The notes beneath the pieces were generated by a model, which did no database searches, was not told the DNA's origin, and was given only the letters and a program-made list of their open reading frames with translations. From Phycisphaerales bacterium (GTDB lineage Bacteria; Planctomycetota; Phycisphaerae; Phycisphaerales; UBA1924): a stretch of DNA of 64,000 bases. A program made the translations under genes and the position numbers. Position 1 is the first letter of the stretch, and every line of letters begins with the position of its first letter. Where the stretch lies: positions 186,001 to 250,000 of the forward strand of contig JAJDDK010000004.1 in the NCBI GenBank assembly GCA_029260345.1. The letters run 5' to 3'. Below are positions 1 through 64,000 of the stretch, piece by piece.

Positions 1-452
1 ATGTGAAGACTTTGAACCCCGCGCGCACGGCGTGGTGGTTTGGCGTTGCGGTTGGCGCCATGGTCGGACATATGCATCCGGTGTGGCTTCGCTTCAAGGG
101 CGGCAAGGGCGTCGCGACGGGCTTCGGCGCTCTGGCTGCCATGTGGCCGATCACGACTGTTGCCGCGATTGGAAGCCTCATCGTGTGGCTCATCAGTGTG
201 TGGTTTACATCATTGGTGGGCGTCAGTTCGTGCCTGGCCGCGATCTGCGTGCCGGTGTTCATTTCGATCGCCGCTGCGGCGCTTGGGGATTCGGACCTCA
301 GCCTCTGGTCTCGACTGGCGAATGTCTGGCCCGGGATCGCGATTTCCAGCGCTCTCGCTGCGGCCGTGATCTGGCGCCACCGGGGCAACATTCGGCGGAC
401 GTTGGCCGGGACCGAGCCACGAACAAATTTGCTCCGAAAACAAAGCGACTAA
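1..452 (+). CDS. plsY: Glycerol-3-phosphate acyltransferase PlsY, C-terminal part (cut by window edge)
   Basis: PlsY transfers the acyl group from acyl-phosphate to glycerol-3-phosphate, the first step of phospholipid synthesis, in the inner membrane. The signature seen here is the GH-x5-W-x-F-KGGKGVAT segment near residues 22-40, the phosphate-binding motif of the family. It is followed by several hydrophobic stretches that look like the last membrane helices. About 150 codons are visible against roughly 200 in complete family members. The N-terminal GSIPxG and GSGNxGATN motifs are missing, so the gene begins upstream of base 1. A GTG lies at base 3 but is unlikely to be the true start. The C-terminal 30 residues are basic and poorly conserved. 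Confidence 0.9.
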   Translation, partial: VKTLNPARTAWWFGVAVGAMVGHMHPVWLRFKGGKGVATGFGALAAMWPITTVAAIGSLIVWLISVWFTSLVGVSSCLAAICVPVFISIAAAALGDSDLSLWSRLANVWPGIAISSALAAAVIWRHRGNIRRTLAGTEPRTNLLRKQSD

Positions 453-644
453 GTGTTTTTCATGGGATGCGCGACCCGGCGCGGGTGGGGTCGTGCGGCT
501 TGTGCGGGCGCGTCGTGTCCGCCAAGCGATGGAACCGGTCTTTCTACCTAAACAATCGGCCGATGTCGCTGCTCGACGCCGGACTGCTGCGGTCTCTCCC
601 CACCGCGCATTGTCCCGGCCAAGACCACCAGAGGAGGACGCTCC

Positions 645-905
645 ATGAGCAACCTCAAACTTCGGTACGACGGGTACGACCGCGACGAGGCGCCAACCTC
701 AATCCCCTTTCCATCGATGAACCACTTCAAGCACATGCCGGCTGAAGGTTCGTCAGACGCTGACGATCGTGCGCTCAAATTGGCGCGCGACATCGAAAAC
801 GCGCTGGACGATGTGCAGCGCCGTCTTGATGACGTGAAGCATCAGCTTGACGATGCGTTCAAACTGCCGCAGCCGTCGGACACCTGGCCGCCGTCAGCCG
901 CGTAA
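645..905 (+). CDS. Small hypothetical coiled-coil protein (86 aa)
   Basis: I do not recognise a family. The start is well supported: a strong ribosome binding site (GAGGAGG at 631-637) sits 7 nt before the ATG. The N-terminal half is polar. Residues about 42-72 are rich in Asp, Leu, Arg and Glu with leucine or valine at heptad-like spacing (ALDDVQRRLDDVKHQLDD), which suggests a short amphipathic helix or coiled coil. No signal peptide or membrane segment is visible. It stands alone, 190 nt after plsY and tail-to-tail with the DinB-like gene. Confidence 0.6.
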   Translation: MSNLKLRYDGYDRDEAPTSIPFPSMNHFKHMPAEGSSDADDRALKLARDIENALDDVQRRLDDVKHQLDDAFKLPQPSDTWPPSAA

Positions 906-932
906 GTGGAGACGTGCGCCGTCGCGCACTCA

Positions 933-1454
933 TCACATCACGGAGCCCATGCCCATCATGCGGCGCCAGGCACTGGTCTGGCCCATGTGCATCATCATGT
1001 GGTGCGCCGTGAGGAAATTGAGCAAGCCGCCGACGGTCGGCATGGCTTCCTGACCAAACAGCGTGTTCGGTCCGGCCATGGTCGCATCGTCGGTTTGCTC
1101 GATGGCGTCGAGCGCTGCGTTCATGCGCGTCAGGAAAAGTTCGATCAACTCGTCCTTTGGCGGATAGATCGAGCCCTGCGCATCGTCCTTGCACTCCGTG
1201 CCGTCTTTGCACAATTCCGTGATCGCCGGATTCGGGCTCGCGAGCTCCGGCTTGCCGACGAGCTCCATCACGTAATCGGGATAGATCGACAGATGGCCAA
1301 GGATCCAAGCCGGGTGATTTGTGTTCACGCCTTCGGGCTTGCGAGCGAATTTCTCCGCTGGAATCTCGCGAACCATTTTCTCAAATAACCCAAGCGCCAT
1401 TCGCGTGGGCGGCACGATCGTCTGGGCGCTGGCATTGGTGGATGTCGCGGGCAT
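933..1454 (-). CDS. DinB-like superfamily protein
   Basis: This 173-residue protein has the outline of the DinB/YfiT four-helix-bundle fold, which binds a divalent metal through three spaced histidines. Seen here are N-x-HPAWILGHL near residue 46 and HHMMMHMGQTSAWRRMMG at the C-terminus, matching the usual first-helix and last-helix histidine positions. Family members include thiol-dependent transferases such as bacillithiol or mycothiol enzymes, but many have no known substrate, and I would not assign one. It is convergent with the small gene at 645 and divergent from the coiled-coil gene at 1563. Confidence 0.7.
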   Translation of the reverse strand: MPATSTNASAQTIVPPTRMALGLFEKMVREIPAEKFARKPEGVNTNHPAWILGHLSIYPDYVMELVGKPELASPNPAITELCKDGTECKDDAQGSIYPPKDELIELFLTRMNAALDAIEQTDDATMAGPNTLFGQEAMPTVGGLLNFLTAHHMMMHMGQTSAWRRMMGMGSVM

Positions 1455-1562
1455 CGATCACTCCTCGTCCGGGGGTTGATGTGTGAGAGGGGCATGATCG
1501 TATGCCCGCCATGCCGCCAGAGGCCAAATTGAAACGAAACAGGGCTTCGTGCGTAGCATTGA

Positions 1563-3863
1563 GTGATGAGCCGCGTGATTTCGACAGTTCGACGAGCCCA
1601 GCGGCGACGCGCCATCGCTCGCGGCGTGCGCGTGCTTGGCGTCTGCCTCACGGTCGGCGCGAGCATTGGACTCATGCTCGTAGTGCTGGGTCGATTGCTG
1701 TCGCTTGATATCGCGTCTTGGATGCTCCTCGGCGCTCCGATTGCGGCCGCGCTCGTCAGTGCGATCGCATGGGCCGCGCTGACGCCCCGACACCTTCTCC
1801 GCGCCGCCGCCGATGTGGACCGGGCGCTCGACCTCGACGATCGACTTGGCTCGGCGATTTCACTGCAACAGCGCGCTGATGATGACCCCTTCGCGGCGCT
1901 CGCCGTTGCGGAAGGCGAACGCATCGCGCCGGACGTTCGTGTGAAGGATGCGACGCCCATTGCTTTTGGAGGCGCCTGGTGGGCATGGCCGTCGGTTCTG
2001 GCCGTTGCTGTGGCCGCCGCGATTTTTCTGCCGGCGCTTGATCTTGCACAGCGCGCTGAAGAGGAAGCACGCCAAACCGAACGCATCGCCGAGCGTGAAC
2101 AAGCCGTCGCTGATCTGGCTGAAGCGCGCCAGGCGCTGACGCCGCAGAACACGGAAACGTCAGATCTGGCGACGCCGACCGATCTGCAAACGCTTGAAGA
2201 ACTCGAAAGACAACTCACAGCGGGCGATGTCGATCCCGATGCGGCTCGCGCCAAAGCCGCCGGCGCGCTCAACGACGCCGCGAACGCCCTCGAACGCGAA
2301 GCGGCGCAGGAAGCGCGAACGCTTGATTCGCTTCAGGATGAACTCAACGGCCTTGACTCAGGAGAATTCGAAGGCGGTTCGCCGCTCTCCAAGGCGCTGT
2401 CCGCTGGCGATTTCGCCGAAGCCCAGCGCTTGATTGAGGAATACCAACAGCAGCTCCATCAACTCAGTGAAGATGAGCGGCAAGATCTGGCCGAGCAGCT
2501 CGATCAGCTCGCCGACTCGCTTGAACAGCCCACCTCGCCGGAAGACTCGCTTGAAGCGCCTCCTGAGGGCGCCGAACAGTCACTGCGCGATCTCGGCGTT
2601 CCTGAAGAAACCATTGATCAACTGCGCGATGAGACTGATCCTGAATCCATTCGCGATGCGCTGCGCGAAGAGGGTCTTGACGAACCAGTCGCCGAAACGC
2701 TCGCGGATCGACTCGCCGAAGAGAATCAGCAGCGCGCTGCCGAAGAGCAGGCCAAGCGCGACGCCGAGGAATTGAAAGAAGCATTGCAGGACGCCGCCGA
2801 GCAAACGCGCGAGCCGCAACCCGCGCCGAATCAGCCATCGCAGGAATCTCCTTCACAAACCGGTGAAGAGCAATCCCAGCCGCGTGAAGGCGAGCAGCCC
2901 AAGCCGGGTGATACGCAATCACCAACCGGCGAGACGCCGCAACAGAATCAGGAGCAGGGACGCGAGCAAGGAGAAGAATCGCAGCCCTCGTCCGAACCCG
3001 GTACGGAAGAATCACCAACGGGTGAGCCGCAAAACACGCCGCAGGAACAGCCCGGCGAAAGTGGTGAAGGCCCGAAGCAGTCGCCGCAAGGCACGCCGCA
3101 ACAGACGCCGGATCCGAATGCGCCCGCCGAAGAATCACAGAGTCCGACGCCGGATCCCAACGCGCCGCCAACTGGAACGCCAGAACAAACCGACCAGCCG
3201 GGCACAACGCCGGACACTCAACCATCACCCACTGATCCTTCGCAATCACCAATCGGTGAAGCGCCAACGCCGCAGCAGTCTCCCGACGGCGCCCCGCAAC
3301 CATCGCCCGATCCCAACGCGCCTGAAGGCCAGTCGCCTTCGCAACAGGAAGGCGCCGGCGACGGCGACCTCACGCCGGGGCTGGAGCGCGCCCGCCGCAA
3401 GCTTGAAGAGCTCAACAATCGCAAGCAAGGCGCTCAGGAAAATCGCGAATCAGCCGAAGCCGCACGTCAGCGCGCCAAAGAAATGCTTGATCGCATGTCG
3501 CCGGAGCAGCGCGAGCAGTTCGAACGCTGGGCCAAGGAGCTCGATCGCGAGAAGAAAACCACACCCGCGCCGCCACCGAGCCGCGATCCATCCGAATTCG
3601 CACGCGATCCGCTCGACCTGCGGCCGGAAGAACCCGCCCCCGATCGCGTCATTGCGCAATGGTTCAATCCGGATGCGCAGCCCGGTGAATCCGGCGATGT
3701 CTCGCGCCGCGTCGTGGACGACCAGCTCCGCGACGCCGCCCGTGGCGCCGAGCGCGCCGTCGAGGAACAAGCCGTCCATCGGCGCTACAGCGACATCATC
3801 AAAAAGTATTTCGACGCGGCTCGCAAGAAGGCGCCAGCGCCAAACGCCGAAGGCGACCAATGA
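1563..3863 (+). CDS. Large membrane-anchored coiled-coil protein with a Pro/Gln/Glu-rich low-complexity domain
   Basis: The N-terminal 165 residues hold three hydrophobic segments (roughly 22-45, 50-72 and 140-160), so the protein is probably anchored in the inner membrane. Between them lies a conserved-looking stretch containing DRALDLDDRLGSAISL. After the anchor, residues about 170-420 are charged and helical with heptad-like leucines. Residues about 420-610 are a low-complexity region rich in P, Q, E, S, T and G with repeats of the kind PDPNAP and QSPT. A helical C-terminus follows. The N-terminal architecture matches the gene at 23797-25488, so the two are paralogues. It precedes a giant VWA gene by 42 nt. 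A GTG (1563) and an ATG (1566) are adjacent candidate starts, and the ATG is as likely. Function unknown; it may be a scaffold for the neighbouring VWA protein. Confidence 0.75.
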   Translation: MMSRVISTVRRAQRRRAIARGVRVLGVCLTVGASIGLMLVVLGRLLSLDIASWMLLGAPIAAALVSAIAWAALTPRHLLRAAADVDRALDLDDRLGSAISLQQRADDDPFAALAVAEGERIAPDVRVKDATPIAFGGAWWAWPSVLAVAVAAAIFLPALDLAQRAEEEARQTERIAEREQAVADLAEARQALTPQNTETSDLATPTDLQTLEELERQLTAGDVDPDAARAKAAGALNDAANALEREAAQEARTLDSLQDELNGLDSGEFEGGSPLSKALSAGDFAEAQRLIEEYQQQLHQLSEDERQDLAEQLDQLADSLEQPTSPEDSLEAPPEGAEQSLRDLGVPEETIDQLRDETDPESIRDALREEGLDEPVAETLADRLAEENQQRAAEEQAKRDAEELKEALQDAAEQTREPQPAPNQPSQESPSQTGEEQSQPREGEQPKPGDTQSPTGETPQQNQEQGREQGEESQPSSEPGTEESPTGEPQNTPQEQPGESGEGPKQSPQGTPQQTPDPNAPAEESQSPTPDPNAPPTGTPEQTDQPGTTPDTQPSPTDPSQSPIGEAPTPQQSPDGAPQPSPDPNAPEGQSPSQQEGAGDGDLTPGLERARRKLEELNNRKQGAQENRESAEAARQRAKEMLDRMSPEQREQFERWAKELDREKKTTPAPPPSRDPSEFARDPLDLRPEEPAPDRVIAQWFNPDAQPGESGDVSRRVVDDQLRDAARGAERAVEEQAVHRRYSDIIKKYFDAARKKAPAPNAEGDQ

Positions 3864-3905
3864 TCGTTTCTTAGCTTCGCCGAACATCCACCTACACTGG
3901 ACGCC

Positions 3906-6900
3906 GTGCCACTCGTTTTTCGCGAACCTGTTTGGCTGCTGCTGATCTTGCTGGCGATTCCGCTGGCGTGGTTCGGTTTGCGATGGTTCAAGTCAATGAG
4001 CCGCGCTCGGGCGATTTCAGCGGTGGTGATGCGCAGTGCGCTGATCGCGCTCGTGGCGATGATGCTCGCCGGCGCCGCGACCGTGCAGCGCACTGACCGC
4101 CTCGCCGTCATCGCCGTGATCGACGTCTCCGGTTCCATGCAGCGGTTCGCTGATTTTGGAACGGACGCCTCGGGCCGACGCATCCCTGCAGCGGAAGCCA
4201 TCCGCGACTGGCTCGAACGCGCCGTCGACAATCGCGGGCCCGACGATTTGTTCGGCGTTGTTCTGTTTGATGGCGATTCACTCGCCATTGCGGCGCCAGC
4301 GCCGCCCGGCGATCGCGACGGCGCGGATTCCGGGCGCGGCTGGCGCATGGCGGATCTGCCGCTTGATCTTTCGTTCGCCGAAGGAACCGACATTGCGGAC
4401 GCGCTGCGCTTTGCGTCGGCGCTCTTCCCGCCTGATGCGCGCAAACGACTGTTGTTGATTTCCGACGGCAACGCCACCAGCGGTGATGCGCTGGTCGCGG
4501 CCGGAGAAATCATGACCGCCGCCGGCGGCGCCGAGCGCGCTCGCATGCCGATTGATGCGCTGCCCGTCGCTTACAACGTCGAAAACGAAACGCTCATTGA
4601 GTTTGTCGATGCGCCGCCACAGGCGTCGCGCGAGTCGCTGGTCACGGTGCGTGTCGGGCTCTTTGCAACGAAGCCGACCAGCGGCACACTTCGTCTGCTG
4701 CGCGAAGGCGTCGAGGTGGACATTGATCCACAAGCGCCGGGGCGAGGGCGGCGCGTCAATCTTGAACCGGGGCGCCAGGTGGTTTCCGTTGAAGTGCGCA
4801 CACCGCCGGAGACCGTGCATCGATTCCGCGCGGTTTTTGAACCGGATGGGAATGCGATCGACACCGTCGTGCACAACAACACCGGCGAAGCGTTCACCGT
4901 CACCCCCGGCAAAGGGCGCATACTCATCGTGGACGGCGTCTCCGGCGGCGGCGCGGGACCGGGCGCCATTCTTCCCTCCACACTCGTTCGCGCGGGACTT
5001 GACGTGGAGACCATTCCCGCCGGTGCGCTGCCGACTGATCTTCTTTCACTTCAGGAATATGACCTGATTATGCTTCAAAACGTGCCCGCCGAACAGATGG
5101 CGCGCGGCGGGCAGGACATTCTTGCGTCATACGTCCGCGACATGGGCGGCGGGCTCGTCATGATCGGCGGGTCGGACTCGTTTGGCGCCGGCGGCTGGAA
5201 CGGCGGCGCCGTCGAGGAAGTGCTCCCCGTCGAAATGGACCTTCCCGAAGACCTCATCGTCCCCAGCGCCGCGATCGTCATCGTGCTGGATTCCTCCGGC
5301 TCCATGAACAACCGTGTGCTCGGCGGGATGCGCTCGCAACAGGAAATCGCCAACGAAGCGGCGGCGCTCGCGATTCAGACGCTTGATCCGCAGGACCTCG
5401 TCGGCGTCGTTGAGTTTGCAAGCGCGCACCGCGTCGTGGTTCCGCTGGGGCCGAATGTGAACCCGGCGGACACCGCCGAGCGCGTGCGCGGCATCAGTTC
5501 CGATGGCGGCACCAATATGTACCCCGCCCTCGCCGAAGCCGGCGCGATGTTGCGCGATGTTGATGCGCAAGTGAAACTCGTGATCGTGCTGTCGGACGGT
5601 GTGTCGATGGGTTCGCCGGAGTATGGCCAGCAACTGGCGGCGCGCTTTGCAAACGAAGGCGTCAAAGTCTCAACGATCGCGGTCGGTGACGGCGCTGATA
5701 CGCGCGCCTTGTCATCCATCGCCGAAGCAGGGAACGGACAGTATTACCAGGTCATAGATCCGAACTTGTTGCCGCAGATCTTTATTCGCGAAGTGCGCGT
5801 CGTGCGCAAACCAATGATTCGCGAGTCGCCGTTTCAGCCGCGCCTCATGCCGACGGGTTCGCCGATCACGGTCGGTTTGCAATCGCCGCTGCCAACGCTT
5901 GGTGGATTTGTGTTGACGCAGCCGCGCCCCGAGGCGATTGCAGTCGATGCGATTCTGTCCTCCACCGGCGAACCGGTGCTGGCGCACTGGAATGTCGGCC
6001 TCGGTCAGGCGGCGGCGTGGACCAGCGACGCCAGCGTGTGGGCGCGCGACTGGGTGAACTCGCCGGCATACGAAACGTTGTGGACGCAACTGGCGCGCAC
6101 GGTGTCGCGCCCGGCGACGAACCAGCAATATGAAGTCACGACCGAAGCGCGCGACGGCGTGCTGCGCATTCGCCTGGACGCCGCCAATGACAACGGCGAT
6201 CCGCTCGATCTCTTGACCGTCCCCGGAACTGTCTACACACCGAGCGGACGCAAACGTGAGATCACACTGACGCAAACCGGTCCGGGTGTGTACGAAGCAG
6301 ACGTGGAAGCCAATGAGACCGGCGCGTATGTCACCGCGCTGACGCCACGATTGGGCGACCGTCGCCTGCCGCCAGTCATCGCGGGCGCCGCGAGCGCCAC
6401 CAGTCCGGAATACGCGCGGCTTGAATCCAACATTGGCCTCCTGCGCCAGCTCGCCGAAGCGACCGGCGGCCGCGCGCTCTCGTGGGACTCGCCGGAACAA
6501 GCGGGTGTCTTTGATCGCGCCGATCTCGCGCCGACGAGAGCACTGTCCCCACTTTGGCCGACGCTGCTCATCTGGACCGTCGCGATCATGCTGCTGGATG
6601 TTGGCACACGGCGCATCGCATGGGATCGATTGCTGTCGAAGGAACTCGCCGCCGCCATTCGCGAGCAGGCGCATCTGACGTCGCACGCCCGAGGCGAGCA
6701 AGCGACGGCGACGCTCGGGAGGCTTCGCGGCAAAGCTCGAACGGAAGTCGGCGGGGGCAATTCGCCGGTCGAAAGGCAAAAAGCGCCTCCGCAGCGACGT
6801 CCGATCCGTGTTGTCGATGAGCCGGACGCCGCCGAACGCCGAAGATCAATCCGTGAAGCCCTGAGAGCGTCTCAGGGCAACGCCATCCCGCCTGCAAAGA

Positions 6901-7022
6901 AAACTCGGCCCGAGAAAGCCGCGCCGAAGGACTCCCAAGGGGACGACGCTGGCGCCGCCGGGCTGCTGGCAGCCAAGAAACGGGCACAGAAACGGTTTTC
7001 AGACGATGAAAACGAGTCCTAG
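3906..7022 (+). CDS. Giant VWA-domain membrane protein (GATase1-like/VWA type)
   Basis: This 1038-residue protein starts with two membrane helices (about 8-25 and 38-55). A first von Willebrand A-like domain follows with an intact MIDAS motif DVSGS near residue 71. Next comes a beta-rich region, then a segment ending in YVRDMGGGLVMIGG near 415 that resembles the glutamine-amidotransferase-like fold often fused to such VWA proteins. A second VWA domain has an intact MIDAS DSSGS near 461. A C-terminal membrane helix lies near 880-900, followed by a long basic, charged tail. MIDAS domains bind a divalent cation and mediate protein-protein contacts. The paralogue at 17104-20118 shares the whole layout. 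It starts with GTG and follows the coiled-coil gene by 42 nt, so the pair is probably co-transcribed. Its role is inferred only as envelope assembly or signalling. Confidence 0.85.
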   Translation: MPLVFREPVWLLLILLAIPLAWFGLRWFKSMSRARAISAVVMRSALIALVAMMLAGAATVQRTDRLAVIAVIDVSGSMQRFADFGTDASGRRIPAAEAIRDWLERAVDNRGPDDLFGVVLFDGDSLAIAAPAPPGDRDGADSGRGWRMADLPLDLSFAEGTDIADALRFASALFPPDARKRLLLISDGNATSGDALVAAGEIMTAAGGAERARMPIDALPVAYNVENETLIEFVDAPPQASRESLVTVRVGLFATKPTSGTLRLLREGVEVDIDPQAPGRGRRVNLEPGRQVVSVEVRTPPETVHRFRAVFEPDGNAIDTVVHNNTGEAFTVTPGKGRILIVDGVSGGGAGPGAILPSTLVRAGLDVETIPAGALPTDLLSLQEYDLIMLQNVPAEQMARGGQDILASYVRDMGGGLVMIGGSDSFGAGGWNGGAVEEVLPVEMDLPEDLIVPSAAIVIVLDSSGSMNNRVLGGMRSQQEIANEAAALAIQTLDPQDLVGVVEFASAHRVVVPLGPNVNPADTAERVRGISSDGGTNMYPALAEAGAMLRDVDAQVKLVIVLSDGVSMGSPEYGQQLAARFANEGVKVSTIAVGDGADTRALSSIAEAGNGQYYQVIDPNLLPQIFIREVRVVRKPMIRESPFQPRLMPTGSPITVGLQSPLPTLGGFVLTQPRPEAIAVDAILSSTGEPVLAHWNVGLGQAAAWTSDASVWARDWVNSPAYETLWTQLARTVSRPATNQQYEVTTEARDGVLRIRLDAANDNGDPLDLLTVPGTVYTPSGRKREITLTQTGPGVYEADVEANETGAYVTALTPRLGDRRLPPVIAGAASATSPEYARLESNIGLLRQLAEATGGRALSWDSPEQAGVFDRADLAPTRALSPLWPTLLIWTVAIMLLDVGTRRIAWDRLLSKELAAAIREQAHLTSHARGEQATATLGRLRGKARTEVGGGNSPVERQKAPPQRRPIRVVDEPDAAERRRSIREALRASQGNAIPPAKKTRPEKAAPKDSQGDDAGAAGLLAAKKRAQKRFSDDENES

Positions 7023-7120
7023 AACCCGTTTCAGAAGCACAAGTTTTCGCGAGACACGTAGAAATCGGGAATAATCGGGATTCGGTCAACGTTCCTTACT
7101 TTGGCGAGAGGACCATTCGC

Positions 7121-7693
7121 GTGGAGCGAACGGATTTTGAGCGGCTCGCCCTGGAGCAGCTCGACGCATTGCATCGAGCCGCCTTCCAGCTTTGCCGAGA
7201 TCACGCCCTCACGGCCGATCTCGTGCAGGACACCTATGTTCGTGCGCTTCGCTCGGCGCACACGTTTGAGGATCGCGGCGGTGGAATCCGCCCATGGCTT
7301 TTCACGATCCTGCACAACGTCTTCTATTCGCGCCTCAAGCGCGACGCTCGAGAGCCCGCCAGTGTGGACACCATCTACGCGGCGGATGACCGGACCCCGC
7401 TCCCTGACGATGCCCCGCCCGCGTGGGATCTGAGCGCCTTTGATTGGGATCACGTCGATGAACGCTTGAAGAAGGCCATCGACGAACTCGATTCGGAAGC
7501 TCGGCTCACTCTGCTCTTGTGGGGCGTCGAAGGATTGAAGTATCGAGAGATCGCCGCCATTCTTGGTGTCCCGGACGGAACCGTGATGAGCCGCCTCTAC
7601 CGGGCTCGACAGCAATTGATCGCCAGGATCGGCGAATTCTCTGCGGACCTCGGCGTGCGAGACCGCACTCAGACGAACGATGAGCCTTCATGA
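7121..7693 (+). CDS. ECF-type RNA polymerase sigma factor
   Basis: This 190-residue protein has the two sigma-70 parts of an extracytoplasmic-function sigma factor. Region 2 lies near residues 10-75 (LVQDTYVRALR). Region 4, near 130-175, contains the helix-turn-helix YREIAAILGVPDGTVMSRLYRAR. The start is GTG at 7121, supported by GAGAGGA 8 nt upstream. Its stop overlaps the start of the next gene by 4 nt (ATGA), the usual arrangement of a sigma factor with its anti-sigma factor. It follows the giant VWA gene by about 100 nt, so envelope status may be the signal; that is inference. Confidence 0.93.
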   Translation: MERTDFERLALEQLDALHRAAFQLCRDHALTADLVQDTYVRALRSAHTFEDRGGGIRPWLFTILHNVFYSRLKRDAREPASVDTIYAADDRTPLPDDAPPAWDLSAFDWDHVDERLKKAIDELDSEARLTLLLWGVEGLKYREIAAILGVPDGTVMSRLYRARQQLIARIGEFSADLGVRDRTQTNDEPS

Positions 7694-8583
7694 CTGAACA
7701 CTCCGCGAATTCAGAGTCCCCGCATGATCCGCTCTCGCGCAGCGCGCTGATCCGCGCCGCTGCCGATGGCGAGCTTTCGGCTGAGCAAAGCCGCGTTCTG
7801 GAGACGCTTCGCTCCTCCGATGCGTCTGTGGACAGCGCGATCGAGTTTGAATCGCAGTTGCGTCGCCATGTCGCTACAGCGATGCACGAGCCTGCCGCGG
7901 CGCCCGCAGCGCTGCGCGCCAACATCGAATCAATCTTCGCTCAAGAGCGCGACGTGGTCGGCCCGGCCGCCACACGTTCAACGTCGTTCTGGAACCGCCG
8001 CGCCGGATGGCTCGCCGCCGCCGCGGCGATTCTGGTCGTCGCCTCCGCCACGATGATCACGCAGTGGCCGGTGAATAAGCAGCCTCTGCCCGTCACTGGC
8101 GTGGCGCCCATCGATCAAGGCATGTTCATCGCCGCTTCGCGGTTCATTGCGAAGGAACACAATCGCTGCGCGCCGTTTGAGCGCTACTTCGATCTGAAAA
8201 TGAAAGTTCGTGACAGTGCGGAAGCCACTGACACGGTCGTGAAGCTGCTTGGCGCGCCTCCGACGCGCATTGAACTCGATGACGCCGGATATCAATTCGC
8301 CGGCATGGGTCCGTGCGCCGTCCCCGGCCCGGGCGCTTCGGTCCACATGATCTACCGACCGGTTGATGCCTCAGACGGCGCCGTCAGCTTGTTCGTGCAG
8401 CAATCAGATGACTCCCGCCTGCTTGACGAGAACGTCCGATACCGCGTCCCCATGGAGGGCGGCGGCGCCCTCCTGATCTGGCGCAATGGCGGATTGACGT
8501 ACTACCTGTTCTGCCAGGATGAGACATCTCAGAGCCACCTGATGACGCTCCTGGGCGCCCCAGGGCGTGAACTGCCCGCCTGA
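7690..8583 (+). CDS. Probable membrane anti-sigma factor
   Basis: The gene overlaps the ECF sigma gene by 4 nt. The N-terminal cytoplasmic part (about 105 residues) includes AADGELSAEQ, the short helix typical of anti-sigma proteins, but I see no HxxxCxxC zinc motif. One membrane helix follows at about 106-125 (AAAAILVVASATMI). The C-terminal domain of about 170 residues would be outside the membrane; it contains scattered cysteines and a YRVPMEGGGALLIWRNGGLTYYLF segment resembling the sensor part of planctomycete anti-sigma factors. Known for the family: such proteins hold the sigma factor at the membrane until a signal arrives. The function rests on position and topology rather than on a diagnostic motif. 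A rho-independent terminator follows at 8613-8637. Confidence 0.72.
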   Translation: MTEHSANSESPHDPLSRSALIRAAADGELSAEQSRVLETLRSSDASVDSAIEFESQLRRHVATAMHEPAAAPAALRANIESIFAQERDVVGPAATRSTSFWNRRAGWLAAAAAILVVASATMITQWPVNKQPLPVTGVAPIDQGMFIAASRFIAKEHNRCAPFERYFDLKMKVRDSAEATDTVVKLLGAPPTRIELDDAGYQFAGMGPCAVPGPGASVHMIYRPVDASDGAVSLFVQQSDDSRLLDENVRYRVPMEGGGALLIWRNGGLTYYLFCQDETSQSHLMTLLGAPGRELPA

Positions 8584-8612
8584 TCGAACGTATCACAGAG
8601 AGAACGAAGCCC

Positions 8613-8637
8613 GCCGATGCTCGCATCGGCCTTTTTT
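8613..8637 (+). terminator. Rho-independent terminator after the sigma/anti-sigma pair
   Basis: A perfect 7-bp stem (gccgatg / catcggc) with a 4-nt loop is followed by CTTTTTT. It begins 30 nt after the stop of the anti-sigma gene. It also shows that the in-frame ATG at 8617 cannot be the start of the next gene, because that ATG lies inside the hairpin. Confidence 0.88.
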
Positions 8638-8688
8638 CGTGCAATCGAGCTTCGTCCGGAGCTACAGTTGGCCGAAGGGTTTAATGCT

Positions 8689-10368
8689 ATGAAAACACCA
8701 AAGACCAGTTCATTCGCCCTCGCCATCGCGGCCGCCAGCGGCTTGCTCGTCGGGGTAACCCCCGCCAGCGCCCAATCAGCCCTCGGAGGCGGCAACGCCC
8801 TCGATAGCAATCTGTCCACGCGAGGACGGTCCAACCTCGGCGGCAATGACTTTGAATCGGAACTTCGTTTCCGAAACGCCATCGTCACGGGCAACGTGCC
8901 CGGAGGCATGGCGTTTCGAGGTGACGTCGGATACCGCGCCGCCGGCGACTTCACGGGCGGCGCCGTCGTCCCCTTCAATTTGAGCAACGCGAACACCCTC
9001 GGCGCCGGGGCTGGCTCGGATGACCTTTTCGAATTCCAAACGGATTCGTTCTACTCCGGTCTTGCGGCCCAAGGCGTGAGCGGCATCGATGCGTTGCAAT
9101 ACCAAATGCGACTGCAGACCGGCTCCCTCAGCGGTGAAATCCCGGTACTGCCGGTCATCCGCCGCCCATCACAGCAGATCCATTCCGATCTGCTCATTGG
9201 TTCCGAGTACGACCAGAATCTGGTGCGCACGATGGACGCCTACACCATCGCGCCCGGCACACTGCGCTCCACCACGGAGTTCCTTTCAAATTCGTACCTC
9301 GACCCCACGCTGCTTCGAGCACAGGAGCCAAGCGAAGGCCATGCCCTGAGCTTCACCGTCGCCACGCCATTGCGCGGCATCACCACGCAATCAGCGCCGA
9401 CGTTTACGACCGACATCCTGACGACCGACCTGCTCGTGTCTAACACCTCAAGAGATGTCACGGAGCAGATGCGCTCGCCGAATCAAATTTCTGATCTCAT
9501 CGAACCGATCACGGCCACGCAGAGCTACGACAACATTCTGCAAAGCCTGCGCACGCACGATCAGGTCTCCGGTCGCCCAAGCGAACTCCTTGGAACGTCG
9601 CCGGTCGACGACACGAACTCGCCCAAGCCCATTGGACGCATTGATTTCGGGATCGAGCCTGATCGAACACTGCCGGGCGATTCGAATCTGTTGCGCCCCG
9701 GCGATCCGGGCGCCACCCAGTTGCCGTCACTCACACTCGAACAGCGACTGAACCAGCTCAAGAGCGCGATGTCCCCGAGACAATCGCAGGCCATCAACGA
9801 AAACGATCGCACCCGCCAGCAGGTGGAGAGCACGATCGAAATGCTCAAGGGCGCTCAGCCGGTCGTTTCTTCCTTTGCGCCGCAGAACAACAAAGAGCGA
9901 GACTTTTTCAGCGAGCAAATGAACATTGCGCAGCGCATGCTCCAGAGTGGACGCTGGTTTGACGCCGAAGAGCACTTCGCCAGCGCGCTTTCCATGCGAC
10001 CCGGTGAGGCGCTGGCTGCGGCAGGCCGCGTGCATGCCGAACTCGGCGCCGCGCTGTTCCTTTCCGCGGCGGTCAATCTCCAGAAATTGCTGCGCGAAAA
10101 CCCCGGCATGATCCCCGTTCGCTACGACGAATCATTGATGCCCAACGCCAGGCGGATTGGGCAGGTCATGGATCGGCTGCGTCAGAACACGAACAACACC
10201 AATGCCATGGGCCGCAACAGCGCGTTCCTGCTCGCGTACCTCGGCTACCAGACCAATGACCAAGTCGCCGTGCGTGAAGGCTTCGAATCCATCGACCGCA
10301 TCACCAAGGCGCTCGGGGAAGAGCCCTACCCCTTCTTCGAAGTCGTGCGCGACGTTTGGATCGACTAA
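8689..10368 (+). CDS. Secreted protein with C-terminal TPR-like region
   Basis: The start is placed at ATG 8689, which gives a clear Sec signal peptide: a basic n-region, the hydrophobic core FALAIAAASGLLVGV, and cleavage after ASA near residue 29. A longer reading would begin inside the upstream terminator. The middle 350 residues are polar and rich in Asn, Ser, Thr and Asp, with many short beta-like segments and no motif I recognise. From about residue 410 to 480 there is a helical pair with the TPR look (MLQSGRWFDAEEHFASALSMRPGEALAAAGRVHAELG). The rest is helical. It probably lies in the periplasm or on the surface. Function unknown. Confidence 0.8.
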   Translation: MKTPKTSSFALAIAAASGLLVGVTPASAQSALGGGNALDSNLSTRGRSNLGGNDFESELRFRNAIVTGNVPGGMAFRGDVGYRAAGDFTGGAVVPFNLSNANTLGAGAGSDDLFEFQTDSFYSGLAAQGVSGIDALQYQMRLQTGSLSGEIPVLPVIRRPSQQIHSDLLIGSEYDQNLVRTMDAYTIAPGTLRSTTEFLSNSYLDPTLLRAQEPSEGHALSFTVATPLRGITTQSAPTFTTDILTTDLLVSNTSRDVTEQMRSPNQISDLIEPITATQSYDNILQSLRTHDQVSGRPSELLGTSPVDDTNSPKPIGRIDFGIEPDRTLPGDSNLLRPGDPGATQLPSLTLEQRLNQLKSAMSPRQSQAINENDRTRQQVESTIEMLKGAQPVVSSFAPQNNKERDFFSEQMNIAQRMLQSGRWFDAEEHFASALSMRPGEALAAAGRVHAELGAALFLSAAVNLQKLLRENPGMIPVRYDESLMPNARRIGQVMDRLRQNTNNTNAMGRNSAFLLAYLGYQTNDQVAVREGFESIDRITKALGEEPYPFFEVVRDVWID

Positions 10369-10440
10369 GGGCGTCAGCCACAGGCGCGCCTAGAGTTGGC
10401 CCCGGCGGACAACCGCCGCCAGTCTTCGGAGCCTCCTCTT

Positions 10441-12075
10441 ATGCCGCCGCGCCTGCCCTCCATCACTGACTTCCTCACCGATGGCTCGCTCATTCGAGTG
10501 TGCGATGCGACGCAGCGCATCACCGGCCTGCCGGTGTCCCTGCGCGATGCGCGCGGCCGCGTCATCGTGCGCGGCGACGGTGAACGCGCTTACGCCGTGC
10601 AGACCGCCGGCCTCGAAGCAACCACCGAAGTCTCCGCGACGCTCAATGCGCCCCTCACCATCAGCAGCGGCGTCATCGGCTCCATCAGTGTGGAGATCGC
10701 CGGCGATCACGTCGATCCCGAACACCACGGCAACATCCGCGAGTTCATCACCAATCTCGCCGCAACCGTCGCCGAAGTGTGCGAAGGCCAGACGCAGTTG
10801 CGCCGACGCGTGGACGAGCTCGGCGTGCTGTACCGCCTGTCCTCCATGCTCGTCGGCGCTACGACGGTGGACGCCGTCCTGAAGAACGCGCTCGAGTCCG
10901 CTGTCTCCATGCTCGGCGCATCGGCCGGCTCCATCCGCATTCTCGACGCTGAACGAAGCATTCTGCAGCTGCGCGCCAGCGTCGGACTTTCGACCGCATA
11001 CATCGCCGCGGCGGGCGCCCTGCCCGCGGACCGCGCCTGCGATTGCGACGCACTCAGCGGAAGCGTCGTCATCATCCCCGACATTCGCGAGCGCGAAGAC
11101 TTCATACACGTCGATGCGTTCGACGCCGAACAACTGCGCGGCATGGCCAGTGTCGGACTCTGCTTTCGCGGCGAAACACTCGGCCTCATGCGCCTCTACA
11201 GCAGCGATGCGATGGACCTCAGCGCCGAAGAACGCGACATGCTGCAATCCATTGCGCAGCAGATCGCGGCGGCCATCGCCAACGCGCGCCTGCTTGAAGC
11301 AGAAGCAGATGCACGCCGCGTGCGCCGTCAGCTCGAACTTGCCTCCGATGTGCAGCGCCGCATGCTTCCGGCGCGCCTCCCGGAAGTGGAGAAGCTCGAT
11401 ATCGCGGCACGATACGAATCCTGCTTCGAACTCGGAGGCGACTTCTACGACGTGTTCTGCCATGAAGGCAACGTCGCCATGACGCTGGGCGATGTTGTCG
11501 GCAAGGGCTTGCCCGCGGCGCTTCTGATGAGCAGCGTGCGCGCCACCATTCGCGCGCACACGCACAGCGTGGGCGATGTCGATGAAGTCATGGCCCTGAC
11601 CAACACCGCCCTCTGCCGCGACACGCTGATGAATGAGTTTGCGACGGTGTTCCTGGGCGTGATCGATCCCGCATCACTCAAGCTCGGCTACTGCAACGCC
11701 GGACACGAACCGCCAATCGTCGTGCGCGTGCCCGCGCACCGCGCCCCCACCACCGCTGATATCGACGAACTTCCCATCGGCGGCATGGTGCTCGGGGTCG
11801 ATCCGTCACAGCGTTACCAGCAAGGTGTCTATGACCTTGAGCCCGGTGACGTCGTGCTCATTCATTCCGACGGCCTGCCCGACGCGATGAACTTTGACGA
11901 GAAACGATTCGGCAAACGCCGAGTGCGCAAGGCGCTGCTGGACATCCTCGCGTTTGATCCGCATGCCACCGCGGATCGCATCGCCAACCACATCCTGTGG
12001 GAAAGCCGCCGATTCACCGGACTCGCCCGCCAGACGGACGACACCACCATCCTCGTCGCCCGCGTCAAGCGCTGA
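10441..12075 (+). CDS. GAF-domain SpoIIE/RsbU-type PP2C serine phosphatase
   Basis: This 544-residue protein has three parts. Residues 1-115 resemble a PocR-like ligand-binding domain (SITDFLTDGSLIRVCDATQ and a following D-x-G-R segment). Residues about 130-285 form a GAF domain. Residues about 298-540 form a SpoIIE-type PP2C phosphatase, with VQRRMLP, GGDFYDVF, LGDVVGKG, YCNAGHEPP and HSDGL as the successive metal-site and fold motifs. Family members dephosphorylate anti-anti-sigma proteins in partner-switching cascades. No anti-anti-sigma or kinase gene is next to it, so the target is unknown. ATG 10441 is preferred, with GGAG 9 nt upstream; an in-frame TTG at 10396 would add 15 residues. 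Confidence 0.9.
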   Translation: MPPRLPSITDFLTDGSLIRVCDATQRITGLPVSLRDARGRVIVRGDGERAYAVQTAGLEATTEVSATLNAPLTISSGVIGSISVEIAGDHVDPEHHGNIREFITNLAATVAEVCEGQTQLRRRVDELGVLYRLSSMLVGATTVDAVLKNALESAVSMLGASAGSIRILDAERSILQLRASVGLSTAYIAAAGALPADRACDCDALSGSVVIIPDIREREDFIHVDAFDAEQLRGMASVGLCFRGETLGLMRLYSSDAMDLSAEERDMLQSIAQQIAAAIANARLLEAEADARRVRRQLELASDVQRRMLPARLPEVEKLDIAARYESCFELGGDFYDVFCHEGNVAMTLGDVVGKGLPAALLMSSVRATIRAHTHSVGDVDEVMALTNTALCRDTLMNEFATVFLGVIDPASLKLGYCNAGHEPPIVVRVPAHRAPTTADIDELPIGGMVLGVDPSQRYQQGVYDLEPGDVVLIHSDGLPDAMNFDEKRFGKRRVRKALLDILAFDPHATADRIANHILWESRRFTGLARQTDDTTILVARVKR

Positions 12076-12677
12076 TGCAGGGGTTGGTGTTCATCGCCGT
12101 CACCGCCGCGGGGTTGTTCGTGGCGTGCCTGAATAGTTCGTTGTTTCTTGTGTACGGTGTTTACTGCACCCAAGGCGATCGCACGGCGCCTTTGGAGAAA
12201 CCACTGGCGCGTATCGCCTTTGTATTCATCGCGTATGGCGCCGGCGCGGGCGCGATGCTTGGCGTCATGGTGCTGTCCGGCAGCATCCCTGAACCTGCCA
12301 CGGAAATCGCATTGACTCTGGCTGCGGCGCCGCCGACCATCGTTGCAGCTTCAGTGCTCAAACGTGTCACACAATCGCGAGCAGTCGCGCGCGCCACACT
12401 GCTCGGTGGCGCGATCTCAATGGGCGTTCTCGCGACCAGCGTGGTTGGAGTTGATCCGCGATCACTCTTTGTCGTGATCTTCGTCGCTTCTATCGCCTGG
12501 CACTTGTGTTGCGCAAGAGCGCTCGTGCGATGGGCGCGACGCACACGCGAACACGGCGCCAAATTCTGCCTCACCTGCGGATATTCCCTCGAAGGTCTCA
12601 ACGCACCCATCTGCCCCGAGTGCGGCGAACAGATCTCCCCTCTCCCCGCGGGAGAGGGTGTCAACGCAATGCGTTGA
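12075..12677 (+). CDS. Membrane protein with C-terminal zinc ribbon, ending in a translated repeat
   Basis: The ATG overlaps the phosphatase stop (TGATG), so the two genes are translationally coupled. The 200-residue product has about five hydrophobic segments between residues 3 and 150. A basic stretch and then a zinc ribbon CLTCGYSLEG-x6-CPECG follow at about 168-188; this Cys4 arrangement is common on planctomycete membrane proteins. The last 13 residues (SPLPAGEGVNAMR) and the stop codon are contributed by a palindromic repeat at 12638-12692 rather than by family sequence. No function can be assigned. Coupling to the phosphatase hints at a shared signalling role. Confidence 0.72.
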   Translation: MQGLVFIAVTAAGLFVACLNSSLFLVYGVYCTQGDRTAPLEKPLARIAFVFIAYGAGAGAMLGVMVLSGSIPEPATEIALTLAAAPPTIVAASVLKRVTQSRAVARATLLGGAISMGVLATSVVGVDPRSLFVVIFVASIAWHLCCARALVRWARRTREHGAKFCLTCGYSLEGLNAPICPECGEQISPLPAGEGVNAMR

Positions 12678-12692
12678 CGGGTGAGGGGCTTT
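12638..12692 (+). repeat. REP-like double-hairpin element (translates as SPLPAGEG)
   Basis: Two adjacent hairpins are visible: ccctctcc/ggagaggg at 12638-12658 and gtcaacgc/gcgttgac at 12660-12678, then GGGTGAGGGG. This matches a widely dispersed non-coding repeat type of GC-rich bacteria, whose translation SPLPAGEG often appears at protein ends. It overlaps the 3' end of the membrane protein gene, whose TGA stop lies in the second hairpin. It could also act as a weak terminator between the convergent genes. Confidence 0.8.
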
Positions 12693-12789
12693 CTCTTCTC
12701 CATGCCTCAATCACAAAGAAATCGAATAAGCAACATTCACCGCAATGACACGAACTGGTCACTGGCGCCTGGTCCCCGGCTCTTGGTCC

Positions 12790-14790
12790 CTAAACCTGCA
12801 CCCTCTTGTTGTACACAAACCATTCCAGCATCACGATCGCCAAAGCCGCCAGCAACAACCACGGCCACAATCGCCGGCGCTCCGACGCATCATTGGATGA
12901 CGTGGTCGCCTCCACCCGCCTCGACGCCAGCTCCAGCGTCGGCGCGGCGCCGATCGTCGTTTCCGCCGCATCCAGAAGATTCGCCGCGATCACACGCAAT
13001 ACTCGACCGTCCACAACCGCGTCCGTCGCGCCCGCTTCGCCCCGCCACGACAATTGATAAATGCCGCTGCGCTGCACCGGGCCGAATGTCACCGTGCCAT
13101 CCGGTGACGGCAACAGCGTGTTCGTCGCGCCGCCCGGTTCACGCAATGCCACTTCGCGCACACTCGGCGGCACGCGCGTCGAGACCGCATCGCCCGGTGT
13201 GACGCTCTCCGACGTCACCGCGCCTTCAGACTCCCCAAGCGTGCGCACCGCGCTCGCCAGGGCGATCACAAAACCGGGATCAAACGGCCAGTTGCTCTCC
13301 GCCGGCTCGAATGAAACGACAATCGCGCGCACGCCGCGATCCGTCGCTTCGACCACGATCGGCCCTGCGTCCGAGCGCGCCAGCACGCGCAAATCCTCGC
13401 GCGGCTCAAGCCCGACATCCTGCGAAATAATCAGATTATCCAGCGACGCAAAGCGAAACATCGGATGCTCACGCGACCAGTCGATCGCAATGAACGGGCC
13501 TGTGCGCTCGCCCTCCGATTCAATCCCCGTAATCGGCGGCGCGGCGCCAAAGATCAAATACCGCCCCGGCGGTAATTGGTCCGATGGCGCCCAGCCAACC
13601 AGAACCATCACATCAAACGCCGCGAGGTCACCCGATTGCGCTGCCCGCTCAAACTGCGCCGGCGAGAAATGCACGAGGCGCGACAGCGCCATGCCTTCAA
13701 GAGCAGTTTCGACGAAGAGATCACCTTCACTGACAATCGCCACGGCGAGACGCTTGGCCGGCGACAGCGCCAGATACGCGACATCATCCGCCGCCAGCGC
13801 ATCCGTGCCGGTCAGGCGCACACGCACCAGCCCGCCTTCCGATCGATCCAGATTGAACACCACTCCACCGGCGCCCGGCGCCTCATCGCTCGCGGCGGAC
13901 ATCGGCGCGGGTCGAATCGCCGCGACCAAACCATCAATCGCTAATTCCACTTCAGCCCGCTGCGCCACCCGCGCCGTGCTGGATAGCCCCACGAACACAC
14001 TCACTTTGCCGGGATCATCAAAATCACGCTCGGCGCGCAGCGCCGTGATGCCAACGTTGATTGAATCCGCATTGCCAATGCCATGAAACGTCATCGGCGT
14101 GACGCTCGGCAGCAGCACATCGCGGGCATCCTGCACGCGCCCGTCTGACCACAAGTGAATCGGCGCTGTCGCCTGACTGACAAGCCCGACATCCTCAACC
14201 AGCGACGGCTGTGCATAGGCGCCGCTGAGGCGCACTGCTTCATCCATCAGCGTCGGCGCGTCCGTCGGCTGGATCGACTGGATCGCCGCCCGCAGGCGCG
14301 CTTTGTCTGAAGTCCACGGCTGGAGCACCTCCGCCGAGGAATCAAACGAAATCACCATTGCTTCATCGCGTTCGCCAAGACCGAACACACCCGGTTCGCG
14401 CAGCGCCTCAACAAACGCCAGCGCCTCGCGCTTCGCGACGTCGAGCCGCGCTTCGGCGCCATCATCACCCGCATCCACCGAACTCATACTCGCGGAGCGA
14501 TCAATCATGATGATGTGCCGCGTCTTCTCGCTCATGGCCGCAGCGATCTCTGGCTGCGCAATCGCCAGCAGCCCCGCGAACAACACAAGGAGTTGCAGCA
14601 GCAGCAAAATGTTGCGGCGTAACTTCTGAAACGGCGCATTGGCCTGAAGATCCTGAATCGACTTCTTCCACAGCAGCGTGGTCGAAACTTCCACCTCGCG
14701 CCGGCGCAGCTTCAGGAAGTACAACAACACCAGCAGCGGAATCAGCACCGCCGCGGCGATCCCCGCAATGAGAGGCGTCAGCCACGTCAT
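12790..14790 (-). CDS. BatA-type VWA membrane protein
   Basis: This is the last gene of the seven-gene block. The first 85 residues are the BatA N-terminal region: a helix at about 8-26, the RRREVEVSTTLLWKKSIQDLQ segment, and a second helix at about 60-78. A VWA domain follows with the intact MIDAS DRSAS near residue 97 and further motifs to about 270. A beta-rich middle follows, then a segment with MVLVGWAPSDQLPPGRYLIFG near 400. One more membrane helix (WPWLLLAALAIVMLEWFVY) sits at the very C-terminus. In the Bat (Bacteroides aerotolerance) gene family such proteins work beside MoxR and DUF58 proteins, which are encoded just upstream here. A 30-nt-arm inverted repeat separates it from the DUF58 gene. 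Confidence 0.88.
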   Translation of the reverse strand: MTWLTPLIAGIAAAVLIPLLVLLYFLKLRRREVEVSTTLLWKKSIQDLQANAPFQKLRRNILLLLQLLVLFAGLLAIAQPEIAAAMSEKTRHIIMIDRSASMSSVDAGDDGAEARLDVAKREALAFVEALREPGVFGLGERDEAMVISFDSSAEVLQPWTSDKARLRAAIQSIQPTDAPTLMDEAVRLSGAYAQPSLVEDVGLVSQATAPIHLWSDGRVQDARDVLLPSVTPMTFHGIGNADSINVGITALRAERDFDDPGKVSVFVGLSSTARVAQRAEVELAIDGLVAAIRPAPMSAASDEAPGAGGVVFNLDRSEGGLVRVRLTGTDALAADDVAYLALSPAKRLAVAIVSEGDLFVETALEGMALSRLVHFSPAQFERAAQSGDLAAFDVMVLVGWAPSDQLPPGRYLIFGAAPPITGIESEGERTGPFIAIDWSREHPMFRFASLDNLIISQDVGLEPREDLRVLARSDAGPIVVEATDRGVRAIVVSFEPAESNWPFDPGFVIALASAVRTLGESEGAVTSESVTPGDAVSTRVPPSVREVALREPGGATNTLLPSPDGTVTFGPVQRSGIYQLSWRGEAGATDAVVDGRVLRVIAANLLDAAETTIGAAPTLELASRRVEATTSSNDASERRRLWPWLLLAALAIVMLEWFVYNKRVQV

Positions 14791-14800
14791 GCAAGCACCT

Positions 14801-14906
14801 CAGAGCCCCGAGCGCAAGCGAGGGGTCGCATTGATTCTTGTCGCCAAACCAAACCGCCCGACTGATGACCATTTTCTGCGACCCCTCGCTCGCGCTCGGG
14901 GCTCTG
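14801..14906. repeat. Long inverted repeat pair (30-nt arms)
   Basis: The left arm at 14801-14830 starts cagagccccgagcgcaagcg. The right arm at 14877-14906 is its reverse complement with one mismatch, and the loop is 46 nt. It fills the space between the DUF58 and BatA-type genes. The unit resembles a dispersed planctomycete repeat that translates as SPERKRG. On the transcript it would form a very stable hairpin inside the operon. Confidence 0.85.
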
Positions 14907-14917
14907 GTTTTGATTCT

Positions 14918-15976
14918 TCATCGCAGCAGCCCCCGCCGGCGCAGCACGTCCAGCACGAGCGTTTCAATCTCCATGTCGGACTGCGCCAGTAAATGAATCA
15001 CATCGCGCCGGGCGCAGAATTGCCGCAATTGGTCGCAGTACGCCGCGAGGTTCTTCTTGTACTGATCGAGCAGCGGCTTCGAAATCGTCACTTCCGCCAG
15101 GTCCGCGTCTTCGATGTCTTTCAACCGCAAATCGCCGCCGATCTCCGGCGTCACTTCCTGCGGCGACAACACCTGAATCGCAAACACGTCGTACCCGCGA
15201 CCCAGCAAATACCGCAGTCCCTGCTCGTATCCTTCTTTGAAGAAAAAGTCCGACAGCACCACCATCACACCCTTGCCCGTGCGCGACAGCGCAATCCGCT
15301 TCGCGGCTTCGGCGAAGTCCGTTCCGCCAGACGGCTCGAGGTCGCACAGCCATGACCCCATCTCATGCACGCGCCGGCGTCCGCGCAGGTTGCGCAACGT
15401 GGACACAACCCCCGAATTGTCATTCACCGGTGGGACGGGCGTCTCGCCCGTCTTCCCGTGTGCCACTGCTCTGCGAGCAGTGCTCTCGAAATCTGACTCT
15501 TTGGTGGAATCCGCTTCCTTATCCCGACGCGTCGGGACGGTTCGTACTTGACCCACTCCCCCGATCGCGGTCAGCGACACGCGGTTGTAATTGATCAGCC
15601 CGATGTACCCTAGCGCCGCAGCGGTCTCCTGCATAAACCGAAACTTGCTCGGCTCGCCGCAATCGCTGCTGGCAGACGCATCGATCACGATGTGCAGCGA
15701 CAAGTCTTCCTCTTCAAGAAACATCTTGAGGAAAAGCTTGTCGAGACGCCCGTAGATGTTCCAGTCAATGAAGCGAAGATCATCCCCAACCACATACGGC
15801 CGGTGATCCGCAAACTCGACGCTTTCACCGCGCCGCTTGCTGCGCCGCTCGCCCTTAAGTTTGCCGGCGAACACTTTTCGCGAGGCCAGATCCACGCGCG
15901 ACAGCTTCGCGACAAACTCCGGCTTGAGGAGGTCGTCGATCGACTTGGGTCGGGATGATGTGGGAGCGCGCAGCAT
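14918..15976 (-). CDS. DUF58 protein with an in-frame repeat insertion
   Basis: DUF58 proteins are the usual partners of MoxR ATPases; they carry a VWA-like fold. Seen here are the family block YVVGDDLRFIDWNIYGRLDKL near residues 62-82, the FLEEEDL motif, and an intact MIDAS DASAS near residue 100. The usual length is about 290-310 residues; this one has 352. The excess is a hydrophilic stretch at about residues 145-184 (ESTARRAVAHGKTGETPVPPV and flanks), which is the translation of a palindromic repeat at 15427-15540. The gene starts 3 nt after the moxR stop. The insertion keeps the frame, so the gene is probably still functional. Confidence 0.9.
   Translation of the reverse strand: MLRAPTSSRPKSIDDLLKPEFVAKLSRVDLASRKVFAGKLKGERRSKRRGESVEFADHRPYVVGDDLRFIDWNIYGRLDKLFLKMFLEEEDLSLHIVIDASASSDCGEPSKFRFMQETAAALGYIGLINYNRVSLTAIGGVGQVRTVPTRRDKEADSTKESDFESTARRAVAHGKTGETPVPPVNDNSGVVSTLRNLRGRRRVHEMGSWLCDLEPSGGTDFAEAAKRIALSRTGKGVMVVLSDFFFKEGYEQGLRYLLGRGYDVFAIQVLSPQEVTPEIGGDLRLKDIEDADLAEVTISKPLLDQYKKNLAAYCDQLRQFCARRDVIHLLAQSDMEIETLVLDVLRRRGLLR
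15427..15540. repeat. Composite palindromic repeat inserted in the DUF58 coding sequence
   Basis: Three palindromes lie in a row: ggtgggacgggcgtctcgccc (15429-15449), cactgctc-tgc-gagcagtg (15464-15482) and tcccgacgcgtcggga (15522-15537). The first two modules recur at 17031-17102, in the opposite order, and the first recurs at 27239-27259. The insert is read through in frame on the minus strand. Confidence 0.85.
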
Positions 15977-15979
15977 GGA

Positions 15980-17014
15980 TTACGCAGGCATCCCCACCGG
16001 CTCCTTCACCGTCTCCTTCAGAATCGTCCGCACAATGTCATCCGGATCGATCCGGTCCGCCTCCGCTTCAAAGTTCAGCACGAGGCGGTGCCGCAGCGCC
16101 AGCGGCGCGATGTGATCGATGTCTTTGTACGACACGTGGTACCGCCCGTCCGTCAGCGCTTTCACCTTGCCACCCAGAATCAGCGCCTGCGCGGCTCGCG
16201 GGCTCGCGCCAACGCGGATGTACCGGTTGGTGATGCTCGAAGCATGTTCGCCCTCGGGGTGCGTCGCGAGCACGAGTCTCGCCGCATACTCCTTCACGTG
16301 TGGCGCCACGATCGCATTGCGCACCAGATCCTGAGCCGCCAAGATTCCAGCACCGTCAATCTTCGAATCCACACTTGTTTCAAACGCGCCGGTCGTGCGA
16401 TCCAGAATCGTCATCAGATCCGCGAGCTGCGAATAGCCGACGACGAGTTTGAACAGGAAGCGGTCAAGCTGCGCTTCGGGCAGCGGGTACGTCCCCTCCT
16501 GCTCGATCGGGTTCTGCGTCGCCAGCACGAAGAACGGTTTGTCGAGCTTGCGCGTCACACCGCCGATGGTCACGCTTCGCTCCTGCATGGCTTCGAGCAG
16601 GGCGGACTGCGTCTTGGGTGTGGCGCGGTTGATTTCATCAGCGAGGATCACCTGCGCGAAGATCGGGCCTTTCTGGAACGTGAAGCCGCGCCGGCCGGTG
16701 TCGGGGTCTTCGGTGATGATGTTCGTGCCGATGATGTCCGCGGGCATGAGGTCCGGCGTAAACTGAATGCGCGCAAACGGCAGATGCACAGTGTCCGCCA
16801 GTGTGCGTACAAGCAGCGTCTTGCCAAGGCCGGGCACGCCTTCGAGCAGCACGTTGCCCCCGGCGAAGAGCGCGATCAGCACGCCTTCGACGATGAGGTC
16901 ATGCCCGACGATGACTTTGCCGATCTCGGCCTGCAAGCCGCTGAATGTTTCGCGGAAGGCGTCGCACTTGGCCTGCACTTCGGCGGGAGTCACTGCGTTT
17001 TCGTTCACTGCCAT
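15980..17014 (-). CDS. MoxR-family AAA+ ATPase
   Basis: MoxR ATPases are chaperone-like AAA+ proteins that work with VWA proteins to assemble or mature enzyme complexes and envelope structures. In this 344-residue protein the Walker A motif GVPGLGKT lies near residue 60, the Walker B ILADEINR near 123, the sensor 1 ATQNPIEQEGTYPLPEAQLDRF near 165, and the lid domain follows. Length and order match the family. Downstream on the same strand are the DUF58 and BatA-type genes, the classic MoxR neighbourhood. Upstream is the giant VWA gene, separated by 89 nt that are largely filled by a palindromic repeat. Confidence 0.95.
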   Translation of the reverse strand: MAVNENAVTPAEVQAKCDAFRETFSGLQAEIGKVIVGHDLIVEGVLIALFAGGNVLLEGVPGLGKTLLVRTLADTVHLPFARIQFTPDLMPADIIGTNIITEDPDTGRRGFTFQKGPIFAQVILADEINRATPKTQSALLEAMQERSVTIGGVTRKLDKPFFVLATQNPIEQEGTYPLPEAQLDRFLFKLVVGYSQLADLMTILDRTTGAFETSVDSKIDGAGILAAQDLVRNAIVAPHVKEYAARLVLATHPEGEHASSITNRYIRVGASPRAAQALILGGKVKALTDGRYHVSYKDIDHIAPLALRHRLVLNFEAEADRIDPDDIVRTILKETVKEPVGMPA

Positions 17015-17030
17015 GATTCACTCATCCTCT

Positions 17031-17102
17031 GTGTGCCACTGCTCTTTGAGCAGTGCGCTGCGCGTTCGTCCGTAAGAAATCGGTGGGACGGGCGTCTCGC
17101 CC
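17031..17102. repeat. Palindromic repeat between the giant VWA gene and moxR
   Basis: Two modules are present: cactgctc-ttt-gagcagtg at 17037-17055 and ggtgggacgggcgtctcgccc at 17082-17102. Both modules are also in the DUF58 insertion at 15427-15540, but in the opposite order. The element abuts the stop codon of the VWA gene (17104-17106). Confidence 0.85.
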
Positions 17103-17103
17103 T

Positions 17104-20100
17104 TCATCGTTCATCATCCTTCCGATCCTGATCGTCCATCTCATCACGGGCCCGCCGCTTCGCCTTGAGCAATCGCGACATGCCTTCTTCGCCTTCGTCG
17201 GCGGTCGGTTCCTTCTTTGTCTTGCGCTCGATCGGCGCTTCCAGCCCCAGCGGCTTCGTGGGCGGCGTTTTCGCCTCATCCGCTTCGAACTTGATGCTGG
17301 AGGTGTCGCGCTGCTGCGACATGCCGCCCATGGTCGCCTGTCCGGCGCCGCGACCGGCGAGTTTTTTCTGCGTTCGCTCGCGTGCGGCTCGCATCGCGCC
17401 AATTTGTTCTTCACTGGCGCGATCGCGCTTCGAGAATCCGCGCCGCACGAATGCGGCCATGGCCCGCACATCGATGCGCACACGCCGCACGCCTGCGTCG
17501 ATCAAGAAGACCGACAACGCGGCAATCGCGACCGGCAGCCAGATCGGCGCCGAGCGCACCGGCATGGACAATCCTTCGCGCGCAAAGAGTGTCGGGCCGT
17601 CAATGACTTGCTCATCACTGAGAATGCGTCCGCCCGTGGTTTGCGCCACTTGGCGCAGCAGAGGCAAATTGTCGCGCAGGAAGCGATGTTCTTCGGCGAA
17701 TGATCGCGACACGGCGATCTGCGCCGAGCCGCGCACGATGCCGGCGCCATCCGCATCCGGCGCGTCATAGCGCATGTTCACAAGGTATGAACCCGCGTCG
17801 TCCGCACGAAAACGCCCTTCGTATCGGCCGGGGCCGGTTTGGCGCATCGTCACCTGTTCCGATTCCAGATTCGGCTTCACCACGCGCCCAAGGAACTGCG
17901 CAAAGTTCATGCGCTCACCCGATGCATTCAGCGCTTCCACCACAAGCACCGTGTCATCACCGTCGCGCTCGGTGTACACCGTCAGGTTGCCGGAGCCGCT
18001 CGGGCGCATCGCCCAACGCAGGTGCTGTGCCCAAAAACTCTGCGAACCATCCCATGCGGGCCAGCTCGGCGCCCAGCGCGTCGCTGAATCTGATGTGAAC
18101 GCCACGGTGCGCCCAAGGCCGTACTGCCACTGCGCCAGAATCGGGTCATCCTGTTCACTGCGCAATGACACGAGCGACAAACCCTCGCGATCCGCTGTGA
18201 TGACATAGCCCGCGATGGGCGGCACGCCGTGAATGCCGCGCATGCCTTCGGCCGCGACGTTGACGATCTTCGGCGTGAACGGGTCGCCTTCCCACACCAG
18301 CGACCGCTTCACCGTCTGCGCTTCCTTGATGAAGATCTGCGGCAACTGCTTTACGCTGTATTGAAACGGCACGGCATAGAACTGCCCGCCGGTCATCTGC
18401 GCGATGCCCTGCATCTTGCGCATATCTGGCGAATTCATGCTCCCGCCATGCGGAAACACGGCCACCGTGCTGATGGTGATGCCGGCGTCGACAAACCGCC
18501 GCACGAGCGCCTGCCCCGGTCCCGAGGGATCGCCGTCGGAAATAACAATGCAGTGCTTTTGTCCGGCGCTAACGCCATTCAAACCGGTGAGCGCGGCGTT
18601 CATCGCGCTGTTGAAGTCCGGCATATCCCCGAACGACAGATTGTCGATGGCGCGATTCACTTCGAACCCGTCGCCGACCTCCGCCATCGGGAAGATCCAG
18701 CCGGCGCCGCCCGCCTGCCACGAATACTCCAGCACGCCGACGAGATCGAGGCGCGACAGTGCCCCCACCGCAGCTCGCGCCACTTCGCGCCCCGCCGCGT
18801 TGCCGTCCGGCATCTCGCATGAGTGCATGATCAGCGCCAGTGCGCCCCGCGGCATCACGCGCTTCTGCGGCGGGTCCATCTTCACCGGCATCGCATCGGC
18901 CAGCGGTGAACCGATCCAGCCGCCCGCGCCATACGACTGCGGCCCGCCGATCATCACCAGCCCGCCGCCCAGATCATGCACGTACGAGCGCAATTCGTCC
19001 TGCTGCTTCTGCGTGAACTCCCATGCGGGCGTATCGACCAGCACGATCGCGTCGTATGCACCAAGCTCGATGAGTGAATCGTGGCCTTGCGAGGCCGGGC
19101 GCGACTCCGCCGTGATGTCAGCGCGATCGAGCGCACGAATAATTGGCTCCGCCGCGAGATCAGCGCCTTGCCCGACATAAATCAGCACGCGCCCCTGTTC
19201 GGCGACAAACGTTACCGCGTCCTGGCGATTGTTTTGCGGGATCGCATCGTCACTCGCCACCACCGGCTCGAAGAACGCCTCGAACCGCTGCGGCCCGGTG
19301 CTGGTCAGCATGACCGGGATCGTCACCGTGTTGGCGCCTTCGGCCAGTTCAATCGTCGCTCCGAGACCGGTCGCTTCGGGATCAAGATCAATCGGTTGAT
19401 CGTTGAGTGTGAGATTGAGGCGGCCGATCGTCGGCGCCGTGGCGGTCAGGACGAATCGCACATTGACTGTTTCGCCGCGCCGCGCCGTTGGCGGCGTGAT
19501 GAGGTCTTCGAGAATCACTTCGCTGTCGTGCGAGTAGCCGACGACGTACACATCGATTGGCACACCCGCCGCTGCCGCACTCTGCGCCGCCGCCAGAAGG
19601 CTGCCGGTTGTTTCATTGCCATCGGAGATCAACACCAAGCGTAAAGCCGCATCTTCCGGCGAGCTCGCCATTGCCAGGCGCACGCCAGCCGCGAGATTCG
19701 TCGCATCCAGATCGCCCGCATCGCCGACTTCAATCGTGCGCACGCGTTCGCTTGGCAAGGCCTGAACCAGCGCTTCGCGAGCCGCGGAGACAATGCCAAC
19801 GCGATCCGTTGCGCGGGCGTCTTCGGAAGCGCGCTGCAGAACGGCATTTGCTTCGATCCGAGCATCCAGCGGCACGGAGCGGCTCGCATCGACAATGACA
19901 CTCACCGCAACATCGTCACTCGTGTCGCGCCACACCGGCTCAGCCAGCGCGACCGCCAGCAGCAAGATCACCATCGCGCGCAAGCCGATGGCGAATCGGC
20001 GCGTCACCGGGCCAAGCCCCGCGAGGCTGCCGCGCGCCAGCCACCATGCCACAACCCACAGCAGCGGCGCCAGCAGCAACCAGAGCGGCGACCGAAATTC

Positions 20101-20118
20101 AATCGGGCCGAGGATCAT
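17104..20118 (-). CDS. Giant VWA-domain membrane protein, paralogue of the gene at 3906
   Basis: This 1004-residue protein has the same order of parts as the one at 3906-7022: two N-terminal membrane helices, a VWA-like domain with MIDAS DASRS near residue 77, a beta-rich region, the YVHDLGGGLVMIGG segment near 385, a second VWA-like domain, a membrane helix near 870-890 and a charged tail. The second MIDAS is degenerate: where the paralogue has DSSGS, this protein has HSCEM near residue 432, so it probably cannot bind the metal in the same way. Its ATG overlaps the stop of the permease-NHL gene by 4 nt, which implies translational coupling. It lies directly upstream of moxR. Confidence 0.85.
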   Translation of the reverse strand: MILGPIEFRSPLWLLLAPLLWVVAWWLARGSLAGLGPVTRRFAIGLRAMVILLLAVALAEPVWRDTSDDVAVSVIVDASRSVPLDARIEANAVLQRASEDARATDRVGIVSAAREALVQALPSERVRTIEVGDAGDLDATNLAAGVRLAMASSPEDAALRLVLISDGNETTGSLLAAAQSAAAAGVPIDVYVVGYSHDSEVILEDLITPPTARRGETVNVRFVLTATAPTIGRLNLTLNDQPIDLDPEATGLGATIELAEGANTVTIPVMLTSTGPQRFEAFFEPVVASDDAIPQNNRQDAVTFVAEQGRVLIYVGQGADLAAEPIIRALDRADITAESRPASQGHDSLIELGAYDAIVLVDTPAWEFTQKQQDELRSYVHDLGGGLVMIGGPQSYGAGGWIGSPLADAMPVKMDPPQKRVMPRGALALIMHSCEMPDGNAAGREVARAAVGALSRLDLVGVLEYSWQAGGAGWIFPMAEVGDGFEVNRAIDNLSFGDMPDFNSAMNAALTGLNGVSAGQKHCIVISDGDPSGPGQALVRRFVDAGITISTVAVFPHGGSMNSPDMRKMQGIAQMTGGQFYAVPFQYSVKQLPQIFIKEAQTVKRSLVWEGDPFTPKIVNVAAEGMRGIHGVPPIAGYVITADREGLSLVSLRSEQDDPILAQWQYGLGRTVAFTSDSATRWAPSWPAWDGSQSFWAQHLRWAMRPSGSGNLTVYTERDGDDTVLVVEALNASGERMNFAQFLGRVVKPNLESEQVTMRQTGPGRYEGRFRADDAGSYLVNMRYDAPDADGAGIVRGSAQIAVSRSFAEEHRFLRDNLPLLRQVAQTTGGRILSDEQVIDGPTLFAREGLSMPVRSAPIWLPVAIAALSVFLIDAGVRRVRIDVRAMAAFVRRGFSKRDRASEEQIGAMRAARERTQKKLAGRGAGQATMGGMSQQRDTSSIKFEADEAKTPPTKPLGLEAPIERKTKKEPTADEGEEGMSRLLKAKRRARDEMDDQDRKDDER

Positions 20119-22691
20119 GGCGTTGATGATCCTCGATTTGGCTGTGTCAGGCGCGGCTGGCGCGCGGGATCAAAACTCTGCACACGGTTGTTGCCGGAAT
20201 CGAGCACAAACGCGCGATCACCCGCCGCCGCGACGCCCCACGGCGTGCGCAGTTCGCCGACTTCAAACCCCGGTCCGCCATAGACGCCGATCGAGACGCC
20301 GCGCTCGACATCGAGGCGCTGCACGCGATTGCCGCCGAACTCGGAAACGAGAATCGTGCCGTCATCGAGCATCGCCAGTCCATACGGATAGCGGAACTCG
20401 CCCGGCGCTTCTCCGGGAAGCCCATCGCTGCGCCCAATCCAGCTGATGAGTTCGCCGTCGAGTGTGAACCGCCCGACGCGGTGATTGGAAGAGTCCGTGA
20501 CGATCAATTCGCGCCTGTCCTGATCGACCACGATCGACTGCGGGCGCGCAAACTGCACCGGCTCACCACTCGCGTTCGAGCCTTCTTCACCGAACGAAAA
20601 CAGAAACTCATGCGAAGCGTCAAATGCACTGATGCGTTCACTGCCGCCGTATTCACTGACGTAGATGCGCTCGATCGCTCCGACATCGTCGACAAGAAAC
20701 GCGACATCGGTCGGATAGATGAACTCGCCGGGCCCGGTCCCGTACGCGCCCCACGCGGTGACGAGTTCGCCATCCTCACTGAACACCGTCACGCAATGTT
20801 CATGCGTATCGGCGACGTAAATCAACCCGTCCGGCCCAACGGTGATGCCCGTCGGCTTACCACGATCAAAGGCCGGCATGGTCCAGCCGCCGTGGTGTTT
20901 TCCGTCGTGCGAGAACCGCTGCACCCGCGCGGTGCGATCAATGATCCAGATAGAGTCGTCAGTCACGTCGATGCATCGCGGATAGACAATCTGGCCCGGC
21001 GCGTTTCCAACTTCACCAAATGCTTGCGCACCGCGGATCGCCGCGACTTCACCTGGTGCGGCTCGGTCACAACCTGCCAACATCATCGTTCCCGCGAGCG
21101 TGATCAGCGGCATTGCACGCGGAAGGGACCATCGCGACACGCCGCGCATCAGGATGGCGATCAATCCGACCACGATCAATGCGCCGACGGTCAGCCAGGC
21201 GCCTGCGGCGCTGAGTTCCTCCATCCGTAGGTAGTGCAAAAAGTTGAGCAATGTGTTTGCGAGACTATCGAAGCCGGGTGGGGCGAGCATGACCGTGGAT
21301 TCGATCTCGTGCATGCTCAAGAACCCCATGGCGAGCCCCACACCGGCGATGGCTCCCGCGGTCCCCGCGCCTTGTGACTGCCACCACGCGCGAATGGACG
21401 CTTCCCCGCTCAATTCGCGCAGGTCCGCCACATCGCGCGGCTCAAGTAGCGCGATCCACCATCCCACGAACGCCGCGAGCACACCAAATCGCATCGTGTG
21501 AGCCGCAATGAGCCCAGCGTCAGTTTCCACAATCCACTGAAGTACACCAAAACGCGACGCGGACTGAAACGCCGCGCCCACCAATACTCCCGGCACAACC
21601 GCCGTTGCGCCGAGCAACACGATCATCACGGTTGCCGCGATTCGCTGTGCGCGCCCGGCGTGCATTCGAAAACCAGACAACGAACCGGCTGCGATCACCA
21701 TGCCGCACACTCCGACGCCAAGCCCGACGATCGCGCTTTCTCGTAGCGCCGGCGACATCGCCACGATCGCGCGGCGGAGTGAACTCCATTCACGAAGGCT
21801 CCATAAGAAAACTACCGCCGGTAGAACGGCTGAGGCCGTCCACACGGTCAAGCTGGTCATTCCGATGAAAGGGGATGAGACGCCGCGCCGTTCGCGCCAG
21901 TCAACGGCCCGCGCGCCGGAGCGCCGAATCGTCAGAGCCACCAACCCACCTCCGCCAAGCACGCCAATCGCCACCAGCGGCATTGACGCAATCCATGCAA
22001 GCGAAGAATCGCCCGATTCATTCAGCAGGCGCCAGATGGTGATGGCATACGTTTCCACGCGCGCCACGTGCAGCGGCACCGCGGAGCCAAGCATAAGGAG
22101 TGAAATGACGCCGACCGACAGCGCCATGGCGGGCGCCAACGCAATTCCCCAAAACAACCCTCGCCGCCAGCGCGATGGTTGCACCGCTCGCACCGCATCC
22201 ATTTCATCATTCGTGATTCGTCGAGCCCCGACGCCAACGATCACCGCGCCGATCGGCCACGCCCACAGCGACAATCCCCCGATCGCCTGCACCGCATTGA
22301 GCGCACGAATCGCGTCCGGCCCGGCACGCTCCGCCCAATCGCCCAGCGCCGTGCCTGGCGCACGAAGCAATCCCCAGCTTGCGTAGACGAGATAGGTCGG
22401 CAAAAGCAGCGGCGTCATCAGAAGCGCGCACAGCGCGGGGGACGAGCTTCGCACAACCCACGCGGCTGGCGCCGCCAATGCCGTGGCCAAGACTCCAATC
22501 GCCATCGCCACCACGATGGTGCGCACCAGGAGCGCGCCATCCATCCATGACCATACCGAGATGGACTTCGATATTGGAATGCGGCCGTCGCGCATCGCCA
22601 TCGCAGCGCCCAGCACGATGAGGACGCCGCACGTCGCGACCAGCACGAACGCCGCCATCGTCAGCGCGTCGGGTGCGACGCGCCGCTTCAC
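20115..22691 (-). CDS. ABC permease of Fe(III)-type fused to an NHL-repeat propeller
   Basis: The first 514 or so residues look like a complete two-domain permease of the iron/thiamine importer family, with about 12 hydrophobic segments. There is an EAA-like loop near 165-190 (DEMDAVRAVQPSRWRRG) and the family-like stretch TVMLAPPGFDSLANTLLNFLHY near 470. The rest, about 344 residues, is a beta-propeller of NHL repeats (repeated YP-x-D/G-V, IYVADT, NRVQ and GEF motifs). At the junction, Met about 515 is followed by a basic stretch, a hydrophobic core and the lipobox LAGC, that is, a complete lipoprotein signal (ATG at 21149). The propeller may therefore be a fused domain or separately initiated. 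It overlaps the binding-protein gene and the giant VWA gene by 4 nt each. Confidence 0.85.
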   Translation of the reverse strand: MKRRVAPDALTMAAFVLVATCGVLIVLGAAMAMRDGRIPISKSISVWSWMDGALLVRTIVVAMAIGVLATALAAPAAWVVRSSSPALCALLMTPLLLPTYLVYASWGLLRAPGTALGDWAERAGPDAIRALNAVQAIGGLSLWAWPIGAVIVGVGARRITNDEMDAVRAVQPSRWRRGLFWGIALAPAMALSVGVISLLMLGSAVPLHVARVETYAITIWRLLNESGDSSLAWIASMPLVAIGVLGGGGLVALTIRRSGARAVDWRERRGVSSPFIGMTSLTVWTASAVLPAVVFLWSLREWSSLRRAIVAMSPALRESAIVGLGVGVCGMVIAAGSLSGFRMHAGRAQRIAATVMIVLLGATAVVPGVLVGAAFQSASRFGVLQWIVETDAGLIAAHTMRFGVLAAFVGWWIALLEPRDVADLRELSGEASIRAWWQSQGAGTAGAIAGVGLAMGFLSMHEIESTVMLAPPGFDSLANTLLNFLHYLRMEELSAAGAWLTVGALIVVGLIAILMRGVSRWSLPRAMPLITLAGTMMLAGCDRAAPGEVAAIRGAQAFGEVGNAPGQIVYPRCIDVTDDSIWIIDRTARVQRFSHDGKHHGGWTMPAFDRGKPTGITVGPDGLIYVADTHEHCVTVFSEDGELVTAWGAYGTGPGEFIYPTDVAFLVDDVGAIERIYVSEYGGSERISAFDASHEFLFSFGEEGSNASGEPVQFARPQSIVVDQDRRELIVTDSSNHRVGRFTLDGELISWIGRSDGLPGEAPGEFRYPYGLAMLDDGTILVSEFGGNRVQRLDVERGVSIGVYGGPGFEVGELRTPWGVAAAGDRAFVLDSGNNRVQSFDPARQPRLTQPNRGSSTP

Positions 22692-23794
22692 TGCTCCAAG
22701 ACCTCGCGGGCGATTTCGACGGCTCGGTTCATGTCGGGCGCAATGACATCAAATGATTCAAATCGATCAAACTTGTTCTTCAGCGGCAGCATGTACTCCG
22801 TCGCTTCAACCTGCACGCCGGGACGAATCGGCGTGTTGTGCGAATCACTCGCGGCGAGCATCGCTTCCACTTCAGGGCTGAGCAGAAACTTGATCAATTC
22901 ATTCGCTTCAGCTTCATTTGGCCCGCCGGCGACGCGCGCCACCGTGTTGGGAATGAGAAGTGGCCCTGCGAGTGTCATGTCGATCATGCTGAAGGAAGCG
23001 CCCCGCGTAAACGCATGCTGCGCCAGTTTCATTTCAACGGGCCAGCCGTTGCGCTGCCCGGAGTACACGTCGTCGGTGTCGGTTAATCCAATGATCGCTT
23101 CGCCGGAGGCCACCGCCTGCACGACGGCGGAGTTGCCATCCACCAGTCGCACGCCGTTGCGCTTCAACTCTTCAAGCCATTCCCGGTACGGCCCCTCGCC
23201 CCACAAGTTGAGCATCGCCGCGAAGTGGCCGCGCGTCGTGCCGAACTCCGGGCGGGCAATCACCACGCGATCCTTGAACCGCGGATCGACAAGATCGATC
23301 AATTGCTCGGGGGCCGAGTTCTTATTCAGGACATTCGAGTTGTAGACAATCGCACGTCCGCGCACGCCGAAGCCGAACCACCGATCTTCGCGCCCGCGCC
23401 AGCGCTGCGGCCAGCCGGCGAACTCTTCAAGTTCAATCGGCGCCAGCACGTCTTCACCGGCAAGCACTGACGTCATGAAACATTCGCTCGACCAGAACAC
23501 ATCCGCTCGCGGCGTGCCTTGCGCATGCTCCTGCCGCAATCGCTGCGCCAGCCCGGTCGTCTTGGTCGCTTCGGTGTCACCAAGCGCCACGACCGTGATG
23601 CCGGTCTGTTCTTCGAAGGCGTCGATGATTGGTTTTGCCACGTAGTCATCGGCGGAGTAGTACAGGACGACTTCGCGCCGAGGCGTTGCGCTGTCCGAAC
23701 CCGCTTGCGAGCACGACAGTGTGACCGTCGCACCAATGACAACGGCGATCGCGAAGAATGCCCGCAACGCTGCGCGTCGATTGAAATAGATCAT
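22688..23794 (-). CDS. ABC-type substrate-binding lipoprotein, Fe(III)-type family
   Basis: The start gives a lipoprotein signal with a hydrophobic core and the lipobox TLSC near residue 28. The mature protein of about 340 residues has the family pattern of iron-type binding proteins: VVLYYSADDYVAKPIIDAFEEQTGI at the start, TPRADVFWSSE near 95, GRAIVYNSN near 145, and the hinge region LNLWG--GPYREWLEELK. Known members bind ferric ions, but close relatives take other ligands, so the substrate is not certain. The gene lies 2 nt after the coiled-coil gene and overlaps the permease gene by 4 nt. No ATPase gene is nearby. Confidence 0.9.
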   Translation of the reverse strand: MIYFNRRAALRAFFAIAVVIGATVTLSCSQAGSDSATPRREVVLYYSADDYVAKPIIDAFEEQTGITVVALGDTEATKTTGLAQRLRQEHAQGTPRADVFWSSECFMTSVLAGEDVLAPIELEEFAGWPQRWRGREDRWFGFGVRGRAIVYNSNVLNKNSAPEQLIDLVDPRFKDRVVIARPEFGTTRGHFAAMLNLWGEGPYREWLEELKRNGVRLVDGNSAVVQAVASGEAIIGLTDTDDVYSGQRNGWPVEMKLAQHAFTRGASFSMIDMTLAGPLLIPNTVARVAGGPNEAEANELIKFLLSPEVEAMLAASDSHNTPIRPGVQVEATEYMLPLKNKFDRFESFDVIAPDMNRAVEIAREVLEQ

Positions 23795-23796
23795 GT

Positions 23797-25488
23797 TTAC
23801 TCAGGTTCGGATTCGCTCGGCGGCGCTTCGGGCGCCGTTTCCGCCTCGGCCTTCGCCTTGAGACGGCCGAAGTAATGCTTCAGCGCATCGTGATATTCGC
23901 GCGGCGCCGTTTTGCTTTCAATCGCGTCCGCCGCAGCCTGACCGCCCGCTTCGACGAGTTCAACAAACTGCGCTCTGGACTCGCCGCGCACCTGCTCGCC
24001 CTCAACCATCGTGGTTCCGATGATCGGGCCTTCGCCGGTCTTGCTCGGCGCTTTCACTTTCGTCGTGTTGGATTGCGCATCGCTGGCGGACATCTGCGAA
24101 CCGCCCTGGCCGCGTCCGGCTTTGCCCTCGTCCCAAAGCTGGAACGGGCTCATCTCGCCTTCGCCGCCACCGAGGCACTGCGACAGGTCATTGATCTTGC
24201 CCCAGACAAAGTCCTGAGCGGCGCCGATCTGCTGCATCTCCTGCGCCATCATCTCAAGGTCGTTGAGCATGTCCGCCATCTGGCCCATGCCCTGCATGCC
24301 ATCGCCGCCTTCGCCCATCTGCTGCGCGGCTTGGTTCATCGCTTGCGCCATTTGCCCGGCGTTTTCGCACGCGCCCTGCGTGCACTCGGCCTGATCCATG
24401 AGCTGCTGCTTCTGCTGATCGCTCAACCCTTGCGCATTCTGAATCGCTTCGCGCAGCGCGTTGGGATCATTCATCACCGCCGGATCAATGCCCGCCTGCT
24501 TCAGTTGGCGCTCAAGCTCTTTGCGCTCCTGCGCCAGCTTCTCAAGCTGCTCAGCGAGATTTTCAAGCTGCTCCTGGAGCTTTTTCTTCTGCTCATCGGA
24601 CAGGTTTCCCTGCGCGATTTGATTCATGAGCTCGCCGAGCTTTTCGCTGGCCTTTGCGAAGTCGCCGCGCTGCAGCGCGCTGACCACTTCGTTGGCGGGG
24701 CCCATGCCGGGCTGGCGCAACTGCCGCATCTGGTCCTTGATTGCATCCAGCACGCCGTTTTCCGAATTGGACTTCAATGCATCAAGCCGATCCTTCGCCG
24801 CGGTCAATTTCCGAATCGCGGCGCGGCGAATTTCATCCGGCGTGGACGGGTTTGGCGTTTCCAGCGCGCCGTCTTCAGGGCCATCAATGTCTTCCTCACC
24901 AAGCTTGGCGAGCATCGTGCGCAATTCTTCGTCGATCGTTTCCGCTTCCGCCTGCGCTTCGGCAATCTCCTGACGTTCGGCGGCGTCTGCTTCGCGCTCC
25001 CGGTCACGACCGAACAAATCCGCCTGCGGCACCGCGAACCAGATCACCGCAAACGCGACGGCCGCCAGCGCCGGCAAGGGCCAGCGCTGCGGGAATGACC
25101 ACGGCAACGCGCGGCGCAAGTCAACGCCCTTGGCGCGGCGCTGCGCATCTTCGATGGTGGCGACGCTCCACGGATCATTGCGATCTCCGAGTGAAAGCGC
25201 CGTGGAAAGTGATTCACGAAGTTCAGCGCGTTCGTCGATCAGACGCGCTACGGCGGCGCGATCACGGGCCGCGATCGTCGCGATGATCAGCGAGGCCAGA
25301 ACCGCGCCTATGCCGGCGGCGATCCACGCCGCCGTCCAGTCCATCGGGATGGCTGCGAGTTGTTCAAGCAGTCGGGCGGCGACCAGCGCCACCAGCGCAA
25401 TCGCCATTGTGATCGGCAATGACCGAATAAGGCGGTCAAGGAACAGCCGGCGAGCCGCGCGGCGGAGGACGATGTTGACGTCATGCAT
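23797..25488 (-). CDS. Membrane-anchored coiled-coil protein, paralogue of the gene at 1563
   Basis: This is the first gene of the seven-gene block, with a GGAGG site 8 nt before its ATG. Hydrophobic segments lie at about residues 24-42, 52-70 and 135-152. The part between them includes ERAELRESLSTALSLGDR, which aligns in position with DRALDLDDRLGSAISLQQR in the gene at 1563. The remaining 400 residues are strongly helical and charged. A run of QKKKLQEQLENLAEQLEKLAQ lies near 300-335, and a Gln/Met-rich stretch follows. It lacks the long Pro-rich region of its paralogue. Likely a scaffold beside the envelope VWA proteins; function unproven. Confidence 0.8.
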   Translation of the reverse strand: MHDVNIVLRRAARRLFLDRLIRSLPITMAIALVALVAARLLEQLAAIPMDWTAAWIAAGIGAVLASLIIATIAARDRAAVARLIDERAELRESLSTALSLGDRNDPWSVATIEDAQRRAKGVDLRRALPWSFPQRWPLPALAAVAFAVIWFAVPQADLFGRDREREADAAERQEIAEAQAEAETIDEELRTMLAKLGEEDIDGPEDGALETPNPSTPDEIRRAAIRKLTAAKDRLDALKSNSENGVLDAIKDQMRQLRQPGMGPANEVVSALQRGDFAKASEKLGELMNQIAQGNLSDEQKKKLQEQLENLAEQLEKLAQERKELERQLKQAGIDPAVMNDPNALREAIQNAQGLSDQQKQQLMDQAECTQGACENAGQMAQAMNQAAQQMGEGGDGMQGMGQMADMLNDLEMMAQEMQQIGAAQDFVWGKINDLSQCLGGGEGEMSPFQLWDEGKAGRGQGGSQMSASDAQSNTTKVKAPSKTGEGPIIGTTMVEGEQVRGESRAQFVELVEAGGQAAADAIESKTAPREYHDALKHYFGRLKAKAEAETAPEAPPSESEPE

Positions 25489-25569
25489 GGAGTCAGCCTC
25501 CGAAAATCGTCGAGCCGGGCGAGGTGATGCCCCCGCCCGTTCTTTGTACGCAGGACGGCGCTCTTTGTT

Positions 25570-26034
25570 TCATTCGGAAATGGAACCGGGGTCGCGTCCT
25601 TCTTCGATCGCCATGATCTTCCGCACACGCCGCGCATGCCGCCCGCCCTCGAAAGCGCCATTGAGCCAGACATCGACAATGCGTTCGATGAGCTTTTGGC
25701 CGACAAGGTCAGCGGAGACGCACAGCACATTGGCGTCGTTATGGGCCCGAGAGAGCTCCGCAGTGAGTTCATCGTGGACCAGAGCCGCACGGACGCCCTT
25801 GACCTTGTTCGCGGCCATGGACATCCCGATTCCGGTGCCGCAGACCAGAAGGCCACGATCCACCTGCCCGGAGGCGACCGCATTGCCGACCTTGAAGGCG
25901 GAGTCCGGATAATCGAGACACGTCGATTCGAGGTCAGTCAACGTCTCGACCTCGTGGCCTAATTCCTTGAGGTGAGCGACGAGCCGCCCGGTTGCGTCCA
26001 CACCACGATGATCTGCGCCCACGGCGAGCTTCAT
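25570..26034 (-). CDS. rpiB: Ribose-5-phosphate isomerase B
   Basis: RpiB interconverts ribose-5-phosphate and ribulose-5-phosphate in the pentose phosphate pathway. The 154-residue length fits. Diagnostic parts are GADHRG at residues 6-11, CLDYPDSA near 44, the phosphate-loop CGTGIGMSMAANKVKGVRAA near 66-85 with its active-site Cys, and SRAHNDANVL near 97 with the catalytic His. The C-terminal ARRVRKI helix is also typical. The start codon overlaps the stop of the tyrosine phosphatase gene by 4 nt, so both are made from one transcript. Confidence 0.96.
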   Translation of the reverse strand: MKLAVGADHRGVDATGRLVAHLKELGHEVETLTDLESTCLDYPDSAFKVGNAVASGQVDRGLLVCGTGIGMSMAANKVKGVRAALVHDELTAELSRAHNDANVLCVSADLVGQKLIERIVDVWLNGAFEGGRHARRVRKIMAIEEGRDPGSISE

Positions 26035-26489
26035 TGATCCAGCTCCTTCAATCGAGTGGCGATCAGGTCCGCCAGGAGTCGAGACGCTTCATCATAAACG
26101 CGCTGCGAGCCGCCGATCGGATCGAGGACATCCTGACCCTCAGGATCGAGCAAATGGACTTTTCCATCGCTATTTGGGGCAATCGCCCTAACTCCGGCCG
26201 CGTGGCTCGCCGTCATGCAATAGATCACGTCCGCTCGCTCCACCAGTTCCCGCGTCAGCGACTGGGAGCGATGTTCGCCGGGATCGATGCCGAGGGATTT
26301 CAGAGCCGCGCCAGCTTCAGGCGTTGATGGAAGCCCGTCCATCGCGCCGACGCCTGCGGATTCGACCTGAATCGCGGGCTTGGATTCCGGACGCGATTTC
26401 GCAAAATGGCGCGTGATCGCCGCCGCCATCGGGCTGCGGCAGGTGTTGCCGGAACACACGAACAGGATATTGATCGGGTCACTCGCCAT
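26031..26489 (-). CDS. Low-molecular-weight protein-tyrosine phosphatase
   Basis: The catalytic P-loop C-x5-R-S is at residues 12-19 (CSGNTCRS). A DP motif, the likely general acid, lies in DVLDP near 118, and AAAITRHFAK after the loop is typical. The start is taken as ATG 26489, which gives a normal 152-residue protein; the open frame runs 51 codons further upstream with no family sequence. It precedes and overlaps rpiB, a pairing I recall from several bacterial groups. Substrate unknown; in other bacteria such enzymes act on arginine- or tyrosine-phosphorylated proteins. Confidence 0.93.
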   Translation of the reverse strand: MASDPINILFVCSGNTCRSPMAAAITRHFAKSRPESKPAIQVESAGVGAMDGLPSTPEAGAALKSLGIDPGEHRSQSLTRELVERADVIYCMTASHAAGVRAIAPNSDGKVHLLDPEGQDVLDPIGGSQRVYDEASRLLADLIATRLKELDQ

Positions 26490-26647
26490 GCGCGCCCACG
26501 TCGCCTCCGTTGGTGCGTCAAGCCTAGCACGGCGCAGGCGCGCCCGCCGATGCGCCTTGCAACCCTGTTGCGCCCGGTTACATTCACCGCGGACCGATTC
26601 AACGCGCCAGAGATAGCTGCGGGACATTGGTCTCACAGGCATACACC

Positions 26648-27220
26648 GTGGAATTCATCGATTACAAGAGTTTTCTCGAAAGCCTCAAGCCACTCGGTCT
26701 GACCGTGGCGAGCGAGGGTGACACTGTGCGCTTCTCGCTCACGGAGAAATACGCGCCCGGGCTTGAGCCGCGCGCCATCGTCTTCGGCGAGGCGGACGTC
26801 GCCGTCGACCCGCCAAACGCGCGCGTGATTGCCAAGGAAAAGGACAAGCTGCCCGAGCTGCTCGATTCCGTCATCCACAAGGAACACCTGACTGACGTCG
26901 CCATATGCCCGCTGCGGGAATGGGGCCCGATCGTCGATCTGGTCGCGTTCGACCTCGCGACCGATGAGCACTGGAACGACATCGATGCGGAAGCCGCGCT
27001 GCACCTGCGCACGCGCAATCCTCTCGTGCTGGATTCACCGGATCTGCGGCTCGTCGAAAAGATCGCCGCATCGGTGCTCGCCGGCGGTGAACCGGGCGCC
27101 CACGATTTCGCCGTCATCGCGCTGGCGTCACCGATCATGATGACGTTCGAACAGCGCGGCCGCCTCACCGTCTGGTGCGGCAATCCGGCAATGGCCGACG
27201 TCGTCGCACGCTTGGCCTGA
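26648..27220 (+). CDS. Hypothetical cytoplasmic protein (190 aa)
   Basis: I do not recognise a family. The protein has no signal peptide or membrane helix, and a mixed alpha/beta look with a regular strand pattern (GLTVASEGDTVRFSL, AIVFGEADVAVD, VIALASPIMMTFEQRGRLTVWCG). GTG 26648 is preferred, with a weak AGG upstream; a TTG at 26627 would add seven residues. It is divergent from the tyrosine phosphatase and followed by a short palindromic repeat and then a prepilin-like gene. Confidence 0.65.
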   Translation: MEFIDYKSFLESLKPLGLTVASEGDTVRFSLTEKYAPGLEPRAIVFGEADVAVDPPNARVIAKEKDKLPELLDSVIHKEHLTDVAICPLREWGPIVDLVAFDLATDEHWNDIDAEAALHLRTRNPLVLDSPDLRLVEKIAASVLAGGEPGAHDFAVIALASPIMMTFEQRGRLTVWCGNPAMADVVARLA

Positions 27221-27238
27221 CCCAAAAAATCCAAAACC

Positions 27239-27259
27239 GGTGGGAAGGGCGTCTCGCCC
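27239..27259. repeat. Short palindromic repeat, third copy of the ggtggga-type module
   Basis: ggtgggaagggcgtctcgccc differs by one base from the module at 15429-15449 and 17082-17102. The core gggcg-tct-cgccc is a perfect palindrome. It lies 19 nt after a stop codon and 60 nt before the next start. Confidence 0.8.
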
Positions 27260-27319
27260 GTCGACGACACAAAAGCCGCAATATCTCAACCGGCACGCGG
27301 CTCGCCCCTACCATCCGGT

Positions 27320-27952
27320 GTGCAAAGTCGCGGGGCGCCATTTCGTGGAAATGCGTTCACCATCGTCGAACTCATGGTGGTGATCAGCATTGTTGCAGTG
27401 CTGCTCGGCATCGCACTGCCCGCACTCAGCGGCGCCAAGGCGTCCGCCCACCGCGTCGCCTGCATTGCCAACCTGCGCGGCATCGGAACCGGCCTTCAGG
27501 TTTACCTGAACGCGCACGACCAGATTCTTCCATATGCACTTCCACTCGACGACAGCGCCTTCAATCCGCTCAGCGAAGGCCCAAGCCCCGACAGCATCCT
27601 TGCGACCATCGGCGACACCGTGGACTCCGCCGAAGTTTTCATCTGTCCTGCGGATGACATGATTCCCGATGAATTTGCGATCGCGCAGAACGGCCCCGTC
27701 GGGCGGCACTCCAGCTACGAATACTGGGCTGGCTGGCTTATGGTGTTTCGTGAGCTTGAAGAACAGGATGAGCGACCGGAGTTCACCGTCACCAAGTTTT
27801 ATGGCGACAACCCTGACTTCCCGGTGCTCGCCGATTCCAACGATCGCCACCCGCGCGGCCCCACAGGCACACGCAAAAACGCGCTCTACTTCGGCGACTG
27901 GCGCGCCGACTGGATGATTCAGGACCCCAATCCCCAACCGGTGACGCCATGA
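27320..27952 (+). CDS. Prepilin-type N-terminal methylation domain protein (pseudopilin-like)
   Basis: The N-terminus GNAFTIVELMVVISIVAVLLGIALP is a type IV prepilin signal: cleavage would fall just before the Phe, Glu is at position 5 of the mature protein, and a hydrophobic helix follows. The head is followed by a region with LRGIGTGLQVYLNAHDQILPYA, common in planctomycete pseudopilin-like proteins, and cysteines in CIAN and FICPADD. It probably enters a type II secretion or type IV pilus-like filament, or sits in the membrane. A GTG at 27320 is the likely start. The next gene overlaps its stop by 4 nt. Confidence 0.88.
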   Translation: MQSRGAPFRGNAFTIVELMVVISIVAVLLGIALPALSGAKASAHRVACIANLRGIGTGLQVYLNAHDQILPYALPLDDSAFNPLSEGPSPDSILATIGDTVDSAEVFICPADDMIPDEFAIAQNGPVGRHSSYEYWAGWLMVFRELEEQDERPEFTVTKFYGDNPDFPVLADSNDRHPRGPTGTRKNALYFGDWRADWMIQDPNPQPVTP

Positions 27953-28782
27953 ACGACGAACATCAGAACGCGAACACAATGCCCTCGCTGCTCGACGAGA
28001 TCGCGGCGGAGGAAGGCGCGCCGCAGGCGAAACCCAAGCCGGCGCGCGAGCCGCGCGAAACGACAGCGTTTGTTGAGCGCATGTCGCGTTTCGCCAAACC
28101 GCTGGGCATTGCGTTCGCCGTCATCGGCATCACCAGCGGCGCCGTGATCGCGTACCAATCATGGGGACCGGTCATCCCGCCCAAACCGATGACCGATCCG
28201 CTCGACGATGTGCTTGGCTTCACCCTCCTCGATGCGGACTTCAACCGCTTGCCGCTGGAGAAGCGCATTGAACTGGCCAAGCAGATCGCTGAGCGATTGC
28301 GAGCCATGAGCGCACAGGATTCAGTCTTGATGGCGTCGTTCGCTGCGGGCATCGCAGGCAAGGCGCGCGAGCAGCTTGAAGAGAACATGACGATCCTGAT
28401 GGTTGATCTCATGGACTCTTATGCGAAGAAGTACGCCGCGACGCCTGAGGATCAGAAGGAAGAAGTGCTGCGTGAATCGCTGATCGAGCTTTTGTCGCTG
28501 CAATCCGAACTCGACCCCGCCGGCGTCATCAGCGACGATCCGCCGGAAGAGCGCCTCGACCGCTGGAAGCGCGGCGCCGAACGACGCGCCGACGCCCAAG
28601 CCGCCGACGCCGACACCAACATCAATCGCAACCGCGCCGAAGACATTCTCGTGCGCGTGGAAGCGGATGTGAACCAGCGAACGAACCCCGCCGAACGGGC
28701 CCGAACGGTGCGATTCATGCGCGACACGGTTCGCTATTTGCGTGGGAATGATTTGCAGACGGGGAAACCGAAGCGGGATTAG
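27949..28782 (+). CDS. Hypothetical single-span membrane protein
   Basis: The ATG overlaps the prepilin-like gene stop (ATGA). The first 55 residues are polar and would be cytoplasmic. One hydrophobic helix lies at about 56-75 (GIAFAVIGITSGAVIAYQSW). The remaining 200 residues are helical and charged, ending in a basic tail. I do not recognise a family. Coupling to the pseudopilin suggests a role at the same membrane site. Its stop overlaps the stop of the convergent gene by 4 nt. Confidence 0.72.
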   Translation: MNDEHQNANTMPSLLDEIAAEEGAPQAKPKPAREPRETTAFVERMSRFAKPLGIAFAVIGITSGAVIAYQSWGPVIPPKPMTDPLDDVLGFTLLDADFNRLPLEKRIELAKQIAERLRAMSAQDSVLMASFAAGIAGKAREQLEENMTILMVDLMDSYAKKYAATPEDQKEEVLRESLIELLSLQSELDPAGVISDDPPEERLDRWKRGAERRADAQAADADTNINRNRAEDILVRVEADVNQRTNPAERARTVRFMRDTVRYLRGNDLQTGKPKRD

Positions 28783-29318
28783 CCCGGCGCAATCCCCCCG
28801 CCGCGCTCCAGTTTCGCCAGCCGATTCTCAATCGCTCGCACCAACGCATCCTCGCGCTGCGCATCGCGAAATGGCGTCAGCCGCGCTGTAATCTCCGTCA
28901 CGCGGGCCACGCCATCCACGTCATCGCCGCGCACGTCCACCACCATCTCCGCATCGCGCAGCGTGACCAGCACATATTCACGACGCAACGCATCGCCTTC
29001 ACTCAATTCGCGCGTGCGCAAAATCGCGAGCTCCTCCTTCGCCGCGGCGTAGATCACCGCCGCTTCGAGGTAGTCCCAGTGCGCTGCGACGTGGCTTTCC
29101 GCGGCGAACTGGGCCGACTTCGGCGCCGCTCCGCCACCCGAACAGCCCATTCCAAACCCGCCTGCAATCGCCAGAACTGCACTCAGAAGAATTCGGGAAC
29201 GGATCCCCCACCGGCCCGCGTAGAATTGGGCGACCGGTGATGAGCCGGGAAAGGAGTGAGATCGCCGGGCCTCATTGGTCGCGGCGCCGTCTGGTATGTC
29301 TACGAGTGAAACTGTCAT
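28779..29318 (-). CDS. Putative lipoprotein of unknown function
   Basis: The C-terminal 115 residues are a soluble domain with a heptad-like C-terminus (EDALVRAIENRLAKLE). Before it is a hydrophobic stretch ending in the lipobox-like GMGC. The only normal start upstream of that signal is ATG 29318, which puts about 40 polar residues ahead of the hydrophobic core and overlaps the 5' end of phoH head-to-head by 23 nt. A CTG nearer the signal would make a better lipoprotein. The start is therefore uncertain, although the C-terminal part is a convincing coding region. Function unknown. Confidence 0.5.
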   Translation of the reverse strand: MTVSLVDIPDGAATNEARRSHSFPGSSPVAQFYAGRWGIRSRILLSAVLAIAGGFGMGCSGGGAAPKSAQFAAESHVAAHWDYLEAAVIYAAAKEELAILRTRELSEGDALRREYVLVTLRDAEMVVDVRGDDVDGVARVTEITARLTPFRDAQREDALVRAIENRLAKLERGGGIAPG

Positions 29319-30363
29319 TACGCTCCCGCCCCGCGCGGAGCGCACCAACATGCTTGGCGCCTCCGAGCGAAACCTGAAGATGCTGCGGGAAGCGCTCGGC
29401 GTCAACATTTCGGCTCGGGATCGCACCGTGAAGGTCTCCGGCGAGGCGCCTGCCGTCGCCGCCGCCCGTCGTGTGCTTGATCACCTTTCCGATGCCGCCG
29501 AACGCGGTCGTGTGCTGTCGCGCGTCGAAGTCTTGGACCTCATCACCGAAGCGAGCCGCCGCGCCGAGGAAGACGCGATCGAAGATGCCGACTCCGCAGA
29601 CACGGATCGCCTACTTCGCGCCGCGTGGGATGACTCGCTTGATGTCTATTCCGGCGGCCGGCCGGTGCAGCCGCGATCTGACAATCAGACGGAGTACCTC
29701 GAATCCATCCGCAACAACGACCTCGTCTTCGGCATCGGCCCCGCGGGCACCGGCAAGACGTATCTCGCCGTCGCTGCGGCGGTGCATTTCCTGAAAGCCG
29801 GCGCCGTCAAAAAAGTCATCCTTGTGCGCCCCGCCGTCGAAGCTGGCGAAAAGCTCGGATTCCTCCCCGGCGACATGGAAGCCAAGGTCAATCCGTACCT
29901 GCGCCCGCTTTTCGACGCGCTCCACGACATGATGGACTTCGCCACCATCAAACGCTTCATGCTGCACGACGTGGTCGAAGTGGCGCCGCTGGCGTTTATG
30001 CGCGGTCGCACGCTGAATCGGGCGATCGTCATCCTCGACGAAGCGCAAAATACGACCAAGTCTCAAATGAAGATGTTCCTCACTCGCATGGGGCGAGGCT
30101 CACGGATGATCGTCACCGGCGATATGACGCAAACGGACCTTCCTCACCCCGGCGACAGTGGCCTCGCCGACGCCGTACGACGCCTTAGTGGCGTTCCGGG
30201 GGTCGCCTGCGTGCATCTGACCAAACGGGACATTGTTCGTCATGATTTGGTGCAGCGCATCGTGGAGGCCTATGGCGAAGAGGCCGATGCAGTGAACGCC
30301 GCGTTGAACAAGGTCCGCGAATCGGATCGCTCAACCGGCCATCAGGACCGCATGAATGGCTGA
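29296..30363 (+). CDS. phoH: PhoH-family ATPase
   Basis: PhoH proteins are P-loop ATPases of the phosphate-starvation or RNA-metabolism type. In this 355-residue protein the Walker A GPAGTGKT lies near residue 150, RPAVEAGEKLGFLPGD near 180, and the Walker B VILDEAQNTT near 245. An N-terminal KH-like region precedes the ATPase. The start is set at ATG 29296, giving a normal N-terminus; a TTG at 29275 would add seven residues. The next gene, a 7TM-HD phosphohydrolase, overlaps by 8 nt, an association seen in many bacteria. The usual third partner ybeY does not follow. Confidence 0.95.
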   Translation: MSTSETVITLPPRAERTNMLGASERNLKMLREALGVNISARDRTVKVSGEAPAVAAARRVLDHLSDAAERGRVLSRVEVLDLITEASRRAEEDAIEDADSADTDRLLRAAWDDSLDVYSGGRPVQPRSDNQTEYLESIRNNDLVFGIGPAGTGKTYLAVAAAVHFLKAGAVKKVILVRPAVEAGEKLGFLPGDMEAKVNPYLRPLFDALHDMMDFATIKRFMLHDVVEVAPLAFMRGRTLNRAIVILDEAQNTTKSQMKMFLTRMGRGSRMIVTGDMTQTDLPHPGDSGLADAVRRLSGVPGVACVHLTKRDIVRHDLVQRIVEAYGEEADAVNAALNKVRESDRSTGHQDRMNG

Positions 30364-32755
30364 CGCCCAGAAGTCCAAAATAACCAAAGGCGCCGCCAAA
30401 TCGACGTCGCACGCCGCCGTCAGTCGGCGCGCCGAATTGCGCAAGAACCTGCGCAAGCCGGAGTCCCGCTGGCGCACCATTTTGCTGCGCCCAGACCTCA
30501 CGTATTCCATCCCGATCGCGCTCGTGTTCGCCATTCTCGCTGGCGTGTTGACCGCCTGGGTGCGCGAACAGCCGCTCGTGGAGCCTGGCCAATACATGAC
30601 CCAGACGCGCAGTGTGCGCGTGCCATTCCGCGTCGAAAACGTCGCGGCTCTCGAAGACAAGCAGCGCAACGCGCGCCAGAACACGGCGCGCGTGTACGTC
30701 GCGGCGCCGGCGGTTTTTGACGAAATCGAAAACGGATTGACGCGCCTGCCCACCGCGCTCGCCGATGCGCAAACGCTCGACAGCGTCGCCTCCGAAATTC
30801 GCGAGACATTCCAACTGACCGACGCCGAACTCGCCGCGCTTCGCACCGAAGCCGTCGCCGGTGACGCCAGTCAGGCATGGCGATCGAAAGTCGAAGCGCT
30901 CGTCGAGCAGCTCTACGCGACGCCGCTGCTCGACAACGAGGCGTACCAACTCGAACAAACGTCCGGCAGTCGGCAGTGGATTGAGATTCGTGTGCCCGGT
31001 CGCGATCCGGCGCGGCTGCTCAAAGGCCGCACGATCAACCTCGCCAGCGCCCAGCTCGCCACCACCTTGCGCCAGGCCGTTCTGCAAGCCGGCTTCGCCG
31101 AACCGGTTGCGTCCATGATCGCGGGATACCTCGCGCGCAACGCCAAACCAACGTTCATCTTCGACGCCCGCGCCACCAGCGCTGCGCAGGACGCCTCCGC
31201 GGCCGCCGTCGAACCGGAATACATCACCTACTCCGTCGGTCATGTCATTTACGACAGTGGCGACCGTCTGACGCGCGATGAATACTCGTTGCTGCTCGCG
31301 GAACACAAGGCGTACGGCGATGAGATCCCGAAAGCAGCGTTGTGGGGCCCGCGCCTCGGCGCGATGGCCGAATCACTGCTGATCACCATCGGGTTGTCGC
31401 TCTACATCGCGGCGTTCTGCATGCGCATTCGGCGCAATCCGCTGCGTGTGCTGGCCGTCGCCGCCATGCTGCTCGGCGCGCTGGCTCTTGCCGGCGTCAT
31501 CGCCATTCAAAGCCCGGCGCTGATTCCGCTGGCGGCCTCCGCGCCGACGGCGTTTGTCGCGGGCATTCTCGTGATTGCCTACAACCGCGGCACGGCCCTG
31601 GCGATTGGTTCACTGCACGCCGCGCTGGTGGTCGTCGCGCTTGATCAACCCGCCACCATGATGATCCCGGCGCTGGCCGGTGTGGTCGCCGTGACATGGA
31701 CGTTGAACGACGTGCGCCACCGCAACGACCTCGTCCGCGCGGGGCTCGCCACCGGCGCGACGCTCGCTGTCGCCGTCGCGGCCGTCGCTCTGATGGATCG
31801 GCCGCTCTCGCCCGGCCTGTGGCGCACGCTGCTGATTGATTCAAGCTGGGCGCTCGGCGCCGGCGTCGCGATCGGCGTCGTCACACTCGCGCTCCTGCCG
31901 ACGATCGAACGTGTGTTCGACATCATCACGGGCATGACGCTGATCGAGCTGCGCGACCCCAAACAGCCATTGCTGCGCGAACTTCAACAACGCGCCCCCG
32001 GCACGTACAACCACTCCCTCGCCGTTGCGAACATCGCCGAAAATGCGGCGGAAGCCGTCGGCGCCAAGTCACTGCACCTCTACGTCGGCGCGCTGTACCA
32101 CGACATCGGAAAGATGAACAAGCCGGACTATTTCGTCGAGAATCAGTCCGGCGGCTACAACCGGCACTCCAAGCTTTCCCCGGCGATGTCGCTGCTTGTC
32201 ATTGTTGGGCACGTGAAGGACGGCATTGAGCTGGCTCGTGAGTATGTGCTGCCGCGTTCGCTGCACCACTACATCGAATCGCACCACGGCACGACACTGG
32301 TGGAGTACTTCTTCCATCAGGCGCAAAAGCAGGCGGACGAAGCCAAGTCATCCGCGCCCGATGAGATGGAATACCGCTATCCCGGCCCGAAGCCGCGCAC
32401 GAAGGAAGCCGCGATCCTGATGTTGACCGACGCCGTCGAGTCCGCGACGCGCGCCCTCAAAGAACCGGCGCCCGCTCGCATCGAAGCCCTCGTGCGGCAG
32501 CTCGCGCGCAAACGCCTCGAAGACGGCCAGTTCGACGAGTGCGATCTCACACTGCGCGAGTTGCAGGTGATTGAATCATCGATCATCAAGAGCTTGACGA
32601 GTATTTACCACTCGCGCATCGCGTATCCCGGGGCGGACACCAAGTCCGAATCCCGCCGCACAAGCGCCGCGGGCGAGCAGCCCGAAGCGCCGAAGACGGA
32701 CGACTTCGATCCGAAGTCCACGCAGTTCGAAAAGACGATGTCGCAGTCGGCGTGA
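30356..32755 (+). CDS. 7TM-HD family phosphohydrolase (PgpH-like)
   Basis: In Firmicutes PgpH degrades cyclic di-AMP. This 799-residue protein has the PgpH layout. One membrane helix lies at about 45-65, followed by an extracytoplasmic 7TMR-HDED-like region to about 300. Seven hydrophobic helices span about 340-515. The HD domain contains GTYNHS near 550 and the catalytic HD pair in YHDIGK near 582. The C-terminus is extra-polar. It overlaps phoH by 8 nt and is the last gene of that transcript. I see no gene for a cyclic-di-AMP cyclase, so the substrate is inferred from the family. Confidence 0.93.
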   Translation: MADAQKSKITKGAAKSTSHAAVSRRAELRKNLRKPESRWRTILLRPDLTYSIPIALVFAILAGVLTAWVREQPLVEPGQYMTQTRSVRVPFRVENVAALEDKQRNARQNTARVYVAAPAVFDEIENGLTRLPTALADAQTLDSVASEIRETFQLTDAELAALRTEAVAGDASQAWRSKVEALVEQLYATPLLDNEAYQLEQTSGSRQWIEIRVPGRDPARLLKGRTINLASAQLATTLRQAVLQAGFAEPVASMIAGYLARNAKPTFIFDARATSAAQDASAAAVEPEYITYSVGHVIYDSGDRLTRDEYSLLLAEHKAYGDEIPKAALWGPRLGAMAESLLITIGLSLYIAAFCMRIRRNPLRVLAVAAMLLGALALAGVIAIQSPALIPLAASAPTAFVAGILVIAYNRGTALAIGSLHAALVVVALDQPATMMIPALAGVVAVTWTLNDVRHRNDLVRAGLATGATLAVAVAAVALMDRPLSPGLWRTLLIDSSWALGAGVAIGVVTLALLPTIERVFDIITGMTLIELRDPKQPLLRELQQRAPGTYNHSLAVANIAENAAEAVGAKSLHLYVGALYHDIGKMNKPDYFVENQSGGYNRHSKLSPAMSLLVIVGHVKDGIELAREYVLPRSLHHYIESHHGTTLVEYFFHQAQKQADEAKSSAPDEMEYRYPGPKPRTKEAAILMLTDAVESATRALKEPAPARIEALVRQLARKRLEDGQFDECDLTLRELQVIESSIIKSLTSIYHSRIAYPGADTKSESRRTSAAGEQPEAPKTDDFDPKSTQFEKTMSQSA

Positions 32756-33032
32756 GGCGCCGTTGCTAGTTGGGATTCCAGAATTGCAAGCGCTCGCAGA
32801 AACTACGTAGGTGCATTTACCCTATATTTTCTGGGGTGAAACCGCCATATTCCTGTTGACTTTGCATGTCCCGCGCGCGATGCTCGGCTTTGTAAAGAAC
32901 TCGTCAAGGCTTCGTTTGGATCGAGGCCTGCGAGGGAAGAAACGCTGTGTGTCGGATTCGACGTTTGTTTAGGCGCCGCGTCCGCGATGACTTCCGACCG
33001 AGCGTTTTATGTGGTTTTCAAGGGGTATTGCA
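32756..33032 (+). promoter_or_regulatory. Gene-free leader before the surface protein gene at 33033
   Basis: This 277-nt stretch is richer in A and T than its neighbours and presumably carries the promoter. A TTGACT at 32856-32861 could be a -35 box, with a poor -10 candidate 17 nt on (GATGCT at 32879-32884). A clear ribosome site (AAGGGG near 33020) belongs to the next gene. No further element was found. Confidence 0.35.
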
Positions 33033-33767
33033 ATGAGCAAAACCAAACGAAGTGCGGCGATCGTTCTGTCGGCGGCGGCATGCTGGTTCAATTCCGCCAA
33101 TGCGGAAATGTCTTCACTCTGGCACTGGGAAACGGTCACGATTAATCCCGGCGAATCGTGGCATCACCACTTTGACGGAGTGCCCATCGGCACGATCGAC
33201 ACGACGGTCTGGATCGACTGGCTGACCGTTGGCACGGCCCACATCCAGCTTGATATGCACGGTCAGTTTCATCTTGACTCGGGCGACAGCGTCCATGTGG
33301 ATGTCCAATCATCAGGCCCGTTCGTCGACTGGGAAATGTTCACCAACGTCGGGGATGAGCCGGCGAGCATGCATGGCGGATACCAATCCAGTGGCGGACA
33401 AGGGGACAATCTTTGGATTGGTCCGGTGCTCCCCGGCGAAATGGGAAGCACGCACATTGAAGTCAATAACCCCGACCCCGCGTCCGGTGGATACTCGCTC
33501 CAGAAGTGGCTCACCAATGATTCACCGCTGACGCAGTGGTGGGACTACTCCTCAACCACGACGGCATGGGTCATGTTCGACATGCTCGAGACGTTTCACC
33601 TTGACTTGACGTCAATAGACATCAGCACCGTGAGTTCGTGGCTCTGGATCAACAACGATGGCGACAACCCAATCACCTTTGTTGTGCACTATCACGTGCC
33701 CACGCCCGGTGGTGTAATACTGCTGGCCGTCGCCGCGCCGTTCGCGGCTCGCAGAAAACGCCGTTAA
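33033..33767 (+). CDS. Secreted protein with PEP-CTERM-like C-terminal sorting tail
   Basis: ATG 33033 has a good upstream AAGGGG site and gives a Sec signal peptide (core SAAIVLSAAACWF, cleavage near ANA). The mature part is rich in Trp, His, Asp and Ser, with many short beta strands. The end has the arrangement of exosortase-type sorting signals: PTPGG, a hydrophobic helix (VILLAVAAPFA), then RRKRR. The PEP triplet itself is not exact. It probably sits at the cell surface. The exact function is unknown. Confidence 0.78.
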   Translation: MSKTKRSAAIVLSAAACWFNSANAEMSSLWHWETVTINPGESWHHHFDGVPIGTIDTTVWIDWLTVGTAHIQLDMHGQFHLDSGDSVHVDVQSSGPFVDWEMFTNVGDEPASMHGGYQSSGGQGDNLWIGPVLPGEMGSTHIEVNNPDPASGGYSLQKWLTNDSPLTQWWDYSSTTTAWVMFDMLETFHLDLTSIDISTVSSWLWINNDGDNPITFVVHYHVPTPGGVILLAVAAPFAARRKRR

Positions 33768-33813
33768 TCACTCTGTTCAACGCGGTGTTTCAATAGCTTG
33801 GTTTGAAATGCAC

Positions 33814-33845
33814 GCCGCCCGGAGACAATTGGTGCTCCGGGCGGC
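33814..33845. terminator. Bidirectional hairpin between convergent genes
   Basis: A perfect 11-bp stem (gccgcccggag / ctccgggcggc) with a 10-nt loop lies between two convergent stops (33767 and 33855). Neither side has a strong T run, so it is a plausible but weak rho-independent terminator for both strands. Confidence 0.65.
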
Positions 33846-33854
33846 TGCTCTCTC

Positions 33855-36566
33855 TTAGATTGTTGAACTTGCGGCGGCTTCGGAAGCGAATGTGAATCGC
33901 CCACCTTCGAAGTCGATCACCACCCGCGATCCTTCAGCGATCTCCCCGGCCAGTAGCCGCGACGCCAGCGCGTTTTCGATGCGCTGCTGAATCACACGCT
34001 TGAGCGGGCGGGCGCCGAAGGCCGGGTCCCATCCTTCAGCCGCAAGCTGCGCACGCGCCGCTTCGGTCCATTCAATGAAAAGGCCGCGCTCCGCGAGCCG
34101 CTTCTGCAGGAGATCAAGCTGGATGTTGACGATCTGCTCGATCTGCTGCTTCTTGAGCTGGTGAAACACGATGATCTCATCAATGCGGTTGAGCAGTTCG
34201 GGACGCATGAAGCCTTGATGCACATCGAGGTCGAGGCGCGCCCGCATGTCCATGCCTTCACCGGCTGAACCCTTACTTTCAATATCCGCGCCGGGGCCAC
34301 GACGCACGAGATCGCGCACCGCCGCTTCGATTTCCCAGTCCTCAGCGCCCTCTTCGGTCATTTGCTGAATGCGCTGTGAGCCGATGTTGCTCGTCATCAC
34401 GACGATGGTGTTGCGGAAATCCACCGTGCGTCCGTGACCATCGGTCAGTCGCCCATCATCCAGCATCTGAAGCAGAATATTAAAGACGTCCGGGTGCGCC
34501 TTTTCGATTTCATCGAGCAGCACCACCGCATATGGGCGCCGGCGAATCGCTTCGGTCAAACGACCGCCTTCTTCGTAGCCCACATACCCCGGAGGGGCGC
34601 CGATCATGCGCGCCACCGCGTGCTTTTCCATGTACTCGCTCATGTCAATGCGCACGAGCGCCTTTTCCGTATCAAACAAGAACTGCGCCAGCGATTTGCA
34701 CAACTCCGTCTTGCCGACGCCCGTCGGCCCGAGGAACAAGAACGAGCCAATCGGCCGATTCGGATCACCCAACCCGGCGCGGCTGCGGCGCACCGCATCG
34801 CTCACCGCGCGCACGGCCTCCGCCTGGCCAACCACGCGCTCCGCCAGCTCCTCTTCCATACGCGTCAATTTCTCGCGCTCGGACTCGACCAATCGCGACA
34901 CGGGAATACCCGTCCACGCGCCAACCACGGACGCGATCTGCTCGGGGTCCACCTCTTCCTTCACCAGCGTGTCGCCCTTCTCGCGCCGTTCTTTCAGACG
35001 CTGCTCGGCGCGATCAAGATCCTTTTCAAGCTCGCGCAACTCACCGTACTGAATGCGAGCCGCGGCTTCGAGGTCACCGCGCCGCTGCGCCTGCTCCAGC
35101 TCAACACGCTTGGAATCCATCTGCTCCTTGACGACTTTGACCGCATCAAGGTCGGTGCGCTCTTCGTCCCAGCGGGCCGTCAGGGCGCCGTCCTCTTCCC
35201 GCAGATCTGCAAGCTCACGCTCCACGCGCTGCAACTGCTTCTTCGAAGCTTCGTCTCCCTGCTCGGTCTCGAGCTTCAGCGCTTCGCGTTCAATTTCAAG
35301 CTGCATGATGCGCCGACGTAGCTCGTCGAGCTCCATCGGCATTGAATCAATCTCAATGCGCAAACGCGATGCGGCTTCATCCACCAGATCAATCGCCTTA
35401 TCGGGCAGGAAGCGGTCGGAGATGTAGCGATTGCTCAGATTCGCAGCGGCGAGCAGCGCTCCATCCTGAATGCGCACGCCGTGGTGCGCTTCGTAGCGCG
35501 CTTTGAGGCCGCGCAGAATCGCGACGGTGTCCTCGACGCTTGGTTCATTCACGTACACCGGCTGAAAGCGGCGCTCAAAGGCAGCATCTTTCTCGATGTG
35601 CTGGCGATACTCATTCAATGTCGTCGCGCCGATGCAGCGCAACTCGCCGCGCGCCAGCGCGGGCTTCAGCAGATTGCCCGCCGAAACCGCGCCTTCCGCT
35701 TGCCCCGCGCCGACGATCGTGTGCAACTCATCGATGAACAGGATGACTTGGCCTTCACTCGCCGCGACTTCGCGCAACACGGCTTTGAGGCGTTCTTCGA
35801 ACTCGCCGCGGAACTTCGCTCCGGCCAGCAACTGGCCGACATCCAGCGCGACGATCTTCGCGCTCTTCATGGAGTCCGGACAGTCGCCGTTGACGATGCG
35901 CAGGGCGAGGCCTTCGGCGATGGCCGTCTTTCCGACGCCGGGTTCGCCGATGAGCACGGGGTTGTTCTTCGTGCGGCGCGAGAGCACCTGCATGCAGCGG
36001 CGGATTTCTTCATCGCGCCCGATGACAGGGTCGAGCTTGCCCTGTTGGGCTTTTTCGGTGAGATCGATGCCGTACTTCTTCAGCGCTTCGTAGGTGGATT
36101 CCGCGTTGGGATCGTTGACGCTGTCCACGCCGCTGGCGGCGCGCAGCTCTTTGATGGATTTTTCGAGTTGTTTGCGATCGGCGCCCATGACGGTGAGCGC
36201 TTCCTTGGCGCTGGAGTTCACGTCCGCCAGCGCAAGGAGCAGATGTTCCGTTGACGTGTACGAATCGCCGAGTTTCTTCGACTCCTGCTCCGCCTTTTGC
36301 AGAACCTGCACGAGCGACGTTCCGGTCTGCGCCATTGCGCCCGAAACCGTCGGCATGCGGCCCAGTTCCGCCTCCACCACCTGCCGCAGGCGCGCGACAT
36401 CCGCGCCGGTCTTCTTCAGAATGGAGACGGGCGTGCCGCCGTCTTCAGCAATGAGCGCTGAGAGCAAGTGCAGTGGCGAAATCTCGCCGTGCGAATCTTC
36501 CGCCGCGAGCGACTGGGCGTCGGCGAGCGCCTGCTGTGCCAGTGTGGTGAATCGATCAAGACGCAT
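33855..36566 (-). CDS. clpB: ClpB disaggregase
   Basis: ClpB is the AAA+ disaggregase that frees aggregated proteins with DnaK. This protein has 903 residues (usual 850-870). An N-domain comes first. NBD1 follows with Walker A GEPGVGKT near residue 207, then a coiled-coil middle domain at about 400-525. NBD2 has Walker A GPTGVGKT near 612 and Walker [16 protein letters not shown]. About 25 extra residues lie between strands in NBD2 (near 745-785), with the glycine-rich segment [15 protein letters not shown], compared with typical ClpB. A GGAGG precedes the ATG. No CIRCE element was found in the upstream 250 nt. Confidence 0.97.
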
Positions 36567-36735
36567 AGAGACCTCCGTCAGGCAAAACCCTGTGGAAGGC
36601 TATTCATGCAAGCGGCGCGCCGGGCTGGGAGGCTGGAAAAGGCAGTTTTGACCGCCGGATAAGGCGTCTGAGCGGTGTGGACTGTCGGATTGGCAGCGAG
36701 AGTCGGAGGCAGTGATCCGGGCCGCGCCATTCCGA

Positions 36736-36805
36736 ACCGCGCCCGTCAGGAAGCGGTTTCCATTATGAACGCTGAATTACAAAACCGCTTCCTCACGGGC
36801 GCGGT
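36736..36805. repeat. Long inverted repeat pair (24-nt arms)
   Basis: The left arm is at 36736-36759 and the right arm at 36782-36805; they are complementary except for one base, with a 22-nt loop. The arms contain cgcccgtcaggaagcggttt. The pair lies 15 nt after the gmk stop codon and could protect or terminate the gmk transcript. Confidence 0.85.
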
Positions 36806-36819
36806 ACGGATTTGCTGCC

Positions 36820-37428
36820 CTACCTTTGCGCGCGCCGTGCCTCAATCAACCCCATCACTTCCCCCACCGCCCGATCCAGATCGTCATTCACGATCAGTGC
36901 GTCGTACAGCCCCGCTTGTTTCGCTTCCGCGATTTCCCGTTTGGCTTGCGCGAATCTCTTTTGGATCGCGGCTTCATCTTCGCGGCGGCGATGACGCAAT
37001 CGCTCCAGCAGCTCATCTTCGCCGGGGGGCATGATGAAGACGCCGAGCATCTCGGGCATGCGCTCGCGCACCTGCCGGGCGCCTTGCACGTCGATGTCGA
37101 GCATGATGAGTTTGCCGGCGTTCATCGCGCGCTGGACCTGGTCGCGCAGCGTGCCGTACCAGTGGCCGGCGTATTGCGCGTGTTCGAGAAACGCGTCCTG
37201 CTCAATGCGCCGTTTGAATTCGTCTTCCGTCAGAAAGAAGTAATCGACGCCTTGGGCTTCGCCGCTGGTTTTGGGGCGCGTGGTTGCGGAGATGGAAAAC
37301 ACCGCTTCGGGCAGGCGTTCGCGGATGACGCGCGTGATGGTGGTTTTGCCGACGCCTGAGGGGCCGGAAAGCACCAGCAGCAGGCCAGCGGCGCCGGTCG
37401 GGTTGGGATCGCTTCCGTGCGTGTTCAT
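36820..37428 (-). CDS. gmk: Guanylate kinase
   Basis: Guanylate kinase phosphorylates GMP to GDP. The 202-residue length from ATG 37428 is normal; the open frame extends upstream without family sequence. Motifs are the P-loop GPSGVGKTT near residue 22, SISATTRPKTSGEAQGVDY near 45 for GMP binding, GHWYGT near 88, and LDIDVQGARQVRE near 110. It stands alone, flanked on both sides by long inverted repeats (36736-36805 and 37493-37577). Confidence 0.96.
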   Translation of the reverse strand: MNTHGSDPNPTGAAGLLLVLSGPSGVGKTTITRVIRERLPEAVFSISATTRPKTSGEAQGVDYFFLTEDEFKRRIEQDAFLEHAQYAGHWYGTLRDQVQRAMNAGKLIMLDIDVQGARQVRERMPEMLGVFIMPPGEDELLERLRHRRREDEAAIQKRFAQAKREIAEAKQAGLYDALIVNDDLDRAVGEVMGLIEARRAQR

Positions 37429-37492
37429 CGCGGCGGACAGGATAGTCGAGCGATGGGCCGCGCTGGTTTCGAGGGTGTTCAAAATGAAACAA

Positions 37493-37577
37493 CGGCTCGG
37501 CCGATTCAATTTGGTGCGGGAGCGGCGACGCCCCAGTTGCCGCCGAGGCCTCACACCAAATTGAATCGACCGAGCCG
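37493..37577. repeat. Long inverted repeat pair (24-nt arms) upstream of gmk
   Basis: The left arm is at 37493-37516 (cggctcggccgattcaattt and four more bases) and the right arm at 37554-37577, with one mismatch and a 37-nt loop. It lies 65 nt before the gmk start and 72 nt after the stop of the neighbouring gene, so it sits in the gmk promoter or leader region. Confidence 0.85.
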
Positions 37578-37648
37578 CCGGGTGTAGTATCGGCGTGTCG
37601 TTCGGCGCGCCTGCGCGGCGCCGCACTCAGCCGAACTGGCGTGTCAAA

Positions 37649-38383
37649 TTAGCCCCGACGCCGCCGCGAAAGGGTCAGCCCCAACAGACCCATCATGGCT
37701 GCGCCGCCTGGCGCCGGAATAGTCGTAGCAAAGGCGTTCGAAAGCGTGATGACGACGTTGTTGTCGCCGCCATCGAGACCCAGAAACATCACGCCGCCGA
37801 GGAAGCGCGACGCCGACTCGTCGGTGCCGAATCCGGTGGATGACTGAACCGTGAAACGAGCGGCAAAGAGCAAGCCGTCTTCCGTCGGTTCGGCCGCTGA
37901 TCCACCGGTGGCGAACCACGTGCCTGTCAGTTCGCTCGTCGTGAATGTCAATCCAGCGAGACCGATCTGCGCCCCGGGCAGGTCGCCCATGGCAACGTAG
38001 CTGTCGAACTCAAGCTGCGGGAAGAGCGGGAAAAATCCCGGCAGCGGCGGCTTGTCATTCGAAACGCCGCCCGGCTCAACCTGGAAGAAGCTTGTGTTCT
38101 GAATTTCAATGCCCGTGTTCGAACCCTGTGATTGCGTGAATCCCGAGTCGAGCACCTGCACGCCATCCGGCACCTGAAGGTACAGGTCAAACGTGCGGTA
38201 AATGACTCCACCCGGAAGTGTGCCATCGCTGAGATGCGTCGGGCCAGCCACACCCACGCTGTTGTCAACTTCGACCCACTGGTGCCCAATGATGCCCGCC
38301 TGCGTACTGCTTGCGAGCCCGGCTGCGCCAATCAGCGCGAACGCCGCGCGCGCAACCTGTGTCCTGCCTTTTGCATGAAACAT
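37649..38383 (-). CDS. Secreted protein with PEP-CTERM-like sorting tail
   Basis: ATG 38383 is chosen because GGAGG stands 10 nt upstream and it opens a signal peptide (ARAAFALIGAAGLASSTQAG). The mature protein is beta-rich. It contains a pattern of the cohesin-like or PEP-CTERM type, in which segments such as GVIYRTFDLYLQVPDGVQVLDSGF describe the predicted fold. It ends with PAPGGAAMMGLLGLTLSRRRRG, the sorting pattern shared with the genes at 33033 and 59939. Function unknown; likely surface-exposed. Confidence 0.78.
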   Translation of the reverse strand: MFHAKGRTQVARAAFALIGAAGLASSTQAGIIGHQWVEVDNSVGVAGPTHLSDGTLPGGVIYRTFDLYLQVPDGVQVLDSGFTQSQGSNTGIEIQNTSFFQVEPGGVSNDKPPLPGFFPLFPQLEFDSYVAMGDLPGAQIGLAGLTFTTSELTGTWFATGGSAAEPTEDGLLFAARFTVQSSTGFGTDESASRFLGGVMFLGLDGGDNNVVITLSNAFATTIPAPGGAAMMGLLGLTLSRRRRG

Positions 38384-38690
38384 TCTCTTGACTCCTCCGC
38401 AGCGCCCGTACAACGATTGACCCCTGTGCAAGAAGACAATCGCGCCGCCAACGCCTGCGCCCTGAACAGAATTATGCGCTATCGATCAGCCCCTGTGCTT
38501 GGCCGCCGACAACGCCATCATGCAGTTTTCGCTTGCTGGGTCAATACTTAAGTTGTTGAAAAGACAACTCTTGCGTGACTCTTCTGCATGTTTCTGTTAT
38601 CGGACGAACATCACCCTTGCGCAACAGAACGCCCGCGGCTCAAGCGCGGGCGTTGCTGCAAAAAACCACTGTATTTCAAGGTCGAAACGC
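38384..38690. other. 307-nt intergenic region with hairpin
   Basis: No gene is visible. A strong 10-bp stem (aacgcccgcg 38628-38637 / cgcgggcgtt 38645-38654) lies 37 nt after the stop of the 38691 gene. On the minus strand no T run follows it, so it may be a rho-independent-like hairpin only in part. A weak 6-bp stem lies at 38551-38569. The AT-rich remainder probably carries the promoter of the gene at 37649. Confidence 0.6.
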
Positions 38691-39992
38691 TCAGAGCGCC
38701 GTGATGACGCCCCAATTGCTCAGCAGACGTGAAAGGTCATCACCATCAACCACGCCGTCGCTGTTGAGGTCGCCTTCTGAGGCTTGCTCTGCTACAGACG
38801 CATCGTCTGGCGAGCAGCCGCCTGGATCAATCGGGAGCGGCGTCATGTCAATCGTTCGGCGCACCTGAACCACATACATCCCACATACGCCATGGGGCTG
38901 ATCCAGGATCCAGCCGTCGCAATCAGAATCTCCGCCGCCAGACACCGCGAAGCACACCGTGCCGTTCACATCGGAAATCACGCACAATTGCGAGTATCCC
39001 AATGCCGGCCCGGAGTCGTCATCGGTCGCAATGACATCGCAGTTCTTGTCGATCCAGCAGAGCTGGGTGTCAGTCGGATTGCAGTCGTAGTCCAAACCGC
39101 CGACGACAGTGATGCAATACGACTCGAGCGGGTCAAGCCCGGTGACGCACATGAAATCCACATCGTCGCAGTCTTCGATTTCACCAACCGTGTTGTCGAT
39201 GTTGATGTTGACGAACTCGGCGCCAGGGGGCGCGACGAAATTCAAGAAAAACGCCTCGGCGCCGGAGACGAATTCATCCGTGTAACTGGCCGTGCCAATG
39301 ACCACGCCGGGAAGAGCTGATGTCGCGACATTCGTTTCGCCGACCACGCCGGCGCTATTGGCGTCCGATTCGGTCGTCTCGCTCACCACAGAAGACATTC
39401 CGATGCCACTGATGAATTCAATGTAGACCGTGAACTCACCCATTTGACCGTGCGGCGCGTTCTGAAAGAAACCATTGCAGTTGCCGTCGAAACCGTCAGG
39501 GAAACCCGTGATTCCCAGCCGCAGGCTGTAGGTGCCGTCACCATTGCTCACGAGCACATCAGAGACGCCGTCAAAGTTGCCGTCGCCAATGAGCAGTCCC
39601 GACGCTTTTCCGTTTCCGAAATCACTGCCGTTGTCATCAGAAACGATCAACTGCCCGTTCTTGTCGAACACGCAGAGCCAGGTGTCGGGTTGCGGCCCCG
39701 GTGTGCCGCAATTGTCCAGCTTGCCGTTGATCAGCAGGCAATCCAGTTCCGGCGCCAGCGTGATCGTTTGCCCGCCAAACGGACCAACGCAAAGGTCGTT
39801 TGGTTCGGCTGGTTCGAAATCGATCTGACACGATTGGCCGGGGATTGGCGCGCCGGCAAAACCAGGGTGCGCTTCCTTCGGTTCGTTGACGACCATGGTT
39901 GATTGACCGATCTCGAACTGCGCGGACGCAGCCGTTGACGCAACCACCGCAAGGACGGCGGCGCCGATCGGTCGAAGGCGAGTCATACACAT
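38691..39992 (-). CDS. Secreted PPC-like protein with dockerin-type C-terminal repeat (copy 1)
   Basis: ATG 39992 follows GAGGA by 8 nt and gives a Sec signal peptide (IGAAVLAVVASTAASA). The mature 430 residues contain two units with the FEPAEPND-L-CVG pattern, an Asp/Asn-rich region with NGDGTYSLRLG and a C-terminal YCITVVGGLDYDCNPTDTQLCWIDKNCDV section, the style of PPC-type and related beta-sandwich domains. The end has one dockerin-like calcium-binding loop, GDLNSDGVVDGDD. It is clearly paralogous to the gene at 40191: long stretches are identical or near-identical. Likely a secreted or surface protein. Function unknown. Confidence 0.83.
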   Translation of the reverse strand: MCMTRLRPIGAAVLAVVASTAASAQFEIGQSTMVVNEPKEAHPGFAGAPIPGQSCQIDFEPAEPNDLCVGPFGGQTITLAPELDCLLINGKLDNCGTPGPQPDTWLCVFDKNGQLIVSDDNGSDFGNGKASGLLIGDGNFDGVSDVLVSNGDGTYSLRLGITGFPDGFDGNCNGFFQNAPHGQMGEFTVYIEFISGIGMSSVVSETTESDANSAGVVGETNVATSALPGVVIGTASYTDEFVSGAEAFFLNFVAPPGAEFVNINIDNTVGEIEDCDDVDFMCVTGLDPLESYCITVVGGLDYDCNPTDTQLCWIDKNCDVIATDDDSGPALGYSQLCVISDVNGTVCFAVSGGGDSDCDGWILDQPHGVCGMYVVQVRRTIDMTPLPIDPGGCSPDDASVAEQASEGDLNSDGVVDGDDLSRLLSNWGVITAL

Positions 39993-40104
39993 CGCTCTGC
40001 TCCTCATCGCGTGATGTTCGGCGATGTGCGGCGCCAGCCCCTCCAGCGCGGCACATCTCCGTGAACGGCGCCCATAGGCAAACACGTTCAAGGATCTCTC
40101 TTTG

Positions 40105-40137
40105 AAAAACAGGGGCGGGCGTGTGTGCCCGCCCCTG
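40105..40137 (-). terminator. Rho-independent terminator after copy 2
   Basis: On the minus strand an 11-bp perfect stem (caggggcgggc / gcccgcccctg) with a 6-nt loop is followed by TTTTT. It lies 54 nt after the stop of the gene at 40191 and so ends that transcript before copy 1. Confidence 0.9.
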
Positions 40138-40190
40138 CAAGGTGAATCGTCACGTCACGAAGACGTGATGTATTCGTTGGGATCGATCAA

Positions 40191-41342
40191 TTACTGAACG
40201 ATCGTGATGACGCCCCAGTTGGACAGGAGCTTGGCGAGGTCGGCAGCGTCGACAACGCCGTCCATGTTGACGTCACCCTGGGTCGCCATGGCGGCCTCTT
40301 CGCACGTCGAGTCATCCGGGTGCGGATTGACGGGCTCGGAAGGCTGATTGGCGTCCGGGTTCTTGTAGACCTTCAGGGTGTACGTGCCGCACACGCCGTG
40401 GGGATCATCAAGAATCCAGCCATCGCAGTCGTCGTCGCCGCCGCCGGAGACGCTGATGCAGATGTTGCCGTTGACGTCGGCGATCACGCAGAGCTGCGAG
40501 TAACCCACGGCCGGGCCGGAGTCGTCATCGGAACCGATGACATCGCAGTTCTTGTCGATCCAGCAGAGCTGGGTGTCGGTCGGATTGCAGTCGTAGTCCA
40601 GACCACCGACGACGGTGATGCAGTACGCGCCGAGCGGCTCAAGATTGCTGAAGCACATGAAGTCGACGTCGTAGCAGATCTCTTCGAGACCGCAGGTGTT
40701 GTCGATGTTGATGTGGACTTCGGCGCTGCCGGCCGGAGCGGTGAAGTTCAGACGGAACGCCTCAGCGCCTGAGACGAATTCATCGGTGTACGTGTCAGTG
40801 CGAATTGTCGCACCCATTGCATCGAGGTAGTCGATCGCGACGCAGAACTCGCCGATCTGACCATGCGGGGCATTCTGGAAGAAGCCGTTGCAGTTGCCGT
40901 CGAAACCGTCCGGGAAACCCGTGACGCCGAGACGAAGGCTGAATGTGCCATCACCGTTGGCAGTCAGGATGTCGGCGTAACCGTTGCCGTCGCCATCGGT
41001 GCTCCACAAACCTGAACCCTTGCCGTTGCCGGTCATGGAGTCGTTGTCATCGCTCGCGATCAGGTTGCCGAACTTGTCGTACACGCACAGCCACGTGTCG
41101 GGCTGGGCGCCAGGGATGTAGCGCTTCTCGAGCTTGCCCGTCACGAGCGTGCAATCCTCAAGAATCTCGATCGTCTGACCACCGAACGGACCCACACAGG
41201 TGTCATTCGGCTCGGCCGGCTCAAACGCCACCGGAACCGGAGCAGGCGTCGGGGCGCCGTCCGCAAACGCGGCCGACGCGATCAACGCTGCCGGGGCCAA
41301 TGCGCCCAAGCGAACCATCTTCGAAACACTGTTCTTGCTCAT
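40191..41342 (-). CDS. Secreted PPC-like protein with dockerin-type C-terminal repeat (copy 2)
   Basis: ATG 41342 follows GAGGAG by 6 nt. A signal peptide (LGALAPAALIASAAFA) is followed by FEPAEPNDTCVGPFGGQ, then DGTFSLRLGVTGFPDGFDGNCNGFFQNAPHGQ, which is the same string in copy 1 with few changes. The last third keeps the shared LDYDCNPTDTQLCWIDKNCD block. The C-terminus has the dockerin-like loop GDVNMDGVVDAADLAKLLSNWG. It differs from copy 1 mainly by lacking about 50 residues in the middle. The pair is a tandem duplication of a lineage-specific secreted protein. Each copy appears to be its own transcript. Confidence 0.84.
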   Translation of the reverse strand: MSKNSVSKMVRLGALAPAALIASAAFADGAPTPAPVPVAFEPAEPNDTCVGPFGGQTIEILEDCTLVTGKLEKRYIPGAQPDTWLCVYDKFGNLIASDDNDSMTGNGKGSGLWSTDGDGNGYADILTANGDGTFSLRLGVTGFPDGFDGNCNGFFQNAPHGQIGEFCVAIDYLDAMGATIRTDTYTDEFVSGAEAFRLNFTAPAGSAEVHINIDNTCGLEEICYDVDFMCFSNLEPLGAYCITVVGGLDYDCNPTDTQLCWIDKNCDVIGSDDDSGPAVGYSQLCVIADVNGNICISVSGGGDDDCDGWILDDPHGVCGTYTLKVYKNPDANQPSEPVNPHPDDSTCEEAAMATQGDVNMDGVVDAADLAKLLSNWGVITIVQ

Positions 41343-41829
41343 CGCAGTCTCCTCAAACACACACACACTCGGGCGCCCTGGATCCTCCCCAGCGGTGCGC
41401 CCAACAGTTGATGGAACCGCCGTCCATTGGCGGTCACTGAATTTTGATCAGGGCCCCTTGCTCCGTGCAGTCGCGCAGATGGAACCGCGGTTCCGCGCCC
41501 ACCGACTACACAATATTTGAGCGTTGTCCTTAGCCCCTGAAACGCTGTCCTACCGAGGGCCAATATAGCGGGGTGTCTACTGCGATAAAACCCTTTTCTT
41601 TCTGGACTTCGCAAATTTTGGGAGCCCGCGAACAAACTCGTCCAATAAATTCACTGATTCGCAGAACTCATCGCATAACAGCAGGTTGCGCCAATATCCG
41701 CCGTTGATGTAAATATAGGTAATTTGCACAAGTTACAGCGTTGTTTCTACTTCGAAATCAGGCGCAGCGGACAACCTTCAAAACTCCGCAAACAACCTTA
41801 TTTCAATGACTTGCGCGCATTTCGCCCGT
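41343..41829. other. 487-nt AT-rich intergenic region
   Basis: No gene is visible. It separates the pyrB stop (minus strand) from the start of the secreted gene at 40191-41342. Much of it is unusually AT-rich for this genome. It must hold the promoter of the secreted gene, but I see no clear -35/-10 pair, hairpin or repeat. Confidence 0.6.
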
Positions 41830-42795
41830 TCATCGCGACGACATCAACAATTCGAGGCACGACATTCGAACAGCGACGCCGGCGCGCACCTGAAGAAAAA
41901 TTCGACTTTGTTTTCCGTCAGCCACTTCTGACGTGATTTCAACGCCTCGATTCATCGGACCGGGGTGCAAAATCACTCCGCCGCGCTTCATCAAACGCAT
42001 TCGGCGCTCGTTCATTTGGAATTGCGATGCGTATTCACGCGTCGAGCCAACGCGCGCGCCGCGCTCAAGTTGCACACGAAGCATTTGCACTGCGTCCAGC
42101 GACGGCAGCGCCGCATCAAAATCATGCGTCACCTCGCACCCAAGCGTTTTCAACGCCTGCGGCGCCAGGCCTGGAGGCCCAATGCACACCACCGAAGCGC
42201 CAAGCTTTGTCAGCGCGCCGATGTCCGATCGCGCCACGCGCGAATGCGCTAGATCTCCCACAATGCCCACTTTCAACCCGCGCAAGTCAAAATCGGCAAT
42301 GCGATTGAATTCGCGCGCGATGACCAATGCGTCAAGCAACCCTTGCGTCGGATGCGCATGCCGCCCATCTCCCGCGTTGATAACAGCGCATTGCACGGCG
42401 CCCGCCACCACATCCGCGGCGCCCGCCGCATGATGACGCACCACGATCCCGTCCACACCCATCGCTTCAACGGTGCGGGCGGTGTCAGCAATTGTCTCGC
42501 CCTTTGTGACTGACGATCCCTTGGACGACAAATCCACAACATCAGCGCCGAGGCGGTGAGCGGCAATCGTGAAACTCACGCGGGTGCGCGTCGAGTCTTC
42601 AAAGAAAAGATTGGCGATCGTGCGGCCGCGCAGCGTTTCATGCCGCGCACCGGGCGACTCAAAATGAGCCGCTGCACCCTGAAGAATTTGGCGAATGTGT
42701 TCTGGATCGAGCCGGTCGAGGTCGAGCAAACAACGATCAATCGAGGCCCGTCCTGCAACCGTGCTCACTGGCGTGCTGCCCATCGAATGACGCAT
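41830..42795 (-). CDS. pyrB: Aspartate carbamoyltransferase catalytic subunit
   Basis: PyrB makes carbamoyl-aspartate in pyrimidine synthesis. Motifs are FFEDSTRTRVSF (carbamoyl-phosphate site) near residue 60, KGETIADT near 97, the GDGRHAHPTQGLLDAL block near 142, and HPGPMNRGVEI near 285. The 321 residues from ATG 42795 fit the family. A GTG at 42822, which overlaps the previous stop, would add nine residues; the ATG has GGGGA just upstream and is preferred. It is the last gene of a holA-lipoprotein-pyrB run. Confidence 0.95.
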   Translation of the reverse strand: MRHSMGSTPVSTVAGRASIDRCLLDLDRLDPEHIRQILQGAAAHFESPGARHETLRGRTIANLFFEDSTRTRVSFTIAAHRLGADVVDLSSKGSSVTKGETIADTARTVEAMGVDGIVVRHHAAGAADVVAGAVQCAVINAGDGRHAHPTQGLLDALVIAREFNRIADFDLRGLKVGIVGDLAHSRVARSDIGALTKLGASVVCIGPPGLAPQALKTLGCEVTHDFDAALPSLDAVQMLRVQLERGARVGSTREYASQFQMNERRMRLMKRGGVILHPGPMNRGVEITSEVADGKQSRIFLQVRAGVAVRMSCLELLMSSR

Positions 42796-42818
42796 CGTAT
42801 CCCCGAAGTCGCACGACG

Positions 42819-43991
42819 TCACTGCGCGCGCACGAGAGCGGCGTCTGCGACGAACTCAATCGGGAGGATGCGTTCCGCGATAGAGCCGGTGGCCTTGTCC
42901 CGCATCGTGATCTTGAGCCGGTAGGCGCCGACCGAGAGCGTTTCCGGCAAATCGATCCGCTGGACAATGAAGAAGTCGTTGCGCCGATTGCGCGAGAAGT
43001 CTTCGACCTTCTGCTCCGGCTGACGCCAGGCAAGCAGGCCATCCGCATCGTGATACAGCGACAATTCCTGCCCAAGTTCAACCATGAAGCCCGGTTCACC
43101 ATTCGGCCCCGAGGCGGCGCGGTGCGTGAAATTGTCCAGTTCCACGTACACGATCGCCGGATTGCGCCGACCAGTCAGCAGTTTCGGCCCCGGAAGCGTC
43201 GAATACACACCGAAGCCATCGACGCGAGAGCACAATTTGGCTTCCGAGATTGAGAGCGTTTCCCACTCCTGCATACGCGTGGAAAGCTCCGAAACCACAG
43301 TCGCCAGCGCGCTGATGTCGCCGGCCGCGCTTGAGAGCTCCTCGTCAGCACGAACGAAGAGATCGCGCCACGCATCCAGCAGTTCCACCTCGCGCGGCGT
43401 CAGCGTCGGAATCGACGTCGGATCAGGCGACACGCCCGGCTCGAGAAGTTCCAGCGCCGCGAGCGCCGCATACTCACGCAGCGGCGCCGCCGAATCGCGC
43501 ACCTGACGACGCAACGTCTCCGCCAGTTCTGCGACCAGTCGCGCGCGACGATCAGTCGGCGATTCTTCAACTGTGGTCGCCGATGATTTCTTCGTGGCAG
43601 GCGGTTCCTGAGCGGTGGTCGTCGGCGCCGCAGCCGCATCTTCGGAACCTGACACTTCCAGTGCGGCAAGGTCGGACTCCACCGTCAGCCCAGGCGAAGG
43701 ATTTGTCTGGATTGGCGTTCGTGACGACAACGACGGCGAATCCGGCGTGCGACCCTCCGCGAGCGAAGGCAACACTTCCGCATCCTGTTTGAGCCAGTTC
43801 TCAATGTCATTGCGGCTCATGCTTGAGTCCGCAGACTTGGCGGGCGCGGCGTTCGCATCGCTGGAATACTGCTCAAGTCCCGCATTCACCCCACCGGACG
43901 ACGCAGTTTTCCCGTCGCCGCCACTCGAACACCCGACCGCTGTGATCAATGCAAGTGAAAGGGCTGTTCCTGTGAATGTCTGTCGGATCAC
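42819..43991 (-). CDS. Putative lipoprotein of unknown function
   Basis: GTG 43991 is preceded by AGGAGG 8 nt upstream and starts a lipoprotein signal with lipobox AVGC near residue 21. The next 120 residues are low-complexity (Ser, Thr, Ala, Pro). The C-terminal half is a helical region, then a beta-rich end with the pattern FFIVQRIDLPETLSVGAYRLKITMRDK. I do not recognise a family. It lies between holA and pyrB on the same strand. Confidence 0.75.
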   Translation of the reverse strand: MIRQTFTGTALSLALITAVGCSSGGDGKTASSGGVNAGLEQYSSDANAAPAKSADSSMSRNDIENWLKQDAEVLPSLAEGRTPDSPSLSSRTPIQTNPSPGLTVESDLAALEVSGSEDAAAAPTTTAQEPPATKKSSATTVEESPTDRRARLVAELAETLRRQVRDSAAPLREYAALAALELLEPGVSPDPTSIPTLTPREVELLDAWRDLFVRADEELSSAAGDISALATVVSELSTRMQEWETLSISEAKLCSRVDGFGVYSTLPGPKLLTGRRNPAIVYVELDNFTHRAASGPNGEPGFMVELGQELSLYHDADGLLAWRQPEQKVEDFSRNRRNDFFIVQRIDLPETLSVGAYRLKITMRDKATGSIAERILPIEFVADAALVRAQ

Positions 43992-44095
43992 GGCGATCGC
44001 CTCCTGCTCGCGCTTGTGAGCGCCCAATGTCAGTCCCGCGAGTTATTCGCGCAGAAATCGCGCGATTCGCGTCCCACTACATCGGCCCGGTTGTC

Positions 44096-45115
44096 TCACA
44101 GGCTTGCGAAGCGGACGGCCAATTCCTCAAAAGCGAGCGCCGGCTCTGTCTGACCTGTCTTGCACTTCGCATCAATATCAACAGCGTCGCGGAGCAGGTC
44201 CGCCAGATCACCGGGATCGGAGGAGCGAGCCGCCGTCAGGATGGGCCGCGAGGCATCGCCCCAGATTCGCACCTGACTCATGACTTGGCGCTCGTTGACG
44301 CCCGATCGCAGGAGCCGCGCCGAGGCGTGCAGCTTTCGGGCCAGCTCAATCATGGCAAAAGAGACCAGCGCTTCCGGCTGTTTCGACGGCCCCAATGCAT
44401 CGCGCACAGCCCGAATCGCCTGCTCTGCCCCGCCGCCAATCAACCGCGACTGAATAACCCAAACCTCTTCCTCGCGCGTCAGCCCGACCGCCGTCCGAAT
44501 CAGCTCCACCCTGATCACGCCATCCGGCGCCATCGCGGCGAGCTTCGCCAATTCCGAATCGAGTCGTCCCAAATCCGTCCCGACGCGATCGAGCAGCGTC
44601 TCCACCGCACGGCTGTCAATCTTCGCCCCATGCTGTTTCTCTGCGCGGCGCTGCGTCCACGTCGCGGCCTCCGCGAACTTCAGCGTGTCGCATTTCACAA
44701 TGGCGCCGACTTTGGCGATCGCCTTGTCAAGATTCCCCGGTCGCCAAGTGTCTGATCGCAGGAGCAGCGTCGCGGTCTCGACGGGCGACGCGGCGTACCG
44801 CTCCATCGCCGGGCGGGTCTCCGCTTTCACCAGTTTGTCGGCCTCATCCACGATCACGAGCTTGTGCTGCTGCATCAGCCCATAACTGCGGCACTCATCA
44901 AGGACTTCCGCAATCGTCGCCCGGTCCCCGCCAAAGCGAATCGTCTCGACATCGCCGAACGCCTCCTCCAGCTCACGCCGCAGGACATCGGAATGCAGCG
45001 ACCGGAGGTGCGATTCCTTCCCATGCAGCACCACGATGCGGTGCTCCGCCGTCGGGCGCGCCGCAGCCGCCGCCTTCTTGCCCTTTCCCGACTTGCTCGA
45101 AGCCTTTTTCGCCAT
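44096..45115 (-). CDS. holA: DNA polymerase III subunit delta
   Basis: The delta subunit opens the beta clamp during its loading onto DNA. This 339-residue protein has the delta outline: GKESHLRSLHSDVLRREL near residue 30, then KLVIVDEADKLVK near 88 in the place of the Walker-B-like motif, ETATLLLRSDTWRPGNLDKAI near 118, and the helical C-terminal collar domain. The residues before ATG 45115 are not conserved. The first 20 residues are basic and Ala/Lys-rich. It is first in the run with the lipoprotein and pyrB. Confidence 0.87.
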   Translation of the reverse strand: MAKKASSKSGKGKKAAAAARPTAEHRIVVLHGKESHLRSLHSDVLRRELEEAFGDVETIRFGGDRATIAEVLDECRSYGLMQQHKLVIVDEADKLVKAETRPAMERYAASPVETATLLLRSDTWRPGNLDKAIAKVGAIVKCDTLKFAEAATWTQRRAEKQHGAKIDSRAVETLLDRVGTDLGRLDSELAKLAAMAPDGVIRVELIRTAVGLTREEEVWVIQSRLIGGGAEQAIRAVRDALGPSKQPEALVSFAMIELARKLHASARLLRSGVNERQVMSQVRIWGDASRPILTAARSSDPGDLADLLRDAVDIDAKCKTGQTEPALAFEELAVRFASL

Positions 45116-45380
45116 GGACATCGGCACCCTACCGCGCGGCGGCGACCCCGCCCAGAGGCCCCTATGCGGTCTTTACCGTATTCCCACACAACGGGGGAAC
45201 CCTCTACACTGCCCGGCCCGCCGCGAGACCCCGGTGGTGGACCGGACCGCGGCGCGACATCAGACCACGACCGAACGTCGCCGATTGACGTCCGTCGCCG
45301 CGCCGCTCCTTCCTTCTTGAGCAGCGCGCAGATTCGACCGGCGGCGCCTTCGAATCGCCCTTCTTCAGGAGGTTGCGCAC

Positions 45381-47420
45381 ATGGCTGCCTACACAACCGC
45401 GGACATCAGGAACATCGCCCTCGTCGGACACGCCAGTTGCGGCAAGACCTCGCTCGCCGAGCAATTGCTGCACACCGCCGGCGTGATCGGCAAGGTCGGC
45501 GCCGTCGAAAAAGGCGACACCACCTCCGATTTCGAACCCGAAGAGCGCGAACACCAGCACAGCCTCTCGTCCGCACTCCTTCAGTTCGATCACAACGGAC
45601 TGCACCTCAACCTGATCGACACCCCCGGCTACCCCGACTTCATTGGCGCCTCGATGACGGCGCTGCCCGCCGTCGAAGTCGCCCTCGTCATGGTCGACGC
45701 CACCCGCGGCGTGCAGTCCGTCACCCGACGCATGATGAAACTCGCCGAGGAGCGCAACCTCCCGATCATGATCGCGATCAACAAGATCGACTCATCCGAA
45801 GCGGACTGCCCCGGCGTCGTCAAAGCATTGCAGGAAGCATTCGGAACCAAATGCGTCCCGATGAACCTCCCCGCCAAGGGCGCCACAGAAATCGTTGACT
45901 GCCTCCACGAAACACCCGGCGAGCCTGACTTCTCGACCTTCGCCGAAGCGCACACCGCGATCGTGGATCAAGTCGTGGAGGTTGATGAAGACTTGATGGA
46001 GGCATACCTCGGCGGCCAAAAGCCCACGAATGATGCGCTCCGCAAGGCATTCCGCAAATCACTGCGCGAATCACACCTGGCGCCAATTGTGTTCGTCTCA
46101 TCGCGCACCGGCGTCGGCGTCAAGGAAATGCTCGATATTTTCGAGGAGTTCTGCCCCAGTCCGCTCGAAGGCAACCCGCGCCCGTTTGAGAAAGACGGCG
46201 GCACGTTCACGCCTGAGCCGGACCCCGCCAAGCCGCTCGTGGCGCACGTGTTCAAAATCTCAACCGACCCCTTCGTCGGAAAACTCGCGTATTTCCGGGT
46301 GCATCAGGGCACGCTCAAGCACAACACGCAGGCGTATCGCAATGATGAAAAGAAAGCCCTGCGCATCGGTCACCTCAATCGCACGCTCGGCAAAGACCAC
46401 ACCGAAGTGGACGACGTGATTGCCGGCGATATTGGCGCGATCGCCAAGGTCGATGAATTGCACTTCAACGACGTGTTGCACGATGACCATGCGCTCGACA
46501 GCGTGCGCTTCCTGACGATCCCGACGCCGCGCCCGATGTACGGCCTCGCCATCACCCCCAAGAGTCGCGGCGACGAAACCAAACTCGGCTCTGCGATCAG
46601 CAAGATGATGGAGGAAGACGCGACGTTCGTCGTGGAGCGCATCATGGCGACGCACCAGACCGTCGCGCGCTCCGTCGGTGAGCTGCACATGCGCATCCTT
46701 CTTGAGAAACTCAAGAACCGTTTCCACGTCGAAGTCGAAACGGAAACGCCCAAGGTGCCCTACAAGGAAACCATCACCGGCAAAGCCGAAGGCCACCACC
46801 GGCACAAGAAGCAAACCGGCGGCGCCGGTCAGTTCGGCGAGGTCTATTTGCGCGTTGAGCCTCTACCGCAGGATCACGAGTCCGGGTTCGAATTCGAAGA
46901 CGACACGTTCGGCGGCTCTGTCCCCAAGCAGTTCATGCCCGCGATCGAAAAGGGCATCCGCAAGGCGCTTGAACACGGCGTCATCGCCGGTTACCCGTTC
47001 GCCGGGGTAAAAGTCTCCGTCTACGACGGCAAGCATCACCCGGTGGACTCCAAAGAAGTCGCGTTCATCACCGCCGGCAAGCGCGCGTTCATGGACGCCG
47101 TGCAAAAAGCCAAGCCCGTCTTGCTCGAACCATTTGTCGAGATGGAAATCACGGCGCCGCAAGACAACATGGGCGACATCTCCGCCGACGTCAGCGGCAA
47201 GCGCGGCCGCATCCAGGGCTCCGACATGCTCCCCGGCAACATGTGCCTCGTACGCGTGATCATCCCGCTCTCAGAAGTGCGCAACTACTCCAGCCAGCTC
47301 AAGAGCATCACCGCTGGACAAGGCTCGTACACCATGGACTACAGCCACGACGAACCCTGCCCCCCCAACGTGCAAGCCGATGTCATCGCGGCGTACAAGC
47401 CGAAGGATGAAGAAGACTGA
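45381..47420 (+). CDS. Elongation factor G paralogue (EF-G2 type)
   Basis: EF-G drives translocation and recycling at the ribosome; the EF-G2 type is a second copy of uncertain role. In this 679-residue protein the G1 loop is GHASCGKTS (residues 16-24), G3 DTPGYPDF near 79 and G4 NKID near 133. Domains II, III, IV (QTGGAGQFGEVYLRV near 475) and V follow in order. Canonical EF-G has GHIDHGKTT, DTPGHVDF and an RGITI segment; those are altered here, which points to the EF-G2 branch. AGGAGG precedes the ATG by 8 nt. Confidence 0.9.
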   Translation: MAAYTTADIRNIALVGHASCGKTSLAEQLLHTAGVIGKVGAVEKGDTTSDFEPEEREHQHSLSSALLQFDHNGLHLNLIDTPGYPDFIGASMTALPAVEVALVMVDATRGVQSVTRRMMKLAEERNLPIMIAINKIDSSEADCPGVVKALQEAFGTKCVPMNLPAKGATEIVDCLHETPGEPDFSTFAEAHTAIVDQVVEVDEDLMEAYLGGQKPTNDALRKAFRKSLRESHLAPIVFVSSRTGVGVKEMLDIFEEFCPSPLEGNPRPFEKDGGTFTPEPDPAKPLVAHVFKISTDPFVGKLAYFRVHQGTLKHNTQAYRNDEKKALRIGHLNRTLGKDHTEVDDVIAGDIGAIAKVDELHFNDVLHDDHALDSVRFLTIPTPRPMYGLAITPKSRGDETKLGSAISKMMEEDATFVVERIMATHQTVARSVGELHMRILLEKLKNRFHVEVETETPKVPYKETITGKAEGHHRHKKQTGGAGQFGEVYLRVEPLPQDHESGFEFEDDTFGGSVPKQFMPAIEKGIRKALEHGVIAGYPFAGVKVSVYDGKHHPVDSKEVAFITAGKRAFMDAVQKAKPVLLEPFVEMEITAPQDNMGDISADVSGKRGRIQGSDMLPGNMCLVRVIIPLSEVRNYSSQLKSITAGQGSYTMDYSHDEPCPPNVQADVIAAYKPKDEED

Positions 47421-47438
47421 CACCTACGATCGCGCCAT

Positions 47439-48575
47439 ATGATCCGGGTGACCATGTTCTCAAGAGCGTCATCGTTCATCATGTTCTGCCTGGCTTTGCC
47501 CTTGTGGGCAATGACCGCTTCAGCTGCAAGCGACAAGACGATCGAAGCCCTGCGCCAGTTTCCCGTTGATGGTCCGCCAGATCGTTTGAACGAACATTTC
47601 GATGCGCTTCGCGGCCGGTTGGCCGTCGCGCCGGACGAGACTTGGATTGATATCAAGTCGTTGCTCGAAGCGCCGGAGCCAAACGCCAAAGTCAAATACA
47701 CCATCTTTGCGATGGTGATGAACGCGAACAGCCAACCCGTCGCGGCGGACCTCATCGCGACTGTCGCCGATTGGGGTGAGGCCCATCTCGGTCGCAAGGA
47801 TCGAATCCTTGAGCAAGGCGTCATTGAGCCGGCATGGGTTTGCGGCGAACTGCTCAATCGATTGAGTTCCGACGCGCAATGGCGGGAATGGGCGGTTGAG
47901 GCCGAAGCGACGCCGCAACTCCTGACAGTCGCAGCGCTTGGCGGCGTCGGATCGCTTGTAGACTCAAACAAGGCGGTGGACGTACTTTTGAGTCTGCCAT
48001 TGAGCACGAGTGAAAAGTCCAGCATCGCCTTGTCGATCATTCTGCGTCAGCCGCGCGGCGGAACCAACATTCCCCTCTATTCGCTCCTGAATAATCAGGC
48101 TGTGACGACGCTTCGAAATCACATTCACAATTCGATCGCCGAAGATCAATCAATCCACTTCGGCGCCATTTCGGCTGTTGCGTTCCTTGGAGACGAGGCT
48201 TCCAAACCGCTCATTGTGTCCGCCGCCGAGCTGACTGCGGCGACATCACCACGAGTTGCGCAGATGATTCGAAATCGAGCTGAATTCATTGACCTCCAGA
48301 AGCCGCCCGCGAATTTGCTGAAGTTTATCGCCTCGCCCGAACGCGCCAGCCGCATAGGGTCCACGATGATCCCATGGGCCATCGCCCGCGCGATATCACT
48401 CGGCCTACCCCGCGAAGAGGTACGGCACGCCATGATTCAACACGCCGACAATCTCATTGACGCGCAGTTGGAGTGGATGGTCGTGCCGCTCTGCGAAACG
48501 GGTCTTCGTCACGGCGTGTTTGTCGAGAATGACTTGACCGATTGGATCGAACATGGCCTTCCAATCGAATATTGA
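47439..48575 (+). CDS. Hypothetical secreted or periplasmic protein
   Basis: The protein opens with a signal peptide (FIMFCLALPLWAMTASA), best read from ATG 47454; an ATG at 47439 is equally possible. The mature 350 residues are almost entirely helical, with repeated helix pairs of HEAT-like or TPR-like rhythm. I do not recognise a family. It follows the EF-G2 gene by only 18 nt, so co-transcription is plausible, but a functional link is not evident. Confidence 0.68.
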   Translation: MIRVTMFSRASSFIMFCLALPLWAMTASAASDKTIEALRQFPVDGPPDRLNEHFDALRGRLAVAPDETWIDIKSLLEAPEPNAKVKYTIFAMVMNANSQPVAADLIATVADWGEAHLGRKDRILEQGVIEPAWVCGELLNRLSSDAQWREWAVEAEATPQLLTVAALGGVGSLVDSNKAVDVLLSLPLSTSEKSSIALSIILRQPRGGTNIPLYSLLNNQAVTTLRNHIHNSIAEDQSIHFGAISAVAFLGDEASKPLIVSAAELTAATSPRVAQMIRNRAEFIDLQKPPANLLKFIASPERASRIGSTMIPWAIARAISLGLPREEVRHAMIQHADNLIDAQLEWMVVPLCETGLRHGVFVENDLTDWIEHGLPIEY

Positions 48576-48626
48576 AGTCTGTAGCGAAGCGGATGATCTC
48601 TCGCGATTTCAAATGGCGCCCTCGCG

Positions 48627-48764
48627 GTGGACTGCCTCGTCAAACAATCCAAATTCGATGAAGGTCAGGCCGTCCTGCTGCAATCCTTTGCCGTACCGGA
48701 GTCTAATGGAAGCGACCCAGCTCGCGCGGCGTGCGCTGCGCTCGGCGAGTTTTACGACCAATGA
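48627..48764 (+). other. Possible small ORF or remnant
   Basis: A 45-codon frame from GTG 48627 to TGA 48762-48764 translates to a protein-like string (VDCLVKQSKFDEGQAVLLQS and on). No ribosome site is visible. It lies right after the gene at 47439 and could be a relic of a longer downstream domain that lost its frame. Evidence is weak. Confidence 0.25.
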
Positions 48765-48861
48765 TCTGCGGCGACCTCCTCGATCGAACGAAGCGCAACC
48801 GCCGAATCCTGGCGAAGCCGCTTAGCGACCTACACCCTCGCCAATTCGCACCACACGCGAA

Positions 48862-49563
48862 TCAATCCCCGGCCGAAGCGCCTTCGCTCGAAGAGGACAT
48901 CTCCGCTTCCGCCGCAAGATTTTCGTCGGCCCAATTCTGAAGGTTCTTCTGAAAAATGCGCATCCACTGATCAATGACATTGCGCGCATCATCCAGTGTG
49001 TCAAATTCGGGGAGCAGCCGTAGATTGTTGCCCCACCCGCGATCAACCACCGCAAGAAGTTGCGCCCCCGTCACACTGTCAATCACTTCCGCCTCAATCG
49101 TGGCGCCGCCCTGATTCAAGCCCAGAATCTTCGAGTGCGGCACAATGTCAAAAAGCACCTTTGACGGGCGCACATCGGTCATCGCAATGCGCACGCGAGC
49201 CACACCCTCGCCGGGGGCGTCCGTAAATGCGAACCATTCGCTCATGACTTCGAGAAATTGCTCATCGAAGTACGCCGTCAGTTCGGCGAGCGCTTCTTCG
49301 TTCAGGTCCTGTCCGCGCGCGTCCTTCGTGAAATACATCTGCACGGGGTCGACCAGCAGTGCGTCATAATCAAGAATGCGCACGCTTTCGTTGCGATAGA
49401 AAAAATCGCGTTTGTGCGCACTGCCCGACTTCAGCTTGTCGTAATCAGAAAGAAAGCCTGAATACGTCGGTTTCCCGCCGCACCCAAGGAGCAGCGCGCC
49501 CGCCATCGACACCATCGCCACGCTCAAGAGTGAGCGGCCAACGCCGCCATTGAAAATGGACAC
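48862..49563 (-). CDS. DUF3313-like lipoprotein
   Basis: GTG 49563 is preceded by GGGGAG 8 nt upstream and opens a lipoprotein signal with lipobox LLGC near residue 27. The family-like beginning TYSGFLSDYDKLK follows at about 33, then a segment ILDYDALLVDPVQMYF near 63, both typical of DUF3313. The rest is alpha/beta with a helical acidic tail. Known members are outer-membrane or periplasmic lipoproteins of unknown function. It reads towards the convergent gene at 47439. Confidence 0.8.
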   Translation of the reverse strand: MSIFNGGVGRSLLSVAMVSMAGALLLGCGGKPTYSGFLSDYDKLKSGSAHKRDFFYRNESVRILDYDALLVDPVQMYFTKDARGQDLNEEALAELTAYFDEQFLEVMSEWFAFTDAPGEGVARVRIAMTDVRPSKVLFDIVPHSKILGLNQGGATIEAEVIDSVTGAQLLAVVDRGWGNNLRLLPEFDTLDDARNVIDQWMRIFQKNLQNWADENLAAEAEMSSSSEGASAGD

Positions 49564-49664
49564 CTTGAAATCTCCCCAATTCATCCGCGGACAAACCACC
49601 ACCAACGTCACCGTTTTCAGGAGAAGTGTCTCCGATCACGAAGAACCTCGCCGCACACTTTGCT

Positions 49665-51200
49665 TCACGCCTTCAGGAGTTCAATGAGCTTCTCTTTCAC
49701 GGCTTTCGCATCCGCCTTGCCACCGGAAACTTTCATCACCCCGCCGACAAGCCGGCCCACCGCCGCCTCTTTGCCGCCGCGCACGTCTTCGACGACTTTC
49801 GCATTGGCCGGATCATCAATCACCGCCTGGCACCATGCGGCAAGCTGACCTTCATCTTTCACCTGAAGCAGATTGAGTCGTTGCGCCGCTGCGGCTGCCT
49901 CTTCATCACTCTCGCACAGCGCTTCAAACAGCGCATCGGCGGCGGATGACCCAATCTCATCGCCAAGACGAAGTTTGATAATCCCCGCGATCTGTTGCGG
50001 CGAGATGCCAAGTTCCCATGCCCCGACGCCGCGCTCGTTGGCGCGCTTCGCGCCGGCCTGCAGCACCACGTTCGCAGCTTGCTTTCCGGCGACATCAGCC
50101 TGAACCCCTTGCGCGCCCACGCACTCCACGCACGCTTCGTAATAGAAGCAGAGGTCTCGTTCGTCCGTCAGCGCGCTCGCTTCTTTCGCGCTCAGGCCAT
50201 AATCATGCTCATAGCGCTTGGCCCGCGCGTGCGGCAATTCCGGCAAACGGCTCACGACACTCTCGCGCCACGCATCGTCAATGACCAGCGGAAGCAGGTC
50301 CGGGTCCGGCATGTAGCGATAGTCGTGCGCTTCTTCTTTTTCGCGCTGCATCACCGTGACGCCCTTGACGTCGTCCCAGCCGCGCGTGGTCTTGCGCCCG
50401 GACGCCATCTCAACGCCGTCCTTCTGCCATCGCTTCGGCTGGTGTGCGTATTCATATTCAATCGCGCGCTGCACAGCCCGGAACGAATTGAGATTCTTGA
50501 TTTCAACGATCGGCGTGCGAATCTCGCGCCCGTCGGAGGTATCGACGATCGTGTTGATGTTCGGCTCGAAGCGCATGTGCCCCTTCTGCATCACGCCTTC
50601 AGAGACACCGAGAAAGCGGCACACGTTGCGCAACTGGCGCGCAAATGCAACCACTTCATCCGCCGTGCGGAAGTCCGGCTGCGTGACAATCTCCAGCAGC
50701 GGCGTGCCCGCGCGGTTGTAGTCCACAATGGAGTAATCAATCGCACCGCCGCCCGGCGCTTCGTGCAAGAGCTTTCCAGCGTCCTCTTCAAGGTGCGCCC
50801 GGATGATGCCGATGCGGCGCATGTGTTCCCCGCTCGGGTCGGCCGGGTCAGGAATCTCCATCGCGCCATCAAAACAGACCGGCATGTCGTACTGGCTGAT
50901 CTGGTACCCCTTGGGCAGGTCGGGGTAGTAATAGTTCTTGCGATCCCACTTGGTCTCGCGCGCGATGGAGCATTCCAAAGCCGCGCCGACCAGCATCGCC
51001 ATCTCGATCGCGCTCTTGTTCAGCACCGGCAGCGCCCCCGGCAGCCCCAGCACCACCGGGTCCAGCAGCGAGTTGGCCGGAGCGTCGTCAAACTCCGCGC
51101 ACGCCGGGCTGCCCGACCGCGTAAACATCTTGGTGCGGGTCGCCAGCTCGACGTGAATTTCGAGCCCGACCATCAGCCGAACGTTGGTGATCTCCGCCAT
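49665..51200 (-). CDS. gatB: Aspartyl/glutamyl-tRNA amidotransferase subunit B
   Basis: GatB is the kinase-like, tRNA-binding subunit that converts Glu-tRNA(Gln) or Asp-tRNA(Asn) to Gln-tRNA or Asn-tRNA. The 511-residue protein starts with VGLEIHVEL-x-T-x-TKMF. KNYYYPDLPKGYQISQYD lies near 85, EEDAGK near 130 and DYNRAGTPLLEIVT near 150. The YqeY-like C-terminal helical region closes it. No gatA or gatC is in the window. It is divergent from the ketosynthase gene. Confidence 0.97.
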   Translation of the reverse strand: MAEITNVRLMVGLEIHVELATRTKMFTRSGSPACAEFDDAPANSLLDPVVLGLPGALPVLNKSAIEMAMLVGAALECSIARETKWDRKNYYYPDLPKGYQISQYDMPVCFDGAMEIPDPADPSGEHMRRIGIIRAHLEEDAGKLLHEAPGGGAIDYSIVDYNRAGTPLLEIVTQPDFRTADEVVAFARQLRNVCRFLGVSEGVMQKGHMRFEPNINTIVDTSDGREIRTPIVEIKNLNSFRAVQRAIEYEYAHQPKRWQKDGVEMASGRKTTRGWDDVKGVTVMQREKEEAHDYRYMPDPDLLPLVIDDAWRESVVSRLPELPHARAKRYEHDYGLSAKEASALTDERDLCFYYEACVECVGAQGVQADVAGKQAANVVLQAGAKRANERGVGAWELGISPQQIAGIIKLRLGDEIGSSAADALFEALCESDEEAAAAAQRLNLLQVKDEGQLAAWCQAVIDDPANAKVVEDVRGGKEAAVGRLVGGVMKVSGGKADAKAVKEKLIELLKA

Positions 51201-51286
51201 GACGACATCCTAACCGTCGCGCGGCGGGGCGGCGTCTCACCCCCGCGCCCTCCCGCGCCGCCCGCTGGGGATACACTGCCCGAATC

Positions 51287-52627
51287 GTGGACCGATCAGT
51301 CGTCATCTCGGGTGTGGGCGCCGTCACGGCGTTCGGCGTGGGCATCGAGCCGCTTTGGGAAGGGCTCCTTGCTGGGTCATCATGCCTGCGCCCTATCTCG
51401 CGATTTGACCCATCCGGCTTCCCCAGCCGTCTCGCGGCAGAGGTCCATGACTTTTCCGCCCGCGATTTCGTCCCCAAGACCTACCGCAAAGCCGTCAAGG
51501 TCATGGCCCGCGACATCGAACTCGCCGTCGCCTCCGCCAAATGCGCCATCGAGGACGCCGGCCTCTCCACCAAAGGCTGCCCCGCCACCGACAACGTCGA
51601 ACCGACTTATCCCTCGCGGCGCATCGGATGCCACATCGGCGCCGGCCTGATCGCCGCCGAGCTCGACGAACTCACCAGCGCCCTGGCGACCGCCGTGGAC
51701 GACGATGGCGTGTTCTCGCTCGAGAAATGGGGTGACGTAGAAGGCGACGGCGCCATGGGAAATCTTCAGCCGCTTTGGCTGCTGAAGTACCTCCCCAACA
51801 TGCTCTCCTGCCATGTGACCATCATCCACGATGCGCAGGGTCCATCGAACACCATCACCTGCGCCGAAGCCAGCGGCATCCTGAGCGTTGGCGAATCGCT
51901 CCGCGTCATTCAGCGCAACGACGCCGACCTCTGTTTCTCCGGCGGCGCCGAGAACAAAATCAACGAGATGGGCATGCTGCGGATGGACTTCGCCAAGCGC
52001 CTCGCCCCCACCGGCGACGAGACCGACGGCGCCAAGATTGTCCGCCCGTTCGATCCGAACACGCCCGGCGGCCTGCTCGGCGAGGGCGGCGGCATCCTCA
52101 TGCTTGAACTCGAATCCAGCGCCCGTGCTCGCGATGCAAACATTTATGCGCGCGTCAGCGGTTTCGGCGCCGGTCATTCGCCACGGTCCGACGACGCCGC
52201 TGAACGCTCGCGCGGCTTGCAATACGCCATCCAAAGCGCCATCAAAGACGCTGGCCTCACGCCGGCGGACATCGACGCCATCCTGCCGCACGCGTCCGGC
52301 GTCCCTCACATGGATGCCGAGGAAATCGCCGCATTGCGCACCGTCTTCGGCGATCGACTCAATGACATCCCGCTTGTCACGATTACGCCCAACATCGGCG
52401 ACACGATGGCCGGACACGGCTCAATCGCCATCGGCGTCGGCGCTATGTGTGTGCGCAAACGCACGTTGCCGGCTCGCCTCAACGCGGGAACGCCGGCGCC
52501 AGATCTGAACGCCGGGCCCGCCGATGTGCGCGACGCGCCAATCAACCACATGCTCATCTGCACCAACGCACAGGGCGGCCAGAACGGGGCCGTCGTGTTA
52601 TCCGCCGCGACCGAAAGCCCGCAGTAG
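51287..52627 (+). CDS. Beta-ketoacyl synthase-like protein with altered catalytic residues
   Basis: A FabF-type thiolase fold of 446 residues. The nucleophile position keeps Cys192 (NTITCAEASG). The first active-site histidine falls in PHASGVPH near 335 (canonical AHGTSTP). The second, normally in K-x-N-x-GH, lies in ITPNIGDTMAGHGS, where an Asp takes the GH place and a His appears five residues later. The KSM/K-x-N lysine is absent. This makes it an atypical ketosynthase, perhaps a chain-length-factor-like partner of the intact enzyme at 53124. A GxxExxY gene separates the two. GTG 51287 is the start. Confidence 0.85.
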   Translation: MDRSVVISGVGAVTAFGVGIEPLWEGLLAGSSCLRPISRFDPSGFPSRLAAEVHDFSARDFVPKTYRKAVKVMARDIELAVASAKCAIEDAGLSTKGCPATDNVEPTYPSRRIGCHIGAGLIAAELDELTSALATAVDDDGVFSLEKWGDVEGDGAMGNLQPLWLLKYLPNMLSCHVTIIHDAQGPSNTITCAEASGILSVGESLRVIQRNDADLCFSGGAENKINEMGMLRMDFAKRLAPTGDETDGAKIVRPFDPNTPGGLLGEGGGILMLELESSARARDANIYARVSGFGAGHSPRSDDAAERSRGLQYAIQSAIKDAGLTPADIDAILPHASGVPHMDAEEIAALRTVFGDRLNDIPLVTITPNIGDTMAGHGSIAIGVGAMCVRKRTLPARLNAGTPAPDLNAGPADVRDAPINHMLICTNAQGGQNGAVVLSAATESPQ

Positions 52628-52667
52628 GCCTTTCGTCGCGCTTCTACTTCTACGGAGCGACTCGTTC

Positions 52668-53120
52668 ATGCCGCACCAACGCAAAGCCGTGCCAATCGAA
52701 GCGCTTGATCCGGAGCTCACGGGCGTCAGCCGCCAGGTGATCGGCGCGGCCATCGAAGTGCACAAAGCGCTCGGACCAGGTTTCGATCGTGACGTGTACG
52801 TGAACGCGCTGACGAACGAACTGGCGTCATTCAATATTCCGTTCGTGAAAGACCACGCCTTTCCGGTTCGCTTCAAGGATCAGGAAGTCGGCCGCGCCAC
52901 GGTCGGGCTTTTTGTCAATGATCGATTCGTTGTCGAACCGCTTGCCGAACGGCGCGAGATTGACGGCGTGGATCGCACCGCGCTGCGCGCCAAACTTCGC
53001 GCGGCGGACCTCGAACTCGGCCTCATCATCAATTTTGGCGAACGCCGCCTCAAAGACGGCCTCGTCCGCGTGCTCAACCCCGACAAGCTCGGCGGCGCCA
53101 GCGACCCTGACTCGGAGTGA
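52668..53120 (+). CDS. GxxExxY-family protein
   Basis: The 150-residue product follows the family pattern: GVSRQVIGAAIEVHKALGPG near residue 20, then the signature position, here GFDRDVY rather than G-x-x-E-x-x-Y, so the Glu is replaced by Arg. DLELGLIINFGERRLKDGLVRV closes it. The frame extends upstream, but ATG 52668 has GGAG 10 nt before it and gives the usual length. The function of the family is not known; it is common in planctomycetes and often inserted among unrelated genes. The neighbouring gene starts 3 nt after its stop. Confidence 0.88.
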   Translation: MPHQRKAVPIEALDPELTGVSRQVIGAAIEVHKALGPGFDRDVYVNALTNELASFNIPFVKDHAFPVRFKDQEVGRATVGLFVNDRFVVEPLAERREIDGVDRTALRAKLRAADLELGLIINFGERRLKDGLVRVLNPDKLGGASDPDSE

Positions 53121-53123
53121 CCC

Positions 53124-54497
53124 GTGACCCAGCGCCCCGCTCGACATCGCGTCGTCATCACCGGAATCGGCTGCGTCACACCGCTCGGCACGGACGTCGC
53201 CACGATGTGGCAATCCCTGCTCGATGGCCGCACCGGCTTTGGCCCGGTGACGCGCTTTGACGCCGCGACCTTCAGCACCAACTTCGCCGCGCAGGCGCCC
53301 GATCTTGATCTGGCGGATTGGTACGCGGATCCATCGCCATTTGTCGGCGTCGGTCGAAACACGAAGTTCGCGCTCGCTTCAGCCGCACAGGCCTGGAAAC
53401 AGGCGGGCCTGGGCGATCCAAAGCAACCGTCCTCTTCACAATCGCAAGTCGATCCGTCGCGCGTCGGCATCTACCTCGGCTCCGGCGAAGGCGTGCTCGA
53501 CTTCGAGAATTACGTGCGCACCAATCTTGCAGGATGGGACGCGGAGAAGCGCACCGTTGACGCCGCCAAGTGGGCCAAAGCCGCGTACGAAAACATGAGC
53601 GCCGTGCGCGAACTCGAGCAAGAGTCAAACATGACGCTTTCGCACGTCGCCCAAGCCCTTGGCGCGTGCGGCCCCGCGTATAACTGCCTCACCGCATGCA
53701 CCGCCAGCACGCAAGCCATCGGCGAAGCGACCGAAATCCTCCGTCGCGGCGATGCCGATCTCATGATCGCCGGCGGCGCGCACACCATGATTCACCCGCT
53801 CGGCGTCACCGGATTCATCCGCCTGACCGCGCTCTCCAGCCGGCGCGACGACATCCCCAACGCCAGCCGCCCGTTCAGCATCGATCGCGACGGCTTTGTC
53901 ATGGGCGAGGGCGCCGGCATGCTCGTGCTCGAAACACTCGAACACGCGCAAAAGCGCGGCGCCACACCGCTCGCCGAGATCACCGGCTTTGGCTCCAGCG
54001 CCGATGCGTTCCGCATCACCGACATTCAGCCCGACGGCCAAGGCGCGCGGTACTCCATGCTCGAAGCGCTCGACGAAGCGGGCATCGGGCCGGACGACGA
54101 AGACGACAACGGCCGTCCGCTCATTCACTACATCTCAGCGCACGGCACCGGCACGCGCGAGAACGATTCCATTGAAACCCGAGCCATCAAAAATGTCTTC
54201 GGCGATCGCGCCGGGCAGATTCCGATGAGCTCTGTCAAATCAATGCTCGGGCACCTCATCGCCGCGGCTGGCGCGGTCGAGGCCATCGTCTGCGTGCAGT
54301 GCATTCACACTGGAATCCTGCCGCCAACGAAAAACCTGAACAAGCCCGACCCGGTCTGCGATCTGGATTACGTCCCCAATGAGCCGCGCGACGTGAACAG
54401 CATCGGTGGCGTGCGCACGGCGCTTTCCAACAGCTTCGGGTTCGGCGGCCAGAACAACACTCTGGTCATCAGTCGGTTCGAGGGGGAGTCGCGCTAG
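53124..54497 (+). CDS. fabF: Beta-ketoacyl-ACP synthase (FabF-type)
   Basis: The enzyme extends acyl chains in fatty-acid or polyketide synthesis by decarboxylating condensation. All three catalytic positions are intact: Cys192 in LTACTASTQAIGEA, His340 in SAHGTGTREND, and His376 in SVKSMLGHLIAAAG, with the lysine of SVKSM. The 457 residues are slightly above the usual 410-430. GTG 53124 is the start. The atypical relative lies two genes upstream, and no acyl carrier protein or ketoreductase gene is nearby. Confidence 0.93.
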   Translation: MTQRPARHRVVITGIGCVTPLGTDVATMWQSLLDGRTGFGPVTRFDAATFSTNFAAQAPDLDLADWYADPSPFVGVGRNTKFALASAAQAWKQAGLGDPKQPSSSQSQVDPSRVGIYLGSGEGVLDFENYVRTNLAGWDAEKRTVDAAKWAKAAYENMSAVRELEQESNMTLSHVAQALGACGPAYNCLTACTASTQAIGEATEILRRGDADLMIAGGAHTMIHPLGVTGFIRLTALSSRRDDIPNASRPFSIDRDGFVMGEGAGMLVLETLEHAQKRGATPLAEITGFGSSADAFRITDIQPDGQGARYSMLEALDEAGIGPDDEDDNGRPLIHYISAHGTGTRENDSIETRAIKNVFGDRAGQIPMSSVKSMLGHLIAAAGAVEAIVCVQCIHTGILPPTKNLNKPDPVCDLDYVPNEPRDVNSIGGVRTALSNSFGFGGQNNTLVISRFEGESR

Positions 54498-54523
54498 CGC
54501 GGCAATTACACAAAACGTTCGGG

Positions 54524-55375
54524 ATGGAGCCCGCAACGAGGGTGGACAACCGCATCGCAACAGCACGAACAGACACCGCTTCGCTTGACGAAGCGGATCG
54601 AGCGCTGCTCAGCGTGCGCGCGGTGCTGGCGCGGCGACTCGCAACGTCCCGCGCTCGCAAACTCGTCGCCATCGGCGTCATCGCGGCGACGTGTCTGGCG
54701 TCCGCCGCCATGACCTTCGTCGTCGTGGCGCTGCTGCTGGCGCGGGAATCGCCGTCGTGGTGGCGCACTGTTGATGCCGAGAATCCCCGCGTGATCGAAC
54801 TGGCTGAGCGCGTCGAACGTGCCGTGGTCAGCTCCATGCATCGCGCACGCCCGATCGGCGAGCCGTGGACCGTCGCCGTCACCGCGCCGCAAGCGAATGC
54901 ATGGCTCAACGTGAAGCTGCCGCGCTGGGTGCACAGCCGCAACGCGCAATGGCCGGATCAGATCGGGCAAGTGCAAACGCACTTTGGCGACGGCCGAATC
55001 TCCGTTGGGGTGCGCATCGGTTCGAATGAAGAAGATCAGATCGTCGCCGCGACCGTGAACCCGGATCTGCACGACGACGGCGGCTTGTGGCTCAAACAGC
55101 CCTCCACCAACGCCGGTCGCCTCGACATTCCGGCCGGATGGACCATCGCGCGTTTGCAGTCATGGCTGCCGCCAGAGATTCGCGAGCGCGAAATGACGGC
55201 CCGTATGCTGGACGCCCTGCGCCAGCGCACGCCCGTACTGCCCTCCACGTACGTGGATCTGGAAGACGGCCGGCGCATTCGACTCGTCGGCCTGAGCATC
55301 GAGCGCGACAAACTCCTGCTCACGTGCGTCACGGAAATGCCAACGCGACCGGCGACCGCACAGGCCGATCGTTAG
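54524..55375 (+). CDS. Hypothetical membrane-anchored protein
   Basis: The 283-residue protein has one membrane helix near 45-70 (LVAIGVIAATCLASAAMTFVVVALLL). The N-terminus is short and cytoplasmic, and the C-terminal 210 residues are extracytoplasmic with an alpha/beta look. I do not recognise a family. Its stop overlaps the stop of dnaE, convergent, by 4 nt. A link to the ketosynthase pair is possible from the 26-nt spacing, but unproven. Confidence 0.7.
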   Translation: MEPATRVDNRIATARTDTASLDEADRALLSVRAVLARRLATSRARKLVAIGVIAATCLASAAMTFVVVALLLARESPSWWRTVDAENPRVIELAERVERAVVSSMHRARPIGEPWTVAVTAPQANAWLNVKLPRWVHSRNAQWPDQIGQVQTHFGDGRISVGVRIGSNEEDQIVAATVNPDLHDDGGLWLKQPSTNAGRLDIPAGWTIARLQSWLPPEIREREMTARMLDALRQRTPVLPSTYVDLEDGRRIRLVGLSIERDKLLLTCVTEMPTRPATAQADR

Positions 55376-58300
55376 CGTCGCTCACGCCCGTTGCTGCGGC
55401 GGCCGCGCCCGTTTCCATTTCGATCGGGGAGCGTCGGGGCGCCCGTGACGATGCGCACGCACCCGGCGCCCAATGTCTCGGTCATGCCTTCAATGAGCCG
55501 CGCGGTCGGGCGAACGCGCATGGACTGCCCCGCTTCAAGAACGACGCGCCGCCCGCTCAGTCGCAGCGACACCGTCACCGGAATCGGCTGGCCCTCGCTC
55601 GAACGATCGTGGAGCGCAAACGACTTCAGCCGCGAGCTGACATCCGAGAGCACTTGCACCGTCGAGCCATTCCATCGCGCATCATCAATATCAAGTTCAA
55701 TCGCGCGGGCCAGCGTCGCCTGCGCGGTTTCCATCGGAAGTATGCGCTCGATGATGACCTGCGAATCGCCGCGCGATTGATCAAGCCGCCCGATGAACAC
55801 CAGCGCCCGCTCCGCCTCAAGCATTGCTTCGTTCTGCGCGTACGCCTCAGGAAAGAGCACGCATTCAATGGAGCCGAGCCGGTCCTCGACCGTCACGATG
55901 CCCATCTTCTGCCCCGGGTTGCGCCCATTGCGCGTCACAATCGTGCGCACCCCTTGCACCAGCCCCGCGATGATGACCACCGCGTCCTGCTTCGCTTCCT
56001 TGACGGCTGTGGTTGAAACGGCGCCAAGCGTTGCGATGTCCTCCGCCCAGCGATCGAGCGGATGACTCGACACGTACATCCCGAGTGTTTCTTTCTCGTA
56101 CCCGAGCGCCTCAGTCATGTTCCACGTATCTGCTCGCACCAACGCCGGCGCCGGCGCATCCGCCTCCGCAGCGGCGCCCCCCTCCCCGCCAAACAACGCG
56201 GATTGACCCGCGGCCCGGTCCCGCGCCGCCGTCGCGCCCGCTGACACCGCAGACTCAATCGTCGCCACCATGCTGGCGCGATGCTCTGCGCCGTGCACCG
56301 TGTCGAACGCACCGCTCTTGATGAGCGCCTCAATCGTCGCGCGATTCACCGCGCCCGGCGGGATGCGCTCACAGAATTCGAACAGAGACCCATACGGCCC
56401 CGCCGCGCGACGTTCCTCGACAATCGCTTCAATCGCTTTCGTCGCCACACCCTTAATGGCGCGCAAACCAAATCGCACATGACCGTTCTCGGCCGTTCGC
56501 TCCTCGCCATCCTCGAACACGACAGTGAAGTCCGGATCCGAACGATTCACATCCGGCGGGCGCACTTCTACACCGATCTTGCCACTGACAAATGTCGTGC
56601 GCTTGCAGTCATCCAGATACGGCGCCCAGTCGGCCACCTTCTGCGCCTGACTTTCGAACGTCAGCACCGCCGCCATGTAATGGTTCGGGAAGTACGTCTT
56701 CAGGAACGCGGTCTGATACGCGACGATGGCGTACCCGGTTGAGTGACTCTTGTTAAAGCCGTATCCCGCGAATTTCAGAATCAGTTCGAAGAGATCTTCC
56801 GCTTTTTCCTTCGACAGCCCCTGCTTGACCGCGTTCTCAACGAACAGCGGACGGTTCGCATCAATGACCGACGCTTTCTTCTTGCTGATCGCCTTAATCA
56901 GCGCATACGCATCGCGCAGTTTGATGCCGCCCAATTCGTGGACGATCTGCATCACCTGTTCCTGATACACCATTACGCCATACGTCTCAGCCGTGTGCTT
57001 GTCCACGATCGGATGGACCTGCGGCGCCTCCTCCTGCCCGTGCTTGCGCCGGTTGTAATCCGGGATCAGATCCATCGGACCAGGACGGAACAGCGCGTTG
57101 GCCGCGATCAGATCCTCAAGACGGTCAGGCTTCATTTCCGACAGCAACCGGCGCATGCCGCCCGATTCAAACTGGAACACGCCCGTCGTATCGGCACGCT
57201 GGAAGAGCGCATACACGCGCGGATCGTCAAATTGCAATCGCTCAAGATCAAGCGGATCACCGACGCGATCCTCCGGCCACCCAAGCGCTGTGCGAATCGC
57301 TGCCTCATCCATCGACTTGCGCACCAGCTGCTTGCACCGTTCAATAATGCTCAGCGTGCGCAAGCCGAGAAAGTCCATTTTCAGCAGGCCGATCTTTTCA
57401 CACGTCGGTCCGTCCCACTGCGTGATGATGTCCTCAGCGCCCGGCGGCTTGTACAGCGGCACGATCTCATGCAATGGCCGCGTCGCAACGATCACGCCGG
57501 CGGCATGCACACTCGCGTGCCGCGCCTGACCCTCCAGCACGATCGCGTTGTCCACAAGCTGCCGAATGCGCGCCGCGGAGACCTGCTGCTCGACGGATAG
57601 CCCGTGATTCAATTTCTCCAGTGCCGCCGCGTCACCCTCGTACACGCTTCGAAACGCCGGGTCCTGCTCCAGCGCGCGCTCAAACGTGATGCCGAGCTGC
57701 TCCGGGATCATCTTCGCCAGGCGGTCCGCCACCGGCAGCGACACTTCCAGCACGCGCGACACATCGCGCACTGCTGCTCGCGCCTTCATCGTTCCAAACG
57801 TGATGATCTGCGCTACGTGACCGTACTTCTGGCGCACGTAGTTGATCACATCGGCGCGCCCGTCCTGGCACAGATCAATATCGATATCGGGGTATTCCGA
57901 ACGATCAGGATCAGTGAATCGTTCAAAGAGCAGTCCGTAGCGCACCGGGCATGCGTTGGAAAGGCCAAGCAGATACCCGACCATCGTGCCAACACCGGAG
58001 CCACGCGCGTTGGCCGGGATGCCGCGCTGGCGACCCCAGTTCACGAAATCCCACACAATCAGAAAGTACGGCGTGATTGACTTTTCAATGAGCACCGAGA
58101 GTTCACGATCAAGCCGCGCGCGAATGTCGAAGAGCCGCTTGCGCTCAATCTCATCACCGGGCTCTCGCGCGCCCGGCGCAAACGCTTCGCCATAGCGCCA
58201 CACCAGGCCCGCTTCGCACAACTCGCGCAGCGCCTGATCGCATTCCGCCTTCAATTCATCCTGTGTCGCGCCGCCCGCGCTAGGGTCAAACGGCTGCACC

Positions 58301-59331
58301 TCGTATCGATCGCAAAACTGCTTAAACCACTCGGTCAGATCAGAGCCGGGCGTGAATGACAGCGGTTCCTCCGGCCGCACCACGCGCACGACCGGCGCGT
58401 GATTGTCAAACGTCATGTCCACATTACAGCGGTCCGCAATGTCCACCGTGTGATCGCACGCCACGCGCCCGACATCGCCATAGTCGCCCTCGAAAATGTC
58501 CCGCATTTCCTGCGGCGATTTCACATACAAGTGCGGCGTGTACCGCATGCGGTTCTGTTCGCTCTTGAACTTCCCCGTCGAGATGCAGATCAGCGTGTCG
58601 TGCGCATCATGATCCTCTTCGCGCAGGAAGTGCGAGTCATTCGTCGCCACGAGTGGCAGATCAAGCTCCTCCGCAAGCCGAATCAAATGCGGGTTGATCG
58701 CGTTCTGCTCCGGCACATGGTGCTGAAGCTCAACAAAAAAGCGCGGCCCTGACTTGGTCGGCTTGAACACCTTGCGGTGCCATTTCGCCACATCCACCGC
58801 ACGCTCCCAGTGAAGCTCATCCTTCGACTTCTCGTATTCAACAAGGTGATGCGCCAGTTCACTGCCGAGGTGCCCGTTGATCGCAATCAATCCCTCGTGA
58901 TGCGCCTCAAGCAATTCCCGATCGATCCGCGGCTTGTAATAGAACCCCTCGAGATACGCGTCCGACGCGAGCTTCATCAGGTTCGCCCAACCGGCGTTGT
59001 TCTCGCACAACAGCACCAGGTGAAAACCGCCGTCCGCAACGCCGGTCGTGCGCCGGTCGTGCCGCGACGCCGGCGCGACGTACGCCTCACATCCGAGGAT
59101 GGGCTTCACGCCGCGCTTCTGGGCCTGCTGAAAGAACGACAGCGCCCCGAAGAGATTGCCGTGGTCCGTCACCGCGACCGCCGGCATGTCCAGGTCCGCG
59201 ACACGATTCACCAGTCGGTCAATGCGGTTGCCGCCGTCGAGCAGCGAATACTCCGTATGAAGGTGGAGATGGATGAATTGTCGCTCGCGCGGCAGGCCCG
59301 CTCCTACGACATCTTGTGCCTGATCTCCCAT
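55372..59331 (-). CDS. dnaE: DNA polymerase III alpha subunit (DnaE)
   Basis: DnaE is the replicative polymerase. This protein has 1319 residues (usual 1150-1200). The N-terminal PHP domain starts with FIHLHLHTEYSLLDGGNR. The polymerase active site PDIDIDLC is near residue 479. The palm, fingers, FRPGPMDLIP block near 760 and GYGFNKSHSTGYAIVAYQTAFLK near 855 follow. The OB domain is near 1130-1200 (VIIAGLVQGVRTIVTRNGRNPGQKMGIVTVED). The extra length lies mainly in the middle and in a C-terminal extension of about 100 residues. Its stop overlaps that of the gene at 54524 by 4 nt. Confidence 0.97.
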   Translation of the reverse strand: MGDQAQDVVGAGLPRERQFIHLHLHTEYSLLDGGNRIDRLVNRVADLDMPAVAVTDHGNLFGALSFFQQAQKRGVKPILGCEAYVAPASRHDRRTTGVADGGFHLVLLCENNAGWANLMKLASDAYLEGFYYKPRIDRELLEAHHEGLIAINGHLGSELAHHLVEYEKSKDELHWERAVDVAKWHRKVFKPTKSGPRFFVELQHHVPEQNAINPHLIRLAEELDLPLVATNDSHFLREEDHDAHDTLICISTGKFKSEQNRMRYTPHLYVKSPQEMRDIFEGDYGDVGRVACDHTVDIADRCNVDMTFDNHAPVVRVVRPEEPLSFTPGSDLTEWFKQFCDRYEVQPFDPSAGGATQDELKAECDQALRELCEAGLVWRYGEAFAPGAREPGDEIERKRLFDIRARLDRELSVLIEKSITPYFLIVWDFVNWGRQRGIPANARGSGVGTMVGYLLGLSNACPVRYGLLFERFTDPDRSEYPDIDIDLCQDGRADVINYVRQKYGHVAQIITFGTMKARAAVRDVSRVLEVSLPVADRLAKMIPEQLGITFERALEQDPAFRSVYEGDAAALEKLNHGLSVEQQVSAARIRQLVDNAIVLEGQARHASVHAAGVIVATRPLHEIVPLYKPPGAEDIITQWDGPTCEKIGLLKMDFLGLRTLSIIERCKQLVRKSMDEAAIRTALGWPEDRVGDPLDLERLQFDDPRVYALFQRADTTGVFQFESGGMRRLLSEMKPDRLEDLIAANALFRPGPMDLIPDYNRRKHGQEEAPQVHPIVDKHTAETYGVMVYQEQVMQIVHELGGIKLRDAYALIKAISKKKASVIDANRPLFVENAVKQGLSKEKAEDLFELILKFAGYGFNKSHSTGYAIVAYQTAFLKTYFPNHYMAAVLTFESQAQKVADWAPYLDDCKRTTFVSGKIGVEVRPPDVNRSDPDFTVVFEDGEERTAENGHVRFGLRAIKGVATKAIEAIVEERRAAGPYGSLFEFCERIPPGAVNRATIEALIKSGAFDTVHGAEHRASMVATIESAVSAGATAARDRAAGQSALFGGEGGAAAEADAPAPALVRADTWNMTEALGYEKETLGMYVSSHPLDRWAEDIATLGAVSTTAVKEAKQDAVVIIAGLVQGVRTIVTRNGRNPGQKMGIVTVEDRLGSIECVLFPEAYAQNEAMLEAERALVFIGRLDQSRGDSQVIIERILPMETAQATLARAIELDIDDARWNGSTVQVLSDVSSRLKSFALHDRSSEGQPIPVTVSLRLSGRRVVLEAGQSMRVRPTARLIEGMTETLGAGCVRIVTGAPTLPDRNGNGRGRRSNGRERR

Positions 59332-59455
59332 TCCATCTCCTCATCACGCCATCTGTAGGGCATTCACCAAGTGACGGAGTTTACCGCGCGCCCTCGGTTC
59401 AGTGGAATTAGCGACAACCAATCCAGAGAAATAGAGCGTGCTAGCATCCTCATAC

Positions 59456-59755
59456 ATGGCCCAACAGCGCCTCACCATCATTGAGACACGCACCGGCGAG
59501 GACGGCGAACCCGAAGTCGAGACGTTCTCCGTTCGCCCCGGGCCGATCGGCGCGGCGGTCTCGGTGATTCTCGGACTGCTCGCCCTGACCTTCGCGTTCT
59601 TCCTTCTTATCCCTTTGATGGTGATCGCCATTGCGCTGGTCATCGCGCTGATCCTGTTCTCCTGGATTCGATCCAAAGGAGCGCGACTTTTCGGACGCGG
59701 CGGCGGTGCTGGACGCCGCAACGTGCGCGTTGTCGGACCTGATCGCAGGTCGTAA
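59456..59755 (+). CDS. Small membrane protein (99 aa)
   Basis: ATG 59456 gives a polar N-terminus of about 30 residues, one long hydrophobic region (about 32-68, two closely spaced helices), then a basic Gly/Arg-rich tail. I do not recognise a family. It is divergent from dnaE. An in-frame start 18 nt upstream would add six residues. Confidence 0.65.
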   Translation: MAQQRLTIIETRTGEDGEPEVETFSVRPGPIGAAVSVILGLLALTFAFFLLIPLMVIAIALVIALILFSWIRSKGARLFGRGGGAGRRNVRVVGPDRRS

Positions 59756-59938
59756 CGACTTTGCGGGCGACACTCACGGCAAAAAATCTATTTCCTTGCG
59801 AGAAGGGCTGGCCTCTCTCCAGCCATGGGGCATGTTCCATGTGACCCCCACACGGGAGTTGTTTGAGGACAGCCAAGAACCAAGGTCGTCGAGAGCCCGC
59901 ACGTGATCGTCGGCCTTGACCAGAGGAGAGAGATCAAA

Positions 59939-60658
59939 ATGAAGACTCGCATTCTCGCGGCTTGCACGGCCGCCATCATCAGCACCGGATTCGCCAACGC
60001 CGACACCGTCGATCTGCGATTCGCCGGCACCGGCGCCGGACGCACCGTCACCGTTGAACACAACGGCAATTCGAAGCGCGTCTTCGCCGGACAACTTCTG
60101 CACGAATTTTCAAATGGAACGGGCGTCGGCACGCAGCTCTCCGGTCAAATGTTCACCTTCTGCTCTGAAATCACGCAATACGTGACCAGTTCGTCGCAGG
60201 AATACCGCGTCACCCCGCCCGAAGATATTTCCACGCCCGCGATGGGCGCCGACCGCGCCAACGCGCTTCGCAATCTGTACACCTTCGCCGCCGGTCAGGA
60301 AGCCGAAGCCGGCCTCGATGCGAACTTCTCCGCGGCATTTCAGCTTGCAGTTTGGGAAATCGTGTACGACTTCAACACGACTGAAGGCGCCAGCTCGATG
60401 AACATCGACGACGGCATGTTCGAAGCCACCAACATCAGCGACAACAGCACGATCGAAGCCGCCATCCGAGCCCACCTCGCGACCTTCTTCAACGCCGCAA
60501 TGGTTGAGGGCGGAAACAACCGTGTTCTTTACGGTCTGTGGAACGGCTCCAAGCAGGATCAGCTCATCGGCATGCCGAACATGGTCCCGTTGCCGGGCGC
60601 CGGGCTCATGGGCCTCGCAGGCCTGAGCGTGATCGCCTCACGCCGCCGCCGCGCCTAA
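59939..60658 (+). CDS. Secreted protein with PEP-CTERM-like sorting tail
   Basis: ATG 59939 follows AGAGGAG by 9 nt and opens a Sec signal peptide (AACTAAIISTGFANA). The mature protein contains FTFCSEITQYVTSSS near 75 and AAFQLAVWEIVYDF near 135, a pattern shared by PEP-CTERM surface proteins and loosely recalling thioester-type domains. It ends PLPGAGLMGLAGLSVIASRRRRA: P-x-PG, hydrophobic helix and RRRR, the same tail as in the genes at 33033 and 37649. Confidence 0.83.
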   Translation: MKTRILAACTAAIISTGFANADTVDLRFAGTGAGRTVTVEHNGNSKRVFAGQLLHEFSNGTGVGTQLSGQMFTFCSEITQYVTSSSQEYRVTPPEDISTPAMGADRANALRNLYTFAAGQEAEAGLDANFSAAFQLAVWEIVYDFNTTEGASSMNIDDGMFEATNISDNSTIEAAIRAHLATFFNAAMVEGGNNRVLYGLWNGSKQDQLIGMPNMVPLPGAGLMGLAGLSVIASRRRRA

Positions 60659-60687
60659 GTCCGCAATGCTCCACCACAACTTGAATC

Positions 60688-61584
60688 TCACTCCGGCTCG
60701 GAGACCCCTGCGTCTTCGAGCCATTTTTCGCGCAGCGACTTCGTGACTTCCCCCACCGCGCCGTCACCAATCGCCTTCGCTTCCAGCCGCGTGACCGGCA
60801 GCACGCCCCAGCTTGAGTTCGTCAGGAACACCTCGTCGGCATCGAGCACATCCTCCACCGTGACCAGGCGCCGGTCGCACCCGATGCCGGCGCGATTCGC
60901 AAGTTCAAGAATGGTCTCGCGCGCAATGCCGGGCAGCACCGGACTGCCGATGGCGCCACCCTCCTCTTCGCCGCGCGCCAGAGGCGTGATGAGCGACCCA
61001 TTCCGCACCGCAAACACATTGCTCACCGCGCCGCTGGCGACGTGATTCGTCACTTGCAGAAAGATGGACTCCCCCGCGCCTTTCGTCGCCGCATCCTGCA
61101 GTGCTCGAAGTCGCGGCCAGTAGTTCAGTGTCTTGTGCCCCGCAAACCGATCCAGCGGATTCACGCGATCATCCGCGATGGTCGCCAGCACACCCTTCTC
61201 AAACATTTCTTTCGGATACCGCGTTGCGGGCTGCGCCACGATCAGAATCATCGGATCCGCCGGCGATTCGCGATTCGATTCCAGCAGATTTAGGTCACCA
61301 CCGGTGATCGTCAGGCGTATCCGCGCAGTTTCCAGTTCGCACCTCGCCGCGACCGCCAGCACCGCTTGGGCCAGCGGCTCATGCCGCATCGATTGCGCCA
61401 GCCCAAGCGCCCGCGACGAGGAAATCAATCGCTGCAAGTGCTCGTCCAGCCGGTGCACGCGCCCGTCCGTAAACAGCATCGTCTCAAACAGACCAACCCC
61501 ATGCTGAAGGCCCGCATCAAACGCGCTGACGCGCGCCTCGCTTCGCTCAACAAAGGCTCCATTGATCCAGACAGCGCCGCTCAT
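60688..61584 (-). CDS. Class IV aminotransferase (PLP-dependent)
   Basis: The family includes branched-chain aminotransferase, D-amino acid aminotransferase and aminodeoxychorismate lyase. Seen here: GLQHGVGLFETMLFTDGRVHRLDEHL near residues 24-49, the catalytic Lys in AGHKTLNYWPR near 150, and EVFLTNSSWGVLPVT near 255. I cannot choose between substrates. ATG 61584 is preferred (a methionine seven residues earlier at 61605 is also possible). Confidence 0.9.
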   Translation of the reverse strand: MSGAVWINGAFVERSEARVSAFDAGLQHGVGLFETMLFTDGRVHRLDEHLQRLISSSRALGLAQSMRHEPLAQAVLAVAARCELETARIRLTITGGDLNLLESNRESPADPMILIVAQPATRYPKEMFEKGVLATIADDRVNPLDRFAGHKTLNYWPRLRALQDAATKGAGESIFLQVTNHVASGAVSNVFAVRNGSLITPLARGEEEGGAIGSPVLPGIARETILELANRAGIGCDRRLVTVEDVLDADEVFLTNSSWGVLPVTRLEAKAIGDGAVGEVTKSLREKWLEDAGVSEPE

Positions 61585-61680
61585 GAGGCTCGAACCGAGG
61601 GGCATGCGGCAATTGCAAATTCAAAAGACATCTGTGCTCGCTTTGAATGTTTCGAGGTCTTCTTCATGAATGACGGCATC

Positions 61681-62469
61681 TCAACTTGCCGCTTCCCCCG
61701 CCGCAGGAACCACCGCCAGCCACGCATTGAGTTTGAGCAGCCCCATGAACGCCGCCCAAAACGCCAGATGCAACATTGACACCATCGTCGCCACCGTGCG
61801 AGTCAGCGAGAACGTCCACCACACAATCAGGAAGTACAGCCCTAACCCCGCAACGGCGCCGATCAGGAATTTGAGCGAGTTCGCAAGTTCAAGGTTCCAC
61901 GACGCATGCCACGCAAACTCAACGACCGCGACCGCAAGCATCATCCTTCCCGCGGCGTGCTCGAAACGACCGAATCGTTCCTCCATCAGCAACGCCGTCA
62001 GCCAAACCGCCGCGACGCCCAGCCCCACAAACACCGGCGCAAACAGAAACGTCGCGACACCATGTCCAAACGGCCGGTGCGTCGCTTGCATTCCCGACAG
62101 CACCGCCGCAACGACAAAGAGTGTCAATGCGACGATCGCCGGCGCCTTCCAGCCGCCCCGGCCGGCGCGCACGAACTCGCGCGGCCCGATGTTCTCATCC
62201 ACCTCTACGGCGCCAACCTTGGTCTTGATGACCTTGTTCTGCACCTGGTCGTAGCCGCAGTGCATGCAGACGACGGCGTCTGCATTGGGCATCGGCTTGC
62301 CGCACTTGGGGCACCGGTCGTCCGGATCGCTTGCCGGAGGCTCGGACGGCGCGGCGTCAAGACCATAGGTGGAGTCGCCGGCGTTCAGCGATTCGGCCGC
62401 GCTCTCGGCGGGCGCCGTGTCGTGGTCGTTCTTGTTTTCACTGTGCGGTTCACTCACCGGCGCTGTCAT
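61681..62469 (-). CDS. Membrane protein with N-terminal zinc ribbon
   Basis: ATG 62469 has AAGG just upstream. The first 60 residues are acidic and low-complexity; a zinc ribbon CPKCGKPMPNADAVVCMHCG follows at about 53-72. The rest has about five hydrophobic helices between residues 108 and 255. I do not recognise a family; Cys4-ribbon membrane proteins are common in planctomycetes. Function unknown. Confidence 0.78.
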   Translation of the reverse strand: MTAPVSEPHSENKNDHDTAPAESAAESLNAGDSTYGLDAAPSEPPASDPDDRCPKCGKPMPNADAVVCMHCGYDQVQNKVIKTKVGAVEVDENIGPREFVRAGRGGWKAPAIVALTLFVVAAVLSGMQATHRPFGHGVATFLFAPVFVGLGVAAVWLTALLMEERFGRFEHAAGRMMLAVAVVEFAWHASWNLELANSLKFLIGAVAGLGLYFLIVWWTFSLTRTVATMVSMLHLAFWAAFMGLLKLNAWLAVVPAAGEAAS

Positions 62470-62582
62470 CCTTACGAAAATTGCTGAGCATTGCGGCCCG
62501 CGTGCCTCCAGAGAAAGCCTACGCTTGACGCCCATGCGATGCGAGCCCGTGTGCACGCCGCGCCCAGCCGGAGCCCTGACCG

Positions 62583-63626
62583 ATGAACTTCAGTCCCGAT
62601 GACATCATGTGCGCCGAAGACGGCCTCTTCGGCCTGCCGACCACGGTGGACGAAGCCGGCATTGTCGTCATTCCGGCGCCTTTCGACGGGACCACCACAT
62701 ACGGGACGGGCACCGCCGACGGCCCCCGCGCCATCGCGAAAGCGTCCGTCCAGATCGACCTCTTTGATCTTCAGTTTGGGCGCATTTACGACGTCGGCCT
62801 CGCCATGACCGAAGAAATCCCCGGCCTGCGCGACCTCTCCGATCGCGTGCGCGCCGTCGCCGCGCCAATCCTCGATCGCGGCATGGTGCGCCCCGAGGAC
62901 CGCGCTGACATCGCCACAACCAACGAATTGTGCGCCCAAGCCGAGCAGCTCGTCTTCGACGCGGTCACCGCGCAACTTCGCAACGGAAAAATGATCGGCA
63001 TGCTCGGCGGCGAACATTCCATGTCGCAAGGCGTCATCCGCGCGTGCCTCGATCACGAACGCGCCTCCGACCCGTCAGCCACGATCGGCATCCTTCAAAT
63101 CGATGCGCACATGGACCTTCATCCCGCGTACGCCGACATGGTGTACTCGCACGCATCCGTCATGCGCAATGCGCTGGAAATGATGGACGGTGTGTCGCGA
63201 CTCGTGCAGGTGGGCATTCGCGATGTCGCCGAGCGCGAAGTGGAGTACGCACGGGAGCAGTCGCCGCGCATCGCGACGTACTTCGATATTGATCTCTGGC
63301 GCCGACTTGATGACGGGACATCGTGGCGTGAGTTGTGCTACGAAATTGTCGAATCCCTGCCACAGCTTGTCTACATCACATTCGACATCGATGGACTGGA
63401 GCCAACGCAGTGCCCGCACACGGGAACGCCAGTCCCCGGCGGCTTGACCTTTAATCAGGCAAGTATGCTGCTTGAAACATTGGCGCAATCCGGGAAACGA
63501 CTTGTCGGCTTTGATCTTGTCGAAGTCGCGCCCGGACCCGCTGAAGCGCCGGAGTTTGACGCCAACGTCGGCTCGCGCATCCTCTTCAAACTGTGCGGCG
63601 TCGCGGCCGCATCGCTCCAGCGTTAA
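62583..63626 (+). CDS. Ureohydrolase family protein (agmatinase-like)
   Basis: Arginase/agmatinase enzymes hydrolyse the guanidino group using two Mn ions. This 347-residue protein carries the metal ligands in order: GGEHS near residue 142, DAHMD near 174, and FDIDGLEP near 265, where the usual FDIDGLDP has Asp in place of Glu. GTPVPGGL and the E in LVEVAPG complete the site. The substrate cannot be set from sequence; agmatine is the most likely by similarity to SpeB. Convergent with the partial hydrolase gene, with overlapping stops. Confidence 0.9.
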   Translation: MNFSPDDIMCAEDGLFGLPTTVDEAGIVVIPAPFDGTTTYGTGTADGPRAIAKASVQIDLFDLQFGRIYDVGLAMTEEIPGLRDLSDRVRAVAAPILDRGMVRPEDRADIATTNELCAQAEQLVFDAVTAQLRNGKMIGMLGGEHSMSQGVIRACLDHERASDPSATIGILQIDAHMDLHPAYADMVYSHASVMRNALEMMDGVSRLVQVGIRDVAEREVEYAREQSPRIATYFDIDLWRRLDDGTSWRELCYEIVESLPQLVYITFDIDGLEPTQCPHTGTPVPGGLTFNQASMLLETLAQSGKRLVGFDLVEVAPGPAEAPEFDANVGSRILFKLCGVAAASLQR

Positions 63627-64000
63627 TCCTCGCCTGGCGCGGCCTCAATGCCGGTCTGCTCCTGAATCCATTCCGTCATCAGGACAAGCACTTCCGGCGC
63701 AATCGTTTGCTCAATCGCGAGGTATTCACTCGGCAAGCCGAGCCGCGCCGTTTGCAGCAAGTGATTCAGCCCCGGCATCGTCACCAGCGTTGACTTCGAA
63801 TTCCCCGCGGTGTTCAGTGCGCCGCGGATCTGCGGCATGTTCTCATCCGGCGGCACCTGCAAATCCAGATCGCCCGTGATCACCAGCACCGGGATCTTCA
63901 ACGTGCGCAGCGCCGGACGATTGTCCAGCGCCATCACATCGCGGAACCAGGCGGACGTCATCATCGCCATCTGCTGATCAACAATGCGATCCGCGTACTC
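63623..64000 (-). CDS. Alpha/beta hydrolase, C-terminal part (cut by window edge)
   Basis: The frame is open from the last base of the window and ends at 63623, 126 codons. The part seen has the C-terminal features of an alpha/beta hydrolase: VLVITGDLDLQVPP (strand and acidic triad residue) and MPGLNHLLQ with the catalytic-His region. The nucleophile part lies outside the window, so activity cannot be judged. Confidence 0.8.
   Translation of the reverse strand, partial: EYADRIVDQQMAMMTSAWFRDVMALDNRPALRTLKIPVLVITGDLDLQVPPDENMPQIRGALNTAGNSKSTLVTMPGLNHLLQTARLGLPSEYLAIEQTIAPEVLVLMTEWIQEQTGIEAAPGED

Follow-up and report, generated by a model that had tools for sequence, protein, structure and literature searches.

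An importer-derived substrate-binding protein and permease-NHL fusion in a VWA/MoxR operon of Phycisphaerae, possibly independent of an ABC ATPase in one clade

The minus strand of the window (the whole 64,000-nt stretch of DNA analyzed here) carries a gene block that reads, in order, coiled-coil membrane protein, substrate-binding lipoprotein (SBP), permease-NHL fusion, giant VWA protein, MoxR, DUF58, and BatA (Table 1). The first four genes are tightly packed: a 2-nt gap separates the coil and SBP genes (+2; TAA-AC-ATG), and 4-nt overlaps join SBP to permease-NHL (-4; GTGA) and permease-NHL to VWA (-4; ATGA). These genes, their coordinates, and their junctions are as an earlier note on this DNA had given them, when read on the minus strand. 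Pfam matches in the block were to SBP_bac_8/6/11/1, NHL, VWA plus GATase1_like, AAA_3 MoxR, DUF58, and BatA. In relatives, the coil gene either accompanies the SBP gene or adjoins the VWA gene.

Table 1. Genes and features of the block, in window positions
Feature	Position	Strand	Basis or remark
Coiled-coil membrane protein, 563 aa, first gene of block	23797..25488	-	No specific Pfam family
FbpA-fold substrate-binding lipoprotein (SBP), 368 aa	22688..23794	-	Pfam, AlphaFold, Foldseek
Permease-NHL fusion, 858 aa	20115..22691	-	AlphaFold pLDDT 87.3, pTM 0.87
FbpB-type permease domain, residues 20-518	21138..22634	-	Structure match 9j4r_A, profile
Permease loop 1 at EAA position, EMDAVRAVQPSRWRRGLFWGIALAP	22131..22205	-	EAA motif lost
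Permease loop 2 at EAA position, DVADLRELSGEASIRAWWQSQGAG	21363..21434	-	A3 to R; I-LP lost
Internal lipobox-like stretch, ITLAGTMMLAGC	21069..21104	-	Cys541 codon 21069-21071; invariant Cys column
Six-bladed NHL beta-propeller, residues 549-844	20160..21047	-	Pfam, AlphaFold, structure match
Membrane VWA protein with GATase1-like domain, 1004 aa	17104..20118	-	Pfam
MoxR AAA+ ATPase, P-loop GVPGLGKT	15980..17014	-	Pfam AAA_3
DUF58 protein	14918..15976	-	Pfam
BatA/VWA_2 protein, 666 aa	12790..14790	-	Pfam

The permease half of the window copy had no Pfam match, and several relatives had none even at E = 1. Its family profile matches the solved Thermus FbpB (9j4r; E = 5e-17), and the AlphaFold model has the double MetI-like transmembrane fold, aligning with 9j4r_A over 479/490 residues (Z = 29.4). 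Homologous cassette permeases in other genomes exceed the BPD_transp_1 cut-off. The identification as an FbpB-type permease is secure, and the idea that the permease had been misread is rejected by the fold and profile matches.

The SBP has the FbpA/HitA fold, and the best Foldseek matches of its AlphaFold model (pLDDT 86.7) were HitA/SfuA/FbpA. The earlier description of this lipoprotein as "Fe-type" holds for the fold only, because the twin-Tyr ferric ligands were not found in the SBP: its TDTDD motif aligns at the NHYY of a true FbpA-type relative (L076), so that aspartates (D239, D241, and D242, all invariant in the family comparison) take the place of the tyrosines. We therefore reject iron specificity, and based on these residues it is unlikely that the ligand is Fe(III) held in the FbpA manner. 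The pocket motifs GDTEATKTTGL, FGTTRGH, and TDTDD are also present in ATPase-linked relatives. A further proposal was that the SBP and permease might load ions into the VWA proteins at their MIDAS sites. The invariant aspartates could bind a cation or cation complex and the genes are linked in one operon, but the FbpA metal ligands are missing and relatives have VWA genes without the module, and we regard ion loading as highly improbable.

The C-terminal part of the fusion is a six-bladed NHL propeller (PF01436, 97 bits; structure matches with Z up to 38.8). The final permease helix and the propeller are separated by a charged, then hydrophobic, lipobox-like stretch ending at Cys541; in 33 aligned fusions this cysteine is invariant and Gly540 is near-invariant. 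The NHL part thus shows the sequence features of a lipoprotein, namely a charged n-region, a hydrophobic stretch, and a lipobox cysteine. A similar stretch precedes NHL proteins that are encoded as separate genes; the fusion thus looks like a permease linked to a lipoprotein that has kept its signal sequence. The internal lipobox points to a propeller that is lipid-anchored in the periplasm and perhaps freed by signal peptidase II cleavage at the joint.

No ABC ATPase was found in the 64,000-nt window. The nearest one on the contig lies 83 kb away and adjoins an ABC-2-type exporter permease. Searches of whole genomes, together with a scan across 85k species, from which the distributions reported here derive, placed an importer-type ATPase within 6 kb at just 1/89 permease-NHL loci, where it is divergently transcribed; the possibility that an ATPase is always encoded alongside is thereby dismissed. 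Several relatives have an ATPase a few kb past BatA, which we rejected as a dedicated partner since it is of the GldA/DrrA exporter type (three examples identified); ATPases of this type also follow BatA where the permease is absent.

The earlier note had suggested looking elsewhere in the genome for an orphan FbpC/AfuC-type ATPase. One does exist, the single FbpC/PotA-type ATPase of the host genome (L032), and it seems to belong with a different permease. Its orthologues occur in 19/19 genomes tested, including three that lack the cassette permease (G017, G022, and G023). In G022 the orthologue directly precedes a canonical permease (FBPB), and in G040 it adjoins the SBP of the canonical permease system. 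Orthologues of this canonical permease are present in 54/61 relatives, the host genome among them, where the copy (L036) keeps recognizable EAA loops. The canonical permease accounts for the orphan ATPase, given the two adjacencies and the occurrence of the ATPase without the cassette permease, and we reject the orphan as a dedicated partner of the cassette.

In type I importer permeases the ATPase docks via the EAA motif in cytoplasmic loops, and LptFG achieves ATPase coupling without a classical EAA motif (PMC5082905). We scored 12 motif positions against the consensus EAA---G---------I-LP in both loops, noting that divergent loops align imperfectly. The window permease scored 3/12, having the canonical motif in neither loop. 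The 71 sequences of its clade had a median score of 4 (range, 2 to 6 of 12), compared with 7 to 11 of 12 in a sister clade of 22 sequences that has near-canonical loops within the same operon. Other group medians were 10 for ATPase-linked permeases, 8 for basal cassette members, and 10.5 for a Sedimentisphaerales-like clade. The loop-1 proline is present in 0/71 window-clade sequences versus 47/57 others, and the loop-2 alanine is replaced by arginine in 62/71 versus 0/57. The score is not an infallible test, because one ATPase-linked relative (L056) reaches only 6/12.

A permease tree built with the EAA columns left out (FastTree, local supports only) placed ATPase-linked permeases on one side of a branch (98) and the NHL/VWA cassette family in one group (98), within which the low-EAA window clade of 71 sequences also formed one group (97). 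The permease is descended from ordinary SBP-permease-ATPase importers. Since the window clade is monophyletic, the degradation of both EAA loops would most simply reflect a single ancestral loss. This loss of the docking motif goes beyond what the earlier note had seen. Conservation in the window's family was 1.56 and 1.69 bits for the EAA loops, 1.66 bits for all columns, and 2.5 to 2.9 bits for gate segments: the loops stand at or close to the average, and the substrate side of the permease stays strongly conserved in the window clade. The sister clade keeps its EAA motifs in the same operon; residence in that operon is therefore not by itself a sign of working without an ATPase.

MsmK/MsiK importers and solitary transporter subunits such as BioY, whose fold is unrelated to that of the cassette permease, likewise come without an ATPase gene of their own. 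The main rival to an ATPase-independent role is an ordinary importer that draws on a shared ATPase from another locus, as with MsmK and MsiK, so that the operon position would reflect co-expression only. Sharing of an ATPase in trans is well known, as for MsmK (PMC4519317). The single orphan FbpC/PotA-type ATPase of the host (G000), the near-canonical loops of the sister clade, and the SBP pocket motifs held in common with ATPase-linked relatives all agree with it. So does a sister-clade genome (G175) with an FbpC-type ATPase on a contig (C58) where no BPD permease was detected; the only other permease of that genome has its own ATPase, and the C58 ATPase is apparently unpaired. Energizing in trans is thus plausible in the EAA-keeping sister clade. 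In contrast to the trans-energized MsmK/MsiK permeases, both docking loops are degraded in the window clade, with a conserved arginine in loop 2, and the canonical FBPB permease explains the orphan ATPase, which persists in genomes without the cassette permease. For these reasons we hold the shared-ATPase importer to be a possible but somewhat doubtful explanation.

The contiguous order coil-SBP-permease-NHL-VWA was found at 49 loci in the class Phycisphaerae, and (SBP-)permease-NHL-VWA at 23 further loci, giving 72 in total for permease-NHL-VWA; (SBP-)permease-ATPase without NHL or VWA occurred at 6 loci. With 49 independent loci, the gene order is well beyond chance and not unique to this assembly. 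The permease tree follows families, so the notion of a cassette moving freely among genomes is likewise rejected, and the module, in which the NHL lipoprotein is in many cases fused to the permease, is vertically inherited in Phycisphaerae. The central observation of the earlier note, importer parts without an ATPase inside a VWA/MoxR operon, is thus real, conserved class-wide, and inherited vertically.

Most of the window's family has a split operon, with coil-SBP at one locus and permease-NHL-VWA at another; after the f1 split, the SBP mostly remains with the coil gene and permease-NHL with VWA. Among 61 relatives, SBP and permease are both present in 35 genomes and both absent from 21, with discordant counts of 1 and 4 (Fisher p = 2e-11, uncorrected for relatedness). 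The two genes are unlinked in 27 genomes and still co-occur, which suggests that the SBP and permease continue to act together. Six split genomes have a gene of the dCache/HD-GYP family, so identified from a scan of one family member, a short way downstream of the SBP gene and in the same orientation; in most of them it is the very next gene. Its position fits a sensing role.

An obligate assembly of the module with VWA/MoxR is not upheld: in three genomes (L113, L115, and L123) the operon lacks the entire module and the coil gene directly adjoins VWA, SBP and permease have come apart elsewhere, and in family f4 permease-NHL is apart from VWA, with SBP, permease-NHL, and VWA on separate contigs or loci. 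A VWA-type homologue is present in 61/61 relatives and the SBP in only 39 (E below 1e-40). In several relatives the VWA/MoxR genes do without the module, and a physical partnership is not compelled. These same patterns (the core standing without the module, the f4 dispersal, and the 61 versus 39 genomes) favor a reading in which the genes are neighbors by history only and the SBP/permease/NHL and VWA/MoxR jobs are unrelated. That reading has to contend with an order kept class-wide at 49 tightly spaced loci and with the tendency of permease-NHL to stay with VWA, and SBP with coil, after the f1 split; it strikes us as quite unlikely. From the gene order, we infer a physical link between the module and the VWA/MoxR proteins.

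Compared with the FbpABC/HitABC ferric importers (Thermus thermophilus FbpBC, 9j4r), the cassette shares the SBP fold, the single-chain double permease fold, and the SBP-permease order. Unlike them, it has no ATPase gene, degraded EAA loops (in the window clade), an SBP without the twin Tyr, and an NHL lipoprotein fused to the permease, all inside a VWA/MoxR operon. Bat/MoxR operons, such as that around Borrelia BB0173 (PMC5700661), likewise have MoxR, DUF58, and BatA-VWA and encode VWA membrane proteins; here, MoxR, DUF58, and the BatA-type VWA protein stand together in an order kept in relatives, whereas the coil and giant VWA-GATase genes are extra and the importer-derived module is inserted. 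MoxR-vWA-beta-propeller ternary systems, like the present block, combine MoxR, vWA, and a beta-propeller in one operon; they occur in Planctomycetes, with a MoxR P-loop GXXXTAKS that is frequent, not universal (PMC7159879). We rejected membership in these systems: the propeller here is an NHL lipoprotein on the permease rather than at the C terminus of the vWA protein (no propeller match was found in the giant VWA protein, for which Pfam gave VWA plus GATase1_like), the MoxR has the classical P-loop GVPGLGKT (AAA_3, 212 bits, versus PF20030, 43 bits), and no variable third component was seen. The arrangement was not found in the open-access literature searched, though it may have been described nonetheless.

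Taken together, these findings lead us to favor, at about even confidence, an importer-derived SBP/permease/NHL-lipoprotein module that works without an ABC ATPase in the window clade and most probably acts as a receptor or gate for a ligand. An importer module would have entered a VWA/MoxR operon early in the history of Phycisphaerae; the permease of the window lineage would then have lost its ATPase-docking motif but retained the partner SBP and the propeller. The lipoprotein would still capture ligand and dock on the permease, which would no longer be driven by an ABC ATPase. Instead, the permease would most likely respond to ligand as a receptor or gate, handing binding information, or the ligand passively, to operon partners, with the VWA proteins and MoxR as the best candidates. 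The route would run via the periplasmic NHL propeller and perhaps also via re-specified cytoplasmic loops. A more specific form, in which the EAA loops and propeller have been rewired to the MoxR AAA+/VWA proteins to make a ligand-gated receptor or a MoxR-worked transporter, we consider unlikely; if true, it would join two unrelated ATPase worlds.

MoxR/VWA operons are widespread and their sensed inputs and targets are mostly unknown, and the conserved SBP/permease module offers a testable input. The window clade is a natural case of an importer apparently without its ATP coupling site and with its substrate side kept, for which the sister clade, where the coupling site is kept, provides a built-in control. 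The conserved lipobox within a polytopic fusion also raises the question of whether signal peptidase II processes an internal site.

The host genome encodes a further pair of a substrate-binding lipoprotein (SBP) and an FbpB-type permease without an ATPase (L036), in which the EAA loops, the docking motif for an ABC ATPase, are recognizable, and a single orphan FbpC-type ATPase (L032) lies distant from this pair. The counterparts of this permease and of the ATPase adjoin one another in G022, a relative without the permease-NHL fusion. Many relatives also carry an ABC ATPase at most a few kilobases downstream of BatA (loci L092, L096-L098, L100, L102, L112, L115, L116, L118, and L123); the three that were identified are all of the GldA/DrrA exporter type, which rules these three out as importer ATPases.

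Several other features of the window lie in or around the operon (see the table). The second giant VWA protein is a paralogue of the operon's own giant VWA gene product, with 34% identity. The lipobox-like stretch, which falls within the fused polytopic membrane protein, is possibly an internal signal peptidase II site, and the phosphatase gene may be a signaling neighbor.

Features in and around the operon, in window coordinates
Feature	Position	Strand	Remark
Giant VWA/GATase1-like protein, second copy	3909-7013	+	~6 kb past BatA
GAF-SpoIIE phosphatase (PP2C-type)	10396-12072	+	Close to BatA gene end
Lipobox-like stretch	21069-21104	-	Conserved at homologous loci
7TM-HD receptor-type phosphodiesterase	30356-32752	+	
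ClpB/ClpC-type AAA+ chaperone	33858-36566	-	

Where the operon is split, with coil-SBP and permease-NHL-VWA at separate loci, six relatives have a gene for a dCache/HD-GYP family member that follows the SBP gene at a short distance and shares its orientation (L040, L041, L044, L046, L047, and L053; family assigned from a scan of the L047 member). Two MAGs, one from Wallbacteria and one from Planctomycetota, carry SBP-permease-ATPase operons (L227 and L228) that belong to the family of the window's SBP and permease, and these likely represent its ancestral importer form.
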